Assembly: GCA_016758965.1 (NCBI GenBank) | Contig: JAEPRB010000091.1 | Coordinates: forward strand, 1-64,000 | Direction: 5' to 3' | DNA from: Circinella minor | Lineage: Eukaryota > Mucoromycota > Mucoromycetes > Mucorales > Lichtheimiaceae | DNA: 64,000 bases | Part shown: one piece after another, positions 1 through 64,000 of the stretch | Layout: each line of letters begins with the position of its first letter | Position numbering within the stretch: position 1 is the stretch's first letter | Translations under genes and position numbers: made by a program | The notes under the pieces: model-generated | Told to the model about the DNA's origin: nothing | Seen by the model: the letters and a program-made list of their open reading frames with translations, nothing else | Databases searched by the model: none

Positions 1-544
1 AGACTTAAATTTAATAATATAAAATTATCTTTTATCTTTTTGATCTGGATACTTTATTCACATAATAAAAGACCTAATTGATTCTCACAAGACTTATCTT
101 TGTTACCTACTTCTATATCTATTTATTTTCTTACCTTATTTCTATTTTATTTTATCCATATTTCCCATCCATACGACAATATCCATATTTTATATATTAT
201 TTAATTGATCATTTTATTATTTGGATCAATAAAAGTTCTACTTTTTTTGATAGTTATGTTTATTATCATTATAAATTAAAGAAAAACATAAATATACCAC
301 AATTTTATTTGTAGTATATATATCACATGACCATTAGATATATCCTTTAATTAATTTTTCAAAATATCTTAATTGTTATATCAATTAAATAATAGAACAA
401 TTGATATTTATTTTAAATAATAAATTATTTAGATAATATAAAATCAACTGATTTTTATATTATCAATTGATAATGATTAGCCCCCTTTCCCTTTTTTATT
501 TATATACTTTTGTCAAATAAAGATTAAAAGAAACTAAAAATTTA

Positions 545-728
545 GCAACTGGTGATTTATACTAAAAATGATGCAGAGCAAAGATAGGTAATTAAAGTTA
601 CAATTCACAGCTACTCCTAAATTTTGCTAACCGCAAAATCACAGCATCAACTTCTAAAATCATGCTGTTAAGTTCAAAAATTACACTGCTAACTTGAATT
701 TTCACCTCCTGACAATTTTGAAAAATTC
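545..728. repeat. degenerate ~22-nt repeats
   Basis: Successive blocks of roughly 20-25 nt share the pattern AAAATYACA-GC followed by TCAACTTCT-like sequence (for example near 618-650, 655-685 and 690-712). The units are diverged and irregular. It could be an eroded minisatellite; nothing links it to a gene. Confidence 0.3.
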
Positions 729-802
729 AGCGCCAATAAAAATAAACCTTAATGACAAAGAAAAAAAAACAGAAAAATCCTGTATGAAAAAACCCATATA
801 TC

Positions 803-932
803 ATGAGACCGCATAGTTTGGAGAGACCGCGATGATTCGGAAGACATCAGTGTTCCGTTAAAGCGAGGCCGCGGTGTTTCGAGCAGCTGCGTTGTTTCGT
901 CCAAAGTTGAGCCGCGATATTCCGTGAAGATA
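803..932. repeat. six degenerate GC-rich ~18-24-nt units
   Basis: About six units fit a loose consensus GAGRCCGCGRTGTTTCGGA. They stand out because the surrounding sequence is extremely AT-rich. CpG and TTCGG-type cores recur once per unit. No coding sense is visible on either strand. An eroded minisatellite or a binding-site cluster are both possible. Confidence 0.35.
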
Positions 933-1628
933 CAAAAGCCATAAATGCTGTAGTAAAAATTGTTTAAGACATTAATGCTATTATAAAAAAACATTTTATT
1001 TATATAACATTTATATTGTACGTAGCACTGTAAATTTAAGATTAAAATTTTTTTTACTTATTTTGTGCTTTACTTTTTTATAAATATAGTCTTAATTTGC
1101 TAAAAAGCATTTGAAAGCAAGTTTAGCTATGGAAAACACTTTTTATTCCTTTATTAATAAAATGTATTATCTAAAAGTTACAATTTTGTGCAAAATGCAT
1201 ATTTTAAATTTAGTAAACAAACAACGTAAAAAATAATTATTTCAATGAAATTCAATTGTATAAATTAAAAAGAAGTTAAATTACAGTTAACTCAAAACTT
1301 ATTGTTTTACAATTTTACGGTTCATTATTGAGCTTCCTGGCCCCGCGCTGTTCCGGGACGTGCAGTATAAATTGCGGCGTATTAATTTACGTGTGATTGT
1401 TGCAATTTCCTTTTGTAGTAGTACTTTTACCTTGCATCTTTTTTTTGACATCACAAGCTACAGATTACTGCAAAGTTTATCAACTATAGTAGTACTGTTG
1501 TCATCAATGCACCTGTACCTCTTATTAGTGAAGTACTAAAAGTTGTGCCAACTCCCTACAACTCTGTTTATTTTATTTTGCTGTGTTTGGTCGAGCCATT
1601 GATTCCTTGTTACTACCCTGCTGGGCAA

Positions 1629-1649
1629 GTTATACTGTTACAGTATAAC
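1629..1649. repeat. perfect 10-bp-arm palindrome
   Basis: The arms GTTATACTGT and ACAGTATAAC flank a single T, about 135 bp outside the left end of the Harbinger element. It could be a cruciform-prone site or chance in AT-rich DNA. Confidence 0.4.
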
Positions 1650-1783
1650 TACTTAAAAAAATTAAAAATTTACAGCCAATAAAAAAAATTAGTCGAGCCA
1701 TTGGCATATATACTACAAAAATTCCCCAATATGGATAAACTGCCTTTTTTAGAAAAAAAGATGAAAATACTAAAATTTATACT

Positions 1784-1808
1784 AGGTCCTCTCAAGTTCG
1801 CAAATAAA
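1784..1808 (+). repeat. left terminal inverted repeat of the Harbinger element
   Basis: Reads AGGTCCTCTCAAGTTC then GCAAATAAA; matches the reverse complement of 6826-6850 at 24 of 25 positions. The ACT flank is repeated at the other end. Confidence 0.85.
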
Positions 1809-1983
1809 TCATGAGAAAAATCTTTTTTAACATATAAGGTAAAAATAATTTTACTATAAACGGAATATGAAATCGGGGTACCTGTAAGACTGCTAAAAGT
1901 TTTAAACTACCTGGAATGCACAATGCAAGTTTTTCTCATAATACTTTCATGTTTTATAATATTATTTATTTCAACTTGACAAA

Positions 1984-3744
1984 ATGAACAACCGTACTTT
2001 AATTGGACAAGATCCTTGTACAGATGCTTGCATCATGCAATGTCAAACGAATCTAGCTGTAATTCAGGGAACAGCTTACCACCGACGTGACTTTCAACAC
2101 TTGATGGATGCCATGATGGAAGAAGAAGAAGAACTGCTCACTAGTCATCGAAATTATTTACAAGTTATCGACCAAATGTCATTTGAAGTCCTTGGTCCAT
2201 TAGTAGCTCAGGCGGCACTCAGGTATAAACTTGTATACTAGGACATTTTTTATGAAATATTTCATGCATGTCCTATTTTTATAACAGTAGAAATCGCGCA
2301 TCAGCGACAATAACGAGCGTGTGAATCTTCCTGGTGGTGGAGAGTTATGCATCCCAATTTGAGCGATCTAGCTGAGGGGCATAAGCGGTTCAAATCTCAC
2401 TATCATATTACGAAAAGTGCTTTTGAATTGCTGGTAAACAAGCTGAAAAGCGATCCAGAGTATATTGGAAGTCAAATGAAGGGGGGGATTCCAGTAGAAA
2501 TCCAGGTTGCCGTGGTTCTCTGGTGCTTTGCCAATTCTCATTTTGGTTTTCGTTTGGTATGCGCCCTGTTGGATATTCCTGATGGATCCCTGAACAATTG
2601 TACAGATAGATTTATTAAGGAAATGGAACGAATGGATCAGACAGAAATCACCTGGCCAACCAATGACTTACGAAGAATGCAGGAGATGGCACACCAATTT
2701 AAAACAAAAGGAGGAGCAGGGCATCAATGACTGGATAAAGTAATCAGTGCCATGGATGGGAAATTGGTCATAATACAAAAACCAGCTAAAAGAGGAAACA
2801 TGTTTGTCGATAGAAAGAACAATGCTTCTTTCAATTTGCTTGCAGTATGCAATGTTTCAACTTGCTTTACATTTATAAAATGTGGTGATTCCGGTAAGCA
2901 GTGTTAGTAATTATGGTTATCAAAAATTTAACATATTTATTAACAATACAAAAAGGCCGTGTAAATGACGCATGTGCTTTCACAACAAGCGCGCTATATA
3001 CAAATCTCATCAATATACCCGATCAAGTATGTATGGATGACACCTACATTATCACTGGTGAGTAGTTTTTAATATGTATATACAATATGAATATAAGCAA
3101 CAAATCTAAGTACTGTTTTATTAGACTCTGCTTTTCCAGTCATGCGTACAGTGGTTCCATCTTTTCCACGTAGCTCTGCCAATCGACGTCAAAAAATATT
3201 TAACAAGATGCATTCATCTAGTCGCATTATTGTAGAGCATTCGTTTGGTGCTTTAGTCAGTCGCTAGCGAACATTATAGAAGCATCTATGTATGATCAAT
3301 ATAGAAAGAATGATCTGGACAATTATTGCTTGTTGTGTCTTGCATAACATTTGCTTGGGTGTAAATGACGTTGAAGATCCAGTAACACAGAGCGATGCAA
3401 CTGTGCATCTTTATGAAGCATTCGTTGACGATGGCCCCTATGATGTAGATCCAGAGGGACAAGGAATCGAAGTCAGCTTAGAGCCACTCCCTTTGGTTTC
3501 TGAAGCTTCATCACCTCACCCTGTTCCTGAGGCACCACGACTGACTACAGATCATATAAGCATACCAGAGATCACCCGCCTAGAAAATGAACTACAACTT
3601 GAAGGACAAGCATTTCGCTCAGAGCTTCTGGATGCATATGTGCCTGTAGAAGAGCAACCAACAACAACAGAGAGATCTCGTGCGCCAACACGATCACCAG
3701 GACGATCACGTAGATTGACAAGACGTGCATTGCAATGTATTTGA
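1984..3744 (+). pseudogene. Harbinger DDE transposase (HARBI1-like), inactivated
   Basis: In life this would be the nuclear DDE nuclease that cuts and rejoins the element ends. A leading exon (from 1984) encodes an acidic N-terminus. The region from about 2347 has the helix-rich part of HARBI1-type transposases, then VISAMDGKLVII (first catalytic D region), DSAFPVMRTV (second D) and IIVEHSFGALVSR (catalytic E), ending in IACCVLHNICLG, typical of the family. Introns at 2894-2955 and 3058-3124 keep GT/AG borders and join in frame. Stops TGA at 2728, TAG at 3265 and TAG at 3277 interrupt the conserved core; each is one C:G-to-T:A change from CGA, TGG and CAG/TGG. A further TAA at 2311 probably interrupts the exon before 2347. 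The first splice junction is not resolved. Confidence 0.82.
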
Positions 3745-4801
3745 TAACATCAAGTAAGCTATTGCTTTTATTTTTATCTCATGTTATAAAAAATAAACAC
3801 ATTTACATTTGAAAATGCATCACAACTATTGTTATGTAAATTGACTGATGGTATCAATTGCCAATATAGTTATATATCGTTTATTTATCTTTCTTTTATA
3901 TACTCTCGATGGATATTTCTATGCTATGCATTGTCATCCAAAATTATCAACTACCATCTGATCATGTTCAATTCAAAGTATTTAGAGAAAATATTATAAC
4001 ACAACACAATTTATTGGTTTATTTTTATTTTTATTTTTATTTTTATTTTTATTATTTTTATTATTATTATTGCTATTGATTTTATTATTTAATTTTCTTC
4101 ATTTTCATCTTCTGTGGTAGTAGGGGTGATATTGGCAGGAAGCAGAACAGGACCATTCCCATTGTATGCAATGCGAGCATATCCCAGCATTTCCCGGTTT
4201 GATTCATATAAGCAGTCAAATGCATACATGAAATCGTCATGCATCTCTCTCATCTCAGCGTGGTAAGACGTCATGCGGTGCACACTTCTGGCCTCAGCAA
4301 GATCATGTTCAGCTCTTCGCTTGTCTGATTCATTCACAAGCTGAGTGAAGAAATTGTTGACAATGTGTGTGCTGCTGATGGTATGTTGTTCATTAAGATT
4401 GGCTATAACTTGACCAACTTGGTCGACATCCAAAACAGTACGGCGACCACGACCAATACCTGGACCGTTGGTTTGTCCTCTAGTGCGGGCTTGGGATGAT
4501 GATGATGATGCTGTTGTTGAGCTTGGATTAGCAGGAACATAAGATGGTGATGGTACTGATGATGACACAGTAGGAGGAGCAGAAGAGGATGATGGTGGCG
4601 ATGATGAAGCGGCAGGAGGAGCAGAAACTCGAGATGACAGTGATGGGGGAGGACGAGGAGCAGATGACGACAGTAATGGTGTGTTTGTTTCTTGGTGTAC
4701 TAACTCCTCATTAGCAACAGGTTCTTCATCGTCATCAAATTCATCGGCGAAAGATGAATCATAGTGTTATGTATCGTTGGTAGCAAGACCTTCGGAGTAA
4801 C

Positions 4802-5312
4802 GTTAAAAGAGAAAAGTAGCGATTAGGCAAGTAAAAATATATTTTAATAGAAGACTTTATGTCTGTTTGTGTCACTAAAATTATATACTGAAGTGGGAGT
4901 TCACGTTTTTGGTCTTTATATGCCGAAACCACTGATAATTATAGTAAATAATAAATTCTCAATTGATCAAAATAATAAGACTGATAATAATAATTTGTTT
5001 ATTTATTGACTTTGATTTGAAAAGAGGATATTGATAATAAAATAAGAATAAAATAAGAGTGAATTGTGTGAGCTGTGAACTAAAGATCTTTTGGAAACTA
5101 AAATTGAAGGGGTTATTTATACTAAACTATAAGTGAAGAGAATTCACACAATGGTGAAATTGTTACTAAATAATAAGAAAAAGAAATAAATCGGGAAACA
5201 AAAGTTGTTATCTTTGATGAAATAATTTCATTCAATGAAGAAATCTCAACGAATATAATATATATAGAAATAATGATAAATAAATAAAACTTTTATTGGT
5301 AAAAAATAGGGC
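4802..5312 (-). mobile_element. 511-bp insertion, solo-LTR-like, with GTTAC target duplication
   Basis: The pentamer GTAAC (GTTAC on the coding strand) occurs at 4797-4801 and 5313-5317. Excising the insert and one copy removes 516 bp and reconnects the host reading frame in phase. The insert has no long ORF. On the minus strand it has a TATAAATA-type promoter motif near 5118-5128 and several AATAAA signals, as LTRs do. Its minus-strand side begins TGTTACGCCC when one counts the flanking bases, an LTR-like start, but clean TG...CA ends with this duplication are not seen. Solo LTR is the best guess; a MITE without inverted repeats is less likely. Confidence 0.6.
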
Positions 5313-5910
5313 GTAACAATAGGTGATCAAAGCAGCACCAGTGGCACCTACATCCATTGTTTGATATATGACTGGTATATGCATTGAAGGATCATCTTTA
5401 CAGATCTGACCCATGTCATCGTAATATGGCCAGTCGACTTCTGGATGTGAAGCACCAGACATCTGAACTCTTCCTCGAATCTTGGCATAATTCTGTCTCA
5501 TAGATTTCCACTTATTTTTCATTTTATTGACCGTGATTCCTTGTAAAAATGTATGAAACTCCTGAACTTGTCCTGGATAAAACCCTGAATGGAACGCCAC
5601 GCCTTCTTTTAATTGCTCCAGGATGTCATTGTAAACACCCTTTCTTTGCTGTTCGTCATTCGAATCCATTACATGATGGTAATTATCCCGAAAAGCATCC
5701 AACAAATTGCTGATCGCTACCTCGTTCCAGCGAATATTTCCATTAGATGCAACAGGAGCGAAGTCGTCAAGCAAGTCTAATTCGCCTTTATGCTCGCTTC
5801 CATCGTCGTCATGGTAAGGAATACTATCTTTATCTTCAAAAGTATCATAATGTTCTCCACTAACGAGAGGGGTGGGAGAGGAAGAAGTAACAGGTGGTGC
5901 TGGTGCTGGT

Positions 5911-6060
5911 GTTGATGTTGATGTTGATGTTGATGTTGATGTTGATGTTGATGTTGATGTTGATGTTGATGTTGATGTTGATGTTGATGTTGATGTTGAT
6001 GTTGATGTTGATGTTGATGTTGATGTTGATGTTGATGTTGATGTTGATGTTGATGTTGAT
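5911..6060. repeat. (GTTGAT)25 hexanucleotide tract
   Basis: Twenty-five perfect or near-perfect GTTGAT units lie within the SANT-protein gene, followed by imperfect GTTGGT units. On the minus strand the frames read Thr-Ser, Asn-Ile or Gln-His dipeptide repeats, so unit-number changes never shift frame. Its purity suggests recent expansion. Confidence 0.95.
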
Positions 6061-6825
6061 GTTGGTGTTGGTGTTGAGATGGCGAGGGGGAGGAATGGAA
6101 GATGGTGCTTGGTTGTTTGCATTGAGGTCAAATCGTAAGGTACCAGGAATTTGAGTAGCTAAAGGTCGTCCACGAGGCATTGTTGAAGTGTTTGTTAGTT
6201 AGAAAAGAAGTGATGTACCCAATCTGTAATGGCTAAATAAAGATGGTTATTTATAATCATACATATTCAAATACAGTATTCATCAAATACGTTTCACTGG
6301 GATTTTTGTATTTTGCAGTATGTTTTAATGACTCTTAACAATAAAGAAGTCCGTCTTTTTTACTGATACTATTTGACAGCTGCATTGATATATTGTTTCA
6401 TCAACGGCAAAATGCATAGGATAAAAATCATTTATTTTAGTGTCATTATCATCATCATTAACAAATCGGAAGACTACATATGTTTCATATACACATATTA
6501 CATATTGAGATACTGTCATTGATAAGGACTTTATATGAATAGAGATAATATTTTATTATAACAAACTGAAGTTCAACATTGTTCTTTTGCGCCTTGTTGA
6601 TTTATTACTACTATCGCTTTTCTTGTTTAATTTCTATTGGTTCAACAAGAAATAGCTCCCCTTGAAAAGTAATGCATTTCAGTCATTTTAGTACACCTGA
6701 TATAGAAATAATGCTCATTAATCCTGATAAAACCAGGATTATTTCAACTGGTTATGAATTCTTCTATAAAAGGAAAAAATCGGGTATTTGTTCCTTTTAT
6801 GTTAAAAAAAAATTGGGAAAAATTT

Positions 6826-6850
6826 TTTATTTGTGAACTTGAGAGGACCT
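6826..6850 (-). repeat. right terminal inverted repeat of the Harbinger element
   Basis: Reverse complement begins AGGTCCTCTCAAGTTC then ACAAATAAA, matching 1784-1808 with one mismatch. Immediately outside is ACT. Confidence 0.85.
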
Positions 6851-7489
6851 ACTGAGGCCCCGCAGGGCAGAAAAAAAATGCTTCCTGCAACAGGTTGCTG
6901 TTATGGTAAAATGCTAACGTGATAGTAGTATAGGTATATAACAAAATATAAAATGGTATAATTTAATGTAAAGTTGAAAATACATATTCATAAATACCAA
7001 ATGACATATGGGCTACTGAATCAGTTGCTGTAGCAAATTAATAAGAATTAACTTAGAAAAGGAGTTATCTCAATGGTCGTTTTTCAATAATAATATTTAT
7101 ATATAAAACACTGTTTTAATAGCCATATTATAAATTGTTTGAATAGATACATATAATAGCTCGTACGTATAGGTTCATGACCTCGTATTACACCATTACT
7201 ATTATTTGTAGTGTCATAGATATCATTATAGTAAGTTGAACTATTATTATTATTATTCGAATCATAAATCTGTTGAATAATACATTTCAATCATATATAA
7301 CCTCACACTAGCACATAATAAATTTACACATGCACAATATGTTATCTTAATATTTGTTACATTTCATTTTATATGTGAATAATATAATATTGTTTTATTT
7401 AATTTTTTTTAATATAATATTCCTTTAATTGATACTTCTTCTGTTACTAATAATTTGTTGATAACTATCATATGTACAATAAAAAAAAA
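6851..7489. other. intergenic, no gene seen
   Basis: AT-rich sequence between the Harbinger right end and the tyrosine-recombinase remnant. No coding frame or inverted repeat was recognised. Confidence 0.5.
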
Positions 7490-10338
7490 TTATGGCGAAT
7501 GTTGAGGACTATAATTGACCCACCTTCGTCTTTTCTTTCCCTTTGAAGTTGATGAGTTACTGGTACTACCAATGCTACTAGCTGATGATGCAATAGGTTG
7601 TATAGCGACTTGAGGATGAGAGTTAGAATGGGAAGTAGGAGTAGGGCTGGGAAGCACTAGGCAAGAAGGGAGAGGGGGGTAGGAGCGGGACGAGAACAGA
7701 GGGGAAGAGGTTATAGAAGAAGAGATTGGGGTGGAATTGGAAGAGTAGGAAGAGGTTGAAATGATGAAGGAATGAAGCCAGAAGAGAAAGATGACTGAGC
7801 CTGGTCGCTTTCATTGATGTTGGTGTTGTTGGAAATATTCGATGCCATCAACAATTGAACTTGAGAGTTCAATGCTTGCTGATTGGTAAGAAGTATTTGC
7901 TGATTATATGAAACTTGCTGTAATTGTTGGCTTAAGCCAAGTAGAATGGACTCTATCCGCGAACTATCTTGATGATTCTTATTAAGAGAATTTTCTATCA
8001 TGTTTAGGCGATCATTATTTTTTTGTTGGTCTCTTGTCAATTTATAATTTATTTCAGAAAGTCTGTTTGACACCTTGATTTGAGAATCAACAATATTTGG
8101 GACCAGGCCTTCATAATCTTGTAATCTGTTAACAGATGGCCTATTTATTGCATTAACTACTTCTTCTTGGAATTCTTTGAAGTTCGTACTAATGAAAGGA
8201 TTATATTTTGGATCATCTGGCAACTTTGAGCGAACAACACCGTTTTCTTTCCTAAAATATAAATAGACAGCCGCGTCTTGAAGAATTACTCTTCTGCATC
8301 TAACCAAAAGTCTCAAAAAACCTCGTTTCGCAGTGTCTGTGCTTCGTTGTATTGTTGCATGCGTTTTTCGAACCCTTTGGCCATTTCCTTGCACCATTCT
8401 TCTATTTTCTTCAACAAACTCAACGTTATTGTTCTCATCATCATTGTTATCAGAGATACCATCGTCTTTATTTTCATCCACTTCTCTCATTTCTTTTTCA
8501 CAAATTATTTTCCATGCCTTATTTTCAGAACCAAAATAATCTTCCATCCAAGGAAAAATCATTTGTTGAAGCTTAAGAGAAGGCGAAGCATTATTTCTTG
8601 GTAAATGAAAAGCCTTATCCCAAAAACCTGCCATTCCTTTGGCAAATTGCGATGGCAATTTACTAAGATAATGAGTCTCTAAGCAACCTAAATGATCCTT
8701 CTAACCCCCACCTCTTTTGATCAAATCAAATGGAATTCCAAGCGCTTCAGCTTCAATTGTAGTAGCATGTCGACCACCATGCGTTACTCCTGTCATAAAA
8801 ACATCATGTTCAGCAAATGCATTTTTTACTGTTTTATACTGTTGAGTTCCACTGAGACTTTTTTCTGGATCATCTCGTCCATGCAAAGCTTTTCAATTAT
8901 GCCATCTATCTTCATTTAAGAATTCACCGTTATCCTAATTTATAAATTATTTTGTAAGATATTAGCATGCATTATCTTTGTAATCCTATCAAGTTCCCAT
9001 TTATATATAAATACCTGAAGCAAGCTAAACATTAAAAATGCAAATGCACCAACCGGACATCTAAGCACATTTTCATGGCGAATGGCGCATGCAAATTTGA
9101 CTTCACCTTCCTTTAAAGTTTTACCTTTGTCTAAGCAGAAAACCAAACCTACAACTTGCTGGGTTCCTCTGTGCTGTTTTTTTAGGAATGATTGTACAAA
9201 AGCAATCAGCAAAGTTCAGATTTCTAAGGTCTTGATCTTGGAGAAGCATGTGATAACGAGCAGAAATAGAAAACATCTCTCTCAATCCCGATTTGCTGTT
9301 TGCTGTCCAGAGCGATTTTAGAATCTTAATCAACTGTTCAGATTTGTATAAGTCCTGAATTACACAGTGAGCAGCTCTATCAGGATTTGTCTGTACCTGA
9401 TCATAGACAAGGCTGCATTCATATTCTTTGATGATATCAATAAGATTTTTGGTTCTCTTTGGTGATGGCCATTCAATCGAACGCTGTGTGCTTTGAAACT
9501 CATGAAGAAACATCAACGCTTTTTTATACTGATTTACAGGTTCATAGCTTAACGGAACTATAAGCATTTTTGCTTTTCCATCTCTACTGAAAGGTGCTGC
9601 CTCTGTCACTACGTATTGGAAATAAAATAAACGGAAAGCAATATATTAATATCACAATAGAACGCATGTTAATGAATAATTTATTCTACTTACATTGAGG
9701 CAAAGTTGCAGATGAGCTTGGTTCGTTATCATTTCTCAAGTAGATTTGAGTCCTAACATCTGAACCAATTGCTACATATTTTGTATATGTATGCTTAAAT
9801 ACAAATTCTTTAAAAAATGCAATGACGAGCTCAGGTGGCCCCACAGTATATGGGTATTCTGGATCAGTATTAAATCGATGCATATTTTCATCGCAAAAAT
9901 TCTACAGTTTATAGAGTAAAATATTAAATATAAAGTAAGAAGTATGTGATATTTTTTTAAAAGAAATAGTTTAACTACCTTCCAATGAGCTATTGGTTGT
10001 CTGTAAGCAAGTGCAGTACTTGGTCTCACTTTTCTTGACAGTACCTTGAGTGCGGTATCTAATTCACTTAAATCTCTTAAAGAATTAGCGTTAGTAACTG
10101 AAACATTTGCGTGGCTATTTAAGGCCATTGATGCGTTTGTTATATTAGTGATAGAGTTCAGGTCCTGTTGGTTGGTTTTCTTAGGGCGACCACGAGCACG
10201 CTTCGTTGGACAGGTGTCTGCAGGTACAGTAGGCGGACTATATTTTTTCTTACCAAAAAAAAAAAATATGATACTGTCTATTTCTTTGTCCTCCCCTTGT
10301 GGCTTTTCTTCTTCGTTTTGATAAATTGTCATCAGCAT
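7490..10338 (-). pseudogene. Crypton/Ndc10-like tyrosine recombinase, 4 exons, inactivated
   Basis: Probable exons are 10338-9979, 9901-9694, 9608-9015 and 8934-7490; all three introns have GT/AG ends. The N-terminus has an AT-hook-like motif (RARGRPKK). The core-binding part starts RPSTALAYRQPIAHWK. The catalytic part includes FACAIRHENVLRCPVGAFAF, the HxxR box in GVTHGGRHATT, LIKRGGG followed by a stop where Trp is expected, and HYLSKLP with a candidate nucleophile Tyr. This order is characteristic of fungal Crypton/Ndc10-domain proteins. Lesions: TGA at 8893-8895 and TAG at 8701-8703 (both Trp by context), a +1 A in an A-run near 9180, and a frame change near 7680 before a basic C-terminal tail (SKGKKRRRWVNYSP). 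Element ends were not found. Confidence 0.72.
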
Positions 10339-11572
10339 CTTCCTTACTATCAATAACCATATCTATCAACTGACTCATATTAAGCTGTAAAAACTTCTGT
10401 TGCATTTCAACCATTTCATTATACTCAGTATTTACCTTTTGCTCATTTGAAAATACCAAGTCGAGTTTGTTTTTCTTACTTGGAAATTCGAAACCTTTTC
10501 CATACCATAACTTATGGTGTGGCTGTACCTCTATATCATACTTATCTACAAATCGCCAGATGTTAGTAAGAATGCATGTAATGTGAAACTGAATATTATA
10601 GTATTTTATATCAGATATTTGTAATGCTGCACGATTGTTATTAAATCGTTCAAACTTGGAGCCAAACATAGAGAATTGTGCTTCAATTGATGAATGGAAT
10701 GACCCAAACTTATTATTGAAGTGTGTCTCATTTAGTGTTAATTTTTGTCCTAGTTCTTTTCTTATAGGATGTAAGAAATTTCGGTCATAAAAACCATAAC
10801 CAGCATCTGTTCCATTATCTTTAAACTTTTGTATGAACAAGTTATAACCACCATCCATACCTAAACAATCTGCCTCGCTAATTTTATTATATAACTTCAT
10901 TTGTATGAACATTATATCATCATTCCCAACTGCACACTTTTCAGATACAGAAACATGTGTAATTATTTCATTCATATCCTGTATAACTTGTATACGAACT
11001 GCTAGTCCTTTCAATTTATATGAGTATAGTAGCGAATGTGATTTACTTGGTTTATAATACTTTATTTTACTATCATGTCCATCAATAAATAGCGTGACAT
11101 TTTTTAAACCATCTGGAGTATTTATTAATAATGCAAGAATGCATATACGTGGTGGTGAGAACATACCATTTAGGTCCTGTTTTACCTTTTTGTTCAACTT
11201 ACTATAATTGGTAATCCAAAACCTTATGTATAAATCATAAAATGTTGCATATGGCATCACTTTGTGCATATCCTTTCCTGATTCACCTGATACCATATGG
11301 TATAATAATACAAGTCCCTTTTCTATTTCTTGATATGGTCCTGGATATTCAACATTTCCATACAAAACAGTAAGGAAATAAAGCACATGTATAAATCCAA
11401 ACCTATTAAGTAATACTTCCTTAATTTCATCAATTGTATTACCCTTCATATCCTTTATAACTGTTCGATGATTAAATCTGTGATGGATTTCAGGCCATGG
11501 TTTTCCTAAAAAACCCCATTTAGTACTAACTAAATTTTTAACTTCAGTGTCAAGTTGCTCAGTGTATTGCAT
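10250..11572 (-). CDS. DDE-superfamily transposase ORF
   Basis: An open frame of about 440 codons from an ATG at 11572. Candidate catalytic blocks in order are LFIDGHDSKIKYY (D), ADCLGMDGGYNLFIQKF (D) and FGSFHSSIEAQFSMFGSKF (E), with spacing typical of DDE_Tnp_4-type endonucleases. It ends in a basic tail (SKRRRKATRGGQRNRQYH), possibly a nuclear localisation signal. No internal stop is present, unlike the neighbouring elements. Its 3' end overlaps the start of the tyrosine-recombinase gene by about 90 nt in another frame, across an A-run at 10257-10266. It may be a separate element inserted there or part of a composite. Terminal repeats were not found. Confidence 0.6.
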   Translation of the reverse strand: MQYTEQLDTEVKNLVSTKWGFLGKPWPEIHHRFNHRTVIKDMKGNTIDEIKEVLLNRFGFIHVLYFLTVLYGNVEYPGPYQEIEKGLVLLYHMVSGESGKDMHKVMPYATFYDLYIRFWITNYSKLNKKVKQDLNGMFSPPRICILALLINTPDGLKNVTLFIDGHDSKIKYYKPSKSHSLLYSYKLKGLAVRIQVIQDMNEIITHVSVSEKCAVGNDDIMFIQMKLYNKISEADCLGMDGGYNLFIQKFKDNGTDAGYGFYDRNFLHPIRKELGQKLTLNETHFNNKFGSFHSSIEAQFSMFGSKFERFNNNRAALQISDIKYYNIQFHITCILTNIWRFVDKYDIEVQPHHKLWYGKGFEFPSKKNKLDLVFSNEQKVNTEYNEMVEMQQKFLQLNMSQLIDMVIDSKEDADDNLSKRRRKATRGGQRNRQYHIFFFW

Positions 11573-14500
11573 TGTTTGTGTTAATAATATTATGTATTTT
11601 AAATACAGGCTCTTTTTTTTCTCTTGGGAGGCTACCAATATAAATAAAAAAATTCAATTTTTATTTATTTTTAATTTAAATGGAAAAATTTTAGTTCGGC
11701 CACATATAGCTATACCATCCATAGCAAATTTATTAGCCACATAAGAGCTAGTAGATCCTAAATGGCTAGACCACTAATAGCAGGCCTCCGATATGGATAT
11801 TGGATGGCAACTTTTCCATGATAACTAATATAAGATTGACAATGGTTGTGGTTTGAGCGTAAACAAGCATTGTTTAGGTGCATTAAGATGTGAAGAATGC
11901 AAGACCACATTTAGGCCAGCAAGCAGTGAAGGCGCTATAGAGTCCAAGGCTATTGGGGGGTGTAAAGCTAAAAAATGTGGATCTCCAAACGCTTTGACAG
12001 TTATTGGATGTTCTGTTATGGTGAATATCAAGTTATTACAAGGTAAAGGCTTTTTGAAGCATACTGGGACACACACACATAATCAATTTGAACCGCTCTA
12101 TTGTACTATAAAGGGCCTTCGAACTCTTGTTCCCCATGTCCAGGAGTTTATAGGCGAAACTTCAAAAGGGTTACAAGTCGGATCCAGTGCTGTTAGCCCG
12201 CAACACCCACCAAGACCAGTATGTGAATTGGATCAAAATTTTCAGCATGTTGGCAAAGTAGGCTATGCAAGGCGAGTCATTCTTAAAAATCATGGTATCC
12301 GAACAAGCAAGAAGACTGGTACTAGTGTTGAAGGTCTTTTAGATAATCTTAAAACTCTAGAAGAATCTTATCCAGGATATTTTCAGTGAGGGATGAAGAT
12401 ATTACCAGGTATGACATGGATACCATTCTGCTGCCCAGATATTTCATCTTATGTAGATTTCTCGGCAAATCCAATGGTCACAGATGTTACCTTTGGTTGT
12501 TTTCAAGATGGTTTTTACCTGTGTACAACTACCATGTTTTTCCAGGAGTTAGGAAAGTACTCAGTAATCTATCAAGTAGTACTCGATGGGCAATCTTCCA
12601 CACATTTCTAGGCATACTTTATGGCACTTTTTAGAAACTTTGGAATCTATGATTTTGTTAATACAAACGGCACATCAAACTTTTCTGGGATGGTTGTTGA
12701 ATTTTTGGCAGCACAAAGAGCTGGATTTATCGCTGCTTTTGAAGAGAGTTTTCCATTAGCACGAGGTCCGGCAAGGAGTCTTCTGAAGGGGTGCTATTTT
12801 CATTATTAACAAAGCATTGAACGAGTGTCCAAAAATGGAGCTGTAGTTAACCATGAACGGCGCAAGGAATTCATTGACTATACCCACTTCTTATATACTG
12901 CAACGACGATGGCCGTATTTCAGAATACTGCAAACATGATTCTGAGAGAATTTCCTAGAGTGAAGAACTAGATCAATTGGTGGACGCAGCCAATGAACGC
13001 AGCAATGATTTTTAGACCACATGAAGTTTTACAACCAGAGCTACAAGATCATCGTATTAGGACTTCTAATAGAACAGAAAGTTTTCACCGAGACCTTTAC
13101 AGAATCGTTCAAACCAAGCAATCAATATTAGATACTTTGCCTCATATTTTTTCTTACTTGAAAAATGATGCTGCTAATTTCGAGCGCATAGACAAAGGTT
13201 TTCAAATTAACTATAACACAACTCTAAGGTAATCATTTATTATCATTATTATCCTATGTAATATCGAGAATGCAATATACTAAAATTTTATTTATATTAA
13301 ATGTTATCTATAGAAAAACAAGTAGAAGAAAAAGAAAGATAGTTAATGATAGTCGTGCGCCAGATGTAACCTCGAAGCTACTTGGCAAAAAAAGAAGAAC
13401 AGTAAAAAAATTATGCAGTAAGTCATCTAAGATTATTTTATTAATATAAATTATAATATTATATAAGTAAACATGTATGTCAAGACTATACTAACCACTG
13501 GTAATTATTGTATTGATTGTTTATAGGTACAAACAATAATAATAACAACAATGACAATAATAATAACAGCAAGGACAATAATACTGACCATGACAACAAC
13601 GATAACAATGACAACTATGACAATAACAATAGCAGCAACAGTAACAATAACAGCATGTATAATACTGATATTATTGGTCATGAGGACAACAACAGAAGTA
13701 GAATGGAAACTAATAGTGATAGTGACATGGATAATGAACAGTTAAAAAAAGAAGCGGTCCAAAATAAAATCAAAAAAATACAAAATTCAGATGATGATCA
13801 AGAAGATAGTATAATAAAAGAAAAAAGACAAGTTAAAAAAAGAACAAAAGAAGTACCAAATGAAGACATGGCGGTAGAAAAAAAGCGAGAAGAGGCAAGA
13901 AATAGACGAAACACACTTGCTAAAAAACGTGAAATTGCAAGAAACAAAGTAAAGGAAGCCGTCAAAGTCAAAAGCCGTGCTCGCCTTGAAAAAAGAAAAC
14001 AAAGAGATAGTTTCAGGTATATTTTAATTGATATTAGGAAGTTGTATATATATATATATATATATATATGTGTATTGATTAGTAAATTAACTTTACTTTT
14101 TTTTTAGTTCATCATCCAATATTAATGGTCAAGTTGTTTAAGATCCTGAAAGAGAAAAGCTATTTCGTGAAATACGTTTGTTACCAAGGTGCCCCGATGA
14201 TCTTATAAGACGACTAAACTTCCCTTCAGAAGCAGGTGTAATATCTGGTCTGTACAGTCCTGCGAGTGATGGTAATTGTGGTTGGCGGGCAGCAGCATAT
14301 AATTTTTATGATGATGAATCAGCTTGGAAAAAGATCAAAGAAGGAATGGAAATAAAACTTCTTCAAGAAATAGATTATTTCAATACTATTTTGACTCTCA
14401 AGAAGTTTATGAACTCATGGAAATTCTAAAGCTGCGTGGTGATTGGAATATTAGTTCTGACAACTATTCCCGGCTCGATTCATGCAGTCAACTTCTTGCT

Positions 14501-14702
14501 GATGTATGTAATGTACCAGTCATTATATATTCTGACACTGGCTTTCAAGATTGTATCTATTTACCATTTCTATCTGACCCAAGAGGCCTCAATGGATCAG
14601 ATAATCTTCCCGATCCTTGCATATTATATCTGAAAGGAAACTACATTCTTAATGAGTCTTAGTCGAGGCTTCACCGAAGACTTTATGACATTATTCGAGG
14701 CA

Positions 14703-14829
14703 GTACTGATGTAGATTGTGTTACCATTTTTTCTTTATTTGTTTCGAAGTTACAGAGTAAAAATAAATAAATAATATATTTGGAAATAGATATAAATATG
14801 ATACTAACTACTAAATATGTACGATATCA
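14703..14829 (+). repeat. left DIRS inverted terminal repeat
   Basis: Runs from GTACTGATGTAGATTGTG to ACGATATCA. Matches the reverse complement of 18848-18974 over 127 bp with one C/T mismatch. Confidence 0.88.
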
Positions 14830-14892
14830 ATGGCAAGAATATATATATAAATAAAAAAAAAAAAAAAAAGGGAAAATAATGGGAAGGGTGGG

Positions 14893-14990
14893 ACAATCTA
14901 CATCAGTACTGCCTCGAATAATGTCATAAAGTCTTCGGCGAAGCCTTGACTAAGACTCATTATTCTTTGGCTGGTACTAATGTAGATTGT
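14893..14990. repeat. DIRS internal complementary region
   Basis: Positions 14893-14961 are the reverse complement of the left outer end 14651-14719 (two mismatches), and 14958-14990 match the reverse complement of the right outer end 18958-18990 (two mismatches). The two halves meet at a single AATG, giving the circle-junction sequence that templates the ends during DIRS replication. Confidence 0.85.
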
Positions 14991-16522
14991 GGATCCAGAG
15001 TCGAAACCACAGAAGTCGAAGGTAAAGCCAAAGAAGTAAAATTCGTAGCCGTTTCTCTTGATAAATGATAAAATGTATCAAAAACAGAAGATGACATCCA
15101 TGAGCCATGTACCATAACATCCTCCAAGGAAGCACCAGCTTCCACTGCCGCCGTGGAGCCCAACGCTCTGGCTTTCGGTCTTGCAATGCCTGGTGGTCTT
15201 GGAATCAAGTCAAGTACATGTTTAATATGATTGCTGATTCGCTCAGCACCAATAGGAATATCATGGTTATGCATAGCGCGCACAAGACAATAAACATACT
15301 TGCATGGCCCATTTGGAATGGGGTATGATCGGCGACATACTACTTGGCAAAAACGAATCTTATAATCAGTATATGTTTGAACTGGATATAATAAACTGTT
15401 GGAATGTGGTTTGATGGTGATGACCTTTTCGATGTGTTGACGACGTCGTTTTTCTTTTGGTACTGTAATAATTAAATGCAAACGATTATTGGTAATAATG
15501 GATTGGTTATTATCTATACGTTCAATATCTGAAGGTCGAAGAAAACCAGTGATTGCCAGAAGAAAACATAGTTTTCTAGACAGATCAATGGGCCTCATGT
15601 TGTTGTTGTTTTCCAGATTAATAATGTGTTGGATAGCAGGTGAAATATCGTAATTAGGTTTATCAAAAGAGCGAATAGTTTGTTTGTTGAGAGCAATAAA
15701 AGATTCTTGATATGTTTTATTATTGTGAAAAGTTGAAGTATCGTGATATAGGTCCAAAATTGCTGATCGATATACTGCACATATTGAAGTAGCCCATTTA
15801 AAATGAACATGGCCATAAGCCAAAAGATTGACGACATGTACTGGATTTGGTGTGAATGAATCAATTTGGTGCTGCTGTGCCCATGTAATAAATTGGCATT
15901 GAATAGGTTGATATTGCTTTGTGCGTTGTTGATTATGAGCTGGATTCAATAATATGTGTGCTGCCTCCTCTTCGACCCCCAACGCTATTAAACGCCGCCG
16001 TTTATATGCCATGCGGTCATATGCCAATGAGGATTCTTGTGAAGGAGATGTTGATCGTGGACAGGTGCTGCGTGAATTGCTGAGTGAGGCACTATTATTG
16101 GGTTCTGTATGCTGAGTTGCTGAAGAGTTGGATACCATATTGCACTGGGCCAAAGTGGTGTGATTATTGTTGCTTGAATTTTCTCTTGTTGAATTTTGTG
16201 TATTGTATGTTGGAGAAGGTTCCATGGTGGACATGCGTAAACACATTTCCATGGTTTCCATGACTGGTGTAGAGCATCCATTGCAACTGCTTGTCGGTCG
16301 TGAAGCCAAGTCATATAGTAACGAAGTTTGTGGTTCAGTTGTGTCGCAAAGCAATCGAGATGGTGGGGACCCCAAAGTTGATCCAGATAATTGAAGAATT
16401 TCTGATCGACACTCCATTCCAATTATTGGTGTAGTTGTCGTGACGGGGGATCGGCCGGGTTGAGTTGTGATGCAATGTACATGAGTTGTATCTGTGTGTT
16501 CGTCTTGATGCACTCCTTCCAA
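14960..16522 (-). CDS. DIRS tyrosine recombinase
   Basis: Open frame of 520 codons; the recombinase proper probably starts near MAYKRRRLIALGVEEEAAH (about 16011) because the upstream part overlaps the RT/RNase H gene in another frame, as is usual in DIRS. It would integrate the DNA circle made by reverse transcription. Visible motifs: a SAM-like core-binding part, GFLRPSDIERI with the first catalytic Arg, KARALGSTAAVEAG (second Arg box, with Lys where His is frequent), MVHGSW and the nucleophile candidate in FDTFYHLS. No stop interrupts it, in contrast to gag and RT. The stop codon lies at the edge of the internal complementary region. Confidence 0.8.
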   Translation of the reverse strand: MEGVHQDEHTDTTHVHCITTQPGRSPVTTTTPIIGMECRSEILQLSGSTLGSPPSRLLCDTTEPQTSLLYDLASRPTSSCNGCSTPVMETMEMCLRMSTMEPSPTYNTQNSTRENSSNNNHTTLAQCNMVSNSSATQHTEPNNSASLSNSRSTCPRSTSPSQESSLAYDRMAYKRRRLIALGVEEEAAHILLNPAHNQQRTKQYQPIQCQFITWAQQHQIDSFTPNPVHVVNLLAYGHVHFKWATSICAVYRSAILDLYHDTSTFHNNKTYQESFIALNKQTIRSFDKPNYDISPAIQHIINLENNNNMRPIDLSRKLCFLLAITGFLRPSDIERIDNNQSIITNNRLHLIITVPKEKRRRQHIEKVITIKPHSNSLLYPVQTYTDYKIRFCQVVCRRSYPIPNGPCKYVYCLVRAMHNHDIPIGAERISNHIKHVLDLIPRPPGIARPKARALGSTAAVEAGASLEDVMVHGSWMSSSVFDTFYHLSRETATNFTSLALPSTSVVSTLDPQSTLVPAKE

Positions 16523-17860
16523 TCTTCCAAATCTCAGTGGCCAACTGCATTAGTAAGGGTGATTTCGTTCCCCCGAAGTGATTGACATATGCGATTGTTG
16601 TGGTGTTGTCACAAAATATTCGTATTGACTTGCTGCACAGCTGAGGGTGGCAAATGACATGTTGAATCGTTAGAAGTTCTTTGTAATTGATGTGTTGTTA
16701 TTGTTGTGTGGTTGTCCATAACCCTGAAATTCTGGTTTGATTGAATACTATCCCCCATCTGTTGTCTGATGAATCGGTGTAAACTTCCACTTCAGGAATT
16801 GATGGGATGAAGCTCTGACCATTTCATTATTGTAAGTAGTGTATCCACCAGCGTAATTCATTCTGTGCTTTGATCGAAATGTTGATATGGGCATTCCAAT
16901 CCGATCCCTTGGCTAAATGTTGGTTGCGACATGTGATTAGTTGTCAGGTGTACAGACGTGCAGGAAACACTGCCAATGTTGTTGCTTGTGCTTTCCCTAT
17001 GAATGATGATAGGTGACGTAGTGTGGTGGTTGATTGATTCAGTATTTTCCGCGCTTCTCGTCGAAGGTCCCGCAATTTTTTGGGAGGAACAGACAATCTC
17101 ATGCTGGTTGTTTTGATATGAAACCCCAAGTGGTCTAAAGACTGTGTAGGAGATAAATGAGATTTGGAGCTTTTGACCAAAAAACCAAGAGAAAAACATT
17201 TGGACAATACCTTCTGAGTATAATGATGAGCTTGCTCCTTGGTTTTGTCTGCTAAAATAAGATCGTCCAAAGAAGCTGAAATCCTAATTCCTTGTCTTCG
17301 AGCCCAACGCAGTACTGGCCGTAGTATTTTTGTGAATACCATTGGTGAGAGGGACATCCCAAAACATAGAGTGCGGAATTGATAAATTTTGTTGTTCCAA
17401 CGGAAACGAAGATAACAGCACAATTGTTTGTGCACTAGGATGTGTAGAAATGCATCCTGAAGGTCGATGCTGGTTAACCAATCACCTTGTTGAATCATGT
17501 GACAGACCTGTTGCATTGTTTCCACCTTGAAAGGGCGTTTCGGTATATATTGGTTGAGTGGTTGAAGATTCAGTACAGGTCTCAAATCGCCTGTTTTCTT
17601 GGGGATTGTAAAGAGTGTGGAAAGAAAACCGTTTTCTGATGTAGCCTCTTCGATAGCGTTTTTCTTTAAGAGGAGTGATATTTCTTTGTTGATTAGTTGG
17701 TGTGTTGAAGTTGAGGTGGGTATTTGGTGTATCAGACGATGTTGATGGTGTTGAAAAGTTGGAGGTGCCGTGCGAAAAGGTATGGAAAATCCGTCTTTGA
17801 TGCTGTGACGAATCCATGATAAAGAAGAAAGTGAGGTCCAAGCAGAAGAAAAGGAAGAAA
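15988..17860 (-). pseudogene. DIRS reverse transcriptase / RNase H, frameshifted
   Basis: The RT domain is open from 17585 to 16944: MRPVLNLQPLNQYI, DLQDAFLHI, LCFGMSLSPMVF and SASLDDLILA, the last being the catalytic box with Ser where Tyr is usual. The frame continues into RNase H (EVEVYTDSSDNRWGIVF, NYKELLTIQHV, RIFCDNTTTIAYVNHF) with stops in between. Two frame changes then lead to the conserved C-terminal part, from FFNYLDQLWGPHHLDCFATQ to a region with CPPWNLL and PLWPSAIWYP. It would copy the element RNA. The breaks make it inactive as it stands. Confidence 0.8.
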
Positions 17861-17869
17861 GACAACCGC

Positions 17870-18798
17870 CTACTGTTCCTTGGAAGAGTTGTTTGGGCGA
17901 TTGTACTGCTTTCGATTGTTATTTGTGTGATGCTTCTGAAAATCTGACTGTTTGTTGTTACATGAGTATCGTCGTTGGTCATATGAAGTATCATCTGATG
18001 TATTATTATTGTAACATGACTTCTCCATGTTATTGTTGTACCGATTTTTATTAGAACCACCGTTTTGCCAACGAGTGGTATGATTACGACGTGACAATTT
18101 GCGAAGAGCTTGAGTAAGTTTTGTTTGTTCCAATACTTGGCTAGTGTCGAGTAATGGGCTGTTTGGTAAGTGACCTGGTGCTGTGATTGGAGAAGATGAA
18201 AGGCCAGTTTCTTTACAAACAAATTCGGTACAGATGTTTGTAATGAGTGATGCCACATCAGAAAGCAACATATAGATAGTATTTGCAAAACGTAAAGTAG
18301 TAGGTCCATCAACTTGGTGCCCCTGAATGGTATCATGCGCAAAAAGATCGATAGGTCGTGTGATGCCAGAAAGGCGATATTGAACAAGACGTAGCTGACG
18401 GTCAAGCTGTTGAGTACGTGGTATAAGCCCGAGACCTTGATTAAGTGGTGGTGGTGCATATTAGCGACCAGTATTATGTGGACATTCATGTAGAAAACTA
18501 CATCTGGTGTCCTCGTCCATAATTTGACGAAAAAATCTTTAGCCATGCCTGGAATAGCTTCCACAAGTGCAGGGTATGGTTGAAGCAATGTGGTAGGTGC
18601 CTGTTCAGTGAGAAACTCGTCGTCAGTACCTTCAAAATCTGGAACATGATTATCTGATGTGTCCATTGGTAAAGATGATTGGTGATGATTATTACTACTA
18701 CTAGCTTCAATATTGTTAAGACGTGTGGACAATTGTTCCAGTGTAGCAATAATTTGATCCATGAATGTTGAAGTTTGTTCATGTTGCTCTTCGGGCAT
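17870..18798 (-). pseudogene. DIRS gag-like protein, frameshifted
   Basis: Starts at MPEEQHEQTSTFMDQ with a short coiled N-terminus (ATLEQLSTRLNNIEAS). A 1-nt frame change near 18525 and a TAA near 18463 (probably former CAA) interrupt it. The rest reads CSFLHECPHNTGR, then PRTQQLDRQLRLVQYRL, and ends in a basic Asn-rich tail. No CCHC knuckle is evident. Its position first in the element and its basic tail suggest the structural/nucleic-acid-binding role of gag. Confidence 0.6.
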
Positions 18799-18847
18799 AG
18801 TGATCACTATAACTTCGACGGATGTGTTCCTAGAGCGAAAGAAAAAA

Positions 18848-18974
18848 TGATATCGTACATATTTAGTAGTTAGTATCATATTTATATCTATTTCCAAATA
18901 TATTATTTATTTATTTTTACTCTGTAGCTTCGAAACAAATAAAGAAAAAATGGTAACACAATCTACATCAGTAC
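18848..18974 (-). repeat. right DIRS inverted terminal repeat
   Basis: Reverse complement of 14703-14829 with one C/T mismatch. It lies upstream of gag and so should hold the element promoter. Confidence 0.88.
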
Positions 18975-19145
18975 CAGCCGAAGAATAATGTTTAGTTTAT
19001 TCATAACAATAATTACAAGGTTTACTCTAAAGCATTTACATGGCCCCCTCTTGACCCCAATTACATTGACAAAATTAATGATCTACATGTCAAGACGGGC
19101 TGGCTTGAACTTTACAACGATTCTATCACCCCATTACCTTATTAA

Positions 19146-22100
19146 CCTTTTTTTTGTTCTTTCTTTTATCTTTTAACATCTAATTCTCATCTATAATTTT
19201 TCTTTTTTGTTTTCTTTTTCCTTCATTACATACTATTGAAATATTATTATCTTATTTGCGTCTATATCTTTAATAAATATATATATAAATAACTATTTAA
19301 AGCTACAGAATTTGATTAACACTAGTTGTCAGTAAATTCATAATTACAGTATGTGTATGATCAATGCGATAGAATAATAAAATGTATGTCAAAAATATTT
19401 ATGTATACAAATAAAGATACCTACTTGGTAAAAAAAAAAAAACTAGTTATAAATTATATTATTTATATACTAATTTTCTTTATATAAATAATATATGCAT
19501 AAAAAAATAAATCACAACAATTCTTGTGGAGTTAAATTAGAAATTCTTACATATCAAATAATTTATATTACACATAATAATAAACTTGACATCAGACATC
19601 AACTCGTAACCTTTGATAGCTTTTATTATTAGTATAGCTAAGAATATATATCTATGACGGATATCTAACTCTATGTTAAATTTATATGCTTTTTAGGATA
19701 AAGCATAAATAAAATGTTGCTTTTTCATGCATAATGGAACAGTTGCCTTCTTGATAATAATTTTACTTTATAATAATCATTTTTATTTATAATAAAAACT
19801 ATTAAAACATCAAATTTATGGATATACAAAGAAAAAATATATATTTATTAAAAATAAAAATAATATAATGATTATATATATCCGTCTATATATATAGAGT
19901 ATCTTTTTTTTTCTATTAGATTTATTTACATTTCAATTAAATTATATCTTTCCTAATATAAATACATCATAAATTATTAAAAGTGTCAAAAAGACATCTA
20001 TATTTTATTGATAATCTAAATACACAGACGTTGTGGATAAGTATTTGTATCAAAATTATAAAAACTACCTTGTGTGATATTGTTAAAAGGATCTGTAAGT
20101 AATCTACACAAAATTTATATAAAGATTTTTAAAAAGTTGTAAACTGCACAAAAAATCACTACACAAAAAATGCATATATGATAAAACTACACAAAAAATA
20201 CACTATAAATATAATCTGCACGAAAAAATACTGCACAAAATTCATTCTGCACAAAAATTTACAGTACAAATACACAGTGTAACGTGGCGCTACACGAAAA
20301 AGCCTCAACTTCCACACGAAAATCCCAAATCTGCACAAAATTTCACAGTACCCAAAGTATTACTATCATATTTTATAGTAATAAAATAATGAGATATGAA
20401 TATTTTAAAAGATTATATAATAAATGTGATACAGAATGGTCTGGATAATATATATATATATATAAACGATGGTCGACTGTTAAATGAATAAATAAAGGTA
20501 TCGAAGAATAAAAGTGAGTAACTTGAAAGTTAGTATTTTAACATACTACTATGTAATGCAATTATCAATAGTGGATGATGGATATAAAGTAATTGGTGAA
20601 TTGGTGGGATTGACCGGATAATGAATAATATGCAATATACTTTTATATTCCAGAATAATGGACAACAAAAAATAGTAAACCAGTAGTGTTTATCAAAAGA
20701 AGATACTTCTAAGTAAAGAATATAAATAAAATTGTTATCGAGCTACAAAGATAAATGGATACAAGAAGTATAGTTGGGGTATTTTCATGAATATACAAAC
20801 AGGTATGATTTTTATTTCAGCACAAAAAAAAAAAAAAAAAAAGAAAATATATAAATATATACTCTTCTTTATTGTTGGAAATAAAAAAAAAGATGTTAAT
20901 GCGTAATAAATTGATCAGTGGTGTAAACAAAAAGGAATTAGGGGCTGCATATAAAAGAGTCAAGTTGAGGGTTCAATATTTAACATGTTATGGATTAACT
21001 CGTTTTTCGTTTGAATGTAAAGGAATTTTTGCTGGTATAAAGAAAAAAATTGTGGAATAGAATTATAAGTTCTGGATACTTCATGTATTGTATCTTCCTG
21101 ATTTCAATAGCTCGATAGCTAACTATCAAACAATTTGGTAGTTCGTTTTTTCTGGAGTAAATAAAGATGAAGGTGAACAAAACACAATATATATACTGAT
21201 AAGATTTTATTTTCCTAAATATATAAATAGACAAGCTTCTAAGAATACCAGCGTAATGTAATCTTTTAATAATGTATCACATACACACAAATGTGGACCT
21301 AATTTACTTGAGTGATTTATTGATGTGTAGCTAAGAGTATGGAAAGCAACGTTTCATCTTCAATAACTGTGGTCGAGCCTAAGTAACGTGTAGCAGGTAT
21401 CTTGCTTATTAATGATATGTACACTATACAAAGATTATCCAAGATTGGGGGCAGTTGTAATTATAAATCTCTACTATATAAGAGAAGGTTTACTTGATGC
21501 ACATTATATCTAGATATAAATAACAACATACACTATAAATTATCGCAATAACAAGGAGAGCATCAAAAACAGGATATAAAAATATTGTTAGCAACAGTGT
21601 CTTGCAGCAATTTGTTCTATGCGATTCGTTTGGTATACATTTTCATATAACTTATTATAATTTGCGACCATGTGTCAAATCAAGTGGGTTCAAATTATTT
21701 CTTCTCTCGCTTGCAACATTTTAGTTTATTTCTGTGAGTTACCATGTTGGGATGATAAAATTCACGGTACAATGCTGGATCGAAATCTTTTATTCAAGCA
21801 ACAATTTTCAAGAAGAATGCTTCTGCGATATTTAAATAATTGTTTATCACGAGTTGTGTTCAATTACCCCCTTTCAGTTTAAGTAATTGTTTAAGGTCTT
21901 TTATAATGATGATTTAAAGAAGAAATGGTTTTTAAATAATATTAATAGTGAAAGAGTAGGTCAATCACAACAAGTAACAAGAAAAGAATACATAATTGTG
22001 TTTGATATATCTCGAGTAATTTAATCTCGTGCACTTGAACATAATTCATGCACCAGGTATAGTCCTTAGAATTCGGTCAATTTGAATTTGATAATACTGA

Positions 22101-23104
22101 CTGGCTATCTTATTAATTCAAAAATAAAATAAAAAGCATTACTAAGGCTTTGGTGACCACATTCGTAACAACAAAAGAACGGCGACTCCCAAAACAATCT
22201 TTACTTAAAAGACGAATGGGTATTTTTTTACGTTATGAAAATCCAACAAACTATTTTTCCACATACTGGCAAGCTCCCACTCATTAACTCAAGAAAATTT
22301 CCGGAGACATGTGTGGGGGGAAATATATGGCCATATCAGTTTTCAAATCGAAAAATTGAAACGTAAGAAACAAAAGAAAAGAATAGGGATATTACTAGTG
22401 TGCCAATCGAAGGTGGTAATTCCTTTCTTCTATATTTACGTACCACATATTTCTTGTTGTCAACCATACATATCCCGATATTTTACTTCAGTAAGAGTAA
22501 GAGTAATTATTATTATTATTATTATTATTATTACTCTTACATACTTATAACAATGTACCTAAGAATAATACAGTACAAAAATAAAGACAGTTATACGTCT
22601 ATAAATAATTAAACTATATATAATCTAATTTTTATATATTTCAGATACCTTACTAACAACAAAAAATAAAAATTATCGTTGAAAGAGATAGGTATTTCCA
22701 AAAGTGGTTAAAAAAATAATTTTTAAAAAGGTGACAGAATTCGGATTCCTTTTTATGTCTATGATGAAAGGTGTTGTTAGTGTGAAAGTATTGTATAATC
22801 TGGTTTGTTTATTTGTTTATGTTATGTTTATATGTTTCGGTATGGGGTGTGTGTATACAGTAAGTGGCATCTTAACATAATACTATTTATATATATATGC
22901 ATTACAAATATTGATAATATATCAAAAATAATATTATACGCACCAATTTTTTTCTTATCTATCTATTTATTGTATAAAGTTATACATTCATTGCGCGTGC
23001 TTACAACATTTAGCATTATTTAAAGGAATCAGTTTTTTTTTCTTTTTTTTTTCTTTTTCTACACTCTTATTATAATTATAATACAATACACCTTCATACA
23101 CAAA
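19146..23104. other. 4-kb AT-rich intergenic region
   Basis: No supportable gene. Small open frames lack recognisable domains or splice-consistent extensions. The CTRCACAAAA cluster at 20101-20345 and an (ATT)n tract near 22507-22532 are the only structured features. The right end of the Mutator element should lie in the first part, but I did not find its inverted repeat. Confidence 0.5.
20101..20345 (+). repeat. cluster of about ten CTRCACRAAA motifs
   Basis: The motif CTGCACAAAA or CTACACAAAA (with CACGAAAA variants) occurs about ten times in 245 bp at irregular 12-40-nt spacing, all in one orientation. It is absent as a cluster elsewhere in the window. It could be an eroded minisatellite or a multi-site protein-binding region. 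Confidence 0.45.
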
Positions 23105-24073
23105 ATGGTGAATTCATTTTTACATACAGTTCCACCTGTTTCTTCATATTCTCAAATAAAAAATTATAGCCTTGATAAAGAAGAAAACATTGATAATGAG
23201 AAATTATCTTTGTTATTCTCACCCGTTCAAGATCAGAAGCATCATGAGTTAGCAACAAGAACAGAAATCACAACAAATATAACAAACCGATCCACTTTAG
23301 CTGATCCATTTGTGCATGCGGAAGAAACATGGAGTACCTATAATAATACCGCCAACTACATCAACATGATCCAGTCCCTTCGCAACATGATTTCATTTTG
23401 GATGGATATTAGACAATATAATGAAGATAATAATAATTCTTTATGTAGTAGTTCCCATCAGCGACAGCAACAAAAAAATGATTTTACAAATTCATCCACA
23501 AAAATAAATATGAAGCTGTGCCCAGTAATAACAGTAACAGACGAAAACAATATACATTATTATAATGGCAGCAATAATGATAATGACAACATGTGCCGAC
23601 AAAATAACATGTCCATACTTGTAAATCATCAAGAAAATACAGATTCCATTATGGCTATACCACTTTATCGAGGATGTGCGTCTAAAGACAAAATCAATAA
23701 AAATAATAACGAGAGTCATAATCATTGGTTATGGTCATTACTTTCTTCCAACAACAAGATGGAAGGTGACGACAACAACAATAACAATAATAAAAATAGT
23801 GATGGACTGATCATTCATTGCCAAGCAACAGTGCGACCGTCAGCCCAACAAAAACAGCCTTTATGGACACTTACGCATTCATATGTTCGTGACACTAGAA
23901 TTAATTCTGCAGAACTTCGTATAATTTCAGCTGAACAAAATATGATCCGAAATTCCAAGATTACACGACCATTAAAGAATCGACAATATCAACAAAGACG
24001 TAAAGATGACTTTGTTTGGGGCCAACGGAGTTGTTTAAGGATCGTCTGTAATGTGGGGGAAATACACAAATAA
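23105..24073 (+). CDS. Asn-rich hypothetical protein, single exon
   Basis: A 322-residue open frame from ATG 23105 preceded by a T/C-rich leader. The middle (about 110-240) is Asn/Asp/Ser-rich low complexity. The C-terminal 80 residues look like a real conserved module: QPLWTLTHSYVRDTRINSAE, then ELRIISAEQNMIRNSKITRP and DDFVWGQRSCLRIVC, dense in charged, aromatic and basic residues. I recognise no catalytic motif, signal peptide or membrane helix. Function unknown. Being the first non-transposon gene after the element cluster, it is probably a host gene. Confidence 0.7.
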   Translation: MVNSFLHTVPPVSSYSQIKNYSLDKEENIDNEKLSLLFSPVQDQKHHELATRTEITTNITNRSTLADPFVHAEETWSTYNNTANYINMIQSLRNMISFWMDIRQYNEDNNNSLCSSSHQRQQQKNDFTNSSTKINMKLCPVITVTDENNIHYYNGSNNDNDNMCRQNNMSILVNHQENTDSIMAIPLYRGCASKDKINKNNNESHNHWLWSLLSSNNKMEGDDNNNNNNKNSDGLIIHCQATVRPSAQQKQPLWTLTHSYVRDTRINSAELRIISAEQNMIRNSKITRPLKNRQYQQRRKDDFVWGQRSCLRIVCNVGEIHK

Positions 24074-26521
24074 CAAACAAACAAAAAATTAATTGATATT
24101 AGACTTTTGTAAAAGAAAAAAAAAAAACTGAAACATTTATATTCAATTATGCATATAGCCTGTATAATACTTTTATATTTTTTTTCTTTGTACTCACGTT
24201 CAATTATTCTTTTTTCTTCGTAATTTTTGTAAGCATTTGTTTATTATTATAGTTGTAATTTTTTTTATATATAAAATCAGATGCATTAAAAAATATCTGT
24301 ATTTACGCCTAAGCGTTAACTTTTATGTCTTTTTCTCCTGGGTGTATTATGAATCGAATGTTTCATCTGACCGAAAAAAAGTAACAGTTGTATATGAATG
24401 CTGTTATCAGTTATCTTTCTTCATGTAAAAGATGACTATATAAAGATTAAATTGTCTTTCCTTGATAGGAAATCGATTACATACTACTGGTATTGATGTT
24501 TGATGCCAGTAAAAAAAAAAGTCGTTTTTCTTCTCCATCCCCCTTCAAAAAATTAGATCATATTATTATGGATAAAGTGAGGGATCAGTTTTTTTTTATC
24601 TGGATTCACGCCAACAATAGTAACGTGCATTGCATTGTTTATATATATAGTATCGAGAAAATGAGTAGCTCTCTCTTCTATTGGCGATTGAAGAATTTCC
24701 TTTTCTGGTGATTCGTTATCTCTTCTTCAGCCTTTAAAAAGTCACAATATTACTTTATTATAATTTTTTTATACACTTCTGATGTAATGAACTGTTTAGT
24801 AGAAATAATATAATGTAACAAATGTAGATGGAAAGGATATACTGTCCGCATGTTAATTAAGCGTAAAGTATTTTAATATATTAAAAAAAGAATAACGCAG
24901 TAATGTCAATAAGATAATCATTTTATAGAATAATAAATTATTAGTCAAGTGCTATACATAAAAAAACAAAATACGGTATATCATGTGTAAACGTGTGGGA
25001 TATAGTTCTGACTTTGTTACATTATATGATTTGTAAGTAATATTGTAGTAGGTCATGACCGAATCAAATTATGACTATATACTGAATTGTTTTCCCTTGT
25101 TTAATTATATGAGTTCATGTTATTGATTTCAAATAAATAGAATATAAATGTTATTTCAAACGTAAACGGTTTCTGGTTTTTATTTATGTATAACAAAAGA
25201 AGCGGAAGTAAAAAAAAAAAAAAAACTTTTTTTTCAGTTAAACCGTTATCTATCGTTAAAGATTTTATTATTATTTGTCATTAAAAATATAAATCTAATA
25301 AAACAATTCCCCATGGAGAAGGAGAGATAACAATGAGACAGGGGAACGAAAAAAAAAAGCCGAGAACCCGACTTCTTGTTTTGTTAATCCGTTATCAACC
25401 AAAAATTATTATAATAATAATAAAAAAAGACACAAGATTACCGAGGTTCATGTTCGTTTTTTATGGATAGATACCATTATGCTATACATGAAACGTTATC
25501 TAGATAATAAAGAACGGACTTGCCAAAATTACTATTATTGGTTTGTCATTCTAATAAAAAATAATTGATCTCTTGGTTTAATATTGGAAATGTAGTGCGT
25601 AGGCTAATAACATAAATTATCTTGGTCCTGATATTATTTTATTGATAAATACTATCTGATCTAAATGTTTTATCATCATTATTAGCAATAGCTATCGGAT
25701 TATCTTTCCACGCGAGAGTGTATCGTAATAATAAAATACATTAAATGGCCGTCGTGATGGCAGCTATAAACGTTCAATAGAAGAATAGAATTTAAATAGA
25801 ATGAGTATGAACTTATAATATGGAGATCTTACTCCTTACGTTTGGTTACCTTCTTTTCGTGGATTGTAGAGCTCAGAAGCATGGAGCAATCAAACTTTTT
25901 ACTCCTTGGGATTGCTAATGTGCTTTTGGAATTAAATAAAAAATAGACTTTTTAATGCCCTTCAAAACAAAAAAAAAGAAGTTTTCCTATAAGATATTTG
26001 ATTAAATTCATAAATAACACCGAATGACGTTTAGCAATAAGTTCTCATTTTGGGACAATAAGAGTAAAAAATTGATTATTTTTTTTTCTAACAATTTGTT
26101 TATAACAATATATACAGTATTAGTATCGCTTTTCATATTTCTTCAATGTGATTATTTTTAAGTTTTTTTTTCAAGTTTTTTTTTTCTTTGCAGTATTATG
26201 ATTCGAACAAATAAATCGCTAATTTTTAATAATTGTAAAGATAGTAATAAAGGAAGGGTATAATATATGATTATATTATATGAAGTATCCTGGAATGAGC
26301 ATTTCTTGTAGCACAGCTAGTATAGTAATATATATATATGATATTTTAATAAATAATAGAAGAATATAGAAAAATGACAGTAATGTCTATATAAAAAATA
26401 CAATATAAATAGTGAACAAACACTAGGTAATAATAAGAATATTAAAAAAATAATTATTAAAAAGGATAATACAAAGTAACAATAGAGTCAACACAAAAAT
26501 AATAATAATATAAATATCGTA
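24074..26521. other. intergenic, no gene seen
   Basis: AT-rich with A- and T-runs. Neither strand gives a domain or splice-consistent exon chain. Confidence 0.55.
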
Positions 26522-29007
26522 TTAAAATGAACGACGTCTTGTTTGTATATAATTTATTTCGCTAGGAGCACCGAAAGTTAGATGGTTTGTTGGTTGAAGG
26601 TGTCTTCCACCGGTTTCTGTAGGTATTTTTTCTTCACCGAGCACAACCTTGGTATTTGCCGCTTGTTTTAAAAGGCTTCTCTGATTGGCGTGAGACAAAC
26701 CTTTAAAATGTTCGCGAATAGTGGGTGATATTCCTGCTACTAGCAGAGCCACTTGAGAGTTTCCACGAGAAATCCAGCTACTTTTATACAAACTAACAAT
26801 CCAAAGAAAAGCCCACCAACCAAGAGGAATCAGTAATGAGAAGGAAAGACTATAGAATGCTGCAGGATTCAATTGATAGAAATTGCCAGTATAAAAGCAA
26901 TGCGTGCCCTTCATACCAAACATGGAATCAGGTATACCATACACGGCTGAAAAATCAATATTTTGCATCATATCGAAAAAAAAAGAGTCTACCGTTGAGC
27001 TATTCAAATTGGTAGGACTGTAACCAAGCATTTTCCAATTTTCAACGATCTCTTGAAATCCATTACTGTAGCCATTATAACTATCCATGTCTTGTTGTGA
27101 CATTCCATTGGCTACAATTAAGTTTTTCATGATGCTGAATTGTAAGCCATAGGCGTTGAGCATGGTGAAATTACTTCCAATATAATGAGTTGACCAATAA
27201 GTACTGTTGCTTAATAAATCGTAATCAAATTCAATAGGTATTTGGGACATTAACTGATGTCGCTTCGTTACTGATTGAATTAGTAATGTTGATGTGTTTA
27301 CGGCTGAATGTAACATACATTCCAAAACTTGGGGTATTTTTTCAGATGCCATATAACCATCTAATCCTCCATCGTCTGTAAGTACCAAGACAAACTTTTG
27401 ATCTCCAAACATCTTACGCATTTCTGCATCATAAGTGCGGTTGTTCTTGATTGACGAGCCAAAAGATTTGGTGTAATTATTGAAATCATAATATGTACGT
27501 CCCTTCATTGAGCCATCATAGAATATGGCTGGGACTGATAGAAAGGGTGAAAAAATAGAATTCGCTCTATCATAACCAAAATAATGACTTAATGTCGTAA
27601 CATCATCAGTTTTCAAGTCAACAATTGTGGTCGTGTTTAATGAGCCAGGATTACAGGTGACCGTTGAATGGAAACCTTGAATACCTGTAAAGGTACAATT
27701 AATCGAGTCAAGTGGACAGTTGTAATAAGGCTGAACTTGGAAACCTAAAGAAGCTTGTTGTAATGCATATCGTACAAGATAATCTTGTTTCAAACCTTTC
27801 ATGCTAGACACGCCATTTGTTGAACTTAAAGTTGTCATATCTGTTGATGATAGATTCGTGTACCATACACCAGCGTTGTTTCTATCACATATGGCGAGAT
27901 CAGCAGTCGTAAGTATTTGTTGAGAGGCTGGCCCCATTGCTACCAGGCCGATTTGGAAAAGAATGGCTGGTATCAAGATGAGGTCGAGTTTTATCCATTT
28001 AAGAATACGAACAATTCCTTATTAATTTTTTTTTTAAAAATATAAATAGAATTTAGTTTATATGTTTTATAGCTAAAATACGCAAACAAGCTATTATAAC
28101 AGCTTTCCCTTTTTTTCTTTTCTTTAACTTTCTTCCTTTAACCCCAAATAATGAATTGTCAGAGCTTATGTTTTTACTATTTAATACATACCTCCTATAC
28201 TACATTTATTATATTAAATGTTGAGATTATTATCATAATAGATCAAAAAAAGTGTCGATAAGTGAGTATTAAAAGTCACAGAAAGAAAATAATAAAAAAA
28301 ATTATATAGTATACCCTCTAGTGCAAGCATCGTACACATCGATTAACGCAAGTGGTTGACCATCTTTATCCTGTAGGCGGATCCATTTATATTCAGCTAC
28401 AGCACTATAATTTAATATAATCGATTGTTTTTTTCAATAAATTTTTTTTTTTTAAAAAAAACGGTTTGTTTCATATTATGTACCTTGCAATACCGCTAGC
28501 GACAAGCATTTTAACAAAAGTCATCAACAATGATACTACTGTTGGAATTTTCATTCCGCCCATCGTAGTATCAGTAGATTTTCCATTGGCATATTGATAA
28601 ACATATATAAGTATACCAACGATTATACATGTCGCTAGTATATTAATAATTGGAAACGATAGTGTAGATAACAAATTACCCACACCACTGCTTTTTCTAT
28701 TATCATTGCTCTTTTCTTTTGTTGTATTTGTTATGGGTGGATTTAAAGCTGCGTTTTGATCATAATAGGTTGTAACATCAGAAGTTGAGCTATTTGTATC
28801 TTCATGTTCCATTTTTTTTGCGTCAAGTGATTTTTCGGTTGAGAACTGTGATTGTTGCCAATAAGTGGAAGCAGTAGTATAATCATTTTCAACGACAGGT
28901 CTACTCATAGCAGTCGTACTATTTTGTAAATATGGTATCGTACTATTATTGTCGTTATGAGTGTCGTCAAGTCTATCAAACCCACGACGATCGTCGTTTT
29001 GACTCAT
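26522..29007 (-). CDS. DUF3176-like multi-pass membrane protein
   Basis: Exon A is 29007-28484, exon B 28404-28315, exon C about 28017-26522. Exon A encodes a Ser/Thr/Asn-rich cytosolic N-terminus and two membrane helices (FPIINILATCIIVGILIYVY and VVSLLMTFVKMLVASGIA). Exon B reads EYKWIRLQDKDGQPLALIDV then YDACTRG, matching the WKW...D..SRG signature of fungal DUF3176 proteins. Exon C begins with another helix, LILIPAILFQIGLVAMG, then PASQQIL, a 370-residue domain rich in N-glycosylation sites and Cys (probably outside), and a last helix (FSLLIPLGWWAFLWIVSLY) before a basic tail. A and B join in phase, but the only obvious B-C borders leave the phase off by one, so a microexon or a 1-nt lesion is possible. 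Role unknown. Confidence 0.68.
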
Positions 29008-30384
29008 TGTCTTTGTTGTAGTAATAGAAAAAAAAAGGAATGGTCAGATCAAGAAAAATGAAGAGGTTCAGGAGAGACAGAGAGAAAGAAGTAAAAGGAA
29101 GAGAAAAGAGGAGAATAAATATAGCTTATTGCATTAATAAAAAAAAAGAATTAGTGTACAAACATGTTTTTTTCTCCTCTCTAGCTCTCTATAATCAATA
29201 CAAGAAAATAAGATGAGTATTGCTTCTAACCATAGCAATGTGACTATCGGTTTTTGTGCAATGGAGCCTCAATCGTTCAATATTATATCTATTATACCGT
29301 TCAATCAAAGTAAAGTAAATAAAAAAAAAATTAAGGCGCGGTCGATCTTTCTCGGTTTAGTGCCACATATTTTAGATGCCAGAACAAAATGATTTTTACC
29401 GGATTTGGTAATCATTTGGAACGCTGAGCCTCAGTATAATCAATAGTTTGTTTTTCCTTTCGTTTAATAGGGTACCGTATATTTGGTATGTTCATTGTGT
29501 AATACCAAAGTTACTGTGAGGTTAATAAAAAGGAGGAATATTTTGTTTGGGGTGGGAAAAATTTGAGACTCGACTTTTTCTTAAAATTGATGAAAAACAA
29601 TACATAAAGAAAAAAAAAGCTTTTCTTCCTTTCTTTTATATATATTATACTTTTTATGAGGTGCATATCAATGATAATAACCTCCTTATTTTTCATCGCT
29701 TGCTTTTCCCCTTCTTGATATATATGCGCAAGAAATCATCACTCCTTAAGATCCACAAATTTATAATGATATGTAACAGCACTTTTTTTTTTTTTTTTGG
29801 TTTCAAATATGTACCAAGGAGAACAACAATAATAATAATATGAATAAAAATGGCTCATGAAATATTCTATTCTATTAGAAAAAAAGCAATACAGAAAGTC
29901 CCTTTTTATTTAAAATAAAATGTAAAAATTGACAGCAGACAATCGATAATATAATGCTGCTCTACTATTTTTAAAGACATCACAATAGTACTGATTCCAA
30001 AGGTTCTATATATATATATATATATAGTCTACAAAAATAGGTATATGTTAATGAAAGAGGAAATAACAAATAAAATAAAGTTTGAACTCTAGTGTGACGA
30101 ATTAACCGTGCATCATGCACCTTCGTACAAGTTTGGAAATAATCTATAATAAAATTCCCGAAATGCACATGACAGTAAATCATAATTTCGACTGGATCTT
30201 GAAAAAAAAAAAAAAACAATCATGTTGTTTGTTAAACAGTTAAATCTTACGACGTACCATGTAACTTATATTACCAATAAATAAAAATTTATGATCTATT
30301 TTGTAAAAGCTTGATGTTATTTTATGCAAGTATTCTATGCTTATGTGCGTAATGTTTATTTATTTTATGCAAGATATTAAATAG

Positions 30385-30416
<32 letters not shown>

Positions 30417-33400
30417 GTCGGGTTATTTCATCACAACAAAGTCATAATATATCAAGAATAAGAGATCGAATTTATAATTCTTATTATAAAATTAAATCTA
30501 AAAGACACGTTGCGAATTAAATGTGCATATAATAATTTATGAAACCATATAATATCGTTGGTTGTTGTGTTTCAAACTTGGGTATATGATAGTAGAAAAA
30601 TGCACTTATTAATTGAGCTATAAACTGCTATCCATTATACAGATGTATATAGATAATTTTTGTTTATGATCACTTTTCACGTCTTTCCTATAGTAATTCT
30701 CTTTTTTTTGCTTCTCTTTCAAAAAAAAAAAAGAACCTGTGACACATCAAAATATGGTTCTGCATTGCGCCGTCAATTGTTTATTTATGATGATGCATAC
30801 AGCATGTAAAAATATATAAGCTTAATATACTACAGCAAATAGTAGACACATGCATTTATCATTAAAGAACATTTGTACTTTTTTTTTTTTATTATTTTGA
30901 TGACGAAACCTTTTTTTTTTTAAGTCTGGGCGTTTATAAAGAACCAACTTTTTTTTTAAAAAAAACATAGATCAACAAGAAGCATCTAATATTATACTAT
31001 AGTTGCCATTTGTTTTTGTTGGTTTTTAAAGTTCGACAAGTAAATTAAGAATATAATATAAATATTATATTATAAAAATATATGAAACGAAAAAAAAAAA
31101 GATTTCAACAAAAACAACAACATGTCCGTGTCTTGATTATAAAGTACTTGCATATGTACGACCTAAAGAAAAAAAATCACACTTAACCGAGATGGAAACG
31201 AAAGAAAAAAAAAGGTAAAGTTGTTGTATTATATATTCACTAAGCAATATTAACTTTATAAATCTTCTGTATGTGGATAAAAAAAGGGGGGAGGGGGAGG
31301 AGGAGCAGGAGAAGAAGAAGGGGTTGAGGACGGCGCACTTTTTATTTTCTTTAAAAATAAATAAATAGATGACGATGCTAAAAGGATGATTGATAATAAT
31401 ACATACTATGACATTATCATTATCAATTTATTAATTTTTTTTCTCTCTCTCTCTCTCTCTCTCTATTTTAATTGACCCTCAATATCAAATATCAACAAAA
31501 ATGTAATAATGTTTCTCGGGATGCAATCGATTTCGGTATTGCAGCATGTTGCATTTAACTTTACAAATAAATTGTTAAGCGTACGTACGTAAAAACTAAG
31601 TTCACTAACCGCTCGGCTAAAAAACACCTTACATACTTGTTATTTTTTTTTTCGATCGTCAGTACTACTTTTATTGGCCTACAAACAAAAAAAAAATAGA
31701 AATACAACAGTAATAATAGCAGTAGCAATAAACAACAATTCAATGATTACATATAATAATATACCTCCTTTATTATTATCAACATTTTTTTTTTCAATGC
31801 TCCTCGAAAAATAATAAATTTATGTATTTCATTTAATGAAAAATGATCGTCTTTTTTTTTTTTGGGGGGGGGGGCGGTAGAGAGTGTTAAACGGAAAAAA
31901 GGTTTTCTTTTTCATGCATCATTTTGTCAACTAAAGTAACACACGATTTCTAGTAACAAAAAAGAACCGTTGTACACTTGAGCTCCCTTTTTTCTTTTTG
32001 ATTCAAATGATATGTCATTATGCAAAGTATAAAAAAAGTGCCTTGATATAGTTTACATAAGTTGTCAGTTTGAATGTAAATGAACAACAACAAAAGCTGA
32101 GCGGCACTTATAAAAAAAACCTTTTTTTTTTCAAATTGTTATGTAATGTTATATAACTTTACCATACTATCGTTGTCCCCGTGTCTAAGCTTCCTTTTTT
32201 TGACATTTGATGCACCAAGTGCATAATAAATAATTCTTTATATCATATCAGAAAACTAAAATATCTTTGTTTATTCTAACGGTTTTGCAAAAAAAATAAA
32301 GAATAAAAAACAAGCGGGTTCTATGAATTACAAATTGGCTTTTTTTTTTCCCCATTAAACAATAAGAATGAAAAACAAAAAAAGAAACTGAATCAAAAAA
32401 AGTATTATTTACTAAAACTGGTTTAAAAAAATACAAAAAGTGTTCTCGTGATATAAATAATCGTATCATTCATGTATGTATAGCTTAGCTAAATAATTTT
32501 GTAAACAATGACAATGTTTATTATTATCGGTAAGAAGTAGCATTAGCTTGTTTACGGACCAAACATAAAGACAAAATGTCATCGCCGATAATGGAACATG
32601 TGAGTGATAAATAACATAAACTGACAGCTTTTTTTGTTACTTGGGGAAAACCATGTTACCTAGTGACATACCACATGTTGCTAGGATTCATCTTTTTACC
32701 AATTAGAAGATTGCTTGTTTATATCTATTTGAATACATTTTTTCTTTTTAAAAAAAAGCGAACGTATCTCGAATTCATTCATTTACAAGTAAGAAATATA
32801 TAAATTTGGGCTAGTCTATCAGAGATAGAGAATATGAAAAAAAAAACTGTTTGAGTGGCAAAAATAATAATACTCAGTTTTTTTTTTTATCGTTCAAAAT
32901 CAGCTAAACAAAAACGTTTGTTAATGCATATAAAAAAAAGATAACTCCATTCAGAAATGATGAATAATTATGCATGATGGGAAAAGGGGAGTTTTTGATT
33001 TGATCATATTATATGAAAACAAAAAATAAAGTAACATTATTGAGGAGAAAGAGAGCAACAAATGAAACATTATTTTCCATTGGTTATGTAAAATAATAAA
33101 ACGCACGAGACAAAAACTCTCTCAACACCGCGACTTTTTCTCTCTCTCTTTTTTGCCATATTTAAATATATATATTTAGAATCAAATATGCGCGCGCAGT
33201 TGTTCAACAATAAATTGTTGGTCTCTTTTTTAAGTAATATTATATAGAGCTTCATAGTGAATTATTAGGATCAACGATTACTTTGTAAATAAATTATAAA
33301 ATTAAGGGGAAACTAAAATACATATATATTATAAAAGTTGTATGAATTAAGGGGTTCCGAGTTTTCGGACTCATAAAAATGACAAGACAAAATCAAAAAG

Positions 33401-34601
33401 GTTTACGTTTAATGATATATAGAAAAAACAACAACGATTTCTTTAAAACAAACAGAGAGAGAGTGAGAAAGAGAGAGAGAGAGAGAGCGAGAGAGCGAGA
33501 GAAAAAAAAATGATGATTTACATTTATAAAAAATATGTTTTTTTTTTTTTGGGAGCAGAATTACTTTTCTTTTATGTGTAAATTCCTTTTTATTTTCAAG
33601 TTAAGCATTTATCAGTAATATTATTTTATCATCAATAATAAATAAGCGCCCAAGTTTTTATAACCATTATCTTCGGTCTTTTAGTAATATCATGTTTTGA
33701 TGGTGCTTAGTATTATGTAAATAAAAGTGCAGAATTTTATTTCAATCGTTCGTGTGTTAAGGCGTTATTATTATTTTTTTTGGTTAAAATCGAATGTTCA
33801 TTGGAAAAACCACCCATTTTTTTTCTCTCTCTCTTTGTGAAACTATTCTTTTTAATTATACAAAACTTTTAAAAAGAGTAATAGCAATGTTATCTGTTTT
33901 TATTTTCTTTTACATTTGTTGAAAGGAGGGGGGGGGAAGAATAGGTAACACAACAACAATAAAAAAGCAAAAATCATAAACTTTTTACATTTTACTGCTT
34001 TCATAAAGCCAAAAATTTTGAATGCTGTTAAAAAAAAAAGGAGGCGAAAATTTAAACAATGGTGCAAAACATAACCTTCAACTCCTCCTCCCCCCCCCAG
34101 AAAAAAAAAGATAGTAAGAATATCGTGTTTTACTTTACTTTTACTATTACTAACAAGATGATTCTTATAAGTTACTATTACTAAATCTCTATTTATTTAA
34201 CGTATCTATCTTTGTTTGTGTTCATCCCCCCCTCTTTTCTTTTATCCATCTTTCAGTGTGATAATCATATATATATATATATATATATATTATATCATCT
34301 AAGCATATATTAGTATATATGTTGTCTAAAATAAATGTATTTTATCTTCTAATTCTCTATCCACCCTCTCCCCCCCTTAACCCCCCATAAATATTAATAA
34401 AAAAAAAACGAGTTGTAATCCATGGCTCTCTTCTATTACATCCTCCCCCCCCCTCTTTTTTTTTAAAAGAAAAATAATCTATTGATCATCCCCAAAAATA
34501 GCAGCGGTAAAGAGTTGCAGAACGTACATCAAACCTTTTTTTTTTTTCTTCTCTTCTTTCTTTTTTTTTTTAAAAAATAAAATAAAACATTTATAAAAAG
34601 G
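29008..34601. other. 5.6-kb low-complexity intergenic region
   Basis: No gene is supported. The stretch is dominated by A/T runs, (TA)n near 30013-30026, 30386-30413 and 34266-34290, (CT)n near 31442-31464 and (GA)n near 33457-33501, plus G- and C-runs at 31863-31874 and 34089-34099. All open frames are Phe/Tyr/Lys-rich shadows. A structured non-coding RNA would not be visible to me here. Confidence 0.5.
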
Positions 34602-35454
34602 ATGGCATGGCCTTCATCTTCTTCTACTTCTCCCACTTCTTCATCATCACCTTCCATAATTTTCGGTTTATTAAAGTTAGCGATGAATGAATCGAGACTT
34701 AAATCGAGTACTTCTTTAGCAAGTGAGACTACTACTATACCTCAACAACAACAACAGCAACAACAACAAGGTTATCGACCTTCTCCATTATCAAATGCTA
34801 TTTCTAATAAACCATCACCACTTCATACACCTTTGACTCGAAAAGAAAAATTACGAAATGTTGGAAAAAAGACACGAGTGGTTGCCAAAAGTCTTTTTAA
34901 ACGATATTGGTTTTTATTGGGTCTTGCATTTGTCATTATGCTTGCTATATTAGTACCTGACGTGGCTCGTCAACAAGGTTATATTCGTGCTGAATGGACT
35001 ATTAAATGGGGTATGTCTTTATGACTATTCATATGGATCTATATATATATATATTAAAGAAGAGATCTAACGTTTTTTTTATTTTTATTTTATTTCTGAT
35101 ACCAATACTGGGTATTTAGGTGCAGTGATTATAATTTTTTTAATCTCGGGATTATCACTTCGTACACAAACTTTAGCCAAAACTGTAATACGAATTCGAT
35201 TACATTTGCTTATTCAAATCATTAATCTTATTATGATACCTTTCTTTGTTTTTGGACTTGTATTGCTATTCTTTAAAGCTCATATGGATATCAGTTCTCT
35301 TTTATTAATTGGTTTGGTTATCGCTTCTTGTACACCAACAACTGTTTCTTCTAATGTTGTTATGACAAAAAATGCGGGTGGTAATGAAGCAACAGGTAAT
35401 GAAATGTTTCTTTTTTTAATAATACATGTACATCATTATGATATCATTGTGACT

Positions 35455-35489
<35 letters not shown>

Positions 35490-36792
35490 TATCTGTTAGC
35501 TTTAATGAATGCTGCTCTTGGTAATATACTTGGTATCTTTGTATCACCTGCTTTACTTCAAATTTTTCAAGATCCTTTAATCAATGCAACACCTGAAAAT
35601 GATACATCCAATACAGTAGATGGTACCATTGATTTTGTATCCGTATTAAAACAATTAGGAATTACAGTTTTGGTTCCTTTAGTTGTGGGTCAAATCATTC
35701 AATGGATCTTTCCAGAAAAAATTGCTAAATTTAAAGTGAAATGCCGTTTGTCCGATGTGAGTAGCATCATGTTATTGACATTAGTATGGTCCGTATTCTC
35801 AGATGCTATTCATGCAGGCTCTTTTGGTAATGTGAAAGCAGTTGATATTGTTGCTATTGCTATTATCAATGCTGGATTTTATATCCTTTTTTCAAGTACT
35901 TGTTGGTTTTTGGCTTATTTACCTGTTCCCCAATGGATGCCCTATAAACGTATTTTTGAACGACTTCGTTATTCACGAGAAGATACTGTTGCTGTCATGG
36001 TAAAGTATATATAATGGTTTCATTTTTCATTTATTATATGTGAAGAATCTTTTATCTAACTTTTTTTCATTTTATTATATATATAAACAACAGTATTGTG
36101 GTGCAACAAAAACAGTTGCTTTAGGTATGCCATTGATTAATGTACTTTATCAAAAAGGAGATCCAGGTCAAGTCGGTGTTTTAGCAACACCCTTACTTCT
36201 TTATCATGTCGAACAATTGATTCTTGGTAATATTGAAGTAGATATTATGAAAAGATGGATTAAACGTGGTAAAAAACAACAACAGCAAGAAGAAGAAGAA
36301 GAAGATCAAGAAAAATTGGATCATTCTCCAAGAGATGAAGAAGAAATGGTTCATGATGGTTCAATGACACGTATTGGACAATCGAGTATGACGATTCCTA
36401 AAATTACAACTAATTTCAAGGATTTTGATGGTTCAAGTTCTCATATGGGTGGTTCTAATTTAACATTATCGAATAGTCCTGGAAATCTTTTATCTAGTAA
36501 AGAAAAATATTATAGTCGTGATATGATGGATACACCTACAACGCAAGTTGAAATTACAGTTTCTTCACCAGATACACCTACAACAAAACTTCATTATGAT
36601 GATCATGATAGTAATAATAATATAAATGATGAAGCTTATCAACAACAACAACAGCAACATACATTTCAACATCAAAATAATAGCGATTTACATGAATCCG
36701 ATGATAATCATACTACTAGTAGTGCCATTACTACCAACAACAACAAGAATAACAATACTATCAACAAAGTAAATAACGACGATACCCATTAA
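34602..36792 (+). CDS. RCH1: Rch1-type (SLC10A7-like) bile-acid:sodium symporter family transporter
   Basis: Exons 34602-35010, 35120-35395, 35500-35999 and 36094-36792 give 627 residues; all junctions are GT/AG and in phase. The N-terminus is Ser-rich with poly-Gln (about 48-56). The membrane domain starts at YWFLLGLAFVIMLAILVPDV (about 101) and includes ISGLSLRTQTL, VIASCTPTTVSSNVVMTKNA (the crossover-type family motif), AALGNILGIFVSPALL and KTVALGMPLINVLY. The C-terminal ~180 residues are a hydrophilic Gln/Asn/Asp-rich tail, longer than usual. In yeasts Rch1 sits in the plasma membrane and restrains calcium uptake; that role is inherited by homology only. The third intron-exon border follows a run of about 28 T (35458-35486). 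Confidence 0.88.
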
Positions 36793-36944
36793 TAGAACTT
36801 TCTTAATCATATACAATACCTAATTGTGCTTTTTTTAACAAGTGATAAAGCTACGGCTGGATTTCTGTGGATTATTACCTTTCTTTCTTTCTTTCTTTCT
36901 TTCTTTCTCTTGTTGTTTTATTATATATTATTCCTTATAATTGC

Positions 36945-37000
<56 letters not shown>

Positions 37001-37370
37001 TTTTATTTTCAATCTTAAACTTTTGTCTGCGTGTCTGTGTGTCTTTTCCTAATAATAATTTTTCTGTATTAAGTTTCTTGTTTTCTTTCTTTTTATCCTT
37101 TCTTTTTTTTTTAACCCTTTTAGATAATGATATAAAATACTAGTAAAAAAATCTTTTAACATTTTTTTTAACAGGTTCCGAAAATGGAAAGTTTTTTCTG
37201 TGTGTGCTGTGTGTGCGTGTGTGTGTGTGACCGTTCCATGCTTTTTTTTTTTTTTTTTTTCAAATTTGGGGGTGGAATTTTTTTGTTTACCGCCCCCACC
37301 TAAGAGAGAGAGAGAAGAAGAGAAGGGTTGTCAAAAAAAAAAAAGGTTGTAAACTTCTTGCCTTTTAAAA
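36793..37370. other. intergenic with (TAT)n and T/C-rich tracts
   Basis: Contains (TTTC)n near 36883-36907, a (TTA)n microsatellite at about 36946-36990, (TG)n near 37199-37228, a T-run and a GAGAGA tract just before the ribosomal-protein gene. No coding sequence is seen. Confidence 0.6.
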
Positions 37371-38526
37371 ATGTCATTCTTGAAACCCATTTCTCAGGGC
37401 TCCATTGCTAATGTCGTAAAGGTAAAATAATAATAATAATAATAATAATATTAATAATTATAAACGTTTTGTTTTTTTAAAAAAGAAATAGGGAAACGAT
37501 TGTTTTTATTTCTTTCTTTCATTCATTTCTTTAATTAAATATATAAAAAGAGAAAAAGAAAAACTTATTAAATTTCAAATATCGTTTTGGAAATGGGGGT
37601 GGCTTTTTATTTTTATTAATAGACAACTTTACAAAAACGTACATTGGCAACAGCAGTACCTAAAGGTATATATACATTTTAACGAAAAAAAAAAGAAAAA
37701 AAGAAAGGACATGGGATTGAATATATTATTATTATTATTATTTTTTAGTTACTTCACCTTTTTCACCTCATGTTGAAGCTTTTGTTCGCGATTTTAAAAC
37801 CAATGAACCTTTATCTATTGTTAATCTCGATAAACAAATTTTTGGAGCTCCTTTAAGACGAGATATTTTACAACGTGTTGTTGTATGGCAAAGAGATAGT
37901 ATGAGACAAGGTACACATTCAGCAAAAGGACGATCCGAAGTGGCTGGTACTGGTAAAAAAGCAGCACCACAAAAAGGAAGAGGCAAAGCGCGTGTAGGTG
38001 ACATGAAAGCACCTCATTTCCGTGGAGGTAAAAAAAAAGCAAACAAACTTTTTTTTCTTTTTTCTTTTTATATATAATGAAATGATGATAATGATGATAA
38101 TAAATAATAATGATAAATATATTAGGTGGTGTTGCATTTGGACCTACACCTAGAGATCATAGTACTGATCTTCCAAGAAAAGTACAAGAACTTGGTTTAC
38201 GTGTTGCATTAAGTACTAAATATGCACAAGATCAATTGACAGTGGTTGATAGTTTGGATATATTGGATAGTACCAAGACACGTGAATTAAATAATATCTT
38301 ACAACAAACATATATGAATCAAGAAGAAACGGGTAATCCTCATACAACCATGTTAATTGTTACCAATGATTTTAATGAAAATCTTGAATTGGCAGCACGT
38401 AACATTCCAAGATGTGAAGTTATTTATGTTGAAGAAACAAATGTATTGGATTTATTAACTTATGAAAAAGTAGTTATTGAAAAAAGTGCAGTAGAAACTC
38501 TTGAAGCTATTTTACGGGCAGAATAA
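37371..38526 (+). CDS. MRPL4: mitochondrial large-subunit ribosomal protein uL4m
   Basis: Exons 37371-37421, 37623-37665, 37749-38027 and 38126-38526 make a 257-residue protein; all borders are GT/AG and phases agree. The short N-terminus (MSFLKPISQGSIANVVK, then TTLQKRTLATAVPK) is basic and hydroxylated, suiting a mitochondrial presequence. The uL4 body is clear: VNLDKQIFGAPLRRDILQRV, then RQGTHSAKGRSEVAGTGKK, the loop that contacts 23S-type rRNA, GGVAFGPTPRDHS, and the C-terminal Rossmann-like half with VALSTKYAQDQLTVVD and EVIYVEETNVLDLLTYEKVV. It belongs to the mitoribosome exit-tunnel proteins (yeast Yml6). The two tiny 5' exons had to be found through splice logic. Confidence 0.92.
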
Positions 38527-38580
38527 ATTTCCTTTTTGTACATTTCATATACTCTCTTTCCCCCTTTACACACATCTCGT

Positions 38581-38611
<31 letters not shown>

Positions 38612-39437
38612 GAAAAATATAGATCTCATGGTTTACTTTTATTCCTTTTTTTTTTTCTTCTTCTTCTTCTTTTAAAAATTATATAAATATTTACAAAGCA
38701 AAGCAAAAATTATTGTACATTTTCTTTTTTTCAATAATTATACATTAAATAGTAAGAAATTATGAATGGGCATGGGGGTCTAGAAACAATTATTAGTTTA
38801 TAATAGTCATCTCCTCAGGTAATAAAAAGTTGTTTATTAATTCAGATATAATAACTATTTTACGCTACATAAATAACAAATGTATACTGATATATTATCT
38901 TCTTTGTTAATAAATGATAATGAAAAAAAAAAAAAAAGATCTTCTTTTAGAATTTCATCACTATAATCAAATTATTCATGGTTCTCTTAAAGAGTAGTTT
39001 TTAGTTCTCAGATAAAAATAAAATAGCTGCGGCATATTTTATTCGATCATTTTTAAAAACTATCGTGAAAAAAAGTTTTCCTACAGGTAAATAAATAATC
39101 AGTGCGCCTTTTTTTATTATTTTTTTCTTTGGTTGTACATAGTATATATATAAATGATATAGAACACAATTGTAGTAATAGCCACCAAATCAGGACCTGG
39201 ACACTCTTTAAACAAATGTTACACAGAATAGATAATAACTTAATAAGAACCCGCGCGCACTGCCTTGCATTTTTTCTCATTTCCTTATTCTTTTTTCGTC
39301 CTACTCTCTCTTTCTTTTCTTTCTTTCTCTTCATACATACCTAAACATATAAATAATTTTTTTTTTTTACCTTTATCACCCTCACCACCACTACCACCAC
39401 CCACCCCTTTCCATTCCTTTTATATTGTCGTGGAGCA
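38527..39437. other. intergenic, no gene seen
   Basis: Contains an (ACA)n tract at about 38582-38611, T-runs, and a pyrimidine-rich leader (39359-39420) just before the next gene that probably belongs to its promoter. Confidence 0.55.
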
Positions 39438-40673
39438 ATGCACGAAATGACGCATGGTCATGATTATACAAATAAACTTTTAAATTATAAACGCGCCGTA
39501 CCTGACGAGTCGAGTTCTGAACCTAAACCAACACCTACTAAAAAACCGGATTCGTCTCCTACTGCTTCTGTTCCAGGTATAATAATAATAAAATTTTTTA
39601 ATAAATTTTGTGTTTATATTAAACTTTTCTTTTTTTTTTCCCATTTAGATAAACCAGCAGTTTCTTCTAAACCTACTTTTGCTAATGATAAGTCTCAAAC
39701 GATTACAGCTTTTCCTGCACCAACAGAAAAATCCAATAGTAGTACAACATTACCGTATCATGTCATTAGTTCACATACGATAACACCAGAAAATACAGTA
39801 GCTGCTGATTCTGCTTCAACCAATACGGCTACATCCACTCCCAATGCAGCTAATAAAGAAGATGATACTTCTTCTATTTCAGGCGGTGCTATTGGTGGTA
39901 TTGTTGTAGCTGTGGTAGCTGCTATAGCACTCAGTCTTATTGCTATTTTATTTATTAAAAGACGAAAGAAAACAACGCGACGTCGTCCTTCTATTAGTCA
40001 TCGTGTTTCATCTTTTGGACAAAATGATTTTTTTGCAGGTCCAACAATAGGTTCAACAACAGCAACTTATAATAATATTGTATCCTCTCCTCCACCCATG
40101 CATCAAATTCAACAACAACAACAACAACAACAACCTTATCAACAACATCAACAAACGTATGGTAGTATGAATCAACCACCTATAGTTGCTGCTGGTCCAG
40201 TAACTTCACCTACTGATTATTATACTCCAGCTTTAGCTCCTTCTCCTCCTCAACAATTTAATTCAACATTTGCTCCTACGCCAGCATTTGCTGCTACTGC
40301 CGCTTCTCCTCCAATGCAACAACAACAACAACAAGTACAACAAGGAGAAGCTTGGCAACATCCACCTTTAGGTACTTATACTGTCGTATCTACTTATACA
40401 CCTACATTAGATGATGAAATTTATGTTCATCCAGGGGATCAAGTTCAAGTATATACAGAATATGATGATGGTTGGTGTCTTGGTTCCAATCTTTCAAGAG
40501 GTAATTTAAGAGGTGTATTCCCATTACATTGTATTCAACCATCGTCATCACCATCTATAACTTCAAGTTCAATTACTGCTAATGGTGGAACCAATCTTAA
40601 TGTCAATGATCCACGTCTTAGTAAACGTGGTAGTTCATTATATAATTATAATGAAGCTACTAAACAATTCTAA
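39438..40673 (+). CDS. single-pass membrane protein with C-terminal SH3 domain
   Basis: Exon 1 is 39438-39576, the intron 39577-39648 (GT/AG, in phase), exon 2 39649-40673; 387 residues. The N-terminal ~120 residues are Ser/Thr/Pro-rich, suggesting an O-mannosylated outer part. One membrane helix (GAIGGIVVAVVAAIALSLIA, then ILFI) precedes a stop-transfer KRRKKTTRRR. The cytosolic part has poly-Gln and Pro-rich stretches and ends in an SH3 domain: YTPTLDDEIYVHPGDQVQVY, then YDDGWCLGSNLS and GVFPLHCI, with the ALYDY position altered to STYTP. The layout recalls Fus1-type fungal surface proteins that organise signalling or polarity. No cleavable signal peptide is seen; a further upstream exon or a reverse-anchor topology could explain that. 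Confidence 0.78.
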   Translation: MHEMTHGHDYTNKLLNYKRAVPDESSSEPKPTPTKKPDSSPTASVPGIIIIKFFNKFCVYIKLFFFFSHLDKPAVSSKPTFANDKSQTITAFPAPTEKSNSSTTLPYHVISSHTITPENTVAADSASTNTATSTPNAANKEDDTSSISGGAIGGIVVAVVAAIALSLIAILFIKRRKKTTRRRPSISHRVSSFGQNDFFAGPTIGSTTATYNNIVSSPPPMHQIQQQQQQQQPYQQHQQTYGSMNQPPIVAAGPVTSPTDYYTPALAPSPPQQFNSTFAPTPAFAATAASPPMQQQQQQVQQGEAWQHPPLGTYTVVSTYTPTLDDEIYVHPGDQVQVYTEYDDGWCLGSNLSRGNLRGVFPLHCIQPSSSPSITSSSITANGGTNLNVNDPRLSKRGSSLYNYNEATKQF

Positions 40674-41235
40674 AAAAAAAAAAAAAATATCTTCCCCAAC
40701 CCCAACTTTTTTTTTTTTACCCCCCCTCAGAATAACTATTACATTATAATATAATATGTGTAAAGAATATTATAGAAATACAAAAAACAAAAATGGATTT
40801 TTATTATTATTATTTACTACTACTATTACATATACATATTCTACATATATATTCTATTTACTTCTCCCCCCCCCTCCACCTCATATCATTCTTGAATTTT
40901 CGTTCATCATTAGTAAAAAAAAAAGATTTGTTTACTGAAATAGCATGTTTTATGATCTATTCAATTTTTAATCGTACATGATTAACAATCTTTAATGTAC
41001 GTAATAAAACAATTTCTTTGTTCTCATACCTTTTTCTCCTATATATATATATATATATATCTGTTTTTGGGAATATAGTAAGGAGAGAAAGAACAAAAGA
41101 GAATCATCAGTTTGTTTATATTGTAAGATCAATATATAAAAGAAAAATAATAATAATAATACTAAATATTAAAAAGAGAAGGGTGGTGGTGGTGGTAGGG
41201 GGGAATAAATTATATATATATATATATAAATATAA
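40674..41235. other. intergenic between convergent genes
   Basis: 3' ends of the SH3 protein gene and the Sfh5 gene face each other here. Poly-A, poly-C and (TA)n tracts fill the gap (41040-41060, 41211-41228). No gene. Confidence 0.6.
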
Positions 41236-42623
41236 CTAATCAACTTCTTTGTTGTTGTTATTGTTATCAGTAACACCAACGGGTTGTTTTTCTGCTTTTC
41301 GACTGGTAGATTCGGTTGTTTCAGTTAAAGTTGTATGTTCAACAGTTTTAGTTGTGATATCTTCTTCTGTATGAGTAGTATCTATCGTTTTATGTTCAGA
41401 TTTAATAGCAATATCTGATCCAGCATCTTTTGTTCCTTGTTGAGTATAAACAATAGGTAAATTTTCAATTGGAATTGATTGTGAAAGTGTTTCAATTAAT
41501 TCATCACTATTTATTTAAAGTTATTTAGTTATTTTTTTTTAGAATATTTTGAATATAATAGAATAATAAAATGTTCTTACTTTGAACAAACAACAAATTT
41601 TTTTACGGTAGCTTCAGGTAATAATGGACGAATTAATTTAAATATTTTACTAATTATTTAATAAATTTTAGTAATAGTTTATGAGTTTATATTATATATA
41701 TATAAAGAGAGAGAGAGAGAGAGAGAGAGAGAAAGTACTTTACCTTCCCCACCATGGTACATTAACAAAAAATTTAGTTGACTATCTATTATTATTAATA
41801 TAGGATAATTTCATTTTTAAATCCAAAAAGAAAACATTTTTTTTTCTTTTACCAAGAATTCAGGATAATTATCTTGCATGATTTTTATAATTTCTTTTGT
41901 AGCTTGTTTTGAATTCGCTGTACGACCAAACATAGAAACGCCTTTATAATCATGCACTTGAACCATTGTATCCACTGTAGTAAAATCAATCAGTTGAACA
42001 CCTTTTTCCATCAGTTGAATTCTCCAACGAATAAATCTATCATAAGGAAATAATCATTTAGTTATATATATATATATTAGAGTGTAAAAGAACATTTTAC
42101 TTTTGAATATCACCAAAAACAGCTTCTTGATCTAATTCACCATAAAAATTATAACAAACAGGTCGATCTTCTTTATCATTTTTATGAATATATCCAACAC
42201 CTCCAAAAATAGTATCATCAAATTCTTCATTTAAAATACTATCTGTTTTAAATTCTTTTCTCCAAGCAATACTATCACTTAACATTTTACTTGCTTGGTC
42301 TAAATCCAATTCTCTACGTAACCCAACCCAACCCAAGTTATTATTAATAAAATAACGTAGTCTAAAAAAAATGTAATTGTCTAATAAACATGACTTATTA
42401 TTTTTTACCTAGCACGTAAAAATTTTATTAAAAGTACATCAAGTTTTTCATCCGTTGAATCTTTATCAAGAGAAATGCCCCAAAGTGTATAAAGTTCAGG
42501 TTCTTCTTCTTCTTCTTTTAATTGAAATGCTGTTTTAAGAATTTCAGGTAGTTTTGCTTTAAGTTTATTAACAGCTTCTATTTCTTCTGATGTAAACTTT
42601 TCAACAAACTTATTGTGTGTCAT
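41236..42623 (-). CDS. SFH5: Sfh5-type phosphatidylinositol transfer protein (CRAL-TRIO)
   Basis: Six exons: 42623-42409, 42361-42101, 42036-41853, 41781-41744, 41649-41581, 41506-41236; 345 residues with every junction in phase. The CRAL-TRIO N domain has LLIKFLRARLRYFINNN; the lipid-binding domain has VGYIHKNDKEDRPVCYNFYG, MVQVHDYKGVSMFGRTANS, YPEFL-STKFFVNVPWWG and PEATVKKFVVCSNDELIE. The VQVHDYKGVSM block is typical of Sfh5, which in yeast associates with the ER and plasma membrane (and binds heme in some reports). Its C-terminus is a hydrophilic Thr/Lys-rich tail. Exon 4 is only 38 nt. The ATG is the first in frame and follows a (TA)n leader. Confidence 0.9.
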
Positions 42624-44097
42624 TGTTGGAATGAAGTGTATATATATATATATGTGTAGTGTGAGTAAAAAGAAAAGTAGTATACCTTTTTTGACACCTT
42701 GTATAATCCTTTTTTTCTTTTTTTTCTACTGAGTTTAAAACTGAGAATTTTTTTTTTTTTTTTTACTTACTCTATTATATAAAAAAAAGGTTGCATAACT
42801 TTGTACTTGAAACATTTATAAGAATATATACATGCAATTACACCCTTTTATTTTAAATCATGTGAAATACATATAAACAAAAAAATCCTACTAACAAATA
42901 TATATTTGGTCTCTCTAAGCCATTGAAGAAGAAGTATGTTCCATTTTAAAGCACATTCATGTATTAGAAAGGTCAAAAAAAAATTGTTTTTTTTTTTTTT
43001 TTTTCGCAAAAACACTCAAACTTTGAACGTAGATAGGGGATTTTTATTCTATTCACTTTTTCCTTCAAAGTAGCGTGGTTGAAATTATTTTTAATAAAAA
43101 ACATTGATTCAACCACGTCTTGATTTCAGCTTAAAAGTAAAGAAAGGGGGGGGGCGTATAAAAATATAAATGGGTAATGAAAAGAACTCAAAATTTGAGT
43201 TTTGTTTAAAGGCGCGAGAGATATTGAATCATTGTTTCGTGGGACTTAGCATAATGTGATTAAATTCCGAATAATGGATCAATTCATCCCTTTTTGAAAA
43301 AAAAAAGAGCACAATCTATTGGGTAATTTAGTGTTTACAGTAGAGTTCAGCACACTCACTTAATGCAATTACTTACCTGTGACAAAAGCGGGGATGAACT
43401 GTAGTAATGGGATCTAAAATTTTTTATTTTTTTTTTGGTCACCAACTAAAGGTAGTTCTCGCTATAAGTCTTAATTTTAGAATTTTTTTTTTTTCCAAAA
43501 GTATGCATAAAAGCGTGCTCTAAGTGAAAAAGTGAATAAAAATGGTAATTTTTAGTATCAAAGACCAAGGGTAAATGAATTTAATATTTATCTTTTGAAT
43601 TTCAATGACTAAATAAAATCTTACTTATTGTTATATATTTGACTCTTGATTGGAAAAAAACAAATAATAATACGTACTAATATATATATTATTATCAATC
43701 AACGCTAATAAAAAAAAAATTAGCTACTATTTATGATTTACATAATCCTTGGGGAGTTCTATCGATTTTTATGTTTAGTACACTGAAGATTCTCTTTAAA
43801 CATTTTAGAGTTTACACCATTGATGAAATGGAAGATCCTTTTTCCTCCCCTCCCCTCCCCCCCTTTCACTAAGATGTCACCGCGACCTTTCTTTGTGCAT
43901 AATAATTATTATGGATGCCATTTTAATCTCCTTGGTAAAAAGGGACAAATTTTTTTATGTTGTCCACAAAGTTCTTCTTTTGGACATTTTTTTTTTTTTT
44001 TTATAAAAAGGAAGGGTTCTTAAATTCGAGGCCGCTTTTTCATCTCTTTTTATTTGTTTTATCACTTTTCAAAAATTATATATATATATATATATAA
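42624..44097. other. divergent intergenic region before the profilin array
   Basis: Shared upstream region of the Sfh5 gene (-) and the first profilin (+). A 12-bp-arm inverted repeat with CGTGGTTGAA and TTCAACCACG lies at about 43074-43113. From about 43780 it resembles the promoter module of the other profilin copies. Confidence 0.5.
43801..44010 (+). promoter_or_regulatory. profilin promoter module, copy 1
   Basis: Starts CATTTTAGAGTTTACACC, includes CTTTGTGCATAAT-like sequence shared by the array, and ends at a TATAAAAAGG box at 44002-44011, about 90 bp before the ATG. Confidence 0.5.
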
Positions 44098-44523
44098 ATG
44101 AAGACTAAGCAAGACACCAATGGTGAAACCGTCATCGACTGGCAATCATACGTTGATGATGATCTTATGAGTTCTGGTTATGTTAGTGGAGCCGCTATCT
44201 ATGATTCCAATGGTTCTATATTGGCTAATAGTCTTGATTTGATGATAAGTGAATATGAATTCGAAGAAATAGCTGATGGCTTCAATGGTGTATATCCATT
44301 CACAGAGAAACAAGATGGTATTACTATTGCTGAAATGTCATACTATACTGTATATTCCGATGATAGCGAGTCGTTTTTCGGTACAAATGGCTGTGAAGGT
44401 GTATATATCTACAAGACCGGAGCGGTTTACTTGATTGTTACGTACAATAACGGTGCTGATTCAGTTGAGTGTAAATCGGTCGTTGAGAGCTTATTTGATC
44501 GCTTGAAGAATGAAGGCTGGTAA
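44098..44523 (+). CDS. profilin, class A (array copy 1)
   Basis: Intronless, 141 residues; profilins bind actin monomers, phosphoinositides and poly-proline ligands such as formins. The N-terminal helix region WQSYVDDDLM aligns with MSWQQYVDENL of class B/C copies but follows a 12-residue extension (MKTKQDTNGETVID). The core shows AAIYDSNGSILA and the C-terminal helix CKSVVESLFDRLKNEGW. Class A lacks the basic YGKKG turn seen in other copies (here FFGTNGCEG) and ends in Trp, not Tyr. It is followed by the 3'UTR block shared by the array. This is the only copy not inside the regular 2.1-kb spacing, because its spacer holds a MITE and a unique block. Confidence 0.88.
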   Translation: MKTKQDTNGETVIDWQSYVDDDLMSSGYVSGAAIYDSNGSILANSLDLMISEYEFEEIADGFNGVYPFTEKQDGITIAEMSYYTVYSDDSESFFGTNGCEGVYIYKTGAVYLIVTYNNGADSVECKSVVESLFDRLKNEGW

Positions 44524-45140
44524 AAAAAAATTATTGATTCATCATTCTAAAAAAAAAAAACACCTTGTCTCATGTTTTCAATTGTTCTTTTTATTATTCT
44601 CTATATCCCCTCCCTATAAAACAATGCCCCCCCCCTCCAAAACGTATCCCACACATTATCTATACATACATAACGCACATTTAATAAAGCGTAGAAATTT
44701 ATTTTTTTAAAAGAAGAAAAAATAAAACATATTATTAAAAGATAATGAATGTGATAAAAAAAATGGGGAGTGGGTTGCATATAATTTAATTCCAATAAGG
44801 ATGTCATCTTTCGCTATTTATTGAATACAGTGGGGCTGTAAAATACGGGTATGAATTATATTTATGGAAGTTTTTAATGCCCATAGTATATTGTATAATA
44901 GTGTTCTATATATTTTAAAGTGTAAAAAAAGATAATGAGAAAATATACTATATAATACACATAAAAGCTCATTTTTGACAAACATGGGTCATTTGAGTTA
45001 TGAAAGACTTGGAAGGCAACTTTATAATCTTCAACCATGTTTTTTTTTTTGGTGGTATGTTTAATATTTCAGAGGTAATACGTAATGATATGTAATTAAT
45101 AAATGTGTCTGAACCATCTTTATGAAATAAGGTACTAGAA
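44524..45140. other. profilin spacer 1, first part
   Basis: Holds the conserved 3'UTR block (44565-44700, TCTCATGTTTTCAATTGTTC ... AATAAAGCGTA) and the next shared module (AATACAGTGGGGCTGTAAAA near 44824). It ends at the MITE-like insertion. Confidence 0.6.
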
Positions 45141-45165
45141 GCTGCTCACAAGGTGCGAATTAATT
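45141..45165 (+). repeat. left terminal inverted repeat of the MITE-like element
   Basis: Begins GCTGCTCACAAGGTGCG; perfect inverted match to 45618-45642. Confidence 0.85.
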
Positions 45166-45617
45166 TTTTGAAAATTTGAGCATTACTTTATATGGTATAT
45201 GGGAGATACCTAATTAGGTATCTGGGTGGCCTCATTTTCCCTTTATACTTACTTAATATGGTAATGCTAAAATATCTCATATCCATCCATCATGCTTCTT
45301 GTCTATCGCCAATACATCACATCTTGGTAGTTGACTATCCTCTTCTTTTTTATATTTGAAGATTGCTGCTACTGTGTTGTTGCTAGCTTATAACTGCAAA
45401 ACCTTCATTATATTCAACTTCGAAGAAAAATGAAATCTGATTACTGTTTATATTGTTGCTGTTGTTGCTGTTCATTATTTTATGAAGAATTAATAAAGGT
45501 TGAGGCATGTTTGATTGTCTTTCAGGTAGTTTAAGAGATGCTCAACTCAGCTTACATACACGTCATATCATATACCAAAATAGGTATATCCTATTTAGGT
45601 AACTCGATTTTTTTGTG

Positions 45618-45642
45618 AATTAATTCGCACCTTGTGAGCAGC
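45618..45642 (-). repeat. right terminal inverted repeat of the MITE-like element
   Basis: Reverse complement of 45141-45165, 25 of 25 positions. Confidence 0.85.
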
Positions 45643-45824
45643 TAGAGGTCATTCAATCATAAAATTAGCAATTTCGGGTTGCCATTCATATAACCTGTGC
45701 ATACGTATGGTTGAATAATTGATCTTGATTTTGATATATGTATATCGGGAAATGTATTGATCAGTGGAAGTACCGCTCGGAGCTCGTCCGAAAATAAGCA
45801 TATTATAGTGGCTGATGGATTCTT

Positions 45825-46050
45825 CCTTTTTTTTTTATATGCCGAAATTGAGGTCGTATATTCCCCATCATCGTTTATTGAACAATTTCACCCGATTATT
45901 CCGAATAGTATGAGAGAGTATGAAAGCCATATAAAGGCTCTTGATTCTGAAACTGGTGTTCAATCAGAGATACGGATAAAAGGCGTGTGGGTCCATAGTC
46001 AACTCCACCTAAGAAACTTCAGTTTTATTTTTGACGTCAGTTGATTTTTA
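45825..46050 (+). other. unique coding-like block in spacer 1
   Basis: Open for about 70 codons (from EIEVVYSPSSFIEQFHPIIP to LRNFSFIFDVS). Codon composition is protein-like, unlike the surrounding spacer, and no other spacer has it. No ATG-started gene or domain is recognisable. It may be an exon remnant brought in by rearrangement. Confidence 0.3.
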
Positions 46051-47050
46051 GGTTCAATAATATACTAGCCTATTTGATCAGATATCCGTTTTTTTTTTTT
46101 TTTTTTTTTTTTAGCAAAAATAAATAAATAATTATTATTATAGCACATACCAATTCAAAAAAAAAGTAACAAATATGCGTAGTAATTTTCTTCGATAGAA
46201 AATGTGAACATGTTGAAAGAAAATATCATTATAATTTTTCTTAATTGTAGTTTAATACGAAATGTTTTTGGTAATGGGCGTTTTAATAGGATCTTTAATA
46301 AGAATAATGGGAGGACAAAATGAAACATAAATTATAAACAAAAGTGTAGCAACAAATATGGTCTCCAGGTCATTGGAAAAAGTGTGTTCAAAAAAAAAAA
46401 AAAAGCACGTTACATTATGAATGTTCTTTACTCTCAAGTTTTGAAACAGTATCTAAAGTGAGATAATAAAACTGTTTCAAAGGGGGTTTTTTTTTCGCTT
46501 ACTTTTGTTTACTTGATAGTAGATAAGCACTATAAAGGATTTGTCATATTCAGTTCTTCGTTTACAGTAATATTGGTTCTAAAAAATGACTTTTCCAAAT
46601 TATGCAAAGTATGCTATCAATGAAAAGGGAAATTAGAGTAATCTGTTTTTCGAGTTCCGATAACTAAATAAAAAAATTATTTTCTTATTGTTCTTTTTTT
46701 TAGCTCTTCATTGAAAAAAGAAAAATACTCACTGAGGTATATTATAATAGTCGCAACTAGTACTGAAAATAATAATGTTTATTATCAATCAATATCAACA
46801 GAAAGAAAAAATTAGTTATAAAGAGAATACATTATCCTCAGAGAATTCGAGCGATCATTGTTTTCTTAAAAGAGCCTTCACTTTAAAACGTTTTAAAGTT
46901 TACGTCGTCGCCGCAACTTTCTTTGTGCATAATTATCATGGATATCCTCTTTAGTAAAAAAAAAAAATCTCAAAACTGAGATTACAAGTTTACGTTGTCG
47001 AAAAGTTCTCCTTATGTACAATTCTTTTTTTTTTTAATTTTATATATATA

Positions 47051-47330
47051 ATGATGAATTGGCAATCATACCTTAATTTTAATCTTATTGGTTTCAACAA
47101 CGTTAGTCAAGCCGCCATCAAGGTTAGTTCTACTGAAGCTCAAAATATTATTACCGGTTTCCGTGATAGAGATAGTCCGCTCTTTGCGTCGGGTATTCAT
47201 GTCGCTTGGTGTTCAGTATCTTACTCTCCATGTTAATAACCGTTCAATTTACGGTAAAGAGAACACTCGTGGTGTCCGTATTGTCAAGATCAACCAATAT
47301 CTCGTGATTGGTGTTTATAAGGAGGGCGCA
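47051..47330 (+). pseudogene. profilin pseudogene, B/C chimera (array copy 2)
   Basis: Starts MMNWQSYLNFNLIGFNNVSQ. Relative to copy 9 it lacks about 14 codons between AAI and KVSSTEA (in-frame deletion). A +1 frameshift near 47209 (GTCGCTTGG against GTCGCTGG in copy 4) breaks the centre. The C-terminal helix is missing: after GVYKEG the sequence passes straight into the CGCACATCTAA part of the 3'UTR block, so one deletion removed the gene end and the UTR start. The front half resembles class C and the middle (SPLFASGIHVA, QYLTL) class B. It has no TATAAAAAGG box upstream. Confidence 0.82.
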
Positions 47331-47569
47331 CATCTAACAAAACATATGATGATTTTTTTAAATATAATACATATTATTAAAATATATTGAATGTGAAAAG
47401 AAAATAGTTGCAGAATGGAAATATATTCAGTTGCAAATGATGCCACTTTTTGTCATATTAAATACTGTGAGACCATAAAATAGGATTATAGATAAAAGTT
47501 ATTTGATACTTGTAGTATATAATATAATAGAGCTCTGTATGTACTATATTATGAAGTATGAAAATATTA

Positions 47570-47830
47570 AAGTAACGAACTTCAAGTGGTATGACATCGT
47601 ATTTGGGCCGATCAATACATTTCCCGCTATATATATGTCAAAATCAAGATCGATTACTCAACCATATGTACAAGTTATATGAATTGATAATTTTATAATT
47701 GGATGACCTCTAGTACCTTATTTCATAAAAATGGTTTTGTTTCTAAATGAACTTTTTTCAGACACATTTATTAATTACATATCATTATTACTTCCGAAAT
47801 ACTAAACATCGTACAAGAGAACATGATTGA
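47570..47830 (-). repeat. inverted spacer module after copy 2
   Basis: ATACATTTCCCGCTATATAT, AAATCAAGATCGATTACTCA and the GACCTCTAGTACC junction read as the reverse complement of the module found in direct orientation after copies 1, 3, 5, 7 and 8 (for example 49855-50035). Confidence 0.7.
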
Positions 47831-48537
47831 AAAATATAGAGTGCTTGATGAATCCCCCTTTTTTTTCATAATTATTATACAGGTCCTTTACAGAAATCAG
47901 GTAGCCCAATTGAGAGAAAGTCTACTAGTAAAGTTGGAATATCAGTTATGAAAAGACTGTGTTGGAACAATACTTGTGTCTACGATTACAAACCAGATAC
48001 ATCTGGACCTCATTACGTGTTCAAGTTTCGAGTTTCTTTTTGACCAACGAGAATCTTTAACACGGACGGGCTTAAAACTCTGGTTGATACACCATTTCCA
48101 TACTGTATCAATTTTTTCGTGAAACTCTTGTTTATCTGGTACATGTGCTCATAAGTTAATTAAACAAACTTATATTCACAGACAAGAAGCAAAAAAAAAA
48201 CAAGATAGTATGTAACAGTGAATAGTTCATTGTAAAATGTCATTTTCTTAAACGACTTTCCATTTCTTTCGAGTTTGTTAATTTTTGTTAAAACATGGAG
48301 ATCAACCTCGGTAAATTATTCTTGTCTTCTTAATAGCTTTGGCTTTTAGTTAATAAAGTACGGACCGAGCGAGGTATATAATAGTAATTAGGAATAAAAT
48401 AACAATATCATTATCAATCAACTAACATCCGTATGGAAGATCAATTCGATAGTACATGATACATAGTTCTGGGTGAAGGCTATCGATTTTTTATGCTTAC
48501 GTCGTAGTACACTAAAAATTTATGAACTCCTCGTTAA

Positions 48538-48725
48538 CCATTTTAGAGTTTTACGCCGTAAATAAAATGCCCCACCACCATCTCGATGCAGAGTTTCGCC
48601 GAAGCTTTTCTTTGTGCATAATTATTATGTATATCCTCTTCAGTAAAAAAAAAAAAAGTTACAAGTTTAAGTTGTCCCCAAAGTTCTTCTCCTGGACAAT
48701 TTTTTATTATAAAAAGAAAGGGTTG
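48538..48725 (+). promoter_or_regulatory. profilin promoter module, copy 3
   Basis: From ACCATTTTAGAGTTTTACGC through CTTTGTGCATAATTATTATG to a TATAAAAAG box at 48717-48725, about 75 bp before the ATG. The same order occurs before copies 4-9. Confidence 0.55.
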
Positions 48726-48798
48726 TCAAATTTAATTTTTTCTTCATCTCTTTTTATTTGTTTTATCACTTTTCAAAATCTTATATATATATATATAA

Positions 48799-49221
48799 AT
48801 GAAGACTAAGCAAGACACCAATGGTGAAACCGTCATCGACTGGCAATCATACGTTGATGATGATCTTATGGGTTCTTCTCGTGTTAATGAAGCCGCTATC
48901 TATGATTTCAATGGTTCTAAATTGGCTAGTACTCCCGATTTCACGATAAGTGATTCTGAATTTAAAGAAATAGCTAATGGCTTCAATGGTACAGCTCCAT
49001 TCACAGAGAAAAAAGATGTTACTATCGTTGAAACGCCATACTCTACTGTAAGTTCGGATGATAAAGAGTTGTTTTCCGGTGAAAGTATCTCTGGAGGTGT
49101 GTTGATCTACAAGACCGGAGCGGTTTACTTGATTGTTACGTACGATGACTCTATTGAACCCGAAGCGTGTAAATCGGCCGTTGAGAGCTTAACTGAATAC
49201 TTCAAGGATGAAGGCTGGTAA
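48799..49221 (+). CDS. profilin, class A (array copy 3)
   Basis: Intronless, 140 residues. It shares the extension MKTKQDTNGETVIDWQSYVD and the Trp C-terminus with copy 1, and is closest to copies 1 and 5. Core differences from copy 1 cluster in the middle (for example EAAIYDFNGSKLASTPDFTI and KELFSGESISGGVLIYKTGA), while the flanks are nearly the same. It shows the profilin fold pattern AAIYDFNG, GGVLIYKTGAVYLIVTY and the final amphipathic helix, but not the GKKG basic turn that contributes to actin contact in many profilins, so actin binding may differ. Confidence 0.88.
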   Translation: MKTKQDTNGETVIDWQSYVDDDLMGSSRVNEAAIYDFNGSKLASTPDFTISDSEFKEIANGFNGTAPFTEKKDVTIVETPYSTVSSDDKELFSGESISGGVLIYKTGAVYLIVTYDDSIEPEACKSAVESLTEYFKDEGW

Positions 49222-50670
49222 AAAAAAAATTATAATTATAAAAAAACACCATATCTCATGTTTTCAATTGTTCTTTTTATTATTCTCGATATCCCCCCCA
49301 CGTATAAAACAATGCCCCCCTCCAAACGTATCCCACACATTATATATAGTTACATACATAACCCACATTTAATAAAGCGTAGTATTATTTTTTTTAAAGA
49401 AAAAATAAAACATATTATTAAAAGTAATGAATGTGATAAAAAAAGTGGGGAGAGGGTTGCATATAATTTAATTCCAATGAGGATGTCATCTTTCGCTATT
49501 TATTGAATACAGTGGGGCTGTAAAATACGGGTATGAATTATATTTATGGAAGTTTTTAATGCTCATAGTATATTATATAATAGTGTTCTATATATTTTAG
49601 AGTGTGAAAAAAAATATATACTCTTAATATAAGTTAAAAGCTCACTTTTAACTAAAAAAAAGGGAGGGGGGTGTCACTGAAGTTATGAGTTCATAATAAA
49701 AAGTTTGGAACATGACTTTATATGCTTTTTTTTTGTGCTGACTCTTTTAATATTTCTTACTACGTTTTAATATGTCTTTAAAAGAATATAAAGATATAGT
49801 AAATGTGTTTAAGAATTCACTTTAAAACAGAACCATTTCTATGGAATAAAAAAAAGGTAATTGCTAGAGGTCATACAATCCAATTTCGGGTTGCCATTCA
49901 TATAACTTGTGCATATGGTTGAATAATCGATCTTGATTTTGATATGTATATCGGGAAATGTATTGATCGGCCCAAATATGGTGTCATACCACTTGAAGTG
50001 CGTTCGAAAATGAGCAGAGTTTGTTGGATGCCTTTTTTTTTATACGCGATCTTCCCCAGAAATCGAGTCATAATCCAATTGAGAGAATAAGTCTATTAGT
50101 GAAGTTAGAATATCAGTTGAGCACAAACTGTGCTGGAACAAGATTTGTGTCTACACTCCACAAACAAAATACGTCTGGACCTCATCACTTGTTTCCAGCT
50201 TCTTTTTGACCAGCGAGAACCTTTCATACGGTTTAAAGCTCTGACTGGTGCACCACTTCCATACAGTACTGTATCAATTGTTTCTTCAAAAACGTGTTTA
50301 TCTGGTACATGTGTTCCTTAAAGTAATCAAACAAATGCATATCCAGAGACAAGAAAAAAAAAAGGCAAGATACTATGTGAATATAATAGTTCATTGGAAA
50401 CGTCATTTCCATAAACAACTTTCCATTTTTTTAACATTTGTTAAACATAGAGATCAGCCTTAGTAAAAGTATTCTTCTTCTTTTATTGGTATCGTTGGCT
50501 CTTAGTTAATAATAGGCAGACCAAGGAATGGAAAGAATAATATTATTATCAATCCACTAACATCCATACGGAAGAACAATTAGATAGTACATGATACATA
50601 ATTCTGGGAGAATCCTAATCAATTTTTTATGCTTACGTAGTACATTAAAAATTTATATGAACTCCTCGTT
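49222..50670. repeat. profilin spacer after copy 3 (A-type spacer)
   Basis: Modules in order: 3'UTR block (49255-49400), AATACAGTGGGGCTGTAAAA (49506), the direct GAGGTCAT...TATCGGGAAATGTATTGATC module (49866-49965), then the ATCAGTTGAGCACAAACTGT and GACCAGCGAGAACC module (50110-50225). The same order and spacing recur after copy 5. Confidence 0.75.
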
Positions 50671-50882
50671 AACCATTTTAGAGTTTTACGCCGTAATAAA
50701 ATGTAATTGTAACCTCCCTCTCTCGATGAACGTTAATGCAGAATCTTCGCCAGAGCTTTTGTTTGTGCATAATGATTATCTGTATATCCGTCTTCAGTAA
50801 AAAAAAAGAAGACAAACTCTCAAAAAGCCGTGGTTACAAGTTTTTAGACAATTCTGTTTTTTTTATAAAAAGCAGGAATTAG
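50671..50882 (+). promoter_or_regulatory. profilin promoter module, copy 4
   Basis: AACCATTTTAGAGTTTTACG at 50671, TTTGTGCATAATGATTATCT near 50760, and a TATAAAAAG box at 50874-50882, about 85 bp before the ATG. Confidence 0.55.
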
Positions 50883-50966
50883 AAAGTTTCAGTTCGTTTT
50901 TTTTTCTTCTTCACCTCTTTACTTTGTTGTTTTATTAATTTTTTTTTTAAATTTTATATATAAATT

Positions 50967-51353
50967 ATGTCTTGGCAATATTACGTTGATGAGTACCTTA
51001 TGAAGAATGGTAACGTTAGTGAAGGCGGCATCTTTGGTTTGAAAGATGGTTCTCCATGGGCTACGTCTCCTTCTTTTGAGGTTAAATCTTCTGACATTAA
51101 AGAGATTATTGCCGGTTTACGTGACACAAATAGTCCACTCTTTGCGTCGGGTATTCATGTCGCTGGTATTCAGTACCTTACTCTTAAGGCTAATGGCCGT
51201 TCAACTTACGGTAAAAAAGGCGCTACTGGTGTCTGTATCGCCAAGGCTGGACAATGTCTCGTGATCGGTGTCTACAAGGAAAATATTCGAGGTGGTGACT
51301 GTGCAAATACCGTTGAGAATATGGTTGGTTTCCTTTTGGAAAACGATTACTAA
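50967..51353 (+). CDS. profilin, class B (array copy 4)
   Basis: Intronless, 128 residues, the usual fungal profilin length. Starts MSWQYYVDEYLMKNGNVSEG. Conserved poly-proline-site aromatics are present: Trp3, Tyr6 and the terminal Tyr. The centre has IFGLKDGSPWATSPSFEVKS and the basic turn STYGKKGATGVCIAK, then CLVIGVYKE. It pairs with copy 6, from which it differs mainly at residues 48-70 and in the C-terminal helix. TATATAAATT immediately before the ATG is common to classes B and C. Confidence 0.9.
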   Translation: MSWQYYVDEYLMKNGNVSEGGIFGLKDGSPWATSPSFEVKSSDIKEIIAGLRDTNSPLFASGIHVAGIQYLTLKANGRSTYGKKGATGVCIAKAGQCLVIGVYKENIRGGDCANTVENMVGFLLENDY

Positions 51354-51829
51354 AAAATAATGCATAACTATACACAATACCGTGTCTCATATTTTCAATG
51401 ATCTTTTTTTTTTTGTTTTCGATATCCTCTTTCCTAACACAAATCCCTTCTTTAAATGTACCCCACACATTATATACATACATAACGCACATTTAATAAA
51501 GCATTTAATAATTTTTTTAGTGATATATACATATGTTACTAATATTACTATAATGAATGTGGAAAGAAAACGGTTGCAGAATGGAAATCGAATTTGCATA
51601 TAGAAATATTCAGTTGCAATGATGCCATCTTTCCCGATACTAAATACTCTGTAAAATATGGATATATATAAAAGTTATTCATACTTATAGCATCTAAGAT
51701 AATACAGCTCTGTATATTATGAAGTGTGAAATAAAAGATAATTACCAATATATACTCTTATACAATTAAAAGCTTACTTTTAATAGTAGGTGTCATTTAA
51801 ATTACGAGTTAATATTAAATAGTTTCGCA

Positions 51830-52105
51830 TCCAACAAACATTACTCATTTTCGAACGAACTTCAAGTGATATAACATCATATTTGCGCCGGTCAATACAT
51901 TTTCCGCTATATATATGTCAAAATCAAGATCGACTACTCAACCATATGTACAAGTTATATGAATGGCAACCCAAAATTGATAATTTTATGATTGGGTGAC
52001 CTCTAGTACCTTATTTCATAAAAATGGTTTTGTTTTTAAATGAACTTTTTTTAGGCACATTAAATAATATCATTATTACTTCCGAAATACTAAACATCGT
52101 ACGAA
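51830..52105 (-). repeat. inverted spacer module after copy 4
   Basis: The stretch from GCATCCAACAAACATTACTC to the GACCTCTAGTACCTTATTTC part and onward to CCGAAATACTAAAC is the reverse complement of the direct module beside copies 1, 5, 7 and 8. The sequences on either side keep normal orientation, so about 275 bp are flipped. Confidence 0.75.
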
Positions 52106-52798
52106 TAGAACATGATTGAAGAATATAGAGTGCTTGATGACCCCTTTTTTTTCATAATTACTATGCAGGTCGTTTACAGAAATCGGATAGTTCAATTGAG
52201 AGAAAGTCTACTAGTAAAGTTGGAATATCAGTTATGAAAAGACTGTGTTGGAACAACACTTGTGTCTACGATTACAAACCAGGTACATCTGGACTTCATT
52301 ACGTGTTCAAGTTTCGAGTTTCTTTTTGACCAACGAGAACCTTTAATACGGACGGGCTTAAAACTCTTGTTGATACACCATTTCCATACTGTATCAATTT
52401 TTTCGTGAAACTCTTGTTTATCTAGAACATGTGCTTATAATCAATTAAACAAACGCATATGCACAGACAAAAAAAAGAAAACAATCATGATAACATCTGA
52501 CAATTGATAATTCGTTGTAAAATATCATTTTCATAATAAACGACTTTCCATTTCTTTCGAGTTTGTTAATTTTTGTTAAAACATGGAGATCTATCTCAGT
52601 AAAGTATTCTTGTCCTCTTAATAGCTTTGGCTTTTAGTTAATAAAGTACGGACCGAGGTATATAATAGTAAAGGAAATAACAATAATATTATCAATCAAC
52701 TAACATCCATATGGAAGAACAATTAGATAGTACATGATACATAATTCTGGGAGAATCCTAATCGATTTTTATGTTTACGTAGTACACTGAAAATTTAT

Positions 52799-52948
52799 TA
52801 ACCATTTTAGAGTTTTATGCCGTAATAAAATGCCCGATCATCTCGATGCAGAGTTTCGCCGAAGCTTTTCTTTGTGCATGATTATTATGTATATCCTCTT
52901 CAGTAAAAAAAATGGTTACAAGTTCTTCTGTTTTTTTTTATAAAAATA
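52799..52948 (+). promoter_or_regulatory. profilin promoter module, copy 5
   Basis: ACCATTTTAGAGTTTTATGC at 52801, CTTTGTGCATGATTATTATG near 52869 and a weaker TATAAAAATAAAG box at 52939, 89 bp before the former ATG. Confidence 0.5.
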
Positions 52949-53027
52949 AAGAGTTGTCAAACTTAATTTTTTTTTTCATCTCTTTTATTTGTTTTATCAC
53001 TTTTCAAAATCTTATATATATATAAAA

Positions 53028-53452
53028 ATGAAGACTAAGTAAGACACCAATGGTGAAACCGTCATCGACTGGTAATCATACGTTGATGATGATCTTATGG
53101 GTTCTGGTTATGTTCGTGGAGCCGCTATCTATGATTTCAATGGTTCTATATTGGCTAGTACTCCTGATTTGATGATAAGTGATTCTGAGTTCCAAGAAAT
53201 AGTTATTGGCTTCAATGGTGCATATCCATTCACAGCGAAACAAGATGGTATATTATTGCTGAAATACCATACTCTACTGTATATTCCGATGATAGCGAGT
53301 CGCTTTTCGGTACAAATATCTCTGGAGGTGTATTTATCTACAAGACCGGAGCGGTTTACTTGATTGTTACGTACAATGACGATATTGATTCAGATGCGTG
53401 TAAATCGTTCGTTGAGAGCTTATTTGATCGCTTCAAGAATGAAGGCTGGTAA
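53028..53452 (+). pseudogene. profilin pseudogene, class A (array copy 5)
   Basis: Aligns end to end with copies 1 and 3. Codon 5 is TAA (53040-53042) and the codon after the first Trp is TAA (53073-53075); both are CAA in copies 1 and 3. A 1-nt deletion near 53253 (GGTATATTATTGC against GGTATTACTATTGC) shifts frame. The remainder still reads GSGYVRGAAIYDFNGSILAS, then GGVFIYKTGAVYLIVTYNDD and FDRFKNEGW, so inactivation is recent. Promoter module and 3'UTR block are retained. Confidence 0.93.
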
Positions 53453-54058
53453 AAAAAAATTATTGATTCATCATTCTAAAAAAAAAAAAAACACCTTGTC
53501 TCATGTTTTCAATTGTTCTTTTTATTATTCTCGATATCCCCCCCTCCGAATGTATCCCATACATTATCTATACATACATAACGCACATTTGTTAAAGCGT
53601 AGTATTATTTTTTTTAAAGAAAGAATAAAACATATTATTAAAAAGTAATGAATGTGATACAAAAAGTGGGGAGGGGGTTGTATATAATTTAATTCCAATG
53701 AGGATATCACCTTTCGCTATTTATTGAATACAGTGGGGCTGTACAATACGGGAATGAATTATATTTATGAAAGTTTCTAATGCCCATAGTATATTATATT
53801 ATATAATATAATAGAGTTCTGTATATTTTAAAGTGTGAAAAAAAATATAAGAGATACAACGAAGTCAATTAGAAAATATACTCTTAATGCAAGTTAAAAG
53901 CTCACTTTTAACAAAAAAGAAAAAAGGGGGGCGGGGGTGTCACTGAAATTATAAAAAGTTTGGAACATGACTTTATATGCTTTTTTTTTGTGCTGACTCT
54001 TTTAATATTTCTTAGGTTCTAATATCTTTAAAAGAATATAAAGATATAATAAATGCGT

Positions 54059-54391
54059 TTAAGAATTCACTTCAAAACAGAACCATTTCCATGGAATAAA
54101 AAAAAGGTAATTGCTAGAGGTCATACAATCCAATTTCGGGTTGCCATTCATATAACTTGTGCATATGGTTGAATAATCGATCTTGATTTTGATATATATA
54201 TCGGGAAATGTATTGATCGGCACAAATATGATGTCATACACTTGAAGTTCGTTCGAAAATGAGCAGAGTTTGTTGGATGCCTTTTTTTTATATACGCGAT
54301 CTTCCCCAGAAATCGAGTCATAATCCAATTGAGAGAATAAGTCTATTAGTAAAGCTAGAATATCAGTTGAGCACAAACTGTGTTGGAACAA
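54059..54391 (-). pseudogene. antisense coding-like relic in profilin spacer after copy 5
   Basis: Open for about 110 codons on the minus strand: DILALLIDLFSQLDYDSISG, then YDIIFVPINTFPDIYIKIKI, then CMTSSNYLFFIPWKWFCFEV. The homologous stretch after copy 8 (about 60600-60770, minus) reads YDIIFVPINTFPDIFIKLKI then DDTEIEQFYDWMISNYPFLI. Similar amino-acid strings with different base changes suggest that a protein-coding segment was once amplified with the profilins. No domain is recognised and no copy is intact. Confidence 0.4.
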
Positions 54392-54890
54392 GATTTGTGT
54401 CTACACGCCACAAACAAAATACGTCTGGACCTCATCACTTGTTTCCGGCTTCTTTTTGACCAGCGAGAACCTTTCATACAAACAGGCTTAAAGCTCTGGC
54501 TGGTGTAACATTTTTTGCGCACTGTATCAAATTTTTGATCAAACCTTTGTTTATCTGGTACATACGCTTCTAAAGTAATCAAACAAATGCATATCCAGAG
54601 ACAAGAAAAAAAAAGACAAGATACTATGTGAATATGATAGTTCATTGGAAACGTCATTTCCATAAACAGCTTTCCATTTTTGTAACATTTGTTAAACATA
54701 GAGATCAGCCTTAGTAAAAGTATTCTTCTTCTTTTATTGGTATCTTTGGCTCTTAGTTAATACTAGGCAGATCAAGGAATGAAAAGAGTGATATTATTAT
54801 CAATCAACTAGCATCCATATGGAAGATCAATTAGATAGTACATGATACATAATTCTGGGAGACACTAAAAAATTTATGAACTCCTCTTTA

Positions 54891-55130
54891 ACCATTTTAG
54901 AGTTTTACGCCGTAATAAAATGTAATTGTAACCTCACTCCCTCGATGAACGTTTATGCAGAATTTTCGCCAGAGCTTTTGTTTGTGCATAATTAATATGA
55001 ATGCCATTTACCCTCTTGTTTTTTTTTTTTTTTTTTAAAAAAAAACACTCTTAAAACTACGATTGTATGTTTACGGGAGGGGTCCGCAAAGTTCCTTTTT
55101 AAACAATTCTTTTTTTTTTATATAAAAAGG
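54891..55130 (+). promoter_or_regulatory. profilin promoter module, copy 6
   Basis: ACCATTTTAGAGTTTTACGC at 54891, GTTTGTGCATAATTAATATG near 54979 and TATAAAAAGG at 55121-55130, 74 bp before the ATG. Confidence 0.55.
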
Positions 55131-55203
55131 AGAAATTGGGAAGTTTTAATTCACTTCATTTCTTTATTTGTTTTATTACTTTTTTAAATTTTATATATAA
55201 ATT

Positions 55204-55590
55204 ATGTCTTGGCAACAGTACGTTGATGAAAACCTTATAGGGACCGGTAATGTTAGTCAAGCCGGCATCTTTGGTTTGAAAGATGGTTCTCCGTGGGCTA
55301 CTTCTCCTTCTTTTGAGGTTAAATCTTCTGATATTAAAAAGATTATTGCCGGTTTCCATGACCAAGGTATTTCACTCCATATGTCGGGTATTCATGTCGC
55401 TGGTGTTATGTACAGTGTTATTAAGGCTGATAATCTTTCAATCTACGGTAAAAAGGGCACTAGTGGTGTCTGTATCGCAAAGACTGAACAATGTCTCGTG
55501 ATCGGTGTTTACAAGGAGGGTATTGAAATTGGTAACTGTGCAAAGACCGTTGAGCAAATGGCTGATTTTCTTCGTCAAAAAAATTACTAA
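55204..55590 (+). CDS. profilin, class B (array copy 6)
   Basis: Intronless, 128 residues: MSWQQYVDENLIGTGNVSQA, then the same IFGLKDGSPWATSPSFEVKS as copy 4. It has the basic turn SIYGKKGTSGVCIAKTEQCL, then VIGVYKEGIEIGNCAKTVEQ, and ends QKNY. All aromatic residues of the poly-proline site (Trp3, Tyr6, terminal Tyr) are present. It and copy 4 are 4.24 kb apart, matching the 4.23 kb between copies 3 and 5, which indicates duplication of an A-B pair. Confidence 0.9.
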   Translation: MSWQQYVDENLIGTGNVSQAGIFGLKDGSPWATSPSFEVKSSDIKKIIAGFHDQGISLHMSGIHVAGVMYSVIKADNLSIYGKKGTSGVCIAKTEQCLVIGVYKEGIEIGNCAKTVEQMADFLRQKNY

Positions 55591-57299
55591 AAAACAATGC
55601 ATAACTATACACAGCACCGTGTCTCATATTTTCAATGATCTTTTTTTTTTGTTCTCGATATCCTCTTTCCTAACACAAATCGCTTCTTTAAATGTACCCC
55701 ACACATTATATATATATATAACGCACATCTAATAAAGCATATAATAATTTTTTAAAATATACTACTAAAAGATAATAAAGGTGGAAAGAAAACGGTTGCT
55801 GAATGGGAATGGAGTTTGTATATACATATATTCAGTTGCAAATGATGCCACCTTTCACCATATTAAGTACTCCGTAAAATATGGATATATATGAAAGTTA
55901 TTGATACTTATAGCATCTAATAAAATACAGCTCTGTACGTATATTATGAAGTGTGAAATAAAAAGATAATCAGAATATATACTCTTATACAAGTAAAACC
56001 TCAGTGTTAATAAAAAAGGGATCATTTAATTTATGAGTTAATATTGAAAAGTCTGAAAGTGATTTTATATTCTTCACCCATGTTTCTTTTTGCACTGGTC
56101 CTTTTGATATTTTTTAATGTTTTCAGAAACAATAAAGATATTAATAAATGCCCAGAAAGAAAAAAAAATAGTTCAATGGAATAAAACTATTAATAAAAGT
56201 ATTCGATTATAGGATTTCGGGTTCACATGTATATAACCTGCTTTCTGAGCACTCATGCACTTTTTATTTTATTTTATTTTATACAACGTCCTCTCTATAT
56301 ATTTAACAGTTTAAATTACATTACAGTGAAAAACGCCAAATGGAACAACATATACTTGGGTATTATGGTTAGATGACAGACTAAATCTTCAATCGTAAAG
56401 CATGCTTATTGATGATGATAATACGAATTGTAAATTATTTTATATAATCCAAAAGAAAAAACGATCTTGAAGGCGTTACTGAACCATACGTTATGATATT
56501 GTTCCATTATTATCTATATTTTGGGAATAAACAGCTTGCTGAAATTGACAAAGATATCTTGATCGTAGTCAAAAAGTAGCTCGTACTCCATCAAAGATCA
56601 ATTGGGTTGGTCAATAAGCTATATAATAAACGGTTTACTCAAGCGGTTAAAATATATTAAAAAAAACCACTTTTTATCACTCAAAGCTCGATTTCTTTGG
56701 AAACGGCGCAAGTGTTGCGAATATAGCTAGATATTATGAAGGTGGGAGTTAGTACACTATTATTAATGTAAGTTACATTTAAAACTTATTATAAAGATGG
56801 TAGTGGTATATGTATTACTTTTTAGAGGACTTAATTATTAAACTATTCTCGGATATAATGAGCAGTAAATTATATTTGTTTGCAAATAAACCTTGTGTCG
56901 AGTCCACAGTACCACTGATATACGTACGTATCTTATATCGTACGAAGAATTGCAGAATTTTTGAAATCGTGATGTGTAACAGTAACAAGCATATTACTTA
57001 CTCGTATTATGGTCATTTTCATAAACGCCTTTCGATTTCTCAAGAGTTTGTTAATATGGGGACCAACCTTAGAAAAAAAAAAGTAAAATCTTGTCATAAT
57101 GTTATTTTTGGCTACTAATTAATGATATACGGACCGATGTATATAACACTAACTAGCAATGAAATAACGATATTATTATTAATCAACTAGAATCAACATG
57201 AATGAAAAATCAGGTAGTACATGATATATAATTCTGGAAGAAGGCTATCGATTTTTAGGCCTATGTAGTACACTAAAGAAAGTTTGTGAACTCCTTTTT
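55591..57299. repeat. profilin spacer after copy 6, partly divergent
   Basis: The 3'UTR block (55618-55740) and following 250 bp match the copy 4 spacer. From about 56210 to 57100 the sequence departs from the other spacers, although the CATTTTCATAAACGCCTTTC part near 57013 matches again. A 102-codon frame at 56810-57118 has no homologue in the window and is weak as a gene. Confidence 0.5.
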
Positions 57300-57300
57300 A

Positions 57301-57497
57301 ACCATTTTAGAGTTTTACGCCATAATAAAAATGTGATATAATCTCCCTCCCTCAATGAGCGTGTGCAGAATTTCGTCGGAGCTTTTGTTTGTGCATAATT
57401 ATTATCTGTATATCCTCTTCAGTAAAAAAAAAAAAAGACAAACTCTCAAAAAGCCGCGGTTACAAGTTTTTTAGACAGTTCTCTTTTAATAAAAAGG
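57301..57497 (+). promoter_or_regulatory. profilin promoter module, copy 7
   Basis: ACCATTTTAGAGTTTTACGC at 57301, GTTTGTGCATAATTATTATC near 57387 and AATAAAAAGG at 57488-57497. The last 165 bp before the ATG are essentially identical to those of copy 8. Confidence 0.55.
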
Positions 57498-57565
57498 AGG
57501 AATTAGGACGTTTCAGTTCGTTTTTTTTCTTCTTCATCTTTTTACTTCAATTTTATCTATAAATC

Positions 57566-57937
57566 ATGTCTTGGCAACCATACGTTGATAGACTTGTTGG
57601 TGATGGTGATGCGAGACAAGCTGCTATCTTTGGTTTGGATGGTACTGAACTGGCTACTTCTCCTTCTTTCAAAGTTAGTGCTACTGAAGCTCAAAATATT
57701 ATTGCCGGTATAGGTGGTACGGCTGTACACTCGGGTTATAAGATCGCTGGTGTAAAGTACTTTATTCTGAAGCATGATGATCGTTCAGTTTTCTGTAAAA
57801 AGGGCAGTAGTGGTGCCTACATGGTCAAGACCAAACAACATCTTTTGATTGGTGTTTACACGGAGGGTATAGCACCTACTAAGTGTGAAAAAGCCGTTCA
57901 GACTCTGGCTGACTATCTTTCTGGAATAGGCTATTAA
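57566..57937 (+). CDS. profilin, class C (array copy 7)
   Basis: Intronless, 123 residues, starting MSWQPYVDRLVGDGDARQAA. It has the class C block IFGLDGTELATSPSFKVSAT, a shortened central loop, and the basic turn SVFCKKGSSGAYMVKTKQHL followed by LIGVYTEG; it ends ADYLSGIGY with the expected Tyr. The N-terminal 43 residues are almost those of copy 8, but the rest differs strongly despite near-identical flanking DNA on both sides. Confidence 0.9.
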   Translation: MSWQPYVDRLVGDGDARQAAIFGLDGTELATSPSFKVSATEAQNIIAGIGGTAVHSGYKIAGVKYFILKHDDRSVFCKKGSSGAYMVKTKQHLLIGVYTEGIAPTKCEKAVQTLADYLSGIGY

Positions 57938-57944
57938 CAAAAAC

Positions 57945-58695
57945 AGTAATTTTTTATAACTCTAAACAAAATTGTGTCTCATGTTTTCAATTGTTTTTTT
58001 TTGTTCACGATATCCCTTCCCTAACGCAAATCCCCTCTCCAAACGTACCGCACACATTATATATACATATAGATTAGCATATTTATAATAAAGCACAATA
58101 TTATTTTTTAAAAGAAGAAAAATAAAACACATTATTAAAAAAATAATGAATGTGATAAAAAACGGTTGAAAGAATTTTGCATATACTCCAATCGTAATGA
58201 GAATGTTACCTTTCACTATATTAAATACAGTGGGGCTGTAAATTACGAATATGAATAATATTTATAAAAGTCATTGATATTTGTACAATATAAATATAAT
58301 GAAGCTCTGTATATGTTATGAAGTGTGGAAAAAATAAAGATAATTACAAAATATACTCTTATACAAGTAAAAACTCACTTTCAATAGGGACCATTTAAGT
58401 TATGTGCTGATATTAAAAAGTTTGAAAAGTAACTTTATATTCTTCAACCCTGTTTTCGTCTTTGTACTATGTTTATTACTCCAGACGTAATAATGGTATT
58501 AATAAACGTGCCTTAAAAAATTTCACTTGGAAACAAAAATTATTTTATGGAATAAGAAAAGGATAATTAGAGATCATCCAATCATAAAATTGTTCAATTT
58601 CAGTGTCATCTCCTGTACATTTGGTTGAATAATCGATTTTGAGTTTGATAAATATATCGGGAAATGTATTGATCGGCGCGAGTATAATGTCATAT
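57945..58695. repeat. profilin spacer after copy 7, near-identical to that after copy 8
   Basis: From CAGTAATTTTTTATAACTCT onward about 740 bp match 60014-60765 with very few differences, covering the 3'UTR block, the GTGGGGCTGTAAATTACG module and the direct spacer module. The match weakens at the GTCATATCGCTTGGATGCC junction, where copy 7 lacks about 30 bp present after copy 8. Confidence 0.85.
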
Positions 58696-59370
58696 CGCTT
58701 GGATGCCTTTTTTTTATACACGATCTTCCACAGAAACCGGGTAATCCAAGTGAGAGAATAAGTCTACTAGTAAGGGTGAAATATCAGTTGTGCAAAGACT
58801 GTGTTGCAACAAAGGTTTGTGTCGACACCTCACAAACAAGATACGTCTCACTGAATTTCATCACTTGTTTCCAGCTTCTTTTTGACCAACGAGAACCTAT
58901 AATACAGTTCAAAGCGTTGGTTCGTGCACCATTTCCATATACTGTATCAATTGTTTCTCCAAACACTTGTCTATCTGGTACATGTGCTTATAATTAATAA
59001 AACAAACACATATGCACAGACGGAAAAAAAAAGAAAAACAATCATGATAATATCTGACAATTGATAATTCGTTGTAAAATGTCATTTTCATAAACGACTT
59101 TCCATTTCTTTCGAGTTTGTTAATTTTTGTTAAAACATGGGTGGAGATCAACCTCAGTAAATTATTTTTGTATTATTAATAGCTTTGGCTTTTAGTACGG
59201 ACCGAGATATATAATAGTATTAGTAATTAGCAGTGAAATGACGATATTATTATCAATCAACTAAGATCCATATGAAAGATCGATTAGATAGTACATGATA
59301 CATAATTCTGGGAGATGGCTATCGATTTTTATGCTTACGTAGTACACTAAAGATTTATGAACTCCTCTTT

Positions 59371-59573
59371 AACCATTTTAGAGTTTTACGCCGTAATAAA
59401 ATGTAATTGTAACCTCCCTCTCTCGATGAACTTTTATGCAGAATTTTCGCCAGAGCTTTTGTTTGTGCATAATGATTATCTGTATATCCTCTTCAGTAAA
59501 AAAAAAAAAAAAGACAAACTCTCAAAAAGCCGCGGTTACAAGTTTTTTAGACAGTTCTCTTTTAATAAAAAGG
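59371..59573 (+). promoter_or_regulatory. profilin promoter module, copy 8
   Basis: AACCATTTTAGAGTTTTACG at 59371, GTTTGTGCATAATGATTATC near 59459 and AATAAAAAGG at 59564-59573. Confidence 0.55.
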
Positions 59574-59641
59574 AGGAATTAGGACGTTTCAGTTCGTTTT
59601 TTTTCTTCTTCATCTTTTTACTTCAATTTTATCTATAAATC

Positions 59642-60019
59642 ATGTCTTGGCAACCATACGTTGATAGTCTTGTTGGTAGTGGTAATGTGGCTCAAGCTGC
59701 TATCTTTGGTTTGGATGGTACTGAACTGGCTACTTCTCCTTCTTTCAAAGTTAGTGCTACTGAAGCTAAAGAGATTATTGCCAGTTTCCGTGACGAAGGA
59801 AGTACACTCTATATATTGGGTGTTGATGTCGCTGGTGTTAAGTACGAGGTTTTTAGGGCTGATACCCATTTCATTCACGGTGTAAAGAACGCTACTGGTG
59901 TCGTTGTTGCCAAGGCCGAACAATGTTTCGTGATTGGTGTTTATGAGGAGAGTATGAAAGCTCATGCTCAACAAACCATTGGTGCTATGGCTGACTTTCT
60001 TTTGTCAAATCATCAGTAA
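59642..60019 (+). CDS. profilin, class C front with B-like back (array copy 8)
   Basis: Intronless, 125 residues. Starts MSWQPYVDSLVGSGNVAQAA and shares IFGLDGTELATSPSFKVSAT with copy 7. From residue about 44 it becomes AKEIIASFRDEGSTLY, with AKAEQCFVIGVYEE resembling class B. The turn is HGVKNATG, less basic than GKKG. It ends LLSNHQ, not Tyr: its final CAG-TAA lies exactly where the near-identical 3' flank of copy 7 begins (CAGTAATTTTTT), as if a recombination joint created the stop. Loss of the terminal Tyr may weaken poly-proline binding. Confidence 0.88.
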   Translation: MSWQPYVDSLVGSGNVAQAAIFGLDGTELATSPSFKVSATEAKEIIASFRDEGSTLYILGVDVAGVKYEVFRADTHFIHGVKNATGVVVAKAEQCFVIGVYEESMKAHAQQTIGAMADFLLSNHQ

Positions 60020-61457
60020 TTTTTTATAACTCTAAACAAAATTGTGTCTCATGTTTTCAATTGTTTTTTTTTTGTTCACGATATCCCTTCCCTAACGCAA
60101 ATCCCCTCTCCAAACGTACCGCACACATTATATATACATACAGATTAGCATATTTATAATAAAGCACAATATTATTTTTTAAAAGAAGAAAAATAAAACA
60201 CATTATTAAAAAAATAATGAATGTGATAAAAAAAACGGTTGAAAGAATTTTGCATATACTCCAATCGTAATGAGAATGTTACCTTTCACTATATTAAATA
60301 CAGTGGGGCTGTAAATTACGAATATGAATAATATTTATAAAAGTCATTGATATTTGTACAATATAAATATAATGAAGCTCTGTATATGTTATGAAGTGTG
60401 GAAAAAATAAAGATAATTACAAAATATACTCTTATACAAGTAAAAACTCACTTTCAATAGGGACCATTTAAGTTATGTGCTGATATTAAAAAGTTTGAAA
60501 AGTAACTTTATATTCTTCAACCCTGTTTTCGTCTTTGTACTATGTTTATTACTCCAGACGTAATAATGGTATTAATAAACGTGCCTTAAAAAATTTCACT
60601 TGGAAACAAAAATTATTTTATGGAATAAGAAAAGGATAATTAGAGATCATCCAATCATAAAATTGTTCAATTTCAGTGTCATCTCCTGTACATTTGGTTG
60701 AATAATCGATTTTGAGTTTGATAAATATATCGGGAAATGTATTGATCGGCACAAATATGATGTCATATCACTTGAAGTGCGTTCGAAAATGAGCAGTGTT
60801 TGTTGGATGCCTTTTTTTTATATGCAGTCTTCCCCAGAAAACGGGTAATCCAATTGAGAGAATAAGTCTACTAGTGAGTAGGTTGGAATATCAGTTGTGC
60901 AAAGACTGTGTTGCAACAAGATTTGTGTCTACGCTTACAAACCAGATACCTCTGGACATCATTACTTGTTCAAGTTTTCAGCTTCTTTTTGACCAACAAG
61001 AACTTTTAATACGGTTCAAAGCGTTGGCTCGTGCACCATTTCCATATACTGTATCAATTGTTTCCTCAAACTCTTGTTTATCTGTTACTAACTCACATAT
61101 AAATCAATGAGCCAAAATAAACGAATATTCACAGACAAAATAAAATGCAGGATACTATCTACCAATTGATAATTCGTTGTAAAATAAACGACTTTCCATT
61201 GCTTGCGAGTTTGTTAATTTTTGTTAAAACATGAAGATCAACCTTAGTAAAAGTATTCTTGTCTTATTAGTAACTTTGGCTCTTAGTTAATAATATACGT
61301 ACAGACCAAGGAATGGAAAGAATGTTATAATTATCAACAACTAACATCCATACGGAAGATCAATTAGATAGTACATGATACATAATTTTGGGAGAAGGCT
61401 ATCGATTTTTTATGGTTACGTCGTAATACACTAAAAATTTATAAACTCCCTCGTTAA
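60020..61457. repeat. profilin spacer after copy 8
   Basis: Modules in standard order: 3'UTR block (60045-60175), GTGGGGCTGTAAATTACG (60303), direct GAAATGTATTGATCGG module (60730-60750), the ATCAGTTGTGCAAAGACTGT and GACCAACAAGAAC module (60890-61005) and the promoter side. Minus-strand coding-like strings appear (DKQEFEETIDTVYGNGARAN, about 61085-61010), as after copies 2 and 7. Confidence 0.65.
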
Positions 61458-61643
61458 CCATTTTAGAGTTTTACGCCGTAAATAAACCATCTCGATGAAC
61501 TTTATATGCAGAATTTCACCGGAGCTTTGTTTGTGCATAATCTAAAAAAAAACTTTCAAAATCACGATTGTATGTTTATGGAGGGGTCTGCAAAGCTTTT
61601 TTTTTTTAGATAATTCTTCTTTTATTTTTTTATATAAAAAGGG
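61458..61643 (+). promoter_or_regulatory. profilin promoter module, copy 9
   Basis: ACCATTTTAGAGTTTTACGC at 61458, GTTTGTGCATAATC near 61529 and TATAAAAAGG from 61634, about 72 bp before the ATG. Confidence 0.55.
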
Positions 61644-61714
61644 GAAATTGGGAAGTTTCAAATCACTTCAATTCTTTACTTGTTTTATTACTATCAAAAT
61701 CTTATATATAAATC

Positions 61715-62098
61715 ATGTCTTGGCAACAGTACGTTGATGATAGCCTTATAAGTACTGGTAAAGTTAGTCAAGCTGCTATCTTTAGTTTGGATGGTACTGA
61801 ACTGGGTACTTCTCCTTCTTTCAAAGTTAGCTCTACCGAAGCTAAAGATATAATTGCCGGTTTCGATAACAACAAAGTACTCTATGACTCGGGTGTTTTT
61901 GTCGCTGGTAATAAGTACTATGTTCTGAGAATTAACGATTCTTTAATTACCGGTCGTGAACCCACTGGTAGTGGGGTCTGTATTGCCAAGACCAACCAAG
62001 TTATTTTGATTGGTGTTTACAAGAAAGGTATGGAAGGTGGTCAATGTACAAACACCATCGAGACTCTGGGTGAATTTCTTTCTGGAATGAAATATTAA
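61715..62098 (+). CDS. profilin, class C (array copy 9, last)
   Basis: Intronless, 127 residues: MSWQQYVDDSLISTGKVSQA, then IFSLDGTELGTSPSFKVSST. This copy keeps the most canonical C-terminal half: GSGVCIAKTNQVILIGVYKK, then GGQCTNTIETLGEFLSGMKY, with Trp3, Tyr6 and the terminal Tyr. The basic turn is replaced by TGREPTG. Its 3'UTR is shorter and the spacer modules stop about 140 bp downstream, so it marks the right edge of the array. Confidence 0.92.
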   Translation: MSWQQYVDDSLISTGKVSQAAIFSLDGTELGTSPSFKVSSTEAKDIIAGFDNNKVLYDSGVFVAGNKYYVLRINDSLITGREPTGSGVCIAKTNQVILIGVYKKGMEGGQCTNTIETLGEFLSGMKY

Positions 62099-62912
62099 AA
62101 TACAAAATTGGTGTTTCATGTTTTCAATTGTTTTTTTTTTTTCGTTGTTCTCGATATTTCTTTCCTAACACAAATGCCAAACGTACCCCACACATTATAT
62201 ATATACATATCGCATATCTAATAAAACGTATTATTTATAATCAAGTTCCTATTATTGATTTTGTTATCCATAATAATAATAATATATTTTTTTTTGTTCA
62301 AACGATCCTGTATTGTATAAAATACTATTATCAAGAATAATAAATATACATTGAAATCCTTGCAATATAAAATTCAAGAAAAGTATTCAAGTACACGTAA
62401 TTTGTAAATTTGTAGTTGTTCAATGTTTTCTTACTACCTTTTTGTTTAATATAAAATAGTATTAAATTATTCTAATACATGCCTTATCACTTTTTATACT
62501 CTCTTCTCTAAGTAATAATAATAAACACTTTTTTAATGTGCATTAACTTTAGCTGATGATTATATTTATGTGTTGTATTAAATATCGCCCTCTAGATACA
62601 CAACACACAAGTTTAAATGTGCGTGTGGTTGATATGCTTAAAAAAAACGTGCATCCATTTTTTGAAACTCCTGGGATAGCAACCCAAACCCCCCCCCCAC
62701 GGAAAAGCAAGGTCCAAAGTGACATAAAAAAAAGGGGGTTGTTGTTGCTGTTGTTGTTGTTAAAAGAAAGGTTTTGTTTTGTTTTGTTTTGTTTTTTTTT
62801 TTTTGCCTTCTGTTTCACTTTTATATATATATATATATATATATATTTTAAAAAAAAACGCGATTCCTATTACTGCCACCACGAAAAAAAACGAAAAAAA
62901 AAACGGGAAAAT
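62099..62912. other. intergenic, array edge to calcineurin B
   Basis: After the last 3'UTR block (to about 62235) no array sequence is seen. (TGT)n near 62737-62760, (GTTTT)n near 62772-62790 and a (TA)n near 62822-62846 precede the next gene. No gene is supported. Confidence 0.55.
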
Positions 62913-63697
62913 ATGGGACAAGCTGGTTCACATCTCGAGGATATGGTTAACTCGTCGAACTGTAAGCCAAAAAAAAAAAAAAAAAAAGAGTGTTTTATAG
63001 AAAAGGAGTGCGAGGAGAAATTGTAGAGAAGAAAAGAAAGAAATGGAGAAAAAAGTAATTTTTAATTTTTTTGAATTTTACCTTTTTTTTTATTTAAAAA
63101 AAAAGTTTCGGCTGATGAGATTCAACGTTTATATAAACGTTTTATGAAACTTGACAAAGATCGGTCTGGATCGATTGATAAAGATGAATTTTTATCTATT
63201 CCACAAATTGCAAATAATCCATTAGCAACACGTATGATTGCCATCTTTGATGAAGATGGTGGAGGTGATGTTGATTTTTTTGAATTTATTAAAGGTTTAA
63301 GTATCTTTAGTGCAAGAGGAAATAAACGAGAAAAATTAGAATGTAAGTAAAATAGCATGTGTGTGCTACCCCACCAACCCCCCCCCACACACAACCCCAC
63401 AACTCGTCTTTTTTTAAAACTAACTCATGTATATATAATTTTTTTTTTTTTAAAAAAAAAGTTGCATTTAAAGTATATGATATGGATCGTGATGGTTATA
63501 TTTCCAATGGTGAATTATTTTTAGTACTTAAAATGATGGTTGGAAATAATTTAAAAGATGGTCAATTACAACAAATTGTTGATAAGACGATTATGGAAGC
63601 AGATAAAGATATGGATGGTAAAATTGGATTTGATGAATTTATGATCATGGTGGAAAATACCGATGTTGCACGACAAATGACATTAGAAAACTTTTAA
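62913..63697 (+). CDS. CNB1: calcineurin regulatory subunit B
   Basis: Exons 62913-62961, 63106-63342 and 63462-63697; GT/AG borders and phases agree, 173 residues. This Ca-binding subunit activates the calcineurin A phosphatase; in Mucorales the equivalent gene is cnbR, which influences dimorphism. Gly2 (MGQAGSHL) suits N-myristoylation. Four EF-hands are seen: [12 protein letters not shown] (33-44), [12 protein letters not shown] (65-76), [12 protein letters not shown] (102-113) and [12 protein letters not shown] (143-154). The linker [20 protein letters not shown] is almost invariant in the family. The start is the only ATG that gives the short N-terminus once the first 49-nt exon is spliced. 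Confidence 0.95.
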
Positions 63698-63945
63698 GAG
63701 GTCTCGAATATCTTTTTTTAATTTTTTAGTTGTCATGTTTTTCTTTTCAATACCGTTTGTTTTTAAATATCTTTTCTTTTACCCCATTTTTTCATTTTGT
63801 TTAAATAATTAGTATATTATATCCCGTATTGTGTTTTCTTTCTCTTTCTTCGGTTCCATCTCAATTAAATTTAATAATGTGTTCTTATGTTGAAAAGATA
63901 TAAGCTTTGTTTTTTTTTTTTGGAATTGATTATAAATAAATAATG
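63698..63945. other. short convergent intergenic stretch
   Basis: T-rich 3' flank of calcineurin B facing the 3' end of the next minus-strand gene; AATAAA-like signals for the latter lie at about 63934-63942. Confidence 0.5.
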
Positions 63946-64000
63946 CTAAGCTACAACATCGATTTCTTGAACAGTTGTTTCACTATTTGTATCACTTAAA
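63946..64000 (-). CDS. 3' end of an unidentified gene (partial)
   Basis: Read on the minus strand, the last 55 nt give SDTNSETTVQEIDVVA and a TAG stop. The codon choice is A/T-ended as in the host genes, and AATAAA signals lie just beyond the stop. The tail alone does not identify the protein. Confidence 0.4.
   Translation of the reverse strand, partial: LSDTNSETTVQEIDVVA

What the first reader, a model, noticed from the sequence alone, without database searches (positions are those of the whole stretch)
44098..62098. Nine-copy tandem profilin array in an early-diverging fungus
Nine intronless profilin genes in one orientation (seven intact, two pseudogenes) fill 18 kb. Fungi are generally known for a single profilin gene, often with introns. 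Absence of introns in all copies, in a genome where ordinary genes have several, suggests a retroposed founder followed by tandem duplication. A family this diverged points to specialised or diversified profilins rather than dosage alone.
Basis: partly seen in the sequence, partly recalled or inferred. Interest (0 to 1): 0.92.

Follow-up and report, generated by a model that had tools for sequence, protein, structure and literature searches.

The report
Diversifying tandem array of fungal profilins
A fungus carries, besides one ordinary profilin gene, a row of nine intronless profilin copies (seven still intact) whose protein-coding parts have mostly changed more than the DNA right beside them, which suggests that a normally conserved cell-skeleton protein has become a diversifying gene family.

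Summary
Seven intact and two broken profilin genes, all intronless and on the + strand, fill 44098-62098; all seven intact copies and pieces of both broken ones match PF00235. The assembly has four more profilin loci: one intact gene with three introns (C423) and three degenerate intronless copies. There are two types: A (five intact) and B (two intact, with a 12-residue N-terminal extension). B2 is still modelled as a profilin (pLDDT 95.6; best PDB match TMt 0.93). dN/dS is 2.73 (B1/B2) and 2.08 (A3/A4), the only 2 of 21 pairs whose interval excludes neutrality. Codon models add a positively selected class, confined to codons 44-end, weaker when gap-adjacent codons are masked. Best reading: an mRNA-derived founder, tandem duplication, then diversifying selection on the C-terminal two-thirds while the proline-docking W3 and Y6 stay fixed. 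The selective partner is inferred, and there are no expression data. Eight searches of one open-access library listed nothing comparable.

The parts
44098..44523 (+). B1: intact intronless profilin, 141 aa, 12-residue N-terminal extension, C-terminal W
   Evidence: ORF; PF00235 1.8e-26
47053..47341 (+). Broken A-type copy
   Evidence: PF00235 piece at 47205-47333, 36.1 bits; sequence; extent judged by eye
48799..49221 (+). B2: intact intronless profilin, 140 aa, same extension as B1
   Evidence: ORF; PF00235 5.8e-27; model pLDDT 95.6; best PDB match 1acf, TMt 0.93
50967..51353 (+). A1: intact intronless profilin, 128 aa
   Evidence: ORF; PF00235 2.5e-39
53029..53452 (+). Broken B-type copy with in-frame stops and a frameshift
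   Evidence: Two PF00235 pieces in different frames; groups with B1 and B2
55204..55590 (+). A2: intact intronless profilin, 128 aa, most canonical of the array
   Evidence: ORF; PF00235 8.4e-45
57566..57937 (+). A3: intact intronless profilin, 123 aa
   Evidence: ORF; PF00235 3.1e-37
59642..60019 (+). A4: intact intronless profilin, 125 aa, C-terminal aromatic lost (Q)
   Evidence: ORF; PF00235 2e-32; model pLDDT 92.5
61715..62098 (+). A5: intact intronless profilin, 127 aa
   Evidence: ORF; PF00235 1.9e-39
57180..57475 (+). Upstream block, here before A3; recurs before 7 other copies (partly before the broken A copy; not found before B1) and at the broken C122 copy
   Evidence: 9 matches in the assembly, itself included; B1 shows only weaker upstream similarity

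Best explanation
A lineage-specific family of profilin paralogues. Step 1 (well supported): a spliced profilin mRNA was copied back into DNA and gave an intronless founder; the intron-containing gene on C423 remains as the conserved, presumably housekeeping copy. Step 2 (shown as a pattern): the founder unit, with upstream block and poly(A) signals, was duplicated in tandem, with two losses, one dispersed unit (C122) and exchange between copies that homogenised flanks. Step 3 (statistically supported): coding sequence from about codon 44 on was driven apart by positive selection while the N-terminal part with W3 and Y6 stayed conserved. Step 4 (inferred): the products are cytosolic profilins that still fold and dock on proline-rich partners such as formins but differ in how they engage actin or another partner. 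The likeliest driver is a conflict, for example with an agent that targets the profilin-actin node, in which the array supplies decoys or resistant variants. The confidence given is for steps 1-3; for the conflict in step 4 it is about 0.3.
For: All seven intact copies lack the three introns of C423. Coding divergence exceeds both 300-bp flanks in 19 of 21 intact pairs. dN/dS is 2.73 (B1/B2) and 2.08 (A3/A4) with bootstrap intervals above zero. M2a beats M1a by 2dlnL 27.0 (A1-A5), 21.9 (with C423) and 30.8 (all seven); 44 null simulations for A1-A5 gave at most 12.9. Codons 1-43 give 0.0 and 0.8, codons 44-end give 19.9 and 27.2. With gap-adjacent codons masked, 15.1 and 10.8. A3/A4 coding windows drop to 55% while about 1 kb of 3' flank is 98-100% identical. 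Seven of seven intact copies have AATAAA within 260 bp and a TATA-like box at -79 to -103. B2 and A4 models are confident.
Against: No expression data. Five of 13 profilin loci are broken. Global omega is near 1 (0.90 for A1-A5, 0.76 with C423, 1.04 for all seven), as under relaxed constraint too. Only 2 of 21 pairs have an interval above zero, and 7 of 21 have dN/dS below 1. Exchange between copies breaks the single-tree assumption of the codon models. After masking, the seven-copy value (10.8) is below the largest A1-A5 null (12.9). No partner, toxin or antagonist was identified, and no other isolate was compared.
Confidence: 0.55

Rival explanations
1. Relaxed constraint: surplus intronless copies drift and die, and the intact ones are merely not dead yet.
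For: Two of nine array copies and three of three dispersed copies are broken; global omega is near 1.
Against: Synonymous sites and flanks change less than replacement sites. Under random mutation each A copy would stay free of stops with probability 0.26-0.34 after 40 substitutions, product 0.0023 for five; the true number of substitutions per copy is unknown. Codons 1-43 remain constrained.
Confidence: 0.22
2. Ordinary sub- or neofunctionalisation: the copies are profilins for different stages or compartments, with adaptive change but no antagonist.
For: Confident profilin models; W3 and Y6 retained; a shared upstream block before 8 of 9 copies. Arabidopsis has five profilins with vegetative and other classes (PMC4702419, abstract opening in the search listing).
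Against: The shared upstream block argues for common rather than divided regulation; continuing positive selection and flank exchange are more than stage specialisation needs.
Confidence: 0.35
3. Exported effectors: the copies are released and act on the actin of a host, prey or competitor, as reported for the nematode profilin MiPFN3.
For: A profilin used as an effector is in print (PMC5871015, passages); fast coding change is typical of effectors (recalled).
Against: By eye no N-terminal signal peptide: A copies start MSWQ, B copies start with a polar extension. No predictor was run and the life style of the fungus is unknown.
Confidence: 0.07
4. Assembly artefact: copies multiplied or shuffled by the assembler.
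For: No reads were available; A3 and A4 share nearly identical 3' flanks.
Against: Intact copies differ by 16-32% in coding DNA, the window has no Ns, and one spacer carries its own transposable element.
Confidence: 0.03

Closest known systems
Single-gene fungal and amoebal profilins (PF00235; 1acf, 1ypr, 3d9y)
   Same: Same domain and fold; W3 and Y6 kept
   Different: Here seven intact intronless copies stand in tandem with strongly diverged C-terminal two-thirds, beside an intron-containing gene
Plant profilin families (Arabidopsis, five variants; PMC4702419, search listing)
   Same: Several profilin isoforms in one genome
   Different: No intronless tandem array or positive selection is mentioned in what I saw of that paper
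Diverged second profilin of Rhizopus (P0010, P0190, P0203, P0206)
   Same: A Mucorales genus with a canonical profilin (P0123) and a strongly diverged type
   Different: Rhizopus loci were not examined: copy number, tandem order and introns unknown; P0010 falls outside the array groups on a long branch
Nematode effector profilin MiPFN3 (PMC5871015, passages)
   Same: A profilin put to a non-housekeeping use
   Different: Exported by a parasite and not known to me as an array; nothing here shows export
Accelerated coding evolution in venom gene families (recalled, no call)
   Same: Coding DNA more diverged than adjacent noncoding DNA, tandem birth and death
   Different: Those are secreted toxins; profilin is a cytoskeletal protein and no toxicity is implied

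Membership tests
Profilin family (PF00235) | Match to the curated profile over its cut-off | tested here: met
   7 of 7 intact copies
Profilin family (PF00235) | Profilin fold | tested here: met
   B2 model matches solved profilins, TMt 0.93 to 1acf. The A4 model is confident but was not searched; the other five were not modelled
Profilin family (PF00235) | Proline-binding aromatics W3 and Y6 (site recalled; Y6 role in PMC10907219, passages) | tested here: met
   Invariant in the 17 aligned rows, array included; in a wider 41-row alignment Y6 is invariant and W3 at least 90%
Profilin family (PF00235) | Third groove tryptophan and C-terminal aromatic (positions recalled) | tested here: inconclusive
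   Tryptophan kept in 2 of 7 copies (A1, A2); C-terminal aromatic kept in 6 of 7 (not A4)
Profilin family (PF00235) | Actin binding | not testable with these tools
   Two lysines taken from recall as actin contacts are both present only in A3; the second is R in A5; both are lost in B1 and B2. Column equivalence was not tested
mRNA-derived gene copy (retrogene) | Lacks introns of the parent | tested here: met
   0 of 3 C423 introns in 7 of 7 intact copies
mRNA-derived gene copy (retrogene) | Homology limited to the transcript | tested here: inconclusive
   Adjoining matches end by -107 and +229; flanks may have decayed
mRNA-derived gene copy (retrogene) | Poly(A) tract and target-site duplication | not tested
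   No systematic search was made
Effector profilin (MiPFN3-like) | Export into another organism | not tested
   No secretion predictor or expression data used

The most novel reading that the evidence does not exclude
The array is a molecular-conflict locus: profilin, a conserved actin regulator, has become a diversifying family in a fungus. Its N-terminal proline-docking part is fixed and its actin-facing C-terminal two-thirds are under positive selection, the copies acting as decoys or resistant variants against agents that attack the profilin-actin node, or as recognition factors.
Probability: 0.3. Interest if true: 0.88.

Novelty: new variant of a known kind. Interest (0 to 1): 0.66.

Why it matters
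Core actin regulators are regarded as conserved proteins. A tandem array in which profilin coding sequence has diverged more than its own flanks would mean that something selects for profilin variety. It offers seven natural variants, with one fold where modelled and different surfaces, and makes it directly testable which profilin functions can be changed, and why. It would also show an mRNA-derived gene copy founding a diversifying family in a fungus.

Tried and rejected
A second gene in the repeat unit: a minus-strand spacer block (best ORF 54355-54699) has no Pfam match at E up to 1, and 5 of 6 aligned spacer copies have no frame open throughout; treated as decayed sequence.

Actin co-expansion: the actin-family search gave 25 matches. 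By eye C139 is the conventional actin and C11 an Arp1-like gene with introns; the other matches were not resolved gene by gene. No actin array was seen.

One retro-burst for all dispersed copies: C122 shares long flanks with array units, whereas C21 and C154 match only in and close to the transcript-sized stretch, within about 3 kb fetched on each side. The nucleotide tree does not resolve their order.

Indel phase: 39 of 65 coding gaps and 159 of 205 flank gaps were not multiples of three, but gap placement by nucleotide alignment at this divergence is unreliable, so I do not use it.

A4 core replaced from another copy: its nearest array copies differ by 19% or more in coding DNA, and no further intact intronless profilin is in the assembly, so either flanks were homogenised or the donor is lost.

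Uniqueness of the B extension: the two profile searches listed 120 of 135 and 120 of 160 relatives. Of the 217 non-window proteins held after all three searches, none contains the two short strings of the B extension that I looked for. N-terminal extensions as such are not unusual: 33 of the 206 with the WxxY motif near the start have more than four residues before it.

Literature: eight answered searches in one open-access library listed no paper on a fungal profilin array or on positive selection on fungal profilin, judged from titles and abstract openings of the listed papers only; two searches returned mostly off-topic papers. PMC9705415, PMC10907219 and PMC5871015 were seen in passages; PMC4702419 as a listing with the start of its abstract.
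Full report
What is there. The window lies in an unnamed 46.6 Mb, 619-contig assembly (contig C91, 143,470 bp). Nine profilin copies lie on the + strand between 44098 and 62098: seven ATG-to-stop ORFs of 123-141 aa and two degenerate copies. All seven intact copies pass the PF00235 cut-off. There are two types: A1-A5 begin MSWQ as canonical profilins do; B1, B2 and the broken B copy have 12 extra residues at the N-terminus. In the AlphaFold model of B2 (pLDDT 95.6) the extension holds two short strands (3-5 and 11-13), and the model matches solved profilins (1acf, TMt 0.93). The A4 model is also confident (pLDDT 92.5) but was not searched against structures. Among the 217 non-window proteins held, none contains the two short strings of the B extension that I tested, although 33 of the 206 with a WxxY motif near the start have some N-terminal extension.

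Genome context. PF00235 gives 16 matches: 10 in the array, and 6 at C423, C154, C21 and C122. C423 is an intact gene with three phase-0 introns, the last just before the stop codon, encoding 126 aa. It is 81% identical to Phascolomyces profilin, 64-72% to ten other named Mucorales profilins and 50% to the diverged Rhizopus P0010; array copies are 36-56% identical to it. This places the organism in or near Mucorales, an inference from one protein. C154, C21 and C122 are intronless and broken. C122 shares long flanks with array units, so it is a dispersed unit. One conventional actin was recognised by eye, and formin-domain matches fall on seven contigs, so I see no matching actin expansion.

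Origin. Absence of all three parental introns from every intact copy points to a spliced-mRNA intermediate. In 1.5 kb flanks, matches to C423 that adjoin the coding sequence occur upstream in 3 of 7 copies (to -107 at most) and downstream in 6 of 7 (to +229 at most), with a few short weak hits elsewhere. The control pair A1/A2 matches over 1.48 kb upstream and 470 bp downstream. A DNA duplicate that later lost its introns through a cDNA is not excluded. In 7 of 7 intact copies a TATA-like box lies 79-103 bp before the ATG (five have TATAAAAA; A3 and A4 have the variant TAATAAAAAGG, which my pattern also accepted), and AATAAA follows within 260 bp of the stop. A block of about 300 bp upstream of A3 recurs, wholly or in part, before seven other copies and at C122 and nowhere else in that search; B1 was not among the 9 matches.

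Divergence. In 19 of 21 pairs of intact copies the coding sequence is more diverged than both 300-bp flanks; in the exceptions (B1/B2 upstream, A4/A5 downstream) the flank is ahead by 0.003-0.004. In A3/A4, 60-bp windows starting at coding nt 130-310 are 55-78% identical while about 1 kb of 3' flank is 98-100% identical. Point mutation after a recent duplication is not a plausible cause, so exchange between copies is involved. dN/dS exceeds 1 in 14 of 21 array pairs; the bootstrap interval of dN minus dS is above zero in 2 of 21 (B1/B2 2.73, A3/A4 2.08). Against C423 7 of 7 values are below 1, with the interval below zero in 2 of 7.

Codon models (M1a and M2a, my own Python implementation). 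2dlnL is 27.0 for A1-A5, 21.9 with C423 and 30.8 for all seven. Forty-four simulations under the fitted null for A1-A5 gave a 95% point of 7.0 and a maximum of 12.9; no null was simulated for the seven-copy set or for the masked sets. Split with separate trees, codons 1-43 show no signal (0.0 and 0.8) and codons 44-end carry it (19.9 and 27.2). Dropping codons within four of a gap leaves 15.1 (90 codons, A1-A5) and 10.8 (75 codons, seven copies): the direction holds, but the seven-copy value is then below the largest A1-A5 null. Global omega of 0.90, 0.76 (with C423) and 1.04 does not by itself separate selection from relaxed constraint.

Function. W3 and Y6 are invariant in 17 aligned profilins; in a 41-row alignment Y6 is invariant and W3 at least 90%. 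A third tryptophan is kept only in A1 and A2; the C-terminal residue is Y in A1, A2, A3 and A5, W in the B copies and Q in A4. Of two lysines that I take from recall as actin contacts, A1 and A2 lack the first, A4 and A5 the second (R in A5), B1 and B2 both, A3 neither. In Leishmania profilin K68A strongly weakens and K86E abolishes actin binding, and Y6 is needed for proline binding (PMC10907219, passages); column equivalence was not tested. I infer that the array encodes cytosolic profilins with a kept proline-docking side and a varied actin-facing side, while C423 does the housekeeping. A conflict is the simplest driver, but no partner is identified and plain sub- or neofunctionalisation remains nearly as likely.

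Verdict. Added here: the intron-containing parent, the dispersed broken copies, the two types, the shared upstream block, and the sign of positive selection limited to the C-terminal two-thirds. It is still a set of profilins: a new variant of a known kind.

Noticed in passing
45140-45643: A 504-bp insert with 26-bp terminal inverted repeats in the first spacer, 94-98% identical to stretches on at least five other contigs (C77, C25, C193, C338, C72): a MITE-like element private to one unit.
   Followed up: partly
47574-47842 and 51827-52131: Spacer segments inverted relative to the same segment in other units (for example 49797-50004, 60505-60783): inversions inside the repeat unit.
   Followed up: partly
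54355-54699 (-) and equivalent spacer blocks: A conserved spacer block with similar minus-strand reading pieces in six units, open throughout in one of six; no Pfam match.
   Followed up: partly
14963-17918 (-): Reverse transcriptase domain (16947-17918, RVT_1, 3.8e-20) next to a 529-aa frame without Pfam match: a retrotransposon-like element.
   Followed up: no
10250-11650 (-): DDE_Tnp_4 transposase-like frame, 5.2e-8.
   Followed up: no
62914-63697 (+): EF-hand gene directly right of the array; looks by eye like calcineurin B (one exon tested, EF-hand 3.6e-10).
   Followed up: partly
G000:C423 profilin, last intron: The third intron lies exactly between the last coding codon and the stop codon; deposited Zychaea, Halteromyces and Rhizomucor proteins run on past that point, which may be a mis-annotation of the same intron.
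   Followed up: no
Rhizopus records P0010, P0123, P0190, P0203, P0206: Rhizopus has a canonical profilin and at least one strongly diverged type, so diverged profilin paralogues may be wider in Mucorales.
   Followed up: no
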